Positions 1-64,000 of a stretch of 64,000 nucleotides of DNA are shown here, piece after piece (the stretch's first letter is position 1; every line of letters starts with the position of its first letter). Origin of the DNA: Siphonodentalium dalli (lineage: Eukaryota > Mollusca > Scaphopoda > Gadilida > Siphonodentaliidae). Below the pieces are notes generated by a model, which saw nothing but the letters and a program-made list of their open reading frames with translations, did no database searches and was not told the DNA's origin. Position numbers and translations under genes: made by a program. The stretch lies in NCBI GenBank assembly GCA_032622095.1, contig CP136068.1, positions 13,745,729-13,809,728 on the forward strand, written 5' to 3'.

Positions 1-374
1 TCACCTTCCATATTTGTAACTCCAGATTGATTTTCAGTTTTAAAAATTTTTGCTTCTGGAACTTTTCAAAGTTGACCATAATTCAAAAAACATGGAACCG
101 GAAGCGGAACAATGCTAAACAAATATTAGGAATAACCAGATATGATGGAACATAGTTTCCTGAATTGGAAATAACTTGATTAGTCGTTTTATCTATCGTA
201 TTGAAGATTTACACAAGCCAATTTATCAAATATCTTAAAGAAAATGAGCTTTCTTTTTCTTTATTATACATTTTTGGATGTTAAATGGATATGATTTATT
301 CAAATAATTGGGACAGGATATACTAACTGTATTTGAAGCTGTAGCTTGGATTATAAGTTGGAAGAAAGTGCCAA
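1..374. other. Non-coding sequence, no gene seen
   Basis: AT-rich sequence with stops in all frames and no repeat I can match elsewhere in the window. It leads into the first copy of the direct repeat that starts near 375. Confidence 0.5.
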
Positions 375-1084
375 TTCTGGAAAACTGGCCCACAATTTAA
401 GGGTTTTTAGGGCAGAACATCAAAATTGGGGTTCAGACCCTCAATATTGGGGGTTCAGACCCATAAACCCTAATTTTGTGACAATTTGGGCAATATCCTA
501 TCAGCACCAAACACTAGAAATGATAATTACTACTAAATTGAAGTGAAAGAGACAGAAAAATTATTTATCTAGGATGTCAAATTTTGACCAAAAAGTTTGA
601 AACCCAAAATTGGGGTTAAGGCCCCCGAAACCCTGATTTTAGATCTTAAAACTATTTTTAAAAATAGTACAAAGAATATCAATATTATTGCATAGTAAAT
701 TAAACTTATTGGGGGGAATCAAATATATTTTTAGGCATACAATCTGGGGAATAAGGGCTGAACCCCAAAATTGGGGTTCAGGCTGCTAAAACCCTAATTT
801 TGGTTCTTTTTACAAAAATTTCGCTGGAATATGATGAGCATTAATGTATGCTTACTACATTTAAGTGAATTGAACTAACAAATATTATTTATTGGTGTGA
901 AATCTGAGAAAAAAGGGCTGAAACTCGAAATTGGGGTTCAGGCCCCTAAAACCCTAACTTGGGCACCTTTTTTCAAAAATCAGCCGGCACCATGAAATTC
1001 CTCATCGAAAAGTACCCTAGAAACCATTCTCAATATAAAGTGAACACCATTTCCCTATGGAGCGTGTTTCTGAGACCGACTAGT
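375..1084. repeat. Direct repeat, left copy (GGGGTTCAG-rich)
   Basis: About 710 bp, marked by repeated short motifs (AAATTGGGGTTCAG, AAACCCTAA) and ending in GTTTCTGAGACCGACTA. The same sequence recurs in the same order at 2170-2547 plus 3860-4187, with a few percent mismatch. The two copies flank the broken gene at 1120-2043, so they could be terminal direct repeats or an internal duplication of one transposon. No TG...CA ends, primer-binding site or polypurine tract were found, so an LTR label is not justified. The open frame at 346-546 lies in this repeat and is not considered a gene. Confidence 0.7.
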
Positions 1085-1119
1085 ATGTAAGTAAAGGAGA
1101 ATCCTGCTACTATGTTGAT

Positions 1120-2043
1120 ATGAATAGATCACAACCACCATCATTGATTCCTGAATTGAAATCTACTCATATTAATGAAGCTGATCCTAGGCTAGCAATG
1201 CATGCTGTGTTTGCATCAGGTAAACATTCTGGAGTTTGTGTTGTTGCCGATGATATGGATGTGTATGTGTTGCTCCTGTTTGTTTCAGAAAAATGTAAAT
1301 GTTCTTTATATTTCCGGCAAGGAACAATTTCTTCAAAATGTGGAATCATGTATCACAATGTAAAATCATTGGCAAGTGAATTAGGACCCAATATATGTGA
1401 TCATCTTCCTGCATTCCATGCACTAACTGGTTGTGATTATACTCAGCCATTCTATGGTAGATCCAAGTCCACAGTCTTTAAAAGGGTTGTTAAACAACAA
1501 AGTGTGTTGGACAAGCTGTCCAGTCTGAGTACTAACACACTAAATGTGAATGAAGTTGTTGATTTTATTCTGCATATTATATACAACAGGCCCGCATCAG
1601 AGACAACTCCTGGGGACTCTCGTTATGCTATGATTATTTCCAAAAAAGGCAATTCAAAGAAGCATGCATCACTTTATATAAGAGGCTCCCTCCAGATATC
1701 AGCTCACTGAAATTAGCAATTTACAGGACACATTATGTCACACATATGATGATAAACTGCCTTAATGGGAATTATGTTTCCCCGCAACCCCCTGAAACAT
1801 AGATGGACTCTGGTTGATGGCCTAACAGAGCCAATCTGGTTTGATGGACCTGCTCTTCCAAGTGTATTGCCAGTGAAGATTAATAATGCAACCGATTCTG
1901 TCGAGCAAAATTATGATGAGATGTCTACTAATGACGTTGAGTGTTCATTTGCTGATGATTCTGATGGGGATGTTGCCGATGATAGTGATGACAGTGAACA
2001 GAGTTCTGGAGATGATTTCTCAGATGATGATTCTGATTATTAA
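1120..2043 (+). pseudogene. Broken transposon-associated multicopy protein (EADxR / HALTGCD family), C-terminal part
   Basis: A 196-codon frame (1120-1710) and a 92-codon frame (1765-2043) appear to be parts of one protein. The first holds EADPRLAMHAVFASG, DDMDVYVLLL and FHALTGCDYTQPF. This order resembles a family scattered in many copies through mollusc and cnidarian genomes, whose members carry EADTR...DTDV.VL...F.ALTGCD. The second carries EPIWFDGPALP, like that family's C-terminal motif, then an acidic Asp/Ser-rich tail. The two frames share a phase but are separated by stops. Reading continues in the +1 frame between about 1670 and 1775, so two compensating frameshifts are likely. The N-terminal half is missing. 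It lies between the direct repeats at 375-1084 and 2170-4187, which fits a decayed mobile element. The biochemical role is unknown to me; family assignment is from memory of motifs. Confidence 0.6.
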
Positions 2044-2169
2044 AGGTGAATTTTTTAAGGTTTAAGGACCTTCTGATAGTCTCTAGATCTGAGTTTGGTA
2101 TACAAATGACTACAAATAATGTTTTATTGCTAAATTAGAGTGAATTTGATGGACAAAATGTATTTTAGT

Positions 2170-4187
2170 AGTCAAATTTGGGAAATTGGCCCACAATTTA
2201 GGGTTTTAAGGGCAGAATGTCAAAATTGGGGTTCAGACCCTCAATATTGGGGGTTCAGACCCAAAATCCATAATTTTGTGACAATTTGGCCAATATCTTA
2301 TCAGCACCAACACTAGATATGATAATTACTACTAAATTGAAGTGAAAGAGACAGAAATATTATTTATCTAAGATGTCAAATTTGACCAAAGAGTTTGAAA
2401 TACAAAATTTGGGTTCAGGCCCCTGAAACCCTGATTTTAGAACTTAAAACTATTTTTTAAAATGGAACAATGACTATCAATATCATTGCATAGTAAATTA
2501 AACTTATTGTGGAGAACAAAACATATTTTTAGGCATACAATCTAGGAAACGAGAGGCCGATCACGATCGGCAGATGTTTAACCCATACCTTGGCGATAGT
2601 GATCAGATATTTTCAGTTCTGACACGAAAATCCATAAGCCATAACTGTTTAAAATATAAAAAAATGGATCAAACCCAAATTCGAAATCTATCTGTATTTT
2701 GGGCTGAGAAATTTACATACAAAATTTACATACATCTCAATAAAATGAGATATATCAGATGAAAGGTATTTCTGCTAAGTATAAGGAATGTTGAGAATTA
2801 AGGGTTCATTTTAACCACAAAAATCCATAAAAGTGAAAGGGATATAATAGGAGAATGATTACATGAAAAATATACAAAAGCATAAAATTGATGACAAGGG
2901 TTAACAATTTTAACTCAATAAAATTAGGTACAGGTATGTCACTGTAACACTGCATTGATATCCTAAACCAGAGAGCTGTATGGAAATACAATAAACAACA
3001 GATGGTTCTCTGTCCAATTACACCTTCCACTGTGCACTGACAGCTAAAATTAACTCTAATTTCCAATAATACAAGTTAATCTATTCTCTCTCTCAGTGCT
3101 AACTGATATCACAGGGGTTAGCTGCTATGGTTCTACATGATAAGCATAAAAATATCAAATCTGTTCAATCCTTAGTTAAAAAGGGCCATAACTCTGGTAT
3201 ACAAAACAGGATCTAACCCATATTCAAACTTGATCTTTATTTTGAGTTGAGAAACTCACATACCAAATTTAGTTCCTATCAGACGATAACTGGTTGAGCT
3301 ATCGAAGCATGGATTAATTCTATATCAAAGGGCCATAACTCCATTAAAAATAATCTGATCAAACCCATATTCGAACTCAAATTGTATTTCAGATAGAGAA
3401 ACTCACATACCAAATTTGGTTCTCATGAGATAATATTTTTTTTAGTTATCGTAGCATCCATGAATTCTAAGTCGAAAGAGGGCCATAACTCCGTAAAAAA
3501 ACTCGGATCACAACCCATATTCGAACTCGATCTGTATTTTGGGCTCTGAAACTCGCATACCAAATTTGGTTCCGATCAGATAAAAATTGTTTGAGTTATG
3601 ACAGCATGCGTGAATTCGAAGTCGAAAAAGGGCCATAACTCCGTAAAAAAAACTCGGATCAAACCCATATTCGAACTCGATATGTATTTCGGTCTGAGAA
3701 ACTCATATACAAAATTTAGTTCCGATCGGATAGAAAATATTTGAGTTATCGCACCATGCGTAAAGTGTCTACAGACAGACAGACAGACGGACGCACGACG
3801 AGTGGTCAATACGGACGTCGACATTATGTTTACCATACTATGGTATGGGTAAACATAAAAAGGACCAAACCCAAAATTGGGGTTCAGACTGCTAAAACCC
3901 TAATTTTGGATTTTGTTTACAAAAATTTGCTGGAATATGATGAGCATTAATGTCTGCTTACTACATTTAAGTGAATTGAACTATAAATATTATTTATTGG
4001 GGTGAAATCTGAGGAAAAAGGGCAGAAACCCAAAATTGGGGTTCAGGCCCCTAAAACCCTAACTTGGGCACCTTTTTTCAAAAATCAGCCGGCACCGTGA
4101 AATTCCTCATCGAAAAGTACCCTAGAAACCATTCTCAATATAAAGTGAACACCATTTCCCTACGGAGCGCGTTTCTGAGACCGACTA
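2170..4187. repeat. Direct repeat, right copy, split by an insertion
   Basis: Second copy of the 375-1084 repeat. Positions 2170-2547 match about 375-752 and positions 3860-4187 match about 753-1084, ending at the same GAGACCGACTA motif. The break coincides with the family A element at 2548-3859. The left copy therefore serves as an approximate pre-insertion site. Confidence 0.7.
2548..3859 (-). mobile_element. Pearl/Helentron-like element, family A, copy A1
   Basis: Read on the minus strand it begins TTTATGTTTACCCATACC, with a terminal hairpin (arms TATGTTTACC / GGTAAACATA), then a TCTG/TCCG microsatellite (3770-3800 on the + strand). Next come four tandem core monomers of about 150 bp, marked by GGGCCATAACT at about 3183, 3330, 3480 and 3630, and a tail ending in hairpin GCCGATCGTGATCGGC plus CTCTCGTT. 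Copies A2 (44008-46106) and A3 (49766-50408) share both ends but differ inside. There is no coding capacity, so it is non-autonomous. This layout matches the published description of bivalve 'pearl' elements; a rolling-circle Helentron mechanism is inferred from the terminal hairpins, the absence of TIRs and a T-rich target. Confidence 0.7.
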
Positions 4188-4190
4188 ATA

Positions 4191-5390
4191 GCCCCGTAGG
4201 ATTTTCTTGCTCTAGAGCAGACTCCATATAAGTTATGTACCTTGGGTCAAGGGCTTCCAAAAAAATTTGGGTAGACTTCATCAAATGGTTCTCCCGTCTC
4301 CATGGCAACCGTTTTCAACATGGCTGCCAAGATGTCATATTTTCACATCAGAAAGTCAATAAAGTGTTCTTCCAGTCAAATATGTGGAAGAGTAACAAAC
4401 TGAATTATGTATCAAAATATCCGTATTGATACGGCGGTTAATATGCCGGTGTTACCTTTACGTGTAATAGTGTAAATTATCATTTTATTTTGGGTAGAAT
4501 AGGCTTTTTCATGAATTAAACCAGTGGAAAATGGAATCCAACTGCCTAAGTAACATCTACATCTAGTTTTGGAACGTAACTAAACAATAGATGAGGGATA
4601 TGTTCACATTTTGTAAGCATATTTTGGAGCATGTCAATGTTCCATGGTTCATTTTTGAGGTAAAAATAGCTTTTTTGGTCAAAAATGAGATAATTCTGGA
4701 ATCCATCACAACATGATATGTATCGTTAATTCATGCCATTTTATAAAATTTCCCAGTTTTATTTGTTAATAATTTTAAGTGTTAGATGTCAGTAATAAAT
4801 ATAATAAAGCGTTGTTGGAATAAGGCAGATTATATGGTTACCAGGGTAATTCAAGAGTAACACGATTATTTTGTGGTAAATTAGCTTTTTCTTCAATCAA
4901 AACTGTGAAAAATGGAATCCAGCCGTCTGAATAATATTTACATATATTCTGGAATGGGAACGCAACTGGACATTATAGGGTAGGTATGTTTACATTTGTA
5001 GGATAATTTTGGTTTATGTCATTGATTATGTATATATATAGGGTTCGTTTTCAGGTACATGTAACTATCTCTGAATAACATCCCCCTTTATTTCTATCTA
5101 GGTACTACACATTTATTAGCGGGAGGAGAATTGGCACTTATTCGAAATGAATCACGTGAAAGAGTAACACGATGAATTATGTGTCAACATTTTCATATTG
5201 ATACAGCAGATAACATGTCGGTGTTGTATTTTTGTGAAATGTACGATTTTCTATTTTTGGGGTAAAATGGGATTTTTCGTAAATACACACGATGAAATCT
5301 GGATTTAGTCAAATTTCAACGCTGTTTGCTTCATTTTGACTATCATTGTTCATTGATCTGCTTATATATATACCAAATGACTGGTGATTC
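4191..5390 (+). repeat. Left inverted arm of the foldback element
   Basis: Reverse-complement match to 8545-9566, including the segment that reads MYLGSRASKKIWVDF in both arms (4235-4429 on +, 9328-9522 on -). The arm itself contains a degenerate duplication: the segment around 4890-5020 recurs around 5430-5560 (CTGAATAATATTTRCATATA, GGACATTATAGGGTAGG), which helps explain why this arm is longer than the other. Confidence 0.65.
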
Positions 5391-6049
5391 AGCTGATAAC
5401 ATGCCGGTGTTGCCTGTTCGTATAGTGTTATAATACTGCTGTGAAAAATAGAAGCTAGCCGCCTGAATAATATTTGCATATATTCTGGAATGGGTACGCA
5501 ACTGGACATTATAGGGTAGGTTTGTTTACATTTTGTGAACTGATTTTGGTTTGGTTTAATTCAGGGATCCATCATAACATAATAATCATCATTAATTCAT
5601 GTCACATTATAATAATTCCCAGTTTCATGCCGTTACAATTTAAGTGTTCGATGTAATTAATAACTGTGACAAGATGCCGCTGGACTAAATCCGATTATAT
5701 TGTTACCAGGGTATTTTTGCTATTAAAAATCAGTGAAAACTGGAATTCAGCCATCGGAACAACACCCCTCCCTAAAATTTCTATATAACAACTGGCACTA
5801 TAATAGAATCTGGCCTTACTTAAAATGAAATGATGAAACTGGTTGGAGACAAGTTGATTCACTGACGCCATTCCTATTTTCAAGGTATCTAAACGATTTA
5901 GAATCTTTTCTCGACAATTATGCCATAAAAGACTTAATGTTTTTAAGTGACGGGTTTTAAAATAGACATACATATACATGCAAACAATGTGTGTACTCGG
6001 AACCTCGATGATATGATTATTCTTGTAAAAAGTACCACAAAAGCTATAT

Positions 6050-7500
6050 GATATCTAAGCTACATGGCACGCAATGACCATCTGCTGTTACATGGTGTAA
6101 ATACCCAGGTGCCCACAGTAGGCCATGGATCAAAATGCCAAAAATCCAAATGTAGACCATGTATCCAGTCAGTAGATTATCATGGATTCTTTAATGATTT
6201 CCATATATAGGATAGGAACACATGGGGCTGTTGTTAACATATACATAGATACTGGACCAATGCCCTATATAAATGCCATGGATGGAGGTTCATCTAAATA
6301 GTTCATGCACAAATGCCACAATACTGTAGGTTTGCCATGGACCGAGGGCCATATAAGCAAGTCAAGAACACAGGTCCATATATGTATGACATGTCATTTT
6401 ACCCAGCCATGAGCAGGTGTCTATATGTTGGGCATGTTCCCAGCTCCTTATAATAAGTGATATATCTACGTCATTGACCCGAAAAACAGTATGTTGACGA
6501 TGCCTATGTGGAATGAAAAAGACCTTAAATAGTACAAAAACCGTTGTTGGTAAACTGAACGTAATCTAATATGTTGGAATAGACACACCCAGCTGACTAT
6601 ATGTATGCAGCGAATCTAGGTGCCTATAGGTAGGTTATGTGTTCATGTCCCTAAATATATGCCAAGGAACCAACATCAATAGAATAGAATTGGTCCAGTT
6701 TCCTATATGTGCATGTAAACAGTAGTTATGTAATAAACACACATAATATTCAGGTATACCATGTCTATAGTAGATTCGTGAAACCAGGCACCTGCAGGTG
6801 TAAGTCATGGACCAAAAATACCTACATGTACTATGGCATGCATGGTATTATCCAGACATGATCACTGGCCATCTATGTGTATATGACTTGCACCCAGCCC
6901 CTTATAATTATATATCTAGGCCACAAACCAAGCCATGCATATACTATGGCCCATGCATACACCATTGAAACATGCAGGTCCCTTTGTGTAGTGCAAATAA
7001 CAGGTACCGAAACTTAGGACATGTACCCAGGACCCTACATAAATCCATAGAACCAGGCCTATATAGTATACCATCAACCCAGTCCACTATCTATGACATG
7101 TACACAGTAGTTAGGACACGTCGTGGATCAAACTCCCTACAGGTACGCCATTAACAGACACCCCTATATGCAGGCCATCCACACATGACCCAATACATAG
7201 GTATTGGACTGATGACACATGGATGTCCATATAGGTATAGTATATTGGAAATGCCATCAGGTCTTAAAGGTGGGTCATGGGATCTCAGTCTGAAATAGAT
7301 AGACGAAGGATACACCCATGCAAGAGGTGAAAGGACCCATCATTCATACAGCTATGACATATATAGGTAGGACAAACAGTTAGTTCCTATTGTATGGCAA
7401 ATTAATGGCTCATTAACATGTATCCCATGTTAACATGTATCCTCGATTTATGGCAGATACAGTCATAACCTTCATACATGTACAATATCCTATTCAAAAT
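6050..7500. repeat. Degenerate short-period repeat block
   Basis: About 1.4 kb with the same short words recurring at irregular spacing: CCATGGAYC, CCAGGYCC, CCTATATG, GACATGTAC, AACAGTAG. It reads as a heavily decayed minisatellite of roughly 30-60 bp period. It lies in the middle of the foldback element. No coding frame of note. Confidence 0.45.
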
Positions 7501-7689
7501 TAACTAAAAGGTACTTTTGTCAATTAGCAACACTTTCAACCACAATATCAACCTGAAATAAGGTCATATTGCGTAGTTACCAAGTCATTTAATGATGCAT
7601 TATTTGTCAATATAAGCACAATATGAAACAGATATATCAGTTAAATTGCCAGAAAATCATACTGGTCGACAGTATTTTGTCAATGGTGG

Positions 7690-8430
7690 GTATATCCCCT
7701 AGCAACCGTTACCACCCTTGTAAGAATGAAATATATTACTTTTCCAGTCATGCCCACGCTAATAACTATTATAGTTGTTTTCGTCAACAAAATGCTATAT
7801 GGTGCAGTTTAGTTTTTAAAAAAATGCCATAATATCTGTCATATGCTGTCATATGTACATTTTTCAATTTCGGGTATATCCATAGCAACCGTTACCACCC
7901 ATGTTATTAAGAAATATGGTAATTTTCCAGTCATTCCCACACAAACAACAAATATTATAATAGTTTTCACCATAACAATGTTACATGGTGTAGTATAGAT
8001 TGTTAAAACTGCCATAATTTCAGCCATGTGTGAATTAATTCAATTTCGGGCGATGTCCCTAGCAACCGTTACCAACACTGTAAGTAAGAAATATGGTATT
8101 TTTTCAATCAGGTGCACATCAACAACAACTATTATAATTTTTTTCACCACAAGGTCCTATATTGTTTAGTTTAATTTGATAAAATTGCCATTAATATCGG
8201 TCATCTGTATATTTTTCGATGTTGGGTATGTCCCTAGCAACCGTTACCATCCCTGTAAGTAAGAAATACGGTACATTTCCTATCAGATCCACATAAACAA
8301 CAACTAATATAATTATTTTCAACATAAACTGATACATGGAATAGTTTAGTCTGTACAAAAACTGCCATACTATTAGTCATATATGCATTTCTTCGATTTC
8401 GGGTAGTTGCATAGCAACCGTTGCTAAGGA
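7690..8430. repeat. Tandem repeat, ~178-bp monomer, about five copies
   Basis: The marker TAGCAACCGTTACCA recurs at about 7697, 7880, 8057, 8232 and, diverged, 8410, each followed by TGTAAGTAAGAAATAYGG and a T-rich stretch. Monomers differ by substitutions, so the array is old. Located in the interior of the foldback element next to its right arm. Confidence 0.75.
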
Positions 8431-8544
8431 AGGACCTCCCACGAATGTCTCCATATCTGAAAATAGTGCACAGGGAACATATATGCCAAGTTTCATGCTT
8501 TTATCACCTTTTTGCACAATTGTTACCCCAAACGCCTGGACTAA

Positions 8545-9566
8545 CAGTCATTTTGATATATCTAGAAGCAGATAAATGAATAACGATAGTCAAGATGAAG
8601 AAAACGGCGTTGAAATTTGACTAAAACCAGATTTCATCGTGTTTATTTACGAAAAATCCCATTTTACCCAAAAAATAGAAAATCGTACATTTCACAAAAA
8701 GGCAACACCAACATGTTATCTGCTGTATCAATATGAAAATGTTGACACATAATCCATAGTGTTACTCTTTCACATGACTCAATTCGAATAAGTTCCCACT
8801 AATGAATGTGTATATAGTACATGTACCTATATAGAGATAAAGGGAATGTTATTCAGAATACAGGATTCCAGTTTTCACTGATTTCATTAAATCAAAACAA
8901 ATTACCCTGGTAACCACAGAATCTACCTTATTCCAACAACGCTTTATTATATTTATTACTGACATCTAACACTTAAATTATTAACAAATAAAACTGGGAA
9001 TTTTTATAAAATGGCATGAATTAACGATACATATCATGTTGTGATGGATTCCAGAATGCTCTCATTTTTCATCAAAAAAAAGCTATTTTTACCCCAAAAA
9101 TGAACAATGGAACATTGACATACTCCAAAATACGCTTACAAAATGTGAACATTTCCCCCATATATTGTTTAGTTATGTTCCCGCCGAAAACAAGATGTAG
9201 ATGTTACTTAGGCAGCTGGATTCCATTTTTCACTGGTTTGATTCACGAAAAAGCATATTTTACCATAAATAAAATGATAATGTACACTATTACACGAAAA
9301 GATAACACCGGCATGTTAACCACCATATCAATAGGGATATTTTGATATATAACTCAGTTTGTTACTCTTCCACATATATGACAGGATGAACACCTTATTG
9401 ACTTTCTGATGTGAAAATATTACATCTTGGCAGCCATTTTGAAAACGGTTGCCATGGAGACGGGAGAACCATTTGACGAAGTCTACCCAAATTTTTTTGG
9501 AAGCCCTTGACCCAAGGTACATAACTTATATTGAGTCTGCTCTAGAGCAAGAAAATCCTACGGGGG
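8545..9566 (-). repeat. Right inverted arm of the foldback element
   Basis: Reverse complement of the left arm (4191-5390), ending in GAAAATCCTACGGGGG. Similarity fades inward near 8545. Open frames inside are arm-derived and duplicated in the other arm; they are not genes. Confidence 0.65.
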
Positions 9567-10501
9567 TATAGGCTAGGGCCAGTATTATAATGGTTAAGGA
9601 CTTAAGGTTTGGACTCTTGGCCCATGCAGAGCCATGACTTCATGACACAAGCTCACATGGAGTCACAACGTAGTGGCATGAACCGTTCGTGGGAAACAAG
9701 ACTTTTACAACGTCTATCAACTATCAAATTATTAATTGCGGCGATGTTGCGTCAGCAGTCTCAGGCAATTGTTAGCAACACATGCACAGACTGTACTCCC
9801 ACGCAGTTGCTTGAATGGACGGTGACTGCCGTAAATAAACCGCGATGAACATGCAGTTTCTGCTTATGACGCATTCTAATTTCCATGAGAGCAAATCGTT
9901 TGCGAGTCTTGTGAATGTCAGTGTAGAGTCTAGATAAAATATTATACCAATACATTTCGAGCTTCTGTTATAATGCAAGTTATGCTACATAGACATAATG
10001 TAGAGGACAATGGCTGCTATAGACTGACAATGAAATGGGTGACTTGGTGTTGCTCCGAATGTACTTTTCAAGACTATACATCAGACTCCCGATAAAATAA
10101 AAAATCAGGACACTGAAAAGTATTGGAAATTAACATAAAATTTCATCAAACTATATATAGACTGTTTATTTTGTATTTTCGTAAGTTAACGTACAAAGAC
10201 AAGTTACGAGATGCCACGAAAAGTACACGTCGGCAACAATTTTGTTTGAAGTTTGGGAAGTCAGAACGATGGTTTTATGATTTCCAACTTGTGTAATGTT
10301 ACATTGTATACCATTATGTGGCCTATTAGAAGGTCAAATATAACAATTTGGAATATCCATTAGTTAATCTAAATTATCATTATTATGATCCCTGTCACTC
10401 AAACTAGCCAAATTGTGCATACAACTTCTGCATACAAGCCATACATTTCTTGAGAATGTTCCCGGTTCCCGGTTCTGAAGGGGTTTCATTCACGGTTCCT
10501 G
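9567..10501. other. Non-coding sequence, nothing recognised
   Basis: No exon-like frame, no match to other parts of the window and no obvious repeat. The overlapping short frames at 9609-9978 on both strands lack any domain or splice context. Confidence 0.5.
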
Positions 10502-11098
10502 TTTTTAGCTCACCTGAGACGAAGTCTCCGGTGGAGCTATAGTCATCACTCCTCGTCAGTCCGTCCGTCGCACCGTCCGTCCGTCCGTCCGTCAACAATT
10601 CTTTACCGTAAGACCAAATGGGTTCATATTTGGTGTGGATGTTCCCTAGGTGACTCTCATTAACATTTGTTCAAATGAGGTCACTGGGTCAAATAGTTGC
10701 GAAACCAGGGCCATAACTCTATTCCTCCATAGTAATTCTTAGAACGACTTCTTTTCCAGAACTATAAGGCCGAATGGGTTCATATTTGGTGTGGATGTTT
10801 CCTAGGTGACTCACATTCAGATTTGTTCAAATTAGGTCATTGGGTAAAATAGTTGTGAAGCCAGGGCCATAACTCTTTCCCTCCATAATGATTCTTTTAA
10901 ACATCTTCTTCTCAAATACCATCAGGCCAAATGGGTTCATATTTGGTATGAAGGATCCTTGGGTGACTGCGGTTCAGATTTGTTCAAATGAGGTCACTGT
11001 GTAAAATGTAGGCAGGGCCAGGGATACAACTCCAAAAAATATATATATTTTTTTTTTTATTAAACTTCATGGTCAATCTCATATATATTTTGAAGACC

Positions 11099-11100
<2 letters not shown>

Positions 11101-11140
<40 letters not shown>

Positions 11141-11640
11141 CTTAATACAAATCTACGATTCTCGACCGATCGGGACGAAACTTGGTACGTGTGTGTAGTT
11201 TGACCAGGCGGTGGTCGTTGTCATATTGGCGAGCCCGTGCGACGCCCGTGCAGCGCATGCGCAGACGAGATCTCGGAAACGGGTGGAGCTATCGACTTGA
11301 AATTTGCTATGTGAATGTATCTTGCCCCGGATACAAATTTTATCGGGTCGCTGAGCCCGTGCGACGCCAGCTTCGCGCATGCGCAGACCAGATCTCGGAA
11401 ACGGGTGGAGCTATCGACTTGAAATTTGGTATGTGAATGTATCTTGCCCCGGATACAAATTTTATCGGGTCGCCGAGCCCGTGCGACGCCAGCTTCGCGC
11501 ATGCGCAGACCAGATCTCGGAAACGGGTAGAGCTATCGACTTGAAATTTGGTTTTTGAATAGTCCGGACAACGTCGGGCTCATCGACTTGAAATTTGGTT
11601 TTTGAATAGCCCGGACAACGTCGGGCTCATCGGCTAGTTA
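11101..11640. repeat. TCTG microsatellite plus GC-rich 122-bp tandem repeat
   Basis: (TCTG)n at 11101-11140 is followed by three monomers of exactly 122 bp (GAGCCCGTGCGACGCC at 11231, 11353, 11475), then two 55-bp monomers ending CGTCGGGCTCATCG. Its GC content is far above the surroundings, and the block interrupts family B sequence. It looks like another microsatellite-plus-core module, nested. The overlapping frames at 11153-11502 on both strands simply reflect the GC-rich monomer. Confidence 0.75.
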
Positions 11641-11760
11641 TATATATATGCCGTGACCCAGTTTGCTTCAGCAAATTGCTTCGGCAATGCTGATTGCCGT
11701 AGCCAATTATGAAGGCTGTGTGTATATATATATATATATATATATTGTGCCCCTGCTCAA
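11641..11760. repeat. Short tract flanked by TA microsatellites
   Basis: A TATATATATG tract at about 11640, a segment rich in GCTTCAGCAA/GCTTCGGCAA words, then (TA)n at 11721-11745. It has the look of a small dispersed element end; no match elsewhere in the window. Confidence 0.4.
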
Positions 11761-12302
11761 GTTCACTGCTTCTGCCACCCTGGTCCCAAAAATAATATTT
11801 ACTCAAATTCTGAACGGAGAATCATTAGTAAGAACCATTTACTTTGGCTCTAACTGTATGCAGGGTATGCCTACACATGTCAAGTGAAATCTGACATTTG
11901 TATAAACATTCCCTGGAGATCTGTTAGAGGTCATTAATTCCCTATTACAACAACAATCTATCTCATGTATTGTTCACATCTTTCAACAGGACATTTAACA
12001 CATTTATCAGGGTCACCAGGTCAAGTAGGTGCAAGGCCAGTACATTACTCTCTCTCCATAGTATTTCATGATATGTCTTCTATGCAAGAATAAAATAGCC
12101 TCATTGCTTATATTTGGTATGAAATTACCTTGGGTGACAGATTTGTGAAAATGTGATCACAAAGTTGAATAAGGGCAGAGCCACAGACATAACTATTTCT
12201 CGACATAGTAATTCTTACAATATGTTTGCAAGAGCCAAGAACTAGTTGGCTTATTTAGCATGCAATTCAGATTTTTTTTAATGGGGTCACCTGGTCAAAT
12301 AG

Positions 12303-12726
12303 GGGCCAAGCGATGGACAGTTTCACTCTTAATATGCTTCCTTCACAAGGACCATCAGGTCTATTTTACTGATATTTAGTATGAAGGGTTCTTTGGTGTC
12401 TGGGATTCAAATATATTCAGATGGAGTCACCAGGTTAAATAGGGTGGGACCAGGAACATAACTGTATGTCTCTATAGTAATTCATAAAATGTCTTCTCAA
12501 GAGAGGTTGGACTATTTAGCTTACATATAGGGGCCAAGCGAAGAACAGTTTCCCTCTTAATATGCTTCCCTGATAAGGACCATCAGGTCTATTTTACTGA
12601 TATTTAGTATGAAGGGTTTTTTGGTGTCTGGGATTCAAATTTATTCAGATGGGGCCACCAGGTTAAATAGGGTGGGACCAGGGACATAACTATATGTCTC
12701 TATAGTAATTCATAAAATGTCTTCTC
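12303..12726. repeat. Tandem duplication of ~228 bp
   Basis: GGGGCCAAGCGA starts both copies (about 12303 and 12531). They share CTCTTAATATGCTTCC, GGACCATCAGGTC and GGGATTCAAAT in order, with scattered differences. It lies in family B1 and represents diverged core monomers. Confidence 0.75.
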
Positions 12727-13205
12727 TAATGGACTATTTAGCTATTTTGTGTCTAATAAAATCACTGAATTACCAAATTCATTAAATCATCTACCTTGGA
12801 ACTACCTGACTGATTAATTTGACATACATGTATGGTGTTTTGGGTCCATGGATAGTTGGGCTTCAAACAAGTCTAAATGGTTTAATAAAAAGGTGCTTGT
12901 GAGATTGGAATTTCCAAACAATTGAGAAAGTTTGAGATGTCGGTTGTGTAATTCCAACCTAAGACTTGGGAGTCTGGAGGGGACTTGTTGAGCTGGAGGA
13001 GGGGGGGGGTGATCAGTAGTGTATAGTTGGTAATTTCAAGGTGGATATTCATCAATCTACATACATGAAGCCTCTCTAGCCACATATCCTGTTTAGATCT
13101 ACTTCTTTTAAAGTGAATATGAAAAGTTCTGACTGTCTCCAGAGTCCCAGTCTTATTAGTCTTTGCAGTCTGGTGAACGACCCCACAGTCACTGACTGTC
13201 TTGTT

Positions 13206-14566
13206 TCAATTCCCAGGCATATATTAAACTCTAATCGAAAGGGCTTCAGCGCTGTATCTTTCATCATGTCACTACAGTGTTGTTCGCCTTCCCAAATACT
13301 GATTCATCTATTCGCTCTATGATATACACATGAAACGGGGAATCCAGAGTCAAAAACTGGTCCAAATTTACATCTCCCAAGATTGTTTATGTTCTTTTCA
13401 CTTTTGAAAAACTGATTGTTTTTTTCACCCTAAAATGTTCGACTTAGAAAATTAATTTTCTCTCAGTCAAGTTAAACAGCTGTTCAATATATTTCTCTAT
13501 ATATATAATATGCGAAAAATTTATCACTTCTCTCCCCCATCCTCTTGAGTTCTTGTCTGCCCGGTGCAGCTGAGCCTACTCTGAGTGCGCCAATCCAACA
13601 CACCCTTACAGCAGGGGAGGGACATATCGCTTCATCCTGCTTTATCCAGTGTCGACAACCATTTCCACACTAAACGGGTCGATCTACATCAGTGTTCGCG
13701 TTGGACCGAAAATTCTTCTGGTCAAATGAAATTTTTAGTGGCCAAATAAAAAAAAATGTAATGGGGTGTTTTAGTTGTCATCGCTATTTTCGCCGAAATA
13801 AAACAACAGTTCTGTTGCTTCTTATCGTGAGGTGTTGAATACCTATTGTATTAATAACCTTTATGGTGTGAAGCCCGGTTAATTGTTGTTACAAGACGGG
13901 AGGCAGTTTACTACACATTATGTAACTAAAATGCCATCACTGGTACATCGAATTATAGGACAATGCATTTACGTATTTCATCTTACAGACCACCTGATCA
14001 ACAAAATATGATATAACCAGCGCATAGATTAAGGTTTTTGATGATTATAGTAATCGCCATTGTACAACCATCACCATTTAATCAACGCTCCCCTTACAAA
14101 AACAAAATAAATTTGGGTTGTCATGGTATGATGTATCTGAAGTACGAAAACCACATGCCCAAAACAGGCGATATTTCGTTGCCTAACTTCGTCGATCTAC
14201 ATGCTATCAGCGCTTTTTAGCTCACCTGAGACGATATAAATATTTTTTCATTTTAACCTTTGATTTTTTTTAGACACACCAAAACAACACCGAACCACTC
14301 CTTGCCATCCCCTGCATGCACTGTAGTCAGGTGCCTACCATTTAAATTATATTGACTACATGACTATATTATATTTGACATGCCCTATGAGTAAATAGCA
14401 CAGCACAGCTGTGGTCATTAAAAAGTAATTATCATCAGTTCTGTGAGACAAAAACAATGCCTGGTGTAGGCAGCACAATTGAAGTTTAATCCACTGCTCC
14501 ATTTGTTTGACAGCTATCTGATGTTTGTTTGACCCTGTTTACAAGTAGTGTTAACTCCTATCTTGG
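13206..14566. other. Non-coding sequence with one family B 5'-end fragment
   Basis: No credible exon. At 14214-14234 a solo copy of the family B terminus (TTTTTAGCTCACCTGAGACG) appears without the rest of the element. The remainder matches nothing else in the window. Confidence 0.5.
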
Positions 14567-16260
14567 TTTTTAGCTCACCTGAGACAAAGTCTCCGGTAGA
14601 GCTATAGTCATCACTCCTCGTGTGTCCATCCATCTAGCCGTCCATTTGTCGGTCCGTCCATCAAGAATCGTCTTCTTCTCCAGAACTATTAGACCGAATG
14701 GGTTCATATTTGATGTCGATGTCCCCTAGGTGACTCACATTCAGATTTGTTCAAATGAGGTCACCAGGTCAATTAGTTGCAAAACCAGGGCCATAACTCT
14801 ATTCCTCCATGGTAATTCTTAGAACGACTTCTTGTCTAGAACCATTTAGCCGATTTCAGCTTATATTTGGTATGGAGGGTCTTGGATGACTAGGGTTCAG
14901 ATTTGTTTAAATGGGGGTCACTGGGTCAAATAGGGGTAGAGCCAGGGACATAACTCCAATAAAATTCAGATTGAACTTCTTGATCAATTTAACATACAAA
15001 TCTTTAATGAAATCATGAAAACTTTTCCTTTCCATCTCCCCCCCCCCCCACATGACCCAGACCACCACTCTGCCCAACCAACAGCACCCCACCCCATCTC
15101 ATCTCCCAACTCATCTCTTCCACCAGCAGATTCAGTCAATTGTATTATCTCCAGACTCCAGAGAGAGAGAGAGAGAGAGAGTTAATAATACACAGTTATC
15201 AATTGAGATGTTATCTGGCAGATAGGTGTAAACAACTGCTTAGCTAGCACTCATGCCAGTGTGTGTCATTAAAATCAAATCAAAACAAATTGTTGTTCCA
15301 AAATTTGAATTTAGTGTGTCTGACATTTGCAGAATGAAGTCCCCAGAGGGTAAATTTAGTTATGCTATCCTGCGCAGCAGGCTAGCATCACCAAATACAC
15401 TATCCTGGGACCTCATTCTGCTTAGGCCACATCTTCTGGGAAGTATATAGGGTCTTAAATTGACATTTTTACTTACTTTTTTCCTTCTGTTCAGTTTCTT
15501 TATCCCCTAATTTGCAGAAGATAAAATGCATAATTGAGGTGCCAAATGGGTGCACATCACCAATTATAACTGGAGAACTTCAATCAGTTCCTATGTCTCC
15601 CATAGCCTAAACAGAATGAGGTCCCCAGAGGGTGAATTTGGTGATGCTAGCCTGACTTGCAGGATTGCGTCACTAAATTCAATCTTTGGGGACCTCATTC
15701 TGCAAATGTCAGACACTATGTTCAGGCTTGGCTGTTTGAATATTATTTTCTTAACCACCAGTATCCAGTTGAACTCATTATACCCTGATTTTGCAAAGAA
15801 AACTTGGGGGGTACATTGGATTGAATTTGTCTGTCACTCTGTCAGACTGTTCTCCCAAGCATCCGTCTCTCAGGATGTCTTTCCATCCGTCCATCAATTG
15901 TTTTCTTCTCCAGATACATATTTAAGCCTGAATTGGTTATATATTTTGGTGTGGAATCCACTGTGGATGTCCCCTAGGTGACTCAACAATTAGAAATGTT
16001 GTAGATATGATTTTTCAACCAGTAACAGTCCATATTTTCCTACTTTGGGTTAAACTGTAGGATTGAAAAGGTCACAAATTTTAACTTTATGGGGATGTCA
16101 GGTTGGAAATTTCCAAGTTCAACAGAGTTCAAGAGCTTGAAGTACTGGTAACAGTTGTAAAATTTCATTCTAAGAGGGATGTGCAAAAGAAATTTGTGTA
16201 CTTAGGACTATTGTCTGGTTGTCTTGTTTAAAAATGTATAAGGAGAGGTGAGAGGTTAAT
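14567..16260 (+). mobile_element. Pearl-like element, family B, copy B2
   Basis: Begins TTTTAGCTCACCTGAGAC and TATAGTCATCACTCC, then a diverged TCCG tract and core monomers (GAATGGGTTCATATTTG at about 14696). It is colinear with B3 (40445-41612), for example TTTGCAGAAGATAAAATGCA at about 15512 and 41038, and with B4 around 16030-16240 versus 46640-46850. It carries the fold-back palindromes at 15312-15722, a poly-C run near 15042 and a (GA)n tract near 15162. The 3' hairpin plus CTTGTT was not found, so it is probably truncated near 16260. Confidence 0.55.
15312..15722. repeat. Nested fold-back palindromes (AATGAGGTCCCC...GGGGACCTCATT)
   Basis: Two ~86-100-bp hairpins, 15332-15418 and about 15616-15712, each open with a GAATGAGGTCCCCAGAGGG-like arm and close with its reverse complement. 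Outer arms TGTCTGACATTTGCAGAATG (15317 on) and CATTCTGCAAATGTCAGACA (ending near 15716) enclose both. Related single palindromes occur at about 41158-41232 and 46109-46199, always within family B. Confidence 0.7.
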
Positions 16261-16449
16261 CTCCAGGGAAGATCACCATCAACAAATAATCCTTTGCTAG
16301 AAATGGTCGACTAGTTTCGAATTGTTATTATCCTTCATCAGGACCTGTGGGTGTGAGAAAAGTAGCTTGCTGACTCCGTTTATATAGCCCTTGGTGCGGC
16401 ATCCTTCCATGTGATTGGTTGAAACCTTTAAGGTCAAGGGGTTGTGAGT

Positions 16450-17095
16450 ATGGTTCACTATTGTGGTTCACTGAGTTGGGGAATAGTTGTGGTTCACTAA
16501 TATGGTTCACTCATGTTGGTTCCATTACTGTTCTCTGTGGTTCACTAATATGGTTCACTCATGTTGGTTCCATTTATGGTTCACTAATATGGTTCCCTCA
16601 TGTTGTTTCCATTTCTGGTACACTGTGGTTCACTAATATGGTTCACTGTGTGGTTTCCATATCTGGTTTACTCAGTGGTTCACTCCCTTATTGGTGGTGT
16701 TAAAAAATAATAGTATCTTAGCCTATTTTTTGTGGTTCACTGGGGCGTGGACTATTGTGGTTCACTCCTTAATTTGTTGTGGTTCACTAATTTTTGTGAG
16801 CTAGTTGGTTAATGTGGTTCATATATATGGTACAGTGGATTGTAAAACATAGTGGTTCACATCTGTGGTTCACTCCTATTTGCTAGAGATGTTTTGGATG
16901 TGTAGTATGGTTGTTCACATATGTGGTTCACTCAACTTCACTGGTGTGGTTCACCTGAATTGAAGGTGTTATGGTTCACCATGTTGCTTAGGATCTCTAA
17001 ATTAGTAGCCATGTTTGAGGTTCATTGAACTTTATTCTATGTTTAGTTCATTAGGTGGTTCACATTTGTGGTTCACTATGACGTCACAGTGGTTC
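16450..17095 (+). repeat. Irregular cluster of about 22 GGTTCAC motifs
   Basis: The word TGGTTCACT or a one-base variant occurs at least 22 times in 650 bp on the + strand, at irregular spacing (commonly 13-35 bp), with several ggttcc and ggttcat variants. It is not a clean tandem array: only short stretches such as GGTTCACTAATATGGTTCAC repeat as units. The 94-residue frame at 16419-16703 (GSLIWFTHVGSI repeats) is a by-product. GGTTCA resembles nuclear-receptor half-sites, but binding is speculation. Confidence 0.75.
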
Positions 17096-17107
17096 CTAAT
17101 GACGTCA
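17079..17107. promoter_or_regulatory. Pair of consensus CRE palindromes
   Basis: TGACGTCA occurs exactly at 17079-17086 and 17100-17107, 21 bp apart (two helical turns), separated by a GGTTCC variant of the adjacent motif cluster. TGACGTCA is the CREB/ATF consensus. No promoter or transcription start can be identified nearby, so function is only a possibility. Confidence 0.3.
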
Positions 17108-17266
17108 CATGTTGTTATGGTTATTTCTGGTGATGGGGCCATTTGTCATAGTGATTCATTTTTATGGTGTATTTTGGGAGATCGTTTCTCTGTGGCTATT
17201 TATGATTGTACATAGTTTTTAATCTGTAATGAGGAGTGGGCTAACTACTGACCTTGGTTCTTTTCT

Positions 17267-17337
17267 GGAATGGCAGGCATATAGACGGCTTCGATATGAA
17301 ACCGGGCTATATCGAAGCCAGCTATGTCTGCCATTCC
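17267..17337. other. 71-bp imperfect hairpin
   Basis: The arm GGAATGGCAGGCATATAGAC with GGCTTCGATAT pairs with ATATCGAAGCC and GCTATGTCTGCCATTCC, leaving a loop of about 10 nt. Length and bulges are like a small RNA precursor or a miniature inverted-repeat element. No second copy was seen in the window. Confidence 0.4.
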
Positions 17338-17859
17338 AACATGTACATGTAGTCATTATTGATACACAACGAAAAGGATGGGATAAACACATAGAAAATT
17401 GTAAACATGATCATTTCGTAATGCACGTGCATATAGCTTTATAAACAGTACCATACTGTTATGGTCCATCCAATTGTTTTAATCTGAACATGTACGTATT
17501 AATCAGAAATGTATACACTTTCTAGCTTGGCCGACAACACCACAGCTTATCTCACGCGCTCCGTCTCTAAATGTGCCCAACTTTTGCATTATTAACAACA
17601 TCAGTGGTATTCCGTAATATGGCCTATTGGCCGGGTGCTGGTTAACTGCTGTCGCTGGTTGTTTCAGGCATCAGTGGATGTAATTGTTACCACTGATAAT
17701 GAGCACAATGTATTCAATACCAGCACAGTTTTCAGCGATGTCATGGTTATAATATTTGTGAGTTCATTAGAATGAACATAGCGATTAATGTCAGTGGATT
17801 ATACTCTTTAAATGACTAAATATTTTGTTGTGTTTGTTTCGCCGTACCAAAATGTGCCA
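17338..17859. other. Non-coding sequence, nothing recognised
   Basis: No exon-like frame and no repeat match found. Confidence 0.5.
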
Positions 17860-18685
17860 TATATGCAGATGGAAGGTCGACCAATTTCAATCATATTTGG
17901 TATATGGGTCTGTTGCAAGAATATCTTGAACAAGTTCGAAAACCAGGTTTATCCAATCTTCTAAACAAGAGTTATGGGACTTACAATATATAGTTTGTCT
18001 ATTTTTAGCCATTTTGATCGTTCGCAACTGTTAGCATGATAACTCAAACAAACTTTGACCGATTTAATTAATATTTGGTTTGTGGGTCTGTTGCAATAAT
18101 ATCTCAAATGAATTCAAAAACCAGGTTTGTCCAATATTTCATACAAGACTTATGGGACTTAGTTTGTCTATTTGTAGCAATTTTTATCCTTTGCGACCGT
18201 TAATTCAAATAAAATTTGACAGATTTCAATGATACTCGGCATATGAGTCTAAGATGATTTTCGATGAAAAACATGGCCACTGGCAGCCATCTTGGATTTT
18301 ACTCTTTGCATCACTGAACCTTTAGCACACCCTACAGAGCATATATCTCATCTGATCATCGCCAAACTTCAAATGGATCCCCGGGGTGACCTCTAGATGG
18401 GTGCTTACCATTTTTTCCCCGAATTCTATTAAAAAACATGGCTGCCTGTGGCCATCTTGGATTTTACTCTTTGTATGACTAAATCCTTTAGCACAATTTA
18501 CAGGTCACATTTCCCTTCCAATTGTCACCTGAACCTTCATATGAATCTTCTGGATGATTTCTAAAAAACATGGCTGCCATCAGCCATTTTGGGTTTCAAA
18601 TGTGAATCCGTCAGCGCATCCTGCTATCCACATTTATTGGAGAATTGTTTTGAATCCTTACATGCTTGTTTAGGATCAGCACTAA
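17860..18685. repeat. Pearl-like core monomers (family C type), left part
   Basis: Diverged tandem monomers of roughly 130-160 bp marked by GCCATCTTGGATTTTACTCTTTG (about 18285, 18451), ATATTTGGTATATGGGTCTG and GAAAACCAGGTTT. The same monomers resume at 27256 after the 8.6-kb array, so this block was split by it. Related monomers occur in family C at 41616-43860. Confidence 0.65.
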
Positions 18686-19138
18686 AGGTTACACTGGTGT
18701 AAATAAGGTTCCGAGTGACATCTAGCGGATGCGGGAGGAATATATAGGAGAGAATAAAATAGACACTGGGCCCTGATTGGTCAATAGCCTTGTGTGCTTT
18801 TCACATAAAAAAATCATCACACCTCTTCCCTATGATTTCCCATAGGTAAAATAACCATTGGCACAGGAATTAACCCTTTGTAGTGAAGTTTGAATTTTTT
18901 GGTGTGGTCTAAAATATGACTGTATTTTTTTATGCGGTTCTGACACTAGTTACGAAAACATAAGATTTAAAGGCGAATTCCCTGCTAGACAGACATGATT
19001 TTTTTGTGTAAAAAGTTTCCCAAAATGTCAATTTTTCAGATTTAAAGAAAACTTTGGACCCAACATTTATATTGCCAACACTATACGCTAAAACGTTAGC
19101 ACTGAGGCCTATGGAAAACATTTACACCAGTGTAACCT
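18686..19138. mobile_element. MITE-like element M1 (first of seven)
   Basis: Ends AGGTTACACTGGTGTAAAT and its reverse complement form ~19-bp terminal inverted repeats. Each end is itself a near-palindrome (TTACAC-TG-GTGTAA). There is no transposase frame. M1 is followed by TAAA and preceded by TAAA; the whole array is also bordered by TAAA on both sides, a possible 4-bp target duplication, though weak evidence in AT-rich DNA. Superfamily not assigned. Confidence 0.65.
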
Positions 19139-20038
19139 AAAGGGAAAAAATAGCTTTTTATCATTTTTGATTCCTGGGAGTCACTTTAAAGCATTTTAAT
19201 GCATTTTACAGAGCCTGGTCTTTCAGTCCAATGAATATCTCATGCTCGATGTGGCTATTCTTGCTGCTGATGCCTTCTTTCACTTACATCAGCCAAAAAA
19301 ATAGTAAGATTTTTCATAAAAAATGCCAATTTTTCAAGGTATTTTCAAAAAAATTCAAGGTGGTAATAGTCACATGATAATGCAAATGACCCATAACATG
19401 GGCATGTCAACGACACATATATCAATTGTTATAAGAACCTAATTTAACAAGTATTTTGGATTTTATAGCCAGTGATATACAGATATATATCATAAAAGTG
19501 TGTCATTTCCACTGGTGGGTATGGTCATTTGAAGGTTAATAGCACTAAAACTTGGACACATTTAAGAAAATGCTTCAGCAATTCAAAGAGAGCATATCTT
19601 TATTCAACTAATTCAATATACACCCACATCCAGTTATCTTGGATCACCCTTGCAGACCTGAAAATGTCATATTTTATTCTTCAATGTGCTGATAAAGTCA
19701 TGCGCTTGATGCTCAGCTGATCAGATCTGGACTCAATGACCTCACATCACCAGAAGTTCTCTCATGGAAAGAATATTGAACAGTCTTCCATAGCTGATCC
19801 AAGTTTGCAACACCAGACCCCTAAAACTGAGTGAAAATGGGGCCTGAACATGACTGGTGGTGGAAAATTGTGCTTTTTTGATGAATAATTTGTTAAAGGG
19901 GGTGGGGTTAAATTGTGTGTGATAAATAAAGAACCACAGACGTGATATTGTTTTTGAACACATTTTTTCCATGGATGGGCAATTCTGAAGAAATGTAGGG
20001 AGTTACAATTATTCCGCGAAAAAGCGGGCTATCGCTTT
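19139..20038. repeat. 900-bp spacer S1 (first of six)
   Basis: Lies between M1 and M2 and is repeated five more times (20492, 21845, 23198, 24551 and 25903 are the other starts). It has no match elsewhere in the window and no recognisable coding content. It ends in an A/T-poor motif CCGCGAAAAAGCGGGC, itself a small hairpin (CCGC/GCGG), just before the next M. Confidence 0.8.
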
Positions 20039-23000
20039 AGGTTACACTGGTGTAAATAAGGTTCCGAGTGACATCTAGCGGATGCGGGAGGAATATATAG
20101 GAGAGAATAAAATAGACACTGGGCCCTGATTGGTCAATAGCCTTGTGTGCTTTTCACATAAAAAAATCATCACACCTCTTCCCTATGATTTCCCATAGGT
20201 AAAATAACCATTGGCACAGGAATTAACCCTTTGTAGTGAAGTTTGAATTTTTTGGTGTGGTCTAAAATATGACTGTATTTTTTTATGCGGTTCTGACACT
20301 AGTTACGAAAACATAAGATTTAAAGGCGAATTCCCTGCTAGACAGACATGATTTTTTTGTGTAAAAAGTTTCCCAAAATGTCAATTTTTCAGATTTAAAG
20401 AAAACTTTGGACCCAACATTTATATTGCCAACACTATACGCTAAAACGTTAGCACTGAGGCCTATGGAAAACATTTACACCAGTGTAACCTAAAGGGAAA
20501 AAATAGCTTTTTATCATTTTTGATTCCTGGGAGTCACTTTAAAGCATTTTAATGCATTTTACAGAGCCTGGTCTTTCAGTCCAATGAATATCTCATGCTC
20601 GATGTGGCTATTCTTGCTGCTGATGCCTTCTTTCACTTACATCAGCCAAAAAAATAGTAAGATTTTTCATAAAAAATGCCAATTTTTCAAGGTATTTTCA
20701 AAAAAATTCAAGGTGGTAATAGTCACATGATAATGCAAATGACCCATAACATGGGCATGTCAACGACACATATATCAATTGTTATAAGAACCTAATTTAA
20801 CAAGTATTTTGGATTTTATAGCCAGTGATATACAGATATATATCATAAAAGTGTGTCATTTCCACTGGTGGGTATGGTCATTTGAAGGTTAATAGCACTA
20901 AAACTTGGACACATTTAAGAAAATGCTTCAGCAATTCAAAGAGAGCATATCTTTATTCAACTAATTCAATATACACCCACATCCAGTTATCTTGGATCAC
21001 CCTTGCAGACCTGAAAATGTCATATTTTATTCTTCAATGTGCTGATAAAGTCATGCGCTTGATGCTCAGCTGATCAGATCTGGACTCAATGACCTCACAT
21101 CACCAGAAGTTCTCTCATGGAAAGAATATTGAACAGTCTTCCATAGCTGATCCAAGTTTGCAACACCAGACCCCTAAAACTGAGTGAAAATGGGGCCTGA
21201 ACATGACTGGTGGTGGAAAATTGTGCTTTTTTGATGAATAATTTGTTAAAGGGGGTGGGGTTAAATTGTGTGTGATAAATAAAGAACCACAGACGTGATA
21301 TTGTTTTTGAACACATTTTTTCCATGGATGGGCAATTCTGAAGAAATGTAGGGAGTTACAATTATTCCGCGAAAAAGCGGGCTATCGCTTTAGGTTACAC
21401 TGGTGTAAATAAGGTTCCGAGTGACATCTAGCGGATGCGGGAGGAATATATAGGAGAGAATAAAATAGACACTGGGCCCTGATTGGTCAATAGCCTTGTG
21501 TGCTTTTCACATAAAAAAATCATCACACCTCTTCCCTATGATTTCCCATAGGTAAAATAACCATTGGCACAGGAATTAACCCTTTGTAGTGAAGTTTGAA
21601 TTTTTTGGTGTGGTCTAAAATATGACTGTATTTTTTTATGCGGTTCTGACACTAGTTACGAAAACATAAGATTTAAAGGCGAATTCCCTGCTAGACAGAC
21701 ATGATTTTTTTGTGTAAAAAGTTTCCCAAAATGTCAATTTTTCAGATTTAAAGAAAACTTTGGACCCAACATTTATATTGCCAACACTATACGCTAAAAC
21801 GTTAGCACTGAGGCCTATGGAAAACATTTACACCAGTGTAACCTAAAGGGAAAAAATAGCTTTTTATCATTTTTGATTCCTGGGAGTCACTTTAAAGCAT
21901 TTTAATGCATTTTACAGAGCCTGGTCTTTCAGTCCAATGAATATCTCATGCTCGATGTGGCTATTCTTGCTGCTGATGCCTTCTTTCACTTACATCAGCC
22001 AAAAAAATAGTAAGATTTTTCATAAAAAATGCCAATTTTTCAAGGTATTTTCAAAAAAATTCAAGGTGGTAATAGTCACATGATAATGCAAATGACCCAT
22101 AACATGGGCATGTCAACGACACATATATCAATTGTTATAAGAACCTAATTTAACAAGTATTTTGGATTTTATAGCCAGTGATATACAGATATATATCATA
22201 AAAGTGTGTCATTTCCACTGGTGGGTATGGTCATTTGAAGGTTAATAGCACTAAAACTTGGACACATTTAAGAAAATGCTTCAGCAATTCAAAGAGAGCA
22301 TATCTTTATTCAACTAATTCAATATACACCCACATCCAGTTATCTTGGATCACCCTTGCAGACCTGAAAATGTCATATTTTATTCTTCAATGTGCTGATA
22401 AAGTCATGCGCTTGATGCTCAGCTGATCAGATCTGGACTCAATGACCTCACATCACCAGAAGTTCTCTCATGGAAAGAATATTGAACAGTCTTCCATAGC
22501 TGATCCAAGTTTGCAACACCAGACCCCTAAAACTGAGTGAAAATGGGGCCTGAACATGACTGGTGGTGGAAAATTATGCTTTTTTGATGAATAATTTGTT
22601 AAAGGGGGTGGGGTTAAATTGTGTGTGATAAATAAAGAACCACAGACGTGATATTGTTTTTGAACACATTTTTTCCATGGATGGGCAATTCTGAAGAAAT
22701 GTAGGGAGTTACAATTATTCCGCGAAAAAGCGGGCTATCGCTTTAGGTTACACTGGTGTAAATAAGGTTCCGAGTGACATCTAGCGGATGCGGGAGGAAT
22801 ATATAGGAGATAATAAAATAGACACTGGGCCCTGATTGGTCAATAGCCTTGTGTGCTTTTCACATAAAAAAATCATCACACCTCTTCCCTATGATTTCCC
22901 ATAGGTAAAATAACCATTGGCACAGGAATTAACCCTTTGTAGTGAAGTTTGAATTTTTTGGTGTGGTCTAAAATATGACTGTATTTTTTTATGCGGTTCT

Positions 23001-26000
23001 GACACTAGTTACGAAAACATAAGATTTAAAGGCGAATTCCCTGCTAGACAGACATGATTTTTTTGTGTAAAAAGTTTCCCAAAATGTCAATTTTTCAGAT
23101 TTAAAGAAAACTTTGGACCCAACATTTATATTGCCAACACTATACGCTAAAACGTTAGCACTGAGGCCTATGGAAAACATTTACACCAGTGTAACCTAAA
23201 GGGAAAAAATAGCTTTTTATCATTTTTGATTCCTGGGAGTCACTTTAAAGCATTTTAATGCATTTTACAGAGCCTGGTCTTTCAGTCCAATGAATATCTC
23301 ATGCTCGATGTGGCTATTCTTGCTGCTGATGCCTTCTTTCACTTACATCAGCCAAAAAAATAGTAAGATTTTTCATAAAAAATGCCAATTTTTCAAGGTA
23401 TTTTCAAAAAAATTCAAGGTGGTAATAGTCACATGATAATGCAAATGACCCATAACATGGGCATGTCAACGACACATATATCAATTGTTATAAGAACCTA
23501 ATTTAACAAGTATTTTGGATTTTATAGCCAGTGATATACAGATATATATCATAAAAGTGTGTCATTTCCACTGGTGGGTATGGTCATTTGAAGGTTAATA
23601 GCACTAAAACTTGGACACATTTAAGAAAATGCTTCAGCAATTCAAAGAGAGCATATCTTTATTCAACTAATTCAATATACACCCACATCCAGTTATCTTG
23701 GATCACCCTTGCAGACCTGAAAATGTCATATTTTATTCTTCAATGTGCTGATAAAGTCATGCGCTTGATGCTCAGCTGATCAGATCTGGACTCAATGACC
23801 TCACATCACCAGAAGTTCTCTCATGGAAAGAATATTGAACAGTCTTCCATAGCTGATCCAAGTTTGCAACACCAGACCCCTAAAACTGAGTGAAAATGGG
23901 GCCTGAACATGACTGGTGGTGGAAAATTGTGCTTTTTTGATGAATAATTTGTTAAAGGGGGTGGGGTTAAATTGTGTGTGATAAATAAAGAACCACAGAC
24001 GTGATATTGTTTTTGAACACATTTTTTCCATGGATGGGCAATTCTGAAGAAATGTAGGGAGTTACAATTATTCCGCGAAAAAGCGGGCTATCGCTTTAGG
24101 TTACACTGGTGTAAATAAGGTTCCGAGTGACATCTAGCGGATGCGGGAGGAATATATAGGAGAGAATAAAATAGACACTGGGCCCTGATTGGTCAATAGC
24201 CTTGTGTGCTTTTCACATAAAAAAATCATCACACCTCTTCCCTATGATTTCCCATAGGTAAAATAACCATTGGCACAGGAATTAACCCTTTGTAGTGAAG
24301 TTTGAATTTTTTGGTGTGGTCTAAAATATGACTGTATTTTTTTATGCGGTTCTGACACTAGTTACGAAAACATAAGATTTAAAGGCGAATTCCCTGCTAG
24401 ACAGACATGATTTTTTTGTGTAAAAAGTTTCCCAAAATGTCAATTTTTCAGATTTAAAGAAAACTTTGGACCCAACATTTATATTGCCAACACTATACGC
24501 TAAAACGTTAGCACTGAGGCCTATGGAAAACATTTACACCAGTGTAACCTAAAGGGAAAAAATAGCTTTTTATCATTTTTGATTCCTGGGAGTCACTTTA
24601 AAGCATTTTAATGCATTTTACAGAGCCTGGTCTTTCAGTCCAATGAATATCTCATGCTCGATGTGGCTATTCTTGCTGCTGATGCCTTCTTTCACTTACA
24701 TCAGCCAAAAAAATAGTAAGATTTTTCATAAAAAATGCCAATTTTTCAAGGTATTTTCAAAAAAATTCAAGGTGGTAATAGTCACATGATAATGCAAATG
24801 ACCCATAACATGGGCATGTCAACGACACATATATCAATTGTTATAAGAACCTAATTTAACAAGTATTTTGGATTTTATAGCCAGTGATATACAGATATAT
24901 ATCATAAAAGTGTGTCATTTCCACTGGTGGGTATGGTCATTTGAAGGTTAATAGCACTAAAACTTGGACACATTTAAGAAAATGCTTCAGCAATTCAAAG
25001 AGAGCATATCTTTATTCAACTAATTCAATATACACCCACATCCAGTTATCTTGGATCACCCTTGCAGACCTGAAAATGTCATATTTTATTCTTCAATGTG
25101 CTGATAAAGTCATGCGCTTGATGCTCAGCTGATCAGATCTGGACTCAATGACCTCACATCACCAGAAGTTCTCTCATGGAAAGAATATTGAACAGTCTTC
25201 CATAGCTGATCCAAGTTTGCAACACCAGACCCCTAAAACTGAGTGAAAATGGGGCCTGAACATGACTGGTGGTGGAAAATTGTGCTTTTTTGATGAATAA
25301 TTTGTTAAAGGGGGTGGGGTTAAATTGTGTGTGATAAATAAAGAACCACAGACGTGATATTGTTTTTGAACACATTTTTTCCATGGATGGGCAATTCTGA
25401 AGAAATGTAGGGAGTTACAATTATTCCGCGAAAAAGCGGGCTATCGCTTTAGGTTACACTGGTGTAAATAAGGTTCCGAGTGACATCTAGCGGATGCGGG
25501 AGGAATATATAGGAGAGAATAAAATAGACACTGGGCCCTGATTGGTCAATAGCCTTGTGTGCTTTTCACATAAAAAAATCATCACACCTCTTCCCTATGA
25601 TTTCCATAGGTAAAATAACCATTGGCACAGGAATTAACCCTTTGTAGTGAAGTTTGAATTTTTTGGTGTGGTCTAAAATATGACTGTATTTTTTTATGCG
25701 GTTCTGACACTAGTTACGAAAACATAAGATTTAAAGGCGAATTCCCTGCTAGACAGACATGATTTTTTTGTGTAAAAAGTTTCCCAAAATGTCAATTTTT
25801 CAGATTTAAAGAAAACTTTGGACCCAACATTTATATTGCCAACACTATACGCTAAAACGTTAGCACTGAGGCCTATGGAAAACATTTACACCAGTGTAAC
25901 CTAAAGGGAAAAAATAGCTTTTTATCATTTTTGATTCCTGGGAGTCACTTTAAAGCATTTTAATGCATTTTACAGAGCCTGGTCTTTCAGTCCAATGAAT

Positions 26001-27255
26001 ATCTCATGCTCGATGTGGCTATTCTTGCTGCTGATGCCTTCTTTCACTTACATCAGCCAAAAAAATAGTAAGATTTTTCATAAAAAATGCCAATTTTTCA
26101 AGGTATTTTCAAAAAAATTCAAGGTGGTAATAGTCACATGATAATGCAAATGACCCATAACATGGGCATGTCAACGACACATATATCAATTGTTATAAGA
26201 ACCTAATTTAACAAGTATTTTGGATTTTATAGCCAGTGATATACAGATATATATCATAAAAGTGTGTCATTTCCACTGGTGGGTATGGTCATTTGAAGGT
26301 TAATAGCACTAAAACTTGGACACATTTAAGAAAATGCTTCAGCAATTCAAAGAGAGCATATCTTTATTCAACTAATTCAATATACACCCACATCCAGTTA
26401 TCTTGGATCACCCTTGCAGACCTGAAAATGTCATATTTTATTCTTCAATGTGCTGATAAAGTCATGCGCTTGATGCTCAGCTGATCAGATCTGGACTCAA
26501 TGACCTCACATCACCAGAAGTTCTCTCATGGAAAGAATATTGAACAGTCTTCCATAGCTGATCCAAGTTTGCAACACCAGACCCCTAAAACTGAGTGAAA
26601 ATGGGGCCTGAACATGACTGGTGGTGGAAAATTATGCTTTTTTGATGAATAATTTGTTAAAGGGGGTGGGGTTAAATTGTGTGTGATAAATAAAGAACCA
26701 CAGACGTGATATTGTTTTTGAACACATTTTTTCCATGGATGGGCAATTCTGAAGAAATGTAGGGAGTTACAATTATTCCGCGAAAAAGCGGGCTATCGCT
26801 TTAGGTTACACTGGTGTAAATAAGGTTCCGAGTGACATCTAGCGGATGCGGGAGGAATATATAGGAGATAATAAAATAGACACTGGGCCCTGATTGGTCA
26901 ATAGCCTTGTGTGCTTTTCACATAAAAAAATCATCACACCTCTTCCCTATGATTTCCCATAGGTAAAATAACCATTGGCACAGGAATTAACCCTTTGTAG
27001 TGAAGTTTGAATTTTTTGGTGTGGTCTAAAATATGACTGTATTTTTTTATGCGGTTCTGACACTAGTTACGAAAACATAAGATTTAAAGGCGAATTCCCT
27101 GCTAGACAGACATGATTTTTTTGTGTAAAAAGTTTCCCAAAATGTCAATTTTTCAGATTTAAAGAAAACTTTGGACCCAACATTTATATTGCCAACACTA
27201 TACGCTAAAACGTTAGCACTGAGGCCTATGGAAAACATTTACACCAGTGTAACCT

Positions 27256-28260
27256 AAATGGGAGCTATCGAAATTGGAACGATTTTGATGAAAAACATGC
27301 CATCCGGCAGCCATCTTGTTTTACCTGAGTTATGGCCCTTAGTTCTGAGTTCTGTTTTTTTTAACGATTCTCGGTCAGACAAATGTACTCTTATGGGCAA
27401 AAAAACTTTACCAAGCCATCTTTGATGTGCAACCCTTCTTCCGATTTTCAACGAAAAACATGGCTGCAGCCAGTGGCCATTTTGCATTTTACTCTTTGTA
27501 TGACTAAATCCTCTAGCACACCCTACAGGTCACATCCCTCATGCAATCGTCACCAAACTTCATACGGATCATCAGGGTTATTATATAACCTTCAGATGGG
27601 AGCTTACCAATTTTTCCTTTTTACGATGAAAAATGTGGCCGCCGGCAGCCATCTTGGATTTTACTCTTTGCATCACTAAATCCTTTGGCACACCCTACAG
27701 GCCACATCCCTCATCCAATAATCACCAAATTTCATATGGATCCTCGGGGTGACCTCTGGATGGGTGCCATCTGGTATCACTTAGACATTTATGGATCTTT
27801 CACAGAAATATCTCGATTGAGTTTGAAAACCAGTTTGTCTATTTTTATCAAATGTAGGACAGCAATTTTATGGCTGTCAGTGCAAAATCTTTAACAAACA
27901 TCAACGATTCAATTCATATTTGGTATGTGGACCTTTCACAACAATATATCGATCGAGTTTGAAAACCAGGTTTGACAGAATTGTTTTTACCCAAGTTACG
28001 GCCCTTATTTTGTCTATTTTTAGCAATTTCATGACCGTTAGCATGATAACTTGGAACAAGCATCAACCAATTCCATTCATATTTGGTATATGGGTCTTTT
28101 ACAACAAAATCTTGAATGAGTTCGAAAACCAGATTTGTCTGTTTTGTTTTAACTGAGTTATGGCCCTTAGTTCCAAGTTATGGTTTCTTAGAACATAATT
28201 TTTTTGTGATTCACTCTTATGGGCAAAAACTCTTGATGGAACAATTCTTTTGAGTTCATG
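27256..28260. repeat. Pearl-like core monomers (family C type), right part
   Basis: Continuation of 17860-18685: GGCAGCCATCTTG followed by TTTTACTCTTTG motifs, CACACCCTACAGGYCACATCCCTC (cut here to its theme) at about 27518 and 27691, and CCTCGGGGTGACCTCTGGATG at 27743. Right after the array the sequence reads ATGGGAGCT, the same words as in an intact monomer near 27595, so the array sits inside one monomer. Confidence 0.65.
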
Positions 28261-28834
28261 TTAGTGATATCCATAACTATGTAAATATCAGAATGATTAT
28301 TTGGAACATGCATAAACATGTTCAAAACAAAATAATAATGCAGTTTATTGTTCTATTCAATATAAATGTTCATAGATGTAGTCTTTTATATTCATATGTA
28401 TCTTCAGGAATGATTAAGAAGTCAGAAACTGTCATCTGATACAAGATTTTTTTTAAACATTTCTGTCAGGTTGGAATTAAAAGATTAGCAAAAAATAGTA
28501 CTACACAAAATTAAGAATGAGTAAGGTAGTAAAATCTTATATAAGCATTCCACACATAAATATGTCAGACCAACTTGCCATGGAATGCAGAAAAATCAAC
28601 ATCCCTTTCTTATATTTATACTCAATTAGCAGATTAAAAGAGCATTTAGTGCCTATTCTCAAGGATATTCTGATAGCTAGTTGCATTCATACAATATGTT
28701 AACAAGTTGTCCTTCATTCAAATTCCACAGTGCAAATGCATACTAGTATATATGAGTGGAGATATATAAAAATTTGGCAAATTTTGAAGTGATGCTTCAG
28801 TGTCATTGACCATATTTTCATTATTTATAATCAG
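28261..28834. other. Intron-like sequence before Ig exon 1
   Basis: AT-rich, no exon-like frame. It ends in a modest polypyrimidine tract and the acceptor TCAG at 28831-28834. Confidence 0.5.
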
Positions 28835-29086
28835 GGCCTCCTAGTGTGTCAATCTCTCCAAATGGATCTCTGATAATAGTGAGTGGTAACTCAATAGATA
28901 TGACAGTAAATGCCAGACATGGGAATCCTGACCACTACACATACCAATGGAAGAAGGATAGCGCTAATACAGGTACTAGTACTGAATCAAATGTTCTCAG
29001 TGTGGACAAAAAAGGAAACTACAGATGTGTGGTGAGCAATGGAGGGCTGAATACAGATACAACTGCTGTGACTGTTATTGAACATT
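28835..29086 (+). CDS. Ig-like domain exon 1 of an Ig-superfamily gene
   Basis: An 84-codon exon (252 bp) between acceptor AG (28833-28834) and donor GTGAGT (29087). The first two bases complete a codon from an upstream exon and the last base starts the next, so it is phase 1-1. It reads PPSVSISPNG, then TYQWKK (core Trp) and GNYRCVVSN (second Ig Cys, Tyr corner with D replaced by K-G-N), ending AVTVIEH. The first Ig cysteine seems missing: the B-strand reads SIDMTVNA where a Cys is expected at V. The NP.HYTYQW context resembles the subtype of exon 5. It encodes an extracellular adhesion or recognition module. As it needs an upstream exon, the start codon and signal peptide are elsewhere. Confidence 0.75.
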
Positions 29087-31773
29087 GTGAGTACATCAGC
29101 TAATATTTTATCTTGCATGACTTTCTAAGCCTAATCTGCACTGGCCATGGTGATTGGCTGCTTGATATTTACTATTTCTGTTAGTTCCAAGTCTGGAAAT
29201 AACTACAAAATTTTAGTGCTGGACAATATGACAGGTACCAATTTTTGTGTGTCGGTCATTAATAATTTTTGTGCATGTCAAATAAATTTGTACAAGTATA
29301 TGCTATGTGTTATGGGACAATTGAGGTATATAATAAAATTAAATGATTTGATAACACTTTGAAGTGCCAAATACAACTTTTATTTATAATGAGACCCATT
29401 AATGGTAAACACCAAAAAAAATTGAATACTCAGAAAAACAGATAACTTTCTTATATGTCACTACTTGTTGTGTACATGTACTTGAGGAACACGGTACATG
29501 CGTTCATTGAAACTGCACATGTAAACTACCAAGCTAGAATTCATTATGTGTGCAATGTAGATATATCGCCACCAGTCATAATGACAGGCAAACACAAACA
29601 TGCATCGGTCATTTGGGTATTTTCGGCTAGTCATAAGTCAATGCTTATTTTAGGGTGTATCTCAACTTACATACATTTGCTCCTAGAGCATCCAGCCTGT
29701 CATGGCCTCCATTGAAATGCCATCACATGAGTCAGTGGGGTCTTCTATTGAGCTATGATATATAACAGATCCAACACCAAGCTATCATTTGAAATATCTT
29801 GAAATATATTTTAGCATGCATGCTATTTCAGGGTGGTGATATATTTCTCAAGTGACTGGTGCTCTGCTATAAATGTTTGATAAGTTTTATCTGAAATGTC
29901 TTGGTAATTGACAACTAAATGATCATAATCAAATTTAATATGTTATTTGTTAAGATTTTCCTACGTGTGATTGTAGTTTTAACCAGTTTCTTCTTTTGCT
30001 GACCACAAAATTTGCCTTGATACATGTAGTTTCCTAAATTAACACTAACATATGTTTTCAGAACAGATCTACTGTCTCATTTAAATTTGTTTAGGCCTCG
30101 GATACAACACAGTGCACTTGGTGTGTTTATTGTTGAGATCTCTTTGAACAAATGTCTTGTTGTGCAGGGTTTGTGCTGTAGGCCGGTGACCTATTTAAGT
30201 CTCTGGCCAGAAGTTTTTTGGAAATGACCCAATAAAAATAGCATTTGGCCAAACGCACTGGTTCAGAAATGTTCCTTTTAAAACCAAGGACTGCATGTCT
30301 ATCGATAGTATCAAATTGATACTCAGAAAGCTTTTGTTGCATTCGGATATTACGGTCTTCTATATAAACTCCACAATCGAGGTATCACTGGATAAATTTG
30401 TTAAATTATTCACTCCTTATACCAATATGCAATGCTGCATCAGATTCAATCATCTCTGCCGATGGTTCACTGTTCACCAGAGAACAAAGCCAATTGGAGT
30501 TATTTCCCCTTTTGATATATACACGTACATGTATGATATCTATCAATAACTTACTCCTGGAATGAGACCGTCAACATTAAGGTTTATTAATTCAGGACAT
30601 AAACAGTTCAGCCATATCTCAAGCAGATGACATAATGTTGCTATCTCTTACCAAAGAAGGCATGTCAAACTTGATTGTGTATATCTGTCAGATTTGGAGT
30701 GAAATTCTCAAAAAACTGTTATCTTAGTTTTTAACAAAACAAGACATGAGTTTGAGAAATGAAACATACATGGTCAGTCAGCGAATTCTCTACAAATTTC
30801 TCTTGGACCACATAAATGAAAGCTAAACAGATACACAATTTCATTCAGAAGCACACAATACATGATGGGGTGGCTCAAAAATATTAGAAAATGTGATATA
30901 TGTATGGTGCATAAGTTTGGAACAATAACACATATTATTATCCATCCCTTATTATAAACTAACACCTTTTCTGATTGGGCAAAAGCCGCCACGTGATAAT
31001 CCGGGAAAAAGTCATATTGGACTCCTGAATGTCATATTGGACTCCCAAGTGTGCAATATGACTTTTTTATCGTGACATCACAAATTAACTCTATTGCGAA
31101 ATGAATCGGTGAAATTGTGATGCGCGCAACACTGGTGGATTTAGCAGACGGTTCACTTCCGAATTGGGTTTTTTTTTCACTTCCGTGTTTTCTGTTCCAA
31201 ATCATGCTTTCTGATGATCAAAATTCAAGCTTTTATAGAGAATTAAGTGCCGACAAATATCAAAAATAAGCACAAAAGTTTTATTCCCAAAATTTGAATA
31301 AACATACAAATGGATAATAAAAATGTCATTATACAATGTTGTGTACAGTATGAGTTTTCTTGCACTCGTCCAGGTTGTGGTGAAAAGTCATATTGGACTG
31401 TGTCCTGGACTCTTACAAGAAAAACACATACTGTACACAACATTGTATAATAACTTTATATTTTCTTCATGCATGTCTGATCTGTTTGCAACATAGCAAC
31501 TACAGTAAACTGCATATGGAAAAGACCTTGAAAAGATGGAGTCTCTGGAACTACATCAAATACCATCTATTCGGAGAAATGTTATTGTTGAGAAAGTGCT
31601 GGTTTATTTGCTTTGATATTTGGCATCTTGTTTTCCAAATATAATGGTGCAAATTATTCTAACTTTTTTCGTATTAATCAAGTTAACGCAGAGATATTTC
31701 TACAACAATAATGCAATCTGTGTCGTATTTTAAAGACTTACAGGTCTCAAATAAATCTGCCACTTCCTTTCAG
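29087..31773. other. Intron between Ig exons 1 and 2
   Basis: 2.7 kb from GTGAGT to TTTCAG. It holds the inverted repeat at 31329-31450 and the repeated phrase GTCATATTGGACT at 31012, 31030 and 31386. The other frames in it, including 29455-29715 and 30295-30549, have no domain or splice logic. Confidence 0.6.
31329..31450. repeat. Inverted repeat, ~46-bp arms
   Basis: The left arm 31329-31374 (TTATACAATGTTGTGTACAG onward) pairs with 31404-31450 (ending CTGTACACAACATTGTATAA), with a few mismatches and a 29-nt loop. It could be a MITE end pair or a structured intronic RNA segment. Confidence 0.6.
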
Positions 31774-32055
31774 ATCCACCTCAGTCAGGAATTGTACCAT
31801 CTACATTTTACTTTGTCGAAGGTTCTGATCAAACTCTGACTTGCAGTGTGTATGTTACTCCTGGTGTTCCTAAAACTACAACATATAAATGGCTAGTACA
31901 AGAACGTGTTTTGATTGAGAAAGATGCTCTCTCAAGTAGTGACATGACTAGTGATGGAGCTTACAGATGCAGTGGATATAACACAATGACACCAACTAGC
32001 CAACCAAGCGGTATGGAAGGAAAAGCATCAGTTGATGTAAATGTTGAGCTGCAGT
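31774..32055 (+). CDS. Ig-like domain exon 2
   Basis: A 94-codon exon (282 bp), acceptor TTTCAG, donor GTGAGT at 32056, phase 1-1. Joined to exon 1 it gives EH-Y-PPQSG. Ig landmarks are in order: QTLTCSV (first Cys), TTYKWLV (core Trp), SDGAYRCSGYN (D-G-x-Y-x-C Tyr corner with second Cys), and a G strand ending VDVNVELQ. The NTMTPT motif after the second Cys and the CSVYVTPGVP loop are shared with exons 3 and 4, marking one duplicated subtype. C2-like Ig folds of this kind occur in CD22/CEACAM/hemicentin-like bivalve proteins; the exact orthologue cannot be named. Confidence 0.85.
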
Positions 32056-34079
32056 GTGAGTATACATAATGGATAAGTATGCTTCCTTATCGCAATACAA
32101 AAACATAATTGTTTTCCAAAAGTGATGCCTCTTTTACAGAACTGATTGTTTTTCTGTCTGTCTGAAGGATATATCAGCCTTTTGGTTTCTAAAACTCAAG
32201 GAAAATTATATGGATGTTCACCATCATGATACCTTTTAAAGGATTTTCATATATATATAATTATTATAGTGTTCGCATTTCCTCTTCTACAGTATTCATG
32301 TTTGCTTATTTGGAACTGTTCTAACAGTTCAACACAAGCATCTTAGTCATATAAATTTCAATAATAGACCGGTTTTTGGTTTTAAGTCTAATTCAGTGAG
32401 CTCGTAGTCTGTTTGCATTGTGAATCTCTGATTTCTCACATGCCTTGATGTATGATATGATTGACCTAATTTATACATGAAATTGCTATAGGACCCAGTG
32501 CCCCACACTCTGTCGATGAACCCTTGTGCATGTCTGGAGTGTAATATATCATAATCACACCACGATATAAGGCCTAATCTTATTTGATGGGAATACGCAT
32601 CTGTGAAGTTATTTTATGGGATTAAAAAAGACAAAGATATATCCTAGCTTATGCGTGTGTTTTAGTTGTGGTTCGTTAATTACGATAGTGTATGGTCATA
32701 TTATATTATCAACCGGGAACAGGACGACTTATTTCCCTTTTTAAAGGGCTTATTTATTGTGCCATACGTCTTTGATATTTTTCCAACATCATTTTGAATG
32801 GCGTCCGAACGAAGACCAGGAGTTGAAAAATAACACTGAATTATTCAAATGTGAACGTAAATAAAACAAAATTAAAAGATATATAATACAAAATAGGCTA
32901 ACGCAAATTCAGTGCTGATATTATGCGACCTCGTTGACTCCCGAGCTGTGCGTTAAACTTCAACCCGGTCCACGTTAAACTTCAACGCGGTCCTAACATA
33001 CAATCAAGGCGTTATCAACACCACGACCGTGTTGCGTTATCGTTATGACAGCATTGTTAACAGGCTGAGGGCCGCGTTAAAAGGGACACTTATTTCGAGA
33101 AGGTCTGTATGACTATTTCTTGATATGTCTTCTTCTCAAGAACCATCTGGTCTATTTATTTTTACTATGCAGTATCCTTGGATGACTGGAATTAAGTTTT
33201 TTTTTAAATGGGATTAACGGGTCAAATAGGGGTGGAACCAGGGACATAACTATTTTATTCTATAGTAATTAATTCTTGAACATCTTCTCCTCAGGAAAGC
33301 CTATCAGAAGATAGAAGGTATATGCCTTGGTCAATCTTGGTATATTCAGAGACCAATGTTGCTGATAGTTAGTTCTGTTGTAATTAACTCTTTCCTATCT
33401 AATATTACAAAAGTGATTTTAAGTCCATATTACAGATAATTTAGAACCAAGAGCTGTCTCTCATGGAATACTTGTAGAGATTGAAGAGATTAATGTTATC
33501 CTAAGTATATCACTTGGATGGAATCTTCCTCATAATGGGCTCAGTAGGAAATGATGATTTCAACAGTTACTTAACACTTACATTTATGAGGCATAAGAAC
33601 AAAATATTTGTATTTTTCGAGTTTCCCTGCATACCATATTTTAAACACCTTACCCTATAGTTTTGTTCATGGTTTTCAAGAAAGTCTTTAAAACAAAATA
33701 TAGTTTTCATTTTCAATGTCACAGAACGGTTGTTATTTATCAAAGCAATGTGTTTATTACAGTTCATACAAAGAAAATCTTAATGATAAAAGCCATAAGA
33801 ATATGTCAAATAATAAACTAATAAATAAACTTTTAAGCCTACCTATACCAACTAATATTTTCAGACATGTAACCCGAATCAGGCTTTCAGTTTTCTTTGA
33901 CCTTATTCCCCACAAATGAATATGGCGTGAGGTATAGAAATGAGTTCCATGTGTCTGTTTGTCCACAACGATTTTAAATCTCTGGATCTCAGTCATCATA
34001 GAAACTTAACTTCATGTTGAGTGTTAGACCACTTATTTTCAAGTATTTGTGACAAATACTGACTGTTATGGTCTTCAAA

Positions 34080-34140
34080 GTCCCAGTCTTCTCAGTTTGT
34101 ACAGTCAGTGTCTCTACAGCCATTGACTGTCTTGTTCCAG
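34080..34140 (+). mobile_element. Family B 3'-end fragment
   Basis: AGTCCCAGTCTTCTCAGT followed by CAGCCATTGACTGTCTTGTT at about 34116-34137 matches the 3' ends of B1 (13205) and B4 (47051). The 5' part is missing or too diverged. Confidence 0.5.
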
Positions 34141-34865
34141 TGATCAAATCTGTATGTACATTCTACAGGGTTATTCAGAGCATCACCTGAACAACTTCCT
34201 GTTAAACATATCTACAATAAACTTTTTCTGGCTGAACTCTATTACACAACTCATGGCTGTACAGTGACCAATTTTGTGCATTGTCAATAGCAGCAGGATC
34301 AATTCAAAATTTATACATGTATGCTCCAGTTGACGATGCTGGTGAAACAAAATCTAAAGTTAACATCTCTCGACCAACTAGAATGTGTCTTTGAAACAGA
34401 TATTCGACTTGAATTTCAATTATTAATATTTATTGATCAATTTTAAATATAACTTCAATGCACTCATTGGAGCTGCCTGTATTTGAGCCCATTACAAGTT
34501 TATCATGTTTGTGGTGTCTTGTTTTTAGGTGGAAGACCGATAGGGAATCTACATCAAATTTCAGTACATGACTGAGATATTTGTGTGGACGGACAGAAAA
34601 TCCACTTACTCTCTTGCACTACTGATGAGATCTTAGTCATGTCATATGTATTGTTCGACATATTTATAGAACAATATAAACATCACATATTATGGGTGTG
34701 AAGGCGATTGGTTTCTGCATGATGACGTAAACATCTGTCCCAATTGGGTTAATTTGCTAGTTTGACCAAAATGATTTGTGTATGTCATTGCACTTATGAT
34801 GTACAAATTTAAAATCATCAAAAGGCAATTTAATATTCTGACACAACTAAAAGACACGTGGCTAT

Positions 34866-34970
34866 TTCCATCAATGTATCACATTATTATAATCAATAAA
34901 TTTGAAAAATGATCAAGGAAATATGGGTTGATACAAAAATCGGACTTGGCACTGAAAGGGTCAAGAAGCA
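34866..34970. mobile_element. Half of a small MITE (partner of 61537-61693)
   Basis: TTCCATCAATGTATCACATT through GATCAAGGAAATATGG, GATACAAAAATC and GGACTTGGCACT matches 61595-61690. It ends in AAAGGGTC, close to the AAAGGGTTA end of the other copy. Confidence 0.6.
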
Positions 34971-35789
34971 ACTGAGAAAAAATCTAAATGTTTTCTAATT
35001 CAATATAGTTTTGGCTAATATATGTGAATAAGCATCCTAAACTACAAAAGCCAAAAAACATTCAGCTTGGTCAAGAATAAGTTAGTTACCAGAGATTTAT
35101 TGAAGCCCATTTTAGTAAAAATTTGAAAGAAAGATATCGTGTCTACGATGTCGTTGGAGCTATGATATAAATCTGGGGCTGGCACCAAGCTTGTAGACAC
35201 TAAACAATGTTTACATCAATAATCAGTCTGTTCATTAATGTGTTACTCTCGATACTCGATCTAGACTTTCACAGTGGTAATTCTTGTGAGTAATTTACAT
35301 TTATAGGTACTCAAAAGACATATGTCCTAATTCTTTGTTTAAATTTGAAATATTTGCCAGATTTTCATCACCGCTTGCCCCAATGTTTAAAGCAATCTTG
35401 AAGTGTGTTATTTATCCTATAGGCCTACAGTTCTAGAAATAGGCTATCCATTATCTCTGATGCAGACTAATTCAGAAATTTCATGTTTGAATTCATGCAT
35501 TCCTCATTGGTTAATTAAATTCAATAATTTAAAAAATCTATAGGCTATTTCTTGGTAATGTTTTCTTTATCTCAATGACAGAACTTGACTTTTATTCATG
35601 CAGCATACAACCACAAATTATAGACCAAGATACCTACAAAATGGCAAAATTAACTATCGTACGTGTTAAAATTAGCTTATATTTATTCTCAAATCTCAGT
35701 TATCTATATCTATATTTGCGAATCTATATTTGCGAATTATCTATATCTATATTTGTCTATCTGTCTGTCTGTGTTCAATAGAAATTCAC

Positions 35790-38370
35790 AGGGGACCATC
35801 TAGATGGCACCAAAGGGGTCTACTAAGGGTAACTTTTTATGAGAAAGATAATGGTGTGGGTTAGAATTTTCTAAAGTGACGGCGTTGTCAGTGGTAGAAA
35901 AGGGGAAGGACAGAAAAATTTTTGTCGCTGATTGCCACAAAACTTATATATAAATGATTCCCATGATATGAGGAATCTAATGGTGTTGTTTAAATATGTC
36001 AAAAGTGGCACCATTCGCATCAGGGATGCACCGAAGGGGAGAGGTGCACCAAAATTGATAAAACTAATTTAGCGCCGATTTCCACCAAATTGATACATAT
36101 TCTTCTCCATGATACAAGGACTCTAATTGAGCGATTTAAAGACTCCAAATTGCTGTCGTTTGGATGAAAGATTGTGGGAGGGGCACTCAATTTGATAAGA
36201 ATGGGTTTAGTCGCCTATTGCCACCACACTTATACAATACATCCCCATGGTATGAGGAGTCTAATAGTGTTGCTTAAATCTGTCAAAAGTGGCATCATTT
36301 GAGTCATGGGTGAACTGAAAGGCAGAGGGGCACCAAAATTGATACGCAATATTTTTAGCGCCAATTTCCTCCAAAGTGATACGCATTGTTATCCATAATA
36401 CGATGGAGTATGATAATGTGATTTAAAGACGCCATGTTGGTGCTATTTTGGTGAGAGATGGGGGTGGGTGGGCATTAAATTTGATCAAAATTTATTTTGT
36501 TGCCGATTAGTACCAAACTTAACAATAATCATCTCCATGATATCAGGAGTTTAATTTTGTGGTTGAAGGATGTCACAAGGTGTCACAAGTTCGAGTCTAG
36601 TCCAAGTCTTCTCGTACTAAAGCCGGCTAAGATATTGGGATGGAGGTGCCGGTCTTTAGTCCAAGCCCGCTGCTATACCAATCCTTTGACACGACTTACG
36701 CCCACGATCTGTGGCGGGATTCTGTGGTGTATTTTACTCGATTTACCTAATGAATCAATACATGATGCTAAATACATCGGAAAGAGAGATATCTTATGGT
36801 CATAATGGTGTATAATAATCTAACTTTCATGTTAAATTACGCATAGAATATTCCGGTTGATTGTCACCAACATCGCTGTTTTTTATATTTTGTTTACATT
36901 ACTGAAAGCCGAAGTCAGGTTCCGAAGAACTTCGGCATTGTCCGGTGTTTGTTCTGAGTATTCTAGTTTCCGTTTCTATATATAGCGCGGGGTTTTCCGA
37001 ACAAAATGGAGAAAACCGATCGCCGCAAAGTCCAGTTTCCAATGTGCTTTGAGAACAATTCCCGCACTAAAAACTTAATGACATAATGGAGGATCAGAAA
37101 GGTAGTTTTGTTGACAATTTTCGCAAGCAACTTGTCAAAATTGGAGCAAATTAGAACTCTTGTGTCTAACTTGCCATGCGTGTGATTTTCATCCATGTGC
37201 ATTTTGACCTTTGTGTTGATAAAATAATCGGAGAACCGAATCACACAGTTTCGAAATATAGTTCTTCCGTTTTAGTGGGACTTTTCAAACTTAAGGTTAA
37301 AAATTTATACAAATTTTGTTTGATTTTTTGTGTGCTTAACAAGAGCATTATATTGCTCTGTTCGCTTAGTATATATCTTAATTTCGCTGAAGTCCATCAA
37401 ATGTGGGAAATGTAGCACCATATTATTTATTCTAATGATCGTTGTGTTTACACTGTTTTAAACTTTGAGAGGGTTGTAATTCCCCGTAATTTATTTAATG
37501 TATTACATTTATATCTTCAATGTTTAATTAATCTATTTATTTTTTATTTATTGACACACATAATTACGATTACAATGGAGAATTCATCGTAATTTGCATT
37601 GTCAGTCGAAAATCTACGGAATATTTTCAACGGAAAATGCCGAACACAGTTCGCGAGGTCAAGTGAGTTCGCATACTTTTAAAAATTTGTAAACATTGCG
37701 GTAAATGTCTCTTTTCGCATTAAATTACCGCTTTCAATTCACAACTGATGTGGGTTTCAGATCAAATAGCATGTCTTCTGCGGAAAATATCCGTTTATTG
37801 TCGCAATTGTGATATTTTATTTCATATAATTGTGGTTTTATTTGAGCGGGTCACTAACGCTTAACTCGTGTCAAAGGAATGCATGGGCCTGGAACTCGGA
37901 CTAAAGACCGGCACCTCCATCCCAATATCTTAGCCGGCTTTAGTACGAGAAGACTTGGACTAGTTCGAGTCAGGATGCATAGGGGGTGAGAGGAACACAA
38001 AAAAAGAAAGATGAACAATATGTTTAACGCCGATTTCCACCAGATTGATACATATTTTTCTCCGTGATAATGATAAATCTGATCATGTGGTCCTAATCAT
38101 GTGGCCCTAAATTTGATACGAATTTGTATACTTGCCTATTTTCACCAATGTTATATATAGTTTTATTATATTTCCATAATGAGTCTAAGTGTGTGGTTTA
38201 ATGATGACAAACGAGGCGCCGCCTCTGTCTGAAATAGGGACGGGAGGGTCACCAAAACTGATAAAAAAATATGTTTAGTGCCAATAACCATCAAATTCAT
38301 AAAAGTTCTTCTCAAATGATACGAGAAATCAAATCGTGCGTGTTAAAAACGTATAACGAGCTAGCAAAAC
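35790..38370. repeat. Core-repeat block (~160-bp monomers) split by a long-TIR element
   Basis: Diverged monomers carry the words GGCACCAAAATTGATA, GCCGATTTCCACCAAATTGATA and CATGATA..AGGA (about 35950, 36110, 36240, 36400, 38030). The block is interrupted by the element at 36598-37962, with the 9-bp GTTCGAGTC duplicated at the junctions. No coding content. Confidence 0.65.
36598..37962 (+). mobile_element. Long-TIR DNA element, Mutator-like size class, copy 1
   Basis: 1365 bp. The first 65 bp (TAGTCCAAGTCTTCTCGTAC onward) are exactly inverted at the right end; weaker pairing continues to about 100 bp. It is flanked by a perfect 9-bp duplication, GTTCGAGTC (36589-36597 and 37963-37971). Long TIRs plus 9-bp duplication fit a MULE-type non-autonomous element. 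The frame at 37176-37415 (MRVIFIHVHF...) is also open in copy 2 but has no recognised domain. It contains TATATATAGCGCGGGGTTTTCC-like sequence near 36980. Confidence 0.85.
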
Positions 38371-38496
38371 AGATACATAGAAGAAAGCATTAAAGATATA
38401 TTTCTCTTTTTATTTAACAGATACACATATTCTTGCAAACTGAGAGACCTCGAACCGTCAGGGGATTGCATATTAGAATGGATCATGTATATATTA

Positions 38497-40433
38497 CCCA
38501 AGAGAAAATGTTGAGTGAAATTTCACTCAAATAACAGTAAAAAAATTAGTCAAAATTTCTCCAAAATTTCAGTGAATTTTTACCAAAATTTCAGTGATAT
38601 TTCACCAAAATTTCAATGAAATTTTACCAAAATAACAGTAAAAAATTTAGTCAAAATTTCTCCAAAATTTCACTGAAATTTTACCAAAATTACACTAACA
38701 GTAAAATGGTTCCATCATTTCTTGTACTATACCATTGTTCTGTATCGCATGTAAAATTTTCAACCCTATATAGAGCTGAGAAATCCAGTTTGATTTTACT
38801 GTATGACGTGTCGATCTTTGTATATGCTGGCCCGCATTGGTCAGTGAGATGGAACAAGGATATATGAAATGTAAATATATTTATTATTTATTGAGGTCTG
38901 TCCAAACATTGAGTCAAGTCTAAAGTTTGATGTCCTCACACACAAAGAATCTATGTGCACAACTGTACGTGCTACAGTGATCTTGCAAAGCCTTGCATCC
39001 GCGCGATCCGTAATTTGTTAGCTTATTGCAAATAACACATATTCACTTTCCAGAAATGTCAACTTTTTCAAAAAATCACTGAGAATGTAATCTTTTTCTT
39101 TACCATCTTTATGACGAATTTTGACCGGCTTTTGAAACCAGGCAAATGAAAATTTATTCTTAACTCCAACGTCGTCGTATCGATCGCCTTCTTTCACAAT
39201 TGAATTCATAACAATCACTTTTAAAACTTCTAATTTCTTTTGAAAGAGATCGCGAACCGTGAAACTCTTTTGTTTAAAACAAAAGAATGATCGCGGCAAA
39301 AAATATCCCGAAGTCCGTCGAGTCAACGAATATCATTGGCTTGATGTCGAGCGTCGACACCAAAGGAAGCGAATCGAGCCAATGAGAAGCTACGTATTAA
39401 ACCGGCATGGTGGAACCGGTGTTGCCGAAAAAACAACCGGTGTCTCTTTGAATGACCGGACTATTTATGTCGGCCGACTGAGATCGTCTCGAATAAAAAA
39501 AAACATGCCCTTTGAAGTTTTGTATTTGAATAGACACATCGCGGCTTTTCACATTTCACACATAATATAACATCACAAACTTTGTTGGCACAGAGTAATT
39601 TTCTGTTCACGGTGTCTTTCTTAGAACAGACAGCTATTATTAGTGATGAGGGATGTTTCTTTACCATACACGTCAGAAAATGGCGAGTATTTGTCACTAC
39701 CAATATCCGCTGACATTCACTCTCTATTTTTACCTGTATTTTACCAAATCCTCTCATTTGAGTAATTGAAAATTGCATCCGCACAAGATATATATAGTCT
39801 TTAATTGTGATAATATATGGACACGAACTTACCGATAATGGAAAAATGTGGCCCATTGATAAATAAAAATTTCATATGCATGATTATAATATCCCTTTAC
39901 TGGAAGCCATTCTCTGTATACTAAATATATACTGCATGCTGTTCACATTTGGGGGTCCATATTTCCATGTAGACACACTTCTTTAAGATAGAATTGAAAA
40001 CACAATTTTATTCTTTTTTCTTTTGTCCACCAAGACAATAATAAAACTATATAATGATGTAAAATTAAAAATTTAAAACTGAAAAGTACTCAAAATCTCA
40101 CTGAAAACTATTTGATCATTTTTTAGTGAAATTTTATATTTAAAACTGAAAAGTACTCAAAATCTCACTGAAAATTGTTTTATCATTTTTTAGTGAATTA
40201 ATTTTATATTTAAAACTGAAAATTTAGTACTCAAAATCTCACTGAAAACTATTTTATCATTTGAGTGAAATTTTAGTGAAATTAACTGGAAAAGTTAAAA
40301 TAAATTGCACCGAAATTTCAGTGAATTTAATATCACCGAAATTTCAGTGAAATTCACTGAAATGGTGAAATAACACCAAAATTTGGTAATTTCACTGAAT
40401 TTCACTGAAATTTTGGTCTCATTTTCTCTTGGG
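38497..40433. mobile_element. 1.94-kb TIR element with AAATTTCAGTGAAATT-rich subterminal blocks
   Basis: The ends CCCAAGAGAAAATG (38497) and CATTTTCTCTTGGG-like (40420-40433) are inverted. Subterminal blocks at 38512-38710 and 40080-40420 repeat ACCAAAATTTCAGTGAAATT variants many times, themselves near-palindromic. The interior has three modest frames: 39018-39326 (-), 39259-39570 (+) and 39461-39856 (-). No target-site duplication was clear and the superfamily is unknown. Confidence 0.6.
39461..39856 (-). pseudogene. Possible remnant of an element-encoded zinc-binding protein
   Basis: A 131-residue frame inside the 38497-40433 element. The one suggestive motif is CDVILCVKCEKPRCVYSNTK, a Cys-x2-Cys-x3-Arg-Cys cluster like CxxCxKPRxxYS segments in multicopy hypothetical proteins of molluscs and cnidarians. 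There is no start context or full domain. A 102-residue frame at 39018-39326 on the same strand might be a further piece. It could equally be chance. Confidence 0.3.
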
Positions 40434-40444
40434 CGAGCTCTAGT

Positions 40445-41612
40445 TTTTTAGCTCACCTGAGACGAAGTCTCCGGGGGAGCTATAGTCATCACTCCTCGTC
40501 CGTCGTCCGTCCATCCGTTGTTCCGTCCATCCGTCCAATCGTCAACAATTCTTTGAACATCTTCTTCTCTGATTCCATTAGGTGAATCTCATTCAGATTT
40601 ATTCAAATGAGGACACTGGGTCAAATAGTTGCGAAGCCAGGGCCATAACTCTGTAACGACTTCTTCTCAAATTTTATTGGGCCGAATGGGTTCATATTTG
40701 GTACAAAATGTCCTTGGGGGACTGTTATTCAGATTTGTTCAAATGAGGTCACTGGGTCGAATGTGGGCGGAGCCAGTGACATAACTAAAAAAAAAAAATT
40801 GGAAAAAAGTGACACCATTATAACAGCTGCAGAGTTATGAAACTTTAATCTTCTGAAATTACAGAAATATTCCATTACCCATCCCCCTCCCACATAGTCC
40901 AGATCCATCATCCATAGCATCACCAAATACACCCTCAGGCATCATCTTCTTGGAAGTATCTTAAGTATCAAATTGAAATTTTGTTTTAGTTAATTTTTGA
41001 CTTGTTCCCTTCTGTTCAGTTTCTATGTCCCCCTAATTTGCAGAAGATAAAATGCATAATTGAGGTGCTCAATGGGTGTGCATTACCAACTTCAACTGTA
41101 GAACTTCAATCTGTTCCTAAGTTACCAGGTACCCATGGCTGGTGAGGCCTAATCAGACTGAGGGTGAATCTGGTGATGCCAGCCTGCCTTGCAGAATATT
41201 GTCATTAAATTCACCTTTTGGGGACCTCATTATGCAAATGTCAGACACACTAAATTCAGACTTGGCTGGCATATTATTTTCTTAACCAAGCTCACTCATG
41301 CCGATGAAATCATACCCTGATTTTTCAAAGAAACATTGGGGGGGGGGGTGTATATTGGCTTGAATTTGTCTTCTGTCTGTCAGTCTGTTGGGATGTCTAT
41401 CCATCCATCTATCAACATTTGTTTTCTTCTCCATATTAACGACCAAATATGTTTATATATCTCAGTGTGCATGTTCCCTAGGTGACTCACAATCAGATTT
41501 GTTCAAATAAGTTCATCAGATCAAATAGGTGCAAAGCTAGGGCCATAACTCTTTCCCTCCATAGTAAATCTTAAAATAATTTCTTTTCAAGAAGCATTAA
41601 GCCTATATTAGC
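40445..41612 (+). mobile_element. Pearl-like element, family B, copy B3
   Basis: 5' terminus TTTTTTAGCTCACCTGAGAC, TATAGTCATCACTCC, a TCCG/TCCA tract at 40497-40540, and core monomers (GAATGGGTTCATATTTGGT at 40683). It is colinear with B2, including TTTGCAGAAGATAAAATGCA and the AATGAGG/GGGGACCTCATT palindrome near 41158-41232. The 3' hairpin is absent; family C begins immediately after. Confidence 0.6.
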
Positions 41613-41615
41613 TTA

Positions 41616-43860
41616 TTAGCTCAACTGACTTTGTAAGTTTGAGCTATTGCCATGGGTTGGCGTCCATCGTCCGTGTGTGTGCGTGTGTCCGTCAACAATT
41701 TCCTTTCGTGTGGGCTACAGGTCGTACCTTTGGTCTGGTCTTTATGATATTTGTCATGAATGTTGACATTGACATGTAGATGGGAACGAGTCATTTTGGG
41801 GTCATTCGGCAAAAAAACATGGCCGCCAGTGGCCATCTTGGATTAAAAAATTTAATCCATTGGCGCGGGCTACAGGTCGTACTGCTTGTCTGATCATCAT
41901 TAAATTTGTCATAGATGTTATTATTGACATATAGATGGGAACGAGTCATTTTGGGGTCATTTGGCCAAAAAACATGGTCGCCAGCAGCCATCTTGGATTT
42001 TACTCTTTGCATGACTAAATCCTTTCACGCAGGCTACATGTCGTAACTTTAGTCAGATCTTCATGAAATTTGTCGTGGATGTTAACAATGACATGTAGAT
42101 GGGAACGTGTCGTTTTGGGGTCATTCGGCCAAAAAAACATGGCCGCCAGTAGTCCAAGTCTTCTCGTAATAAAACCAGCTAAGATATTGGTATGGCGAGA
42201 TGCTGGATTTTAGTCCGAGTTCGTCCTGTATGGTCTCTTATGACACGACTTAAGCGTTAGTGACCCGCTCAAATAAAACCACAATTATATGAAATAAAAT
42301 ATCTCAATTGCGATAATAAACAGATTTTTTCCGGAGAAGACATGATATTTGATCTGAAACCCACATCGGTTGTGATTTGAAAGCGGTAATTTAATGTGAA
42401 AAGAGACATTTACTGTAGTGTTGACATATTTTTTAAAGTATGCGAACTCAGTTGACCTCGCGAACTGTGTTCGGCATTTTCCGTTGAAAATATTCCGTAG
42501 ATTTTCGACTAACCACGCAAATTACGATGAATTCTCCATTGTAATCGTAATTATGTGTGTCAATAAATAAAAAATAAATAGATTAAGTAAACATTGAAGA
42601 TATAAATGTACCGGTAATACATTAAATAAATTACGGGAATTACAACCCTCTCAAAGTTTAAAACAGTGTAAACACAACGAGCATTAGAATAAATATGGTG
42701 CTACATTTCACCCACATTTGGTGGACTTCCGCGAAATTAAGATATATACTAAGCGAACAGAGCAATATACTGCTCTTGTTAAGCACACAAAAAATCAAAC
42801 AAAATTTGTATAAATTTTGAACCTTAAGTTTGAAAAGTCCCACTAAAACCGAAGAACTATATTTCGAAATGGTGTGATTCGCTTCTCCGATTATTTTATC
42901 AACACAAAAGTCAAAACGCACATGGACGAAAATCACACGCATGGCAAGTCAGACACAAGAGTTCTAATTTGCTCCAATTTTAACGAGTTGCTTGCGAAAA
43001 TTGTCATAAAACTACCGTTCTGATCCTCCATTATGTCATTAAGTTTTTAGTGCGGGAATTGTTCTCAAAGCACATAGGAAACATAGAAATCGTTTTTCGC
43101 CATTTTGTTCGGAAAACCCCGCGCTATATATAGAAACGGAAACTAGTATACCCAGAACAAACTCCGGAATATACCGAAGTTATTCGGACCACTTCGGCTT
43201 TCAGTTAAAACGTAAACAGACAGAAAAAAAGCGATGTTTGTGGCAATCAACCGGAATATTCTATGTGTAATTTAACATTAAAGTTAGATTATTATACACC
43301 ATTATGACCATAAGATGTTACTCTTTCCGATGTATATAGCATCACGTATTGATTTGCTAGGTAAATCGAGTAAAATACACAACAAATTCCCACCACAAAC
43401 CTTGGGCGTAAGTCGTGTCATAAGTGACCATACGGGACGAACTCGGACTAAAATCCAGCATCTCGCCATACCAATATCTTAGCTGGTTTTAGTACGAGAA
43501 GACTTGGACTAGGCCGCCAGCAGCTATCTTGGATTTTACTCTTTGCATGACTAAATCCTTTGGCACAGGCTACAGGTCGTACCTTTGTCAGATAATTATG
43601 AGATTTGTTGACATTGACATGTAGATGGGAACAAGTCATTGTGGGGTATTCGGCCAAAAAACTTGGCCTCCAGCAGCCATTTTGGATTTTACTCTTTGTA
43701 TGACTAAATCCTTTGGCATGGGCTACGGGTCCTACCTTTGGTCGGATCATTATGAAATTTGTAACGGCTGTTGACATTGACATGTAGATGGGTCATTCAG
43801 CAAAAAAACATGGCTGCCAGTGGCCATCTTGGATTTTACTCTTTCCATAACTAGGCCTTT
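41616..43860 (+). mobile_element. Pearl-like element, family C (interrupted)
   Basis: A 5' hairpin AGCTCAAC (41618) / GTTTGAGCT (41637) is followed by a TCCG/TGTG tract (41666-41695) and ~155-bp core monomers marked by GGCTACAGGTCGTAC (41713, 41870, 43567) and CATGGCCGCCAG...CATCTTGGATTTTACTC. One monomer is interrupted at 42150-43511 by the second long-TIR element, with GGCCGCCAG duplicated. The 3' end is not defined. Confidence 0.6.
42150..43511 (-). mobile_element. Long-TIR DNA element, copy 2
   Basis: 1362 bp, inverted relative to copy 1 (36598-37962). Ends TAGTCCAAGTCTTCTCGTA and its reverse complement; the TIR continues ~68 bp with copy-specific changes present in both ends (for example GCGAGATGCTGGATTTTAG in place of GGAGGTGCCGGTCTTTAG). 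Perfect 9-bp duplication GGCCGCCAG (42141-42149, 43512-43520). The interior matches copy 1, including the open frame at 42658-42942 (-). Confidence 0.85.
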
Positions 43861-43899
43861 CAACTTTCCACATTCCTAATCACTCCACATTCCTAATCA

Positions 43900-46800
43900 C
43901 TGAAATTTTTCCCTTTCCAAGTTGAGCTACAGTGTCATTGACACTTTCATATTTGGTATGAATGGGCCTTGTGTGACCGGGTTCAGATTTGTTCAAATGG
44001 GGTCATTTTTATGTTTACCCATACCATAGTATGGTAAACATAGTGTCGTTGCCCGGATTGACCACTCGTCGTTCGTCCGTCTGTCTGTCTGTCTGTCCGT
44101 CTGTCTGTCTGTCTGTCTGTCCGTAGACACTTTACGAGTAATGCGATAACTCAAATATTTTCTATCCGATCGAAACCAAATTTTGTATATGGGTTTCTCA
44201 GCCAAAAATACAGATCGAGTTCGAATTTGGGTTTGATCCGAGTTTTTGTTACAGAGTTATGGCCCTTTTTCAACTTATAATTCACGCATTCTGCCATAAC
44301 TCAATCATTTTTTATCTGATTGGAACCAAATTTGGTATGTGAGTTTCACAGCCCAAAATACAGATCGAGTCCGAATATGTGATTGATCCGATTAATTTTA
44401 AAGGAGTTATGATCCTTTTTCGAAATTCTTTTTTTTTTTTTTTTAATTAAATTTTTTTTAGATTTAGCTTCTTGCTAAATTTAGCATATACAAATATTAA
44501 ATTTTGTTTGAACTTTAAATAACAATAAAAAAAAATATTAAATAATAAAAAAAAATTGACATTTTCATTTATTTTAGTTTTATACGATTAATTAGGTGTG
44601 ATATCCTGTTTTGAATATATGAAGATTTTATTGCAATAGTTTCATGTAATATAATGATATCAATAAATTACCATGTGATCATCCAACATCCAGAGTATAT
44701 GAGAGGATTTTTATAGATGTTGTCATTCCAAGTGAAATCTGTTATGACATGAGTGATGACATATGATACAGAGCTCTGGTGGGTCAAGCAAGATAAACAA
44801 CACTGGTGGCTGGCTGTTTGTTTATTCTAACTGTCAAATTGATTAATGGCAGCACAAGACTGGTGTTTTTCCTATTCTTGAAATTTCATTACAGGGTGAT
44901 ATAAGGGCCCCCCTCACCTATATAAGTGTCTTCTAAATTCCATTAATTTGCTTCAAAAATAATTAACCCTTTCCAAGGTTTCCATAGACAACATGCTATA
45001 ATGTACATGGACTCTTCCTCATATCTCTTAATATCTATTGGGTATCTTTGCACACTATTCACTTCTATCAATTTTGGTATTGACTGATTAATTGATTTTT
45101 GAAAAATATATTAACCCTTCAGACACGTGCTTTCAATTTGAAATTAAAACAACAGCTGATAGCCAATATGATTTATCTATGCAATGGGAAACAGGCAGAT
45201 AAATATACATGACTATTGTAAGTGATGACTTGTTTTGAAAATCAATATGGTAGATGTTAGTATTTCCAGGAACTTTATTTTCCCATTTGTTCACATTTTC
45301 ATGGTTGATTGAATTTTAGGGGCCACAGAGCACTTAGAAGATTAACATTGAAGGTTGTGGCTTTTAGTGCCCAAGCTACTTGTAAAACATTGTAATGTGT
45401 GAAACCATTCAAATGAGGGCTAACTTACTTTCTTTTATATGAACGATTTAGTGGTCATAGGGGCCAACATCCCCATCATATTATGTCTGTATAACATTAT
45501 ATAGATAATACTTTTGAATTGTATAAACTACATATATTTTTGAAAACCATACACCCCTGTTATGAAACACTTAATCTTATTTAATACACAGGTCAGATCT
45601 GATCTTATATCTGTCCATATTTGATAAACAAATAACTGGGGAGAATGGGGGAAGGGGGGGGGTAATTAAAGTACCATTTAAATATGAGATGGAATCCCCT
45701 ACATATATGTCGTTCTAAGCAATTATTATTTCTCTTTAGAAGTGAATAATAAATTTTGAATATCTGGCATGTCAAAAGTGGCAAAGATAGGGATTTATCA
45801 CTTTTGCTTCTAATGAGTTAACTTAAACTCCTAAACATGTCTTCCGAAATCACTAAACCATTGGATCTCACAGTGAGAGGTCCTTGTGTGAATAGGGACA
45901 GAGTTATGAGATTTAAAACTACTCCTCCCCAACCCAAATACTTTAACCCTTTCTTAAGACAAATTATTTGAGCTTTTGATTTCAAGTTGGGTACTGATAT
46001 ATGGATTAATTCCTGTGATCATATCTTTGACAAATTATCAGTTATGGCTAGTCGCTATCGCCAAGGTATGGGTTAAACATCTGCCGATCGTGATCGGCCT
46101 CTCGTTAGGAAATGAGGTCCCCAGAGGGTGAATTCGTTGATGATATTCCACCTTGGGGGAATAGTGTCAGTAAATTCACCTTTTGGGGACCTCATTCTGC
46201 AAAGATCAGACATACCAAATACAGACTTGGCTGTTCCAATATTATTTTCTTAACCACCACTATCCAGGTGAAATCATATCCTATTGAATATGGGGGGGGG
46301 GGGTGGGGTATATTGATAATACTAGATGAATGGATCTCATACTAGTAGATGGAGATTCACATTTGTTCTAAGGGGCAGAGCTAAGAGATTTAACTCTCCT
46401 CTATCCTGTTTGGTACTGGTATAATAATATTGATTTCTAGGCAGCCTGGGTGGGGCAATGTTTGAGGCAATGGGGAAGGAGTGTAGAGGGGTGGGGTTTT
46501 GTCCCCCTACTTTGATCAAAATTTAAACAGTTGAAAATTCATGCCTGGTATAACATCTGTTGTAGATTAGATGTTCACATAAAAAATAGGTTAGAATTGT
46601 TCTCATAGTTTGGTTTTATTTTCCAACATGTATGTTTTTATACCAACAGTCCATATGTTCCTACTTCAGGTTAAACTGTTGGACCAAATTGGCCACAAAT
46701 TTTAACTTTATGGGGTTAGTAATTTTCAAACGTTTGAGAGAGAGCTTGAAGTACTGGTACCAGTTGTAAAATTCAACCTAAGAGGGATGTGCAAAAGGAT

Positions 46801-47051
46801 TTTTGTGAACTTAGTACTGTGGTATGGTTGTCTTCTTTAAAAGGTAAGAGGTTGGAGATTTGTCAGTGGTGTGCAATTAGAAATTTCAAGTTGAAGAGCT
46901 CTGCTCAACGGAGAACCTCCAGCTATGTCCATGTTTAGAACTACTTTTCTTAAGTGATATTGTCACATATGGACTCTTGTAGTCGTCAGAGTCCCAGTCT
47001 TTTCAGTCTTTACAGTCTGGTGAGCGACCCACAGTCATTGACTGTCTTGTT
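43900..47051 (+). mobile_element. Family B copy B4, split by element A2
   Basis: The 5' fragment (43900-44007) ends in the family core phrase CAGATTTGTTCAAATGGGGTC. The 3' fragment (46107-47051) contains the GAGGTCCCCAGAGGG palindrome (46109-46199), a G-run near 46290, the block shared with B2 (46640-46860) and the 3' hairpin ACAGTCATTGACTGT plus CTTGTT at 47051. Between them lies A2. That both fragments are one copy is an inference. Confidence 0.5.
44008..46106 (+). mobile_element. Pearl/Helentron-like element, family A, copy A2
   Basis: Starts TTTATGTTTACCCATACC with the hairpin, TCTG/TCCG microsatellite (44075-44125) and about two core monomers to about 44420. After a long T/A tract there follow about 1.6 kb unrelated to A1, and it ends with GCCGATCGTGATCGGC and CTCTCGTT at 46106. 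The unrelated interior (44440-46050) has no gene-like frame; it may be captured host DNA or a nested insertion. Confidence 0.7.
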
Positions 47052-47447
47052 TATTAAATCAGCATCTCTTGCACAAATCTATAGTATTTCCATGGTCATA
47101 TAGTGTGAATGTGGTGTCACCGAGGGCTTGCTTCCCTCATATGGTGTGCCTGAATACTCGAAAATTGAAGAAAATCAAAGTCGCCCCGACTAATACAAAA
47201 AGTAATGCTATTGCAAGTAGCCCCAACTAATATATACCGAAGATAATATAATGCTATCACGAGTCGCTCCAACTAAAACAGAAGGTGATACTATTGCGAG
47301 TCAGCCATTTTGATAAAGAAGTTCGGCTAGCTCCCTACCCATTCAAACCAATGATACCAAGAGGTGATATGTTAATTGGAGTTAATGCTAAGTTATGGAG
47401 AAACCTATTTATTCACCAGGGGTGTTTAGTTACATATAACCATGAAT
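47052..47447. other. Non-coding sequence, nothing recognised
   Basis: Contains a loosely repeated phrase (GAGTCGC..CAACTAA, about 47178, 47217, 47260) suggesting a decayed ~43-bp tandem repeat. The 63-codon frame at 47285-47476 has no known features. Confidence 0.45.
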
Positions 47448-47625
47448 TGCACTTAAGCTCAATTAATTGCGCTTAAGCGCAATTGATTGAACTTAAGCGC
47501 AAATAATTACGCTTAAGCGCAATTACTTGCGCATCATTGCGCTTAAGCACAATTAATTGCACTTTAATAACCACAATTGATTGCGCTTAAGCACAATTGA
47601 TTGCGCTTAAGCGCAATTAATTATT
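47448..47625. repeat. Palindromic minisatellite, GCGCTTAAGCGCAATT type
   Basis: About nine runs of TTGCGCTTAAGCGCAATT or variants in 180 bp, at spacings of roughly 19-25 bp. The unit core GCGCTTAAGCGC is a perfect 12-bp palindrome and AATT links are also self-complementary, so every unit can form a cruciform. Confidence 0.8.
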
Positions 47626-47629
47626 AAGT

Positions 47630-47932
47630 GTGAATTTGGCCTCCCATAATCTTATGGTTCCCACATCAGATGTGAGCAAAGCGCGATACCAAATTGTCAT
47701 GGACCCACTGAAATGGTACCATGACTTTCAAGCTGAAATATTAAATGCTGCTACTGATGCACAGATGCGGTCAGAGCAATTTCAGATAGAGAACTTAACA
47801 GTCAAAGACATCCAATTGACTCACCGTTTATTAAATTATTTTGCAGGTGTTATTCTATGTTTATGGAATTATACCAAAGCTATGAATTTCACACACAATC
47901 GTGTCAAGGTTATTATGTTGAGTACGAAGTAA
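47630..47932 (+). other. Open frame of 100 codons, unknown
   Basis: It reads through VPTSDVSKARYQIVMD, LKWYHDFQAEILNAATDAQM and LTVKDIQLTHRLLNYFAG with a natural-looking amino acid mix, then GCAGGTGTTA, which could be a donor. No ATG context, acceptor or homologue is recognised. It may be an exon fragment of a decayed gene or chance. It is in the intron before Ig exon 3, and its phase with the Ig exons was not established. Confidence 0.25.
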
Positions 47933-48452
47933 TGTTACGGATGGCAGACTAGCCAAAATGCGAAAATACAAATGGTCATTGTCAAATTATTTTTGTACAG
48001 TTTTCAAGCAAATGTATCAAATAAATGTTATATAATATGCATACTAATCCCATAACTCATTTAAGTTATTGTATAGTAACTAGTCCGTGCGTGGCTTGAA
48101 TTTACACCCGCATCATGTGATCATGTGTGCCGTTACCACATCCACTATCCGTCAATTAATTTGATTACATCTTGTACAGGGAAATTCGTAATTTACTCTA
48201 TGGCTCCAGCCATAAATTAAAATTATATCAAATTGTCAACTTTGATTTTAAGATAACCTATTAACCTGGATGTTTACAGAATACATCTTCGACTCAAATT
48301 ACTTATTTTCTATTTATTCAATATTGGATCATTTTTGTACCCCTTTAAACCATTGATTAAACATTCTTTATATGAATTTGTTAGCTGCATTAAGCTAGTT
48401 GACAAAGCTAAAGCACAGCAAACTATAGTCCACACTCATTCTTTCATTTTAG

Positions 48453-48734
48453 ATCCACCACGATTCACCATTTCTTTCCCATCCCCGTACATCATGATCA
48501 GAGGATCGGATGTTAGCTTCTCGTGCAGCGACTACATTACACCAGGGAGTCCAGTCCTAACTGAATACACCTGGACCACACCTAGCATATCCAGAGATAA
48601 TCTCATAAGCAGTGAGCTCTCTGATGGTGGTAGCTATACATGTCTGGCTAAGAATACAATGAAACAGACGACCGGATCTAGCACTACTACCCAGATTGGA
48701 TCAAATACAAACACGATGACAGTGGTAGTTCAGT
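48453..48734 (+). CDS. Ig-like domain exon 3
   Basis: A 94-codon exon (282 bp, same length as exon 2), acceptor TTTTAG at 48452, donor GTGAGT at 48735, phase 1-1. Joined: LQ-Y-PPRFT. Landmarks: VSFSCSDYITPGSP (first Cys plus the loop shared with exon 2), TEYTWTTP (Trp), SDGGSYTCLAKN (second Cys), KNTMKQT, then a Ser/Thr-rich stretch and TMTVVVQ. The open frame can be followed upstream of the acceptor into the intron, so the AG and the match to exon 2 decide the boundary. The last part of this exon is duplicated at 49021-49107. Confidence 0.87.
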
Positions 48735-49020
48735 GTGAGTTGTTTATTATTGCAACAATAGTATACAGTACTATAAATTAAATGTTTATTGTACATGATT
48801 TTGGTATTGGTTTCCTTGATTCTTAGTTATGTTTTGTAATTTTGTAATTTGTTCTTGGCATAGTGTCGATTATCAATGTTTGATTGCGCATCATAATTAG
48901 TGATCATGTTATTGTTGTTGTGGTGTTGTCGTCATGGGTTGAATAAGGATCTTTGGATATAAAATTATTTTTTTAAGTAAACCACCACATAATACAGTAA
49001 GTATATATTAACAATACAAA

Positions 49021-49107
49021 TTAAGAATATGGTGAAACAGATATCCGGATCTAGCGCTAATACCCAGATTGGACCAAATACAAATGCGATGACACTGGAA
49101 GTTCAGT
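49021..49107 (+). pseudogene. Remnant of a duplicated Ig exon (3' end only)
   Basis: AATATGGTGAAACAGATATC through GACACTGGAAGTTCAGT parallels the last ~90 bp of exon 3 (48645-48734), including the donor GTGAGT (49108). The 5' two-thirds with the first Cys and Trp are absent. An in-frame reading is retained over most of it. Upstream is AT-rich with no strong acceptor, so I judge it not expressed as a full domain; use as a mini-exon is possible but unproven. Confidence 0.75.
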
Positions 49108-49765
49108 GTGAGTAACGTCTTTTTTGCAACAAGTGTATCATACAGATTAAGGCTTTATTATACATGATTAATATTGGTGCTATTGACTGATATATATCTG
49201 TGATTCTTATTTCTTTTTGTAGATGTTTCCTTGAAGATTATCAATGTTTTATTGTGCACAATAAATAGTTGGAATGACACACGTGTATGAACTGGTTACA
49301 TGTTTGCATGAGTTTGCTGTGTCACGATGGTAAAATGAAAACTGTAGGTTCAAGTTTTACCTCCCTGCATGACAAACACGTACAATAATGTTAACATGTT
49401 CTCACAACTGTGTTGTTCTATATTTATTGCACTCTCTGAAGAATGTAGTTTGTAACATTCTTAAATTTAGGGCTATATTGCTGTATTTAGTTGAACAAAA
49501 TTGTGATTTATGTAAACATATACTCACCATTTAGAGAAGACATGTTTTGTTAGATGATGTCGACAATGATGTTCAATGTCAACATAATCGGTTTGTATTG
49601 TCCAAGGACAAGACAACTTTTTTATTGAACATTTTGAAATCCTATATCTCGCAAAAATAAACTAATGGGTGCACAGTAACTAGTTAATATGTCAGCGATG
49701 TTGGGTTGTTGTCGCCATGCAAGCATTTGAATCCCGATCTCTGAACATAAATCTGCATTGTTTTT

Positions 49766-50408
49766 TTTATGTGTACCCATACCATAGTATGGTACACATA
49801 GTGTCAACGTCCGGATTGACCACTCGTCGTTCGTCCGTCCGTCGAGCCGTCCGTCTGTCCGTCCGTCTGTCTGTCCGTCTGTAGACACTTTACGTGTAAT
49901 GCGATAACTCAAACATTTTTTACCTGATCAAAACCAAAATTTGTATATGGGGTTTTCAGCCCAAAATACAGATCGAGTTCGAATATGGGTTTGATCCGAC
50001 TTTTTTTTACAGAGTTGTGGCCCTTTTTTTACTTAGAATTCACACATTCTGCCATAACTCAAACATTTTTTACCCATTCCATGTCTTTTAACCTTTTCCA
50101 TTAAATAAATAATTATATTATTTTGATATCTCACATGGCAATTTGCAACAACATGAATAGAACTGCTTACACTATGGTAGTGGTGACAGGCTCTAGAGTT
50201 TAGATGTTATATTAACCCTTCTATATTGACTCATACATTCCAATAATTTGTGTTATTACTGGTTATTATGTACATTTGTCATATACTACTTTAGATCATA
50301 ACAGTATACTCTATAATTCAACATTAAACGATTATGATTCTGATCATAACAATTTATTATCGCCAAGGGATGGGTTAAACATCTGCCGATCGTGATCGGC
50401 CTCTCGTT
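49766..50408 (+). mobile_element. Pearl/Helentron-like element, family A, copy A3
   Basis: Short (643-bp) copy: start TTTATGTGTACCCATACC with hairpin, TCCG/TCTG tract (49832-49880), about 1.3 core monomers, an unrelated 300-bp interior and the terminal GCCGATCGTGATCGGC plus CTCTCGTT. Flanks join to match the paralogous unbroken segment near 51432-51458 (ATTGTTTTCTTCAATAAGC). Confidence 0.75.
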
Positions 50409-50427
50409 CTATAAGCCACCTCATAGT

Positions 50428-50915
50428 TAGGGCTACAATGATACCATAATTACTGTGATTTGAACCTCGTGGTATGATACTTATCGCGATATGTACATGT
50501 ACTGATGTATGTAGCTTTGGTTTTGGATAATTCGTCAATAATTTTAGTTATACCTTTAATATAAATATAAAATGCTGGAATGTACTGACTACAGTGTACC
50601 AATCACCATCCATGTTTTATTTCCACACGTTAAATATAAATCCTAGAATTTCCCAAGCAGTACTTGAATGTACAGATGGTTCTAGAAACAAGCTTCTCAC
50701 GAGTTTCCTCGAGCGATGATTTTAATTAACTAAGTTACCTAACTAAACAAAATCAATATTAGCTACAGTATTTTGTCATATTATGAACTATTAAAATAAA
50801 TAATAACAGACAGTAATACAAAAACCAAACCGAAAACATATCGAAATGAACAGTGAATCATACCATCGGCATGTACCGCGAATCACCGAAACCACGATGT
50901 ATCGTTGCAGCCCTA
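50428..50915. mobile_element. hAT-like MITE with 8-bp target duplication
   Basis: 488 bp with ends TAGGGCTACAATGATACC and GTATCGTTGCAGCCCTA, a TIR start typical of hAT-type elements (TAGGGCTGCAACGAT). The flanks are CTCATAGT (50420-50427) and CTCACAGT (50916-50923), an 8-bp duplication with one change. No transposase. It lies 20 bp beyond the end of A3. Confidence 0.8.
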
Positions 50916-51028
50916 CTCACAGTAGAGTGAGTATACATTACCAAAGCTATGCCACCTTCTGAGTATATGTGTATGCCACTTATGGCAAAGGGGATGTCAG
51001 ATATAATAACCTAACAAACAGGGTGCTC

Positions 51029-51155
51029 AGACACCACACCGGGTCCCCATACTGGCAGCTAAAGACCTGTATGAAGTGTGAGTTGGTAACTGAGCAGACA
51101 CCAGACCGGCTGCCCATACTGGCAGGTAAAGACCTGTCTGAAGTGTCGACTGAGA
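51029..51155. repeat. 67-bp tandem duplication
   Basis: AGACACCACACCGGGTCCCC and CATACTGGCAG at 51029 recur at 51096, each followed by AAAGACCTGTMTGAAGTGT. Two copies, a few mismatches, unusually GC-rich for the region. Confidence 0.75.
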
Positions 51156-51480
51156 AGCGAACTGTTTGCTATCAACAAGTTAACAAAGGAATACAGAATA
51201 GTTAAACTGCCGGTTATTCTGTCTTGATTCATATATATAATTTTTTACACGATATCAGTACAAAACACATGTAATAATGGAAAAGAGGAAAGTAGCTGTG
51301 AAACATATTAAAGATGTGGGAATGTTTTTCCTGGTTCTGGGAATTAATTGAATGGATGCACAATAACTAGTGATTCTGTCAGCGATGTTGTGGTGTTGTC
51401 ATCAATGATTTGAATCCCTATATCGGAACATAAAATATTGTTTTCTTCAATAAGCAGCCTCACAGTACAGTGAGTATACA

Positions 51481-51694
51481 TTAACCCTTTCATGACTAGA
51501 GCTTCATGAAATTTTGCAAAAACTCTGTGCCAATGCATTCTCTTCTATATGCGAGTCTTCCATAGGGAGCCTTTCGTATATAAGAGAATACATTGTCCTA
51601 ACATTATTTACCTTGACCTTGTAAACCAGTGCCATTCTCTTATATATGCAAGGCTCCCTATGCACCAGCGCAGCTCCTGTCATGAAACGGTTAA
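51481..51694. mobile_element. TTAA-bounded MITE (piggyBac-like ends)
   Basis: Starts TTAACCCTTTCATGAC and ends GTCATGAAACGGTTAA, with further inner pairing (CATTCTCTTMTATATGC and CTCCCTATG words). TTAA at both edges and CCCTTT-type ends suggest a piggyBac or other TTAA-specific MITE. Solo TTAACCCTT starts at 44966, 45112, 50214, 61542 and 63485 may be other members. Confidence 0.6.
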
Positions 51695-52455
51695 CACTGC
51701 TATGTCACCGTCTAAGTTTCTTTTAGTAGTTGACTTGTCAATTCAAGCCTGCAAACAACGGGTCGGACACGGTCATTGACTGCGCAAAACACCTAAATGT
51801 CTGGTACAAATCTATTTGCGACTGTCATTTTGACCTGCATCATTTGTGTAACGAGCTTGTTTTTAAAATCGTGCATGTTTTCAAACTGGTAACCCACATG
51901 TGTTTATTTATTTTTGTAATTAATTTTAGCGACTATCAACTTTGCATGCTCGACTGCTCATTCTAATTCGGTGACTTCTGTCCTGCTGTAGATATATACC
52001 ACTGGATGCCACGTGACGCCATTACATACTACATTTGTCAAAACTCAAGAGCCTCCCGAGGTGTGCCAAATGAACAAACTGTTGAGAACAAAATTATTGT
52101 TGAACCACTGGTGGAACACCCATCGTGAGAGATTACATTTTCTCCACTCCCAATAACAAAGAACACACGATGTATGACCTCTATCCTCCATATTTATCAT
52201 ACACAGTCGATAGGAGTTATACAACAATATATATATATATGGACACACAATATATAGTAATTTCGTTCTGGGTGGCATAATAAATCGGAATTCTTGCTAT
52301 TCTCAGTTAACTGAGAATTCTTAATTTAGCTTTTACAAAATGATCACCAACTTCTTCATCAAAAGGATGAAAAAAGTGCCGGCGTTGACAGTAAAAAGAA
52401 AAATGTGTAATATAGTTTTTAATCATTTAAATGCACTTTACATGACTGATTATTA
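51695..52455. other. Intron sequence, nothing recognised
   Basis: Part of the intron between Ig exons 3 and 4. It contains a small (TA)n tract near 52230. No exon-like frame. Confidence 0.5.
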
Positions 52456-53684
52456 CTGTAAATTTCGGTGGATAAGTCGCATGCGTGTATAAGAAGCACC
52501 CCCATTTTTCAACCCCAAATCCTGCCCTTTGCGAAATACCGTTGTATAAGACGCACCCATTTTTAGATGCTGGAATTTCAAAAAAACTGACGGCGACTGC
52601 GTAGTTGTAAGTATTGTAAGTATAAAACGTCCCTGGATTGCCTCCAATCTCTTACTAATTTCTCACTGACACCATACTGTCTTTAGACAGCATGGTTACC
52701 GTTAAGTTCTGCAAACTTAACAACTTCCAACTTAAATCTGGTTTCGTAACTCTGACGTTTGCGCTTAATCCCACGTTTATCCATAACGATCGAAGTATGT
52801 GAATATATATAGAAATTTACAGTATGAGGAAAAACACAAAATATCCTATCATTTATAGGAATATAAAATTGAGACTTGGCTTACTGTTGTTTTAGGATAA
52901 TGGAATCGTTAAATTAGTTGTCGCGAATCATGAATGAAAACGCTTTGGGCTAATAGTGATGCAATGCACTCTTCAGTATTAAGTGTCAAATATACTCAAC
53001 GAGGGATTAAATGTTTGCACCCTAAGCGTACAGCATAAAATAATGTTTATGTAATATAAACAGGAGTTCGCGGCTTCGCACTGAAGCCTCATTAAAATAT
53101 GAGAACACGCTGTCCAGATTTGCATTTGGAGTCAGAGTTTTTATTATGCTCATTCCCGGGCTTTAAATAAACATTTCGATGTGACGTAATCTGGTAGAAG
53201 TTTGCAGCCATGTGCAGCTTGTAAACAGTTTACTATGTTGCAACACTGGAGACAACAAAGCGAGCACACCGCAGTCATTGAATGTGGGTCAATTGTGCAC
53301 GTGTCCAGAATTGTTACACAGTCAGGTCAAGGACGCCCACTGTTCGTGAATTTGCTGCTGTCTGCGGTTGAATTCTCAGACATTAATGCATATAATATGT
53401 TAAATATGTTTTCAACATGTCGGACAGGGAATAAAATAAAGACAAACAGTGAAGATGGGGGTGTATATAAATTTATTTTGTTTATACCGAATTGTATCAT
53501 CTTATCGCATTGGATTTAGTTTGCGTTGGCATTTTGTCCCGTTGTTTACCTGTGATCGCAGTTCATTCCTCAAAATTCGGTTGAAAATATGCCCCTCATT
53601 GACTTACCGGTCTATAAGTCGCAGGAGGATTTTAATAGGGGAAATTGGGTTTAAAAGATGCGACTTATACACCAAAATTTACGG
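52456..53684. mobile_element. TA-flanked TIR element, pogo/Tc1-mariner-like, copy 1
   Basis: The ends CTGTAAATTTCGGTGGATAA and, reversed, CCGTAAATTTTGGTGTATAA (then GTCGCA) form the TIRs, with TA on both sides (52454-52455, 53685-53686). The interior from about 52810 to 53380 matches 60180-60690 of the second element, in the same order (AAATTGAGACT, ACTCAACG.GGGATT, AGGAGTTCGCG, GCACGTGTCCAGAAT). No intact transposase; the 105-codon frame at 53202-53519 is within it. Confidence 0.7.
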
Positions 53685-55137
53685 TATTTGTTGCTTAAGA
53701 AAACTTTCACATTAATATTTCATTGGTTGTTTCCTTACTAAGTGATTGCTTGGCAATTGCCAATTTGACACTGAATTGTCTATCAAGGTTTGATGATCTT
53801 AATCAGGCTGTTCAATACTGAACAAGTATAAGCAAGGTCACAGATGGTAAAACCATAACAGAATGAAATACTACTGACATTATACTGGGGTACAGGGGTT
53901 TTGAAAGTGTAAATGAAGCTTGGTTTACATTTAAAATCCATGACAGGTACTGAACTTGATATGACAGGCACCAATCAGATGGTGGCTGTCATAGTGACAG
54001 ACACACTCAGGGGGATTTTAAGAAATTATTTGCAGGCTTGTGTCAATTAACTGATGGCCCAATTGGGAGCTAAAGAATTCAGTGTCACATTCCTGAAATT
54101 TTGTTTGATTGATTTCTTCAAAGGTAGATACTTTTGAAGAAATCAAAGCGAGGTTATCATTTAAAGTGTATACACTGCATACATTGCTATACAAATGCAT
54201 CCATTTTCAGATAAGTATGAACTAGAATGTTGAATCTTCATGCAAAGTGACAAATCAAAGCAAGCAAATGAGATAGTGCATTGAACCAACATTGAACTGT
54301 ATCTCGTATTACCGATGTTGCTTCAAAACATATACGAGAATTTTGTTAATTGTAATACACACTAACACAGATAAAAATGTCTTTCTCAATATCTTACAAC
54401 TTTAAATTCAAGTTTAACCATTTGGCTGCTATACGTCCATATTCAATATGGACCTAAACTGTCACATCTTGTGGTATATGTCCATCATGAGTATGGACCT
54501 ACTTCAGCACACTTATAGTCGGCTATTATTCACAACTGGAACTCTGATTGTGAAGTAAAGTAACACAGAGACATATATATATATATGAGTATTTATTAGT
54601 CGTGAATAATATACAAGTGGTGTATACAAATGGCGGTAGACTGATGACCCGAGTATCATAGTAGTTGAGCTTCTTTAGATTAGAGACTCGGAGGTGGAAC
54701 CGGGCAAGCATGATATATTGGGGAATTGTAGCTACTTAAATACTATTTGGGTGAATACTTTATGATGTGTTTCGATCGTAATACACATCAGGATTGGTTC
54801 TTCTTCATTCTTCATTGTGTGATAGTCACTTGGAGGTAACATGTGAGGTTCCTGTGATATTTGAGTGTGTGTTCTGCTTATATTAATACTGATAGTTCTG
54901 TGAATCAAGTGGTAGTATAGGGTTATAGGTGGGATTACGTCACAAGATTTTATCTCAACATTTGAAACAGTGTCTGATATTCTATGATTGTGAACGGAGT
55001 CAGTGTTATATGTTTTTGGAATGTTCCCGTTCTATTTTTATTACTGGAAAATGGCCGTAACATCAACGCCTCAGCACTTGACATCATTCTGTATTGAAGA
55101 GTAATTATTAGGGTTCACTCTAAATTCTAATTTGCAG
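53685..55137. other. Intron sequence before Ig exon 4
   Basis: No gene. A short near-duplicate (TATACGTCCATATTCAATATGGACCT-like, 54431-54455, and TATGTCCATCATGAGTATGGACCT-like, 54477-54500) is the only structure noted. Ends with the acceptor TTTGCAG. Confidence 0.5.
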
Positions 55138-55434
55138 ATGCTCCGGAAAAGAGATCAAGTATAAGTTTGTCTGAGAAGTTCACCAAGACTGAGTTATTTG
55201 ATGATCTTAATATCAGCTGTCGAGACTACATGCATGCCAATCCCAGTGGCACTGCATCATGGACAACTCAACAGGGAACAATAAGCTCTGACACTCTGCA
55301 TATCAGTAGGATTACTCGGAATTACACAGGGCAGTTATCATGCATACTGACAAATACAATGACACCAACAAATCATACCCATGGCAGCAGTGTTCCTGGA
55401 AGTCACACAATATACACCACAGTTGATGTTCAAT
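55138..55434 (+). CDS. Ig-like domain exon 4
   Basis: A 99-codon exon (297 bp), acceptor TTTGCAG, donor GTAAGT at 55435, phase 1-1. Joined: VQ-Y-APEKR. Landmarks: LNISCRDYMHANPSG (first Cys), GTASWTTQQ (Trp), ITRNYTGQLSCILTN (second Cys; the usual D of D-x-G is N and the Tyr is Leu), NTMTPTNHTHG shared with exon 2, ending TTVDVQ. A repeat-rich intron follows. It is the most diverged of the subtype shared with exons 2 and 3. Confidence 0.82.
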
Positions 55435-56480
55435 GTAAGTGCTAAGTTTTGTCCTACTATATTTATTACATGTAGGGTATGGCATCCGGGCGGTTGGAAG
55501 TGAAAAGGAATGGTGGAATCAAACTAGTTGATAACTTTATTCCCATGATAATTTTATTGCAATAAAAGTATGGACCTATTGATAATAGATGTTTCCTTGC
55601 CCCCATGGGGTGCAGATGTGTCAAATGTTCTTCTTCTGTGATTGCCACAATACAGTGGACACTTATTATATCCCACACAATGAGTTGTGGGTTGGGGGAT
55701 GTACACTGGAATCAGCTTAGCCGTCTGTACATCCGTCTGAGCTTTTATTCCTACATTTTTTAGTCAATTTTTTTGAAACTTTGCACAGATATTTAGTACC
55801 ATGGGAAACTGTGTACCTACGATTATGAGGTCTGTTTGACTTTTTTGTGTGTAGTTATCATCCTTTTTCGACTTAGAAAATTTTCAATTCAGGGGATATA
55901 CCTTAGTCCCACCTCGGACAGGCCCATCTCTAGTTGTGACCGAGTGACTGAATGATCTGATACTTTATTGCCAGGATTATATGAGTCTCTGTAAAACACT
56001 ACCTTACTCATATTAACATTTGTGCAGTACTATTTTTTGCACACCCATTTGTGTGCAAATTTTAGTCTGAGCGAAAAATAGTGCAACTTCCAAGTTTACC
56101 AGGAATCCCCAGGGAAAATAGAATGGTTATGATATTGAGTTATATATATTCCGAAAGGTAAGTTCAACTGAATGGACAATAATATTGGCTTGCGGGTAGT
56201 CAACCACAACAAGGGTTTATATGTAAAACGATAAATCATGGTACACTTTTCGATAACAATTCTTGTAACAATTACACATATATTTACTGAAAATTCAGGA
56301 AATGTATCCAAATCCACAAATCAGGAGTGAAGCTTTGGTCATAGAGTCAGAGTTAATTACCAAGATTGGTTTGACATGTTAAGTTGTCCCTTCCACCAAA
56401 TTATGCGTACACAATTTGAGGATTGAAAGAGTCATCTATGTTTAATATAACTACCATATATATTATATACCATATATAAA
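55435..56480. other. Intron sequence with a diverged pearl-like fragment
   Basis: Around 55670-55930 it reads CCGTCTGTACATCCGTCTGA, then GAAACTTTGCACAGATATTT and CCTTTTTCGACTTAGAAAATTT, words typical of the core monomers elsewhere, so it is a decayed element of that type. The rest holds no recognised feature. Confidence 0.5.
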
Positions 56481-58135
56481 CTTATTATGCCCCCGACTTA
56501 AAGTCGGCGGGTATATAGTCGACGTCTCCGTCCGTACTTCCGTACGTCCGTACAAACATTTTGCATTATTGTTCAGCAACCGCTGGGCAGATTTAGCTGA
56601 TATTTGGTATGGTGATAGAGCAGCATGGGGGAACAGCTACATGCATAGCGCGGGTTTCTTCCACCCATTTTCACCAGAGTTATGGCCCTTTTTTTACTTA
56701 GAAAATTCAATTTTTCTCTTGTTTTTTTTGGGTTTCCAGATGACAGCGTGAGCTTTGGTGGTACGATTGCAAATCCCGTATTTTTGTGGATCAGTTATAT
56801 GAAAATACATGTCAAGTGCGAATTTGGGTATGATCTGATGATTTTTGCCAGAGTTATGGCCCTTTTTTTCAACTTAGAAAATTTGAATTTTCGCTTGTTT
56901 TTTGGGTTTCCGGATCGCTTGTTTTGTGGTTTTTAGTCAACATTTCTGTACGATATCCGCAGTTTCGTCCATGCTTAATCCAAATTGCTACGGTCGGGGG
57001 CAAATGCCACGCGACAGCGTACCTCTTGTTAATTGTTCCATTATTAAATTGGCACACTTTAATAATACTTTTAGTTGTTTATCAAAAGAATATGCTCACC
57101 AAAATTTCAGGATTTTTGTAGCTATCCACATGGGCTTTCTTTTTCTTACATATCACAGGTGAATGAGTTGAAACACTTTTGTGATTCCCAGCTGTGTGAA
57201 ATATAGCATAAAGTACATATCAGATGCCACAAGAAACGATGTCAAAGCATCTAAATTGCAAAATTTCCCCCCTGGACTACCTACTCGAGCAAAAATAATT
57301 TTGTCTCGCCTGTCTGGCTTTTGGGTTTCAGGATTTTTGATAAAAAACTGGATGTATTATGTTATTGGTCTAGTTGTCGATTCATACCAACAAATGGGTA
57401 GATATGTGGCTATGAGTTATGTGGCTAAAATCAGTTATTTTGTGTCAACAAATTTATATGGCTATTATAGTTGATGGTGATAAAATTTCAGATCATTAAT
57501 CAGAACATGTAGGAATTATATAGCAGAAGTAGAAACTGACAGGTCTGTGATTGGGTGACTGGCCACATACCGAGCACCCCCTGTGGATAGATCATAGATA
57601 TATAATTATACATATATGGACTTTTAAGAGTCTTAAACATTAAGTAGGCCAAGTAGATCATTATTGAGGGTTCATCTGAACTCAGTTACATGGCCACATA
57701 ATGGAAATTATACACATAAATATCCATTTTGCTTATTGATAGACAATTAAGTATCCAAATGTAATACGGACATCTGTCCGTTCATTTGCTTTTTTTCATT
57801 TCCAGATGATAACTTTAGTAAGTCTGAACTGAAATTTGGTATGTGGGTTTACTAGCACAAAATACAGGTAAAGTTCAAAATCTCTTTCCGCCCCGCCAAT
57901 TTTCACCGGGGTTACGTCCCTTTTTGTTGTAATTCGCATTTTAGTTTTTTCATTTCCAGATGAAGACTTTAGTAAGTCTGAACTGAATGGAATGAAATTT
58001 GTTATGTGAGTTTACTAGCCCAAAATACAGGTCAGGTTTGAACTTTGGTTCCACCTGCCAATTTTTGCCTCAGTTATGGTCCATTGTTGAAATTACTACG
58101 GGCATATTTTGCCACACCCTAGCGATTCTCTTGTT
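56481..58135 (+). mobile_element. Pearl-like element, family D
   Basis: Starts TTATTATGCCCCCGACTT with hairpin CCCGACTT/AAGTCGGCGGG, then ATATAGTCGACG and a TCCGTAC microsatellite (56525-56555). Core monomers carry AGTTATGGCCCTTTTT (56678, 56855) and TTCATTTCCAGATGA.GACTTTAGTAA-type phrases (57799, 57952). It ends in hairpin GGCATATTTTGCC and CTCTTGTT at 58135. Same module order as families A-C. The 56569-57474 frames are incidental. Confidence 0.6.
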
Positions 58136-59722
58136 CTTAAGGCACCTCTTACATCCAACCCACTGAATACTTTTGATGTTTCATAATTCATACATTACTG
58201 GTTTGATGGAAACATGCTCCAAAACATATATGAGCTTCTAATTCCAAAATTGTCCGCATTACTCCTGTTGTTTGTTTGTTTGACTTTTTTATTTACAAAT
58301 ATTCACAATTGACAAGAATTTTATCCATGTGTGTTAATATGACCTACATGTTTCATAGTAATTTCTAAAAAGCTTGGCAAAATAAAAATGCTGAAATTCA
58401 GCTTAAAGGTTTAAAGGTGACATTTAACAGTGTTCATCATGTGGCTAAAATGAATTTCATTGGTCGCCAGTTTGGTCACCAATCACATCCAGCAAGCATG
58501 ATATTTTAACAAACCGCCGATATGCGTTGTCAAAGTTTCAGCGTTTTGAGATATATTTCCCATTTGAGTGAAATTGTCATGACTTTTCTCCCCATAGTTT
58601 GTGATGTCACGGATTGACAATATGATGTAGACCAAATGGCCTGTCTCTAAAATCCAATAATATCTACCCCAAAAAATGAAGTTAACGCATTGTTCGTGCA
58701 TGATATGTCCAAGTTTCAAATATATGCATTATTTCACTCAATCAATCCCCAAAAATAAAACCTAAAATACAAACTCTGACTCAACTAATTTAGTATTAAA
58801 AAGCTCAATTTCATAGGTCTTCGATTAATATTTGTCTACATGCTCATCCTTCAACTGCTGTTCTCTGATTTTGGGAAATGTCCATCTGAATGAAAAAGCT
58901 TGTTCTCCTAGTGAAATTGAGTTAATTAAGATGGCAGTTTAATAATCCATGTTCCCACACTTCTCAGTAAAAGAGTGTTTTCAATGGAACCACCGTACCA
59001 AGCTTGATATATACTTTTATTGTGGTCGCACGATTCAACATGAATTATGTGTCTGCCGAAATGTTTTGAGAAAATGAAAATAAATAATAAAAGTTCTACC
59101 CAATTTGATCTTTGTTTTCTTCAACAAACAAACAAGTGGTATTATAATATTTTATACATTCCTGCACGAAGCCTTATTTACATAGAATGTGTCTCAAATG
59201 ATCACTGAACATTTTGAAGTAGCCGCCAATAATTCATTGTGAAATGAAAATAGACAATCTAACTGCGATAATGTAGTAATTCTAGGGTGCATGTGATTAA
59301 TGTTCAGTAAAATTGTCAATTTGTCACCGTGTATGTTTCTAAGGATCCTGTAAAACACGTGGTTGAATTGTCACCGTGTGTGTTTCTGTAAAACACGTGG
59401 TTGAATTGTCACCGTGCGTGTTTCTGTAAAACACTTGGTCATGATGATGTAAACAGTGCAAATCTTAGTAAATAAACACACATCACTAATTTGACCATTA
59501 CATGATTACAATGGAGGTCAAATGATTGCTACTATTGTAGGTCAAATGAACAACCAATATGATTACTAGCACATGACCTGCCTACTGGTGAAAGTATAAA
59601 TTTTATTTTTATTGATATAAAACCTCCGAGACAGTCATGGGCAGACCACTGATTTTACCTCTGGGAGCGTAAACACCCAATGCCAAAATAAGCAATAGTT
59701 CTGTTTGTTTAATTATTGGCTA
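58136..59722. other. Intron sequence, no gene
   Basis: No exon-like frame. Its one feature is a small tandem repeat at 59322-59445, listed next. Confidence 0.5.
59322..59445. repeat. 38-bp tandem repeat, about three copies
   Basis: GAATTGTCACCGTGTGTGTT-type units begin at about 59320, 59365 and 59403; the last two are exactly 38 bp apart. Each unit contains CACGTG or CACTTG and TTCTGTAAAACAC. Confidence 0.8.
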
Positions 59723-61166
59723 CAGTGAAACCTGCTTTGGGCAACCACTGCCAAGAGCGATCACCTCGCTTTAACGACCGGATTGGCTTTGTACGGACTG
59801 GTTTTACTATATAAATGACCTGTCAAACGCGACCAGCGGTCGGTGATTGGTGGCAAAAATAACCAAATTTACCCGCTATGAACGACCACCAGACATGAAA
59901 AATAAGTCTTTAATCAGTGCTTTTCCAACGTGAGCCCCAGATGCTTCAGCAGGATGCATTTCTTTGATTAAAATTATTTGCAATCAGTTGCTTCATCACA
60001 TACTATGATTTGGGGATTCCCCACCGGGACATGTCACTAAGCGGAATTCCCAGCAGGGAGATATGACATTGGTTCATTTTAATCCAAAAGTAGTATTTGG
60101 GAATGTGGATTATAAAAACTTCATCACTCTTTATTATTTTTTACATGAATGTTGACTATGTGTTTGACCTAACTAATGTATGATGAAATACAAAAAAGAT
60201 CATATATCGTAAAATTGAGACTCTGCTTGGCTGTTCTGTTGTTTTAGCGATAAGCCTATCATTAATCTAGTCGCTGCCTCATTGTGGCGAAGCATGAAAA
60301 CACTTAGGGCAAAGTGTCCAACTTACTCAACGCGGGGATTTAATGTCTTCACCCGAAGCGAATGGCATAAAGGAACCTTTGTTTAATAAATACAGGAGTT
60401 CGCGTCCTCCCGCTACATTGTATGTCTCATTGAAAGAACCATCAACACGCTGACAATGCATGCTTTCCAAGTTTTTATAATGCTCATTCCTGGGCTTCAT
60501 ATTTTAAAATCATGCAATGTGACATCATCAAGTAATCGTAGAAGTTTGCAGACACTACGCATTGAACTGTGTCGCAACAACAGAAACATCAAAGAGATAT
60601 TCCGTAGTTGCGAAATGAGGTCAATCATGCACGTGTCCAGAATCATTACAGGTCAAGGACACACCCACTGTTTATGAATTTTCTGCGGTTTGCAGTTTTA
60701 TTCGAAGATACTATAAAATACATTAAAAATAATATAATATATGAGAAAGGAATGAAATAAAGACATGCAGTGACGACTGATGTACGTTTATTCCATTTTT
60801 ATCAAGTTATCATGTTGGGAGTTGCATGATTTGCGCCCCGGCAATCTGTCTTGTTCTTCCTTCTGTCACGACTCACGTGCCCGATGTGTTCTCTGATCGG
60901 CTGTTCTACTGCATTAATTAACATGCATTTACCTGTATAAATCTCTTTTTTTTTTTTTTTTTAATAATATTAAATTAAAGTATACTTTATTTAAAAAATA
61001 TTAAACATATAATCACAATCAATTTCAATCAGTTTGTGTATAAAAATAATTCACTTGCTCAGACATCTAACACTGATGATAGATGTCAGTTCAGTCAAAA
61101 TTGGAACAAACCTGTCGTCGGCGACCACCTGATAAAATGGGTGGGCTCTCATAACAGGTTTCACTG
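59723..61166. mobile_element. TA-flanked pogo/Tigger-like element, copy 2
   Basis: Ends CAGTGAAACCTGCTTTGGGC and, reversed, CAGTGAAACCTGTTATGAG, the typical CAGTNAAACCTG start of pogo/Tigger TIRs, with TA on both sides (59721-59722, 61167-61168). Inside the TIRs, GACCACC-like words recur. The interior 60180-60690 matches copy 1 (52810-53380), but the terminal sequences differ. A long T-run lies at about 60948. No transposase frame remains. Confidence 0.75.
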
Positions 61167-61536
61167 TATATGCAATGGCTATTGTACCATCAATGTGAAT
61201 TTGTATTCCTTAAGCTATTGTTATACATCTATATAGGATGGATTCTCATCGCACTGAAAAGTTTCAAAGTTACAACATGATGTATTTATAATAACTTCAT
61301 GACATCTGGCTAGTGGTTTAGTGTAACACAGGGCACTCATTTCTGGACATCATTACTGTTACATCAATTCGTGACATCACAATTCATGGGAGATAAGTCA
61401 TGATGTTTTGTCTTTGCGCTAACTTTGGCTTCCCGGCTGTCTAGAAACTTAGCGTTTCCACTTGTTATGATAAGGGCCCACCATGGCACATTGGTATGAG
61501 GGGCATATACCAATAAAAAAAAACGCATGTCACCTT

Positions 61537-61693
61537 TAACCCTTCATTGATTATAATAATGTGATACATTGATGGAAAGAGCTCTTGGAGCTCTTTCCAT
61601 CAATGTATCACATTATTCTAATCAATAAATTTTAAAAATGATCAAGGAAATATGGATTGATACAAAAATCAGACTTGGCACTAAAAGGGTTAT
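61537..61693. mobile_element. Small MITE with a perfect 30-bp hairpin
   Basis: Left TTTAACCCTTCATTG, right AAAAGGGTTATGG. At 61555-61584 and 61588-61617 a 30-bp arm (AATAATGTGATACATTGATG onward) is perfectly inverted around TTG. The right part repeats at 34866-34970. Confidence 0.65.
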
Positions 61694-62425
61694 GGCACAA
61701 CTACATTTGGTCATCAAATACAAACATGATAGTTAGCCATGTGTTGACCATGGTTACGTTTACACTTACACTTCTTCTTTATGCTCACATATGAGCAACT
61801 CCTTTGGGAGTATAATCAAAGTATGATCACCACCACCACATCTCTATCAGATATGCACTTTGTTTTTTGAGAATTCAACACCGCCACCACACGCTATATA
61901 CATACCACAGCTTTGTGTATTGAAATACACAATACGATATAAGTTATTGTAGATTGTAATTCAAGTTAAATAAATGTCACTAAATCATGCATTCTGTTTG
62001 GTCAAGAACTGCTACCTTTAGTTTTTTATTCACCAGCATCGCTTGCTGAACGGTGAACACATTTTGCATGTATCATGCTTGACAACATGTGCTAAGTGAG
62101 TCATCACGCAGCTGAGAGTCGCATACTCGAGCACAATGCTTATTAACAGATATAACCCTATGGAACATACCCTGATATTTGATGGATATCACTTAAAAAG
62201 CCCCTAAGCTCCATGCCCAATCCTCTTTTGAACATTTTATAGTTATACGTCATGTGACTTATGTCTATGTATTGTTTGTACTTTTTTTCTGTTTAGTTCA
62301 AATAAAATTTTGTTTAAAACAGATATTTGATGCACTGGAAACTGAGGTCTCATTTCTGATATAAAGTGTATTTTGTGCAGTTTTTAGCAATTTTTTTTAG
62401 GTAAATTGAATAAAATGAAGATAAG
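61694..62425. other. Intron sequence, nothing recognised
   Basis: No exon-like frame and no repeat match found. Confidence 0.5.
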
Positions 62426-62739
62426 CATACCCTGGTCCATCTGTTCCATTGGATATTTGGGGTTTGATAAACATACCCTGTTCCATCTGTTCCATTGGAT
62501 ATTTGGGGTTTGATAAACATACCCTGCTCCATCTGTTCCATTGGATATTTGGGGTTTGATAAACATACCCTGCTCCATCTGTTCCATTGGATATTTGGGG
62601 TTTGATAAACATACCCTGCTCCATCTGTTCCATTGGATATTTGGGGTTTGATAAACATACCCTGCTCCATCTGTTCCATTGGATATTTGGGGTTTGATAA
62701 ACATACCCTGCTCCATCTGTTCCATTGGATATTTGGGGA
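62426..62739. repeat. 46-bp minisatellite, 6.8 near-identical copies
   Basis: Units start at 62426, 62472, 62518, 62564, 62610, 62656 and 62702 (CATACCCTGCTCCATCTGTT onward). They differ at only one base (CCTGG, CCTGT or CCTGC) apart from the truncated last copy. The minus strand is open in all three frames, because 46 is not a multiple of three and no frame has a stop, giving frames of 136-142 codons with the same cycling peptide (PQISNGTDGAGYVYQT). This is a repeat effect, not a gene. Confidence 0.9.
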
Positions 62740-63178
62740 TTGAAGAAATGAAAGCAGTTTGTGACATTGCCGGCACATTCACAAACTGTTTCATACTCTA
62801 ATCCCTGACTATACAATTCAACCTAGTATGTTTATCTCCTAATTGACAGTAACATGGGTTGACATTAACTGCTTGGATGTACATATCATACAAGTTGTGT
62901 TGATGACCAAATTACTCTCAATACTTTTCACAGGTATATATGTTTCTATAACGTTTTTAATTTTCCACGCTCCAGTTGATGCAGGTAATATTTGAACTGA
63001 TTAAAACTTGGAGAACTATCAGTAATGAATATAATAACAAAGTTTATCTATTTTTCATGTTTTTCTTGATGGTGATGTTTTTGTAGACTTTATATGTTAT
63101 AATGTTTACCCTTTGCTAGTGCCTTCGGCCCCTTTACTTAAGTTAGTCATTATAATGTTTCTTTTGTCCACAATCCAG
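62740..63178. other. End of the intron before Ig exon 5
   Basis: At 62972-62990 the sequence CTCCAGTTGATGCAGGTAAT resembles the acceptor and first bases of exon 5 (ATCCAGATGGTGCAGGTAAC), perhaps a decayed duplicate acceptor. Otherwise AT-rich. Confidence 0.45.
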
Positions 63179-63454
63179 ATGGTGCAGGTAACAGTGTGCA
63201 GTACGACCCATCACAAACACCATACACAGTCACAGAAGGGAGACCAATTCCAGCCATCTCATGCAGCGCTGTCTGTAACCCTCAATGTCACTACAAATGG
63301 ACTGGACCTAATAATGCTCGGGTTGTTGAGGATCAGGCAAATATAAATCTAAAGACAGCAGCAAGAGCGATGCATGGAACATATATTTGTACAGCTTATA
63401 ATGGTCTGTCAAGAGTTACTAATGGTACGAAGCCATGGAGTCTAATTGTGAATT
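63179..63454 (+). CDS. Ig-like domain exon 5
   Basis: A 92-codon exon (276 bp), acceptor ATCCAG, donor GTGAGT at 63455, phase 1-1. Joined: VQ-Y-GAGNS. Landmarks: AISCSAVCNPQCHYKWTG (first Ig Cys, an extra Cys pair and the core Trp), then GTYICTAYNG (second Ig Cys) and SLIVN. The C-x3-CNP-x-C-x-Y-x-W signature is typical of one Ig subtype in CD22/CEACAM-like bivalve proteins. An alternative acceptor 9 bp further in (GTGCAG) keeps the frame. The donor implies at least one more exon beyond the window. Confidence 0.87.
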
Positions 63455-63631
63455 GTGAGTCTATGTAGAACATTTTCACCAACTATTAACCCTTTCATAC
63501 TAAATAGATTCTGCCATTCAGTTATAAAAGTTTACATTGGAATGGTCTATTATTAATTTGTAGGAAATATAAGCATATAGCAGACAGACAGAAAGATAAT
63601 ACAATTGCAGAAGGATTAATTTTTGTTTATA

Positions 63632-63684
63632 GAAAATGTTCAGATAATAATGGTCGTTGTTGAACTTATTATCTGAACATTTTC
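63632..63684. other. Perfect 18-bp stem hairpin in the intron after exon 5
   Basis: GAAAATGTTCAGATAATA (63632-63649) and TATTATCTGAACATTTTC (63667-63684) are exact inverses around a 17-nt loop. It may be a structured RNA element or a relic of a small insertion. Confidence 0.6.
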
Positions 63685-64000
63685 CAAGGGAATTAATTTG
63701 TCATTTGTATTTTGTAAACAATTGGTTGATTGATTGTTTATTTGTGAATATCTACAAGTTTATAACAATAGTTGATGTTAACAAAATATGATGATATTGT
63801 ACAAGAGTGAAATGGGCTGTCTTCCTTTTGCCCATATATGTACAAAAAGAAGTGGTAAATGACACAATGAAATCGTGGCTCATTTATACATATACCAACA
63901 AGTATGGCGATGGAGTCTGTCAGGTGACTGTAGGCAGCTAACAGTGTTGTCTTTAAGATCTTCACATGCTATGTGACGTATGTACAGCTTGGGTAAAATA

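What the first reader, a model, noticed from the sequence alone, without database searches (positions are those of the whole stretch)
18686..27255. Alternating element/spacer satellite: seven 453-bp MITE-like units and six 900-bp spacers
The 1353-bp repeat is not a plain satellite. Each unit is a TIR-ended element plus a spacer, and the array starts and stops exactly at element ends. This suggests a composite insertion (element-spacer-element) later amplified by recombination between the element copies, a possible birth-of-satellite case.
Basis: partly seen in the sequence, partly recalled or inferred. Interest (0 to 1): 0.7.

Follow-up and report, generated by a model that had tools for sequence, protein, structure and literature searches.

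The report
Tandemised composite transposon, possible newborn satellite
Seven near-identical copies of a small inverted-repeat-ended mobile-type element alternate with six copies of a 900-base spacer, and the whole block looks like one foreign insertion whose units were then multiplied, a plausible snapshot of a satellite DNA being born but seen at only one place.

Summary
The ends need one correction. The element is best read as 451 bp, GG…CC, with an 18-bp perfect inverted repeat. The outermost base on each side then belongs to a 4-bp direct repeat, TAAA (18683-18686, 27255-27258), that brackets the whole array.

Two new results favour a composite insertion. The array interrupts an older ~155-bp repeat; with the array removed and one TAAA kept, that repeat is back in phase, so the spacer was probably imported. 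Both inner spacer edges are also TAAA/TTTA, as expected if two independent element insertions once bounded it.

Amplification has left a signature: the array is one element plus two copies of a three-unit block that differ by one base.

Best reading: an E-S-E "macrotransposon" jumped in and was expanded by recombination between E copies. Tandem LTR arrays share this layout, but the LTR hallmarks tested were not met. The host genome is not held, so copy number, solo elements and the source of S are untested. Interest is moderate.

The parts
18683..18686 (+). left target-site duplication TAAA (best reading)
   Evidence: identical TAAA on both sides of the whole array
18687..19137 (+). element E1 (451 bp, GG…CC, 18-bp TIR)
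20040..20490 (+). element E2
20491..21392 (+). spacer S2
21393..21843 (+). element E3
21844..22745 (+). spacer S3 (variant G732A in the 900-bp frame, shared with S6)
22746..23196 (+). element E4 (variant G67T in the 453-bp frame, shared with E7)
23197..24098 (+). spacer S4
24099..24549 (+). element E5
24550..25451 (+). spacer S5
25452..25901 (+). element E6 (1-bp deletion in a CCC run)
25902..26803 (+). spacer S6 (variant G732A in the 900-bp frame)
26804..27254 (+). element E7 (variant G67T in the 453-bp frame)
27255..27258 (+). right target-site duplication TAAA, lying where the compared host repeat units read TAGA or CAGA
23198..27255 (+). three-unit block, second copy (S4E5S5E6S6E7, 4058 bp), differs from the first by one 1-bp deletion
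18256..18682 (+). left flank: host ~155-bp repeat interrupted by the array
27259..27767 (+). right flank: continuation of the interrupted host repeat

Best explanation
E is a non-autonomous, inverted-repeat-ended DNA element (MITE-like). In a source locus two copies in the same orientation came to lie either side of about 0.9 kb of DNA (S). A transposase supplied from elsewhere used the two outermost ends and moved E-S-E as one composite (a macrotransposon) into a TAAA site inside an older ~155-bp repeat, duplicating the 4 bp. The E copies, being long direct repeats, then misaligned, and unequal exchange turned E-S-E into E-(S-E)n; the last visible step doubled a three-unit block. Shown: the alternating anatomy, the bracketing TAAA, the in-phase flank spacing, the inner TAAA/TTTA edges, the block duplication, the near-zero divergence. 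Inferred: that E is mobile, that it moved as a composite rather than arriving another way, that a transposase did it, and unequal exchange as the amplification route.
For: The array begins and ends with E. TAAA lies on both outer sides. With the array removed and one TAAA kept, host repeat spacing across the site is 155 bp, against 165, 132, 163 and 175 for the four neighbouring spacings and 155, 165 and 147 elsewhere in the window; the right-hand TAAA lies 37 bp before the next AAAACATGG-type motif, where TAGA or CAGA lies 36-39 bp before it in 6 of the 7 other units compared (20 bp in the seventh). Hence S and E look foreign to the site. The inner edges of S are TAAA and TTTA, the same site read on the other strand; each 4-mer makes up about 1% of window positions, so by my own arithmetic both edges matching is about 4 in 10,000, after the fact. 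S3-E4 and S6-E7 share both substitutions, the two 3-unit blocks differ by one base, and differences per position are fewest at a lag of three units: 2 of 4512, against 8 of 7218, 7 of 5865, 3 of 3159, 3 of 1806 and 1 of 453 at lags 1, 2, 4, 5 and 6. The 9 distinct frames of 40 aa or more in one unit have no Pfam family above cut-off (8, with one DUF hit at E=0.1 below its cut-off; the ninth). The single-strand DNA fold of E, inverted ends included, is stable (z -2.66, 0 of 100 shuffles as good). Excision and re-insertion of composites bounded by transposon ends is reported for maize Ac (passages of PMC9910405; PMC4270019).
Against: No solo E or solo S was seen, so mobility of E is not shown. 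The 4-bp repeat is short (chance 0.6%, or 1.7% over three end registers), and other readings of the same letters exist: 2-bp AA with a 19-bp inverted repeat; 3-bp TAA with one extra A on the left; or a 22-bp TTTAGG…CCTAAA end with the first copy's left end altered, which would also account for the inner TAAA/TTTA edges without any target preference. No paralogue alignment spans the junction of the joined flanks, so the empty site rests on spacing and on the right-hand motif; the left flank next to the site is diverged. No element superfamily could be assigned. Two same-orientation insertions 0.9 kb apart plus composite movement takes more events than one LTR-type insertion.
Confidence: 0.55

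Rival explanations
1. A solo E with a TAAA duplication sat at the locus, and a circular (E-S)n molecule made elsewhere recombined into it, giving E-(S-E)n with no composite transposition.
For: Gives the same anatomy: E at both ends, one duplication outside, S foreign. Extrachromosomal circles of tandem repeats are known in print (PMC3225859, search listing and start of abstract only).
Against: A resident E might be expected to differ a little from the circle's E, leaving hybrid outer copies; E1 is identical to the consensus and E7 differs only at the variant it shares with E4. Later homogenisation could hide this.
Confidence: 0.18
2. E is an LTR and S the internal part of a non-coding LTR retrotransposon (TRIM/LARD type); the array is a tandem LTR structure with shared LTRs.
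For: [quoted passage not shown] Needs fewer events.
Against: E ends GG…CC, not TG…CA; an 18-bp perfect inverted repeat is far longer than usual LTR ends (recalled); no TGG (the usual primer-binding start, recalled) in the first 30 nt of S on either strand (first at 36 on +, none in 60 on -) and no purine run of 8 or more in its last 60 nt on either strand; no Pfam domain. It gives no reason for the inner TAAA/TTTA edges.
Confidence: 0.12
3. Alternative transposition: at the source, E's cut end was rejoined 0.9 kb away on the sister chromatid, directly duplicating E+S; only one E insertion was needed before the composite moved.
For: Such events make tandem direct duplications and composite insertions in maize (passages of PMC4270019); the S-to-E junction lies exactly at the E end.
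Against: Cannot be told from two insertions using one locus; still needs the composite to move here, because S looks foreign to these flanks.
Confidence: 0.1
4. The tandem or its copy number is an assembly artefact: the true locus has one to three units.
For: The two 3-unit blocks differ by one base in a C run, typical of sequencing error.
Against: Shared and unshared variants give an ordered pattern; each block alone still holds three units with E ends. No reads were available.
Confidence: 0.1

Closest known systems
Ac/Ds macrotransposons of maize
   Same: DNA between transposon ends moves as one unit and carries a TSD (passages of PMC9910405 and PMC4270019)
   Different: There 8-bp TSDs and composites of 10-28 kb with gene segments, and an hAT element (recalled); here a 4-bp TSD, an unassigned MITE-like element and an array with seven E copies
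Tandem LTR-retrotransposon arrays (rice and other plants; that paper also cites Drosophila and kangaroo cases) and Cassandra TRIM arrays
   Same: Alternating terminal repeat and internal segment, ending in a terminal repeat; for the rice arrays an outer TSD was reported. The paper ties one locus to a single insertion and leaves complex insertion versus recombination open in its discussion
   Different: E lacks TG…CA ends and S lacks a primer-binding start and purine tract; E has an 18-bp inverted repeat
MITE-derived satellites (Xstir, miDNA4, bivalve Pearl/HindIII/BIV160; named in passages of PMC12628747, PMC9659126 and PMC8268682)
   Same: Tandem repeats that grow from MITE-like elements
   Different: In the passages I read tandem repeats arise inside the element or from its parts; here the whole element alternates with a non-element spacer
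Satellites from double insertion of, or recombination between, transposon copies (McGurk and Barbash 2018, not held, seen only as a citation; Wong and Choo model in passages of PMC12628747)
   Same: Direct TE copies as substrate for unequal exchange
   Different: Double-insertion dimers share a target site (detail recalled); here 0.9 kb of unrelated DNA lies between copies

Membership tests
MITE / non-autonomous TIR DNA element | perfect or near-perfect terminal inverted repeats, short, no coding capacity | tested here: met
   18-bp perfect TIR, 451 bp; no Pfam family above cut-off in 9 of 9 distinct frames of 40 aa or more in one unit
MITE / non-autonomous TIR DNA element | target-site duplication of fixed length at solo copies | tested here: inconclusive
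   TAAA around the whole array; no solo copy in the window
MITE / non-autonomous TIR DNA element | many dispersed copies in the genome | not testable with these tools
   no genome held for this window
MITE / non-autonomous TIR DNA element | shared ends with an autonomous transposon | not testable with these tools
   no collection of animal genomes here; 0 viral contigs with the 18-bp end; 4 bacterial contigs, whose matches to E are 18-22 bp at that site and to S none
Composite (macro)transposon | two element copies bounding non-element DNA, one TSD outside the whole, foreign to the flanks | tested here: met
   but TSD chance is 1.7% over registers and no alignment crosses the joined junction
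Composite (macro)transposon | movement as a unit: empty and filled sites, or copies elsewhere | not testable with these tools
LTR retrotransposon (TRIM/LARD) tandem | TG…CA termini | tested here: not met
   GG…CC
LTR retrotransposon (TRIM/LARD) tandem | primer-binding site after the first LTR and purine tract before the last | tested here: not met
   both strands of S; only the TGG start and purine runs were tested, not full tRNA complements
PIF/Harbinger (Tourist-like) superfamily | 3-bp TWA target duplication and GG…CC ends (recalled) | tested here: inconclusive
   outer right TAA and inner edges TAA/TTA fit; the outer left reads AAA unless one A was inserted
Tc1/mariner superfamily | TA target duplication (recalled) | tested here: inconclusive
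   inner edges and the outer right edge have TA, the outer left has AA
Helitron/Helentron | no TSD and a 3' terminal hairpin (recalled) | tested here: not met
   outer TAAA direct repeat; folds of the 60 nt at the S end, S start, E start and E end: 11, 95, 29 and 52 of 200 shuffles fold as well, so at most a mild hairpin at the S end
Satellite DNA | long, abundant arrays at multiple loci | not testable with these tools
   a single array of 6.3 units seen

The most novel reading that the evidence does not exclude
A self-dispersing satellite: because every unit boundary is an intact transposon end, arrays of any length E-(S-E)n could be mobilised whole, so the array both grows by recombination and jumps by transposition, carrying seven copies of a CTCF-like motif with it.
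Probability: 0.12. Interest if true: 0.65.

Novelty: new variant of a known kind. Interest (0 to 1): 0.4.

Why it matters
How satellite DNA starts is mostly inferred from old, diverged arrays. Here the units are nearly identical, the probable insertion scar is still readable, and one amplification step (a three-unit block doubled) can be seen. If long reads and solo copies bear it out, it would be a young animal case linking composite transposition with satellite birth. Among the papers I looked at, the two halves of this picture appear separately, as maize macrotransposons and as tandem LTR arrays.

Tried and rejected
LTR/TRIM reading: TG…CA, primer-binding-start and purine-tract tests failed, so kept only as a rival. 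Helitron reading: no support. S as a second inverted-repeat element: its ends looked inverted over about 25 nt by eye, but shuffles score as well (728, 849 and 1616 of 2000 for 30, 40 and 60 nt), so rejected. S as local host DNA between two E insertions: judged unlikely because the flank repeat is in phase without it. E and S as relatives: best shared stretch 17 bp at E=0.004, not pursued. E and S elsewhere: none in the window; no match of one 1353-bp unit in phages or plasmids at E 1e-5; 0 viral contigs for the 18-bp end or for a 24-base S pattern. Four bacterial contigs carry the 18-bp end; their matches to E are 18-22 bp at that site alone and to S none, taken as chance. The TIR letters occur in 0 papers searched. 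Rfam at gathering scores and ARAGORN (bacterial code): 0 hits. No superfamily assigned. Rows dropped before counts: for the flank spacings I used 11 of the 13 plus-strand AAAACATGGCTGCC-like hits (isolated 4315 and 45832 left out, and none of the 16 minus-strand hits); the gap 42134-43658, which holds another element, was not counted. For the target-site comparison I used 8 units that have both motifs; the other TAGATGGG-like hits, including 27757 in the same family (TGGATGGG with no following motif), were left out.
Full report
What is there. The window is 36% GC. I take it for animal DNA: no genome is held for it (which gives several possible reasons), only one ATG/GTG/TTG frame reaches 150 aa, and 5 of 10 frames scanned match immunoglobulin domains, one of them above the curated cut-off. 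The repeat style suggests a mollusc to me, but that is recall, not a test. The array 18686-27255 holds seven copies of E and six of S, in one orientation, with 99.8-100% identity. Three sites vary: E67 G/T in E4 and E7, S732 G/A in S3 and S6, and a 1-bp deletion in E6.

Where the ends are. Taking one base off each side gives GG…CC, 451 bp, an 18-bp perfect inverted repeat, and a direct repeat TAAA on the two outer sides of the whole array (18683-18686, 27255-27258). The chance of a 4-bp direct repeat is 0.57% at fixed ends and 1.7% if three end registers are allowed. Inside the array every E has TAAA on its right, and E2 to E7 have TTTA on their left. TTTA is TAAA on the other strand; each 4-mer is about 1% of window positions. 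If E prefers such sites, both inner edges of S look like halves of two older E insertions. This is an after-the-fact argument, and a 22-bp TTTAGG…CCTAAA end with an altered first copy would explain the inner edges as well.

What it interrupts. The flanks belong to a ~155-bp repeat with an AAAACATGGCTGCC-like motif. With the array removed and one TAAA kept, successive motif spacings are 165, 132, 155, 163 and 175 bp; elsewhere in the window they are 155, 165 and 147. The 155 across the site is ordinary, so neither S nor E seems to have been part of the old locus. The right-hand TAAA TGGG lies 37 bp before the next motif; TAGA TGGG or CAGA TGGG lies 36-39 bp before it in 6 of the 7 other units that I compared, and 20 bp in the seventh. 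Against this: no alignment to a neighbouring unit crosses the joined junction, and the left flank next to the site is diverged.

How it grew. S3-E4 and S6-E7 share both substitutions. Split after E1, the array is two blocks of 4059 and 4058 bp that differ only by the E6 deletion. Differences per position are lowest at a lag of three units: 2 of 4512, against 8 of 7218, 7 of 5865, 3 of 3159, 3 of 1806 and 1 of 453 at lags 1, 2, 4, 5 and 6. The simplest history is a three-unit array with two mutations in its last unit, doubled as a block, then the E6 deletion. An assembler could also double a block, and a C-run deletion is a common sequencing error, so the count of six spacers is not secure.

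What E and S are. One E-S-E stretch has 9 distinct stop-to-stop frames of 40 aa or more; none has a Pfam family above cut-off (8, with one DUF hit at E=0.1 below its cut-off; the ninth). E with its inverted ends folds well as single-stranded DNA. The ends of S are not inverted repeats beyond chance. Neither E nor S occurs elsewhere in the window. E therefore looks like a MITE, but dispersal and the autonomous partner are untested, and no superfamily fits without a caveat: 3-bp TWA (PIF/Harbinger-like, recalled) needs an extra A on the outer left, and TA (Tc1/mariner, recalled) fits the edges except the outer left.

Which mechanism. A composite E-S-E insertion followed by unequal exchange explains the outer TAAA, the foreign spacer, the inner TAAA/TTTA edges and the block duplication. 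Circle integration into a resident solo E gives the same plan but might leave outer copies that differ a little, which is not seen. The LTR-type plan is identical in layout: rice tandem LTR elements carry an outer TSD and shared LTRs; the authors tie one locus to a single insertion and in their discussion leave complex insertion versus recombination open (abstract, sections 8 and 13 of PMC11899658). [quoted passage not shown] The LTR hallmarks tested were not met. Excision and re-insertion of DNA between transposon ends is reported in maize (passages of PMC9910405; PMC4270019). Satellite birth from MITEs and from unequal exchange between TE copies is reviewed in PMC12628747 (passages and its section 7) and PMC9659126 (passages); C. 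gigas satellites are discussed in PMC8268682 (passages). In searches I saw no listed paper whose title or start of abstract describes MITE-spacer-MITE arrays bracketed by one TSD. Four of those lists were capped (17: 20 of 28; 26: 20 of 46; 46: 10 of 261; 47: 15 of 33), and the library misses most subscription journals, so this is weak evidence of absence.

Verdict. The composite reading is the best supported, at about 0.55. It is a new variant of a known kind rather than a new kind, seen at one locus without its genome.

Noticed in passing
18687-27254, in each E copy (for example 18715-18728, minus strand): Each E carries CCGCTAGATGTCAC, one mismatch from a CTCF-like consensus (recalled); these 7 are the only matches with at most one mismatch in the 64 kb, and 3 others have two.
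   Followed up: partly
36597-37963 and 42150-43512: Two inverted copies (89%) of a ~1.37-kb element with ~105-bp terminal inverted repeats, flanked by direct repeats TTCGAGT and GCCGCCAG; the second sits in the same ~155-bp repeat family that the array interrupts.
   Followed up: partly
28831-29100, 31755-32066, 48257-48778, 55131-55442, 63142-63465 (+): Five exon-like frames matching immunoglobulin domains, the first above the curated cut-off and the other four below it; the first lies 1.6 kb downstream of the array, which may sit in or before an Ig-family gene.
   Followed up: no
4188-4851 and 8900-9569: Inverted pair of a ~670-bp repeat, 92% identical.
   Followed up: no
62420-62743: Seven copies of a 46-bp tandem repeat at 98%.
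   Followed up: no
1084-2040 (+): Longest stop-to-stop frame of the window (208 aa) with overlapping or adjoining frames of 79 and 95 aa; no Pfam match for the 208-aa and 95-aa frames, the 79-aa frame not scanned.
   Followed up: no
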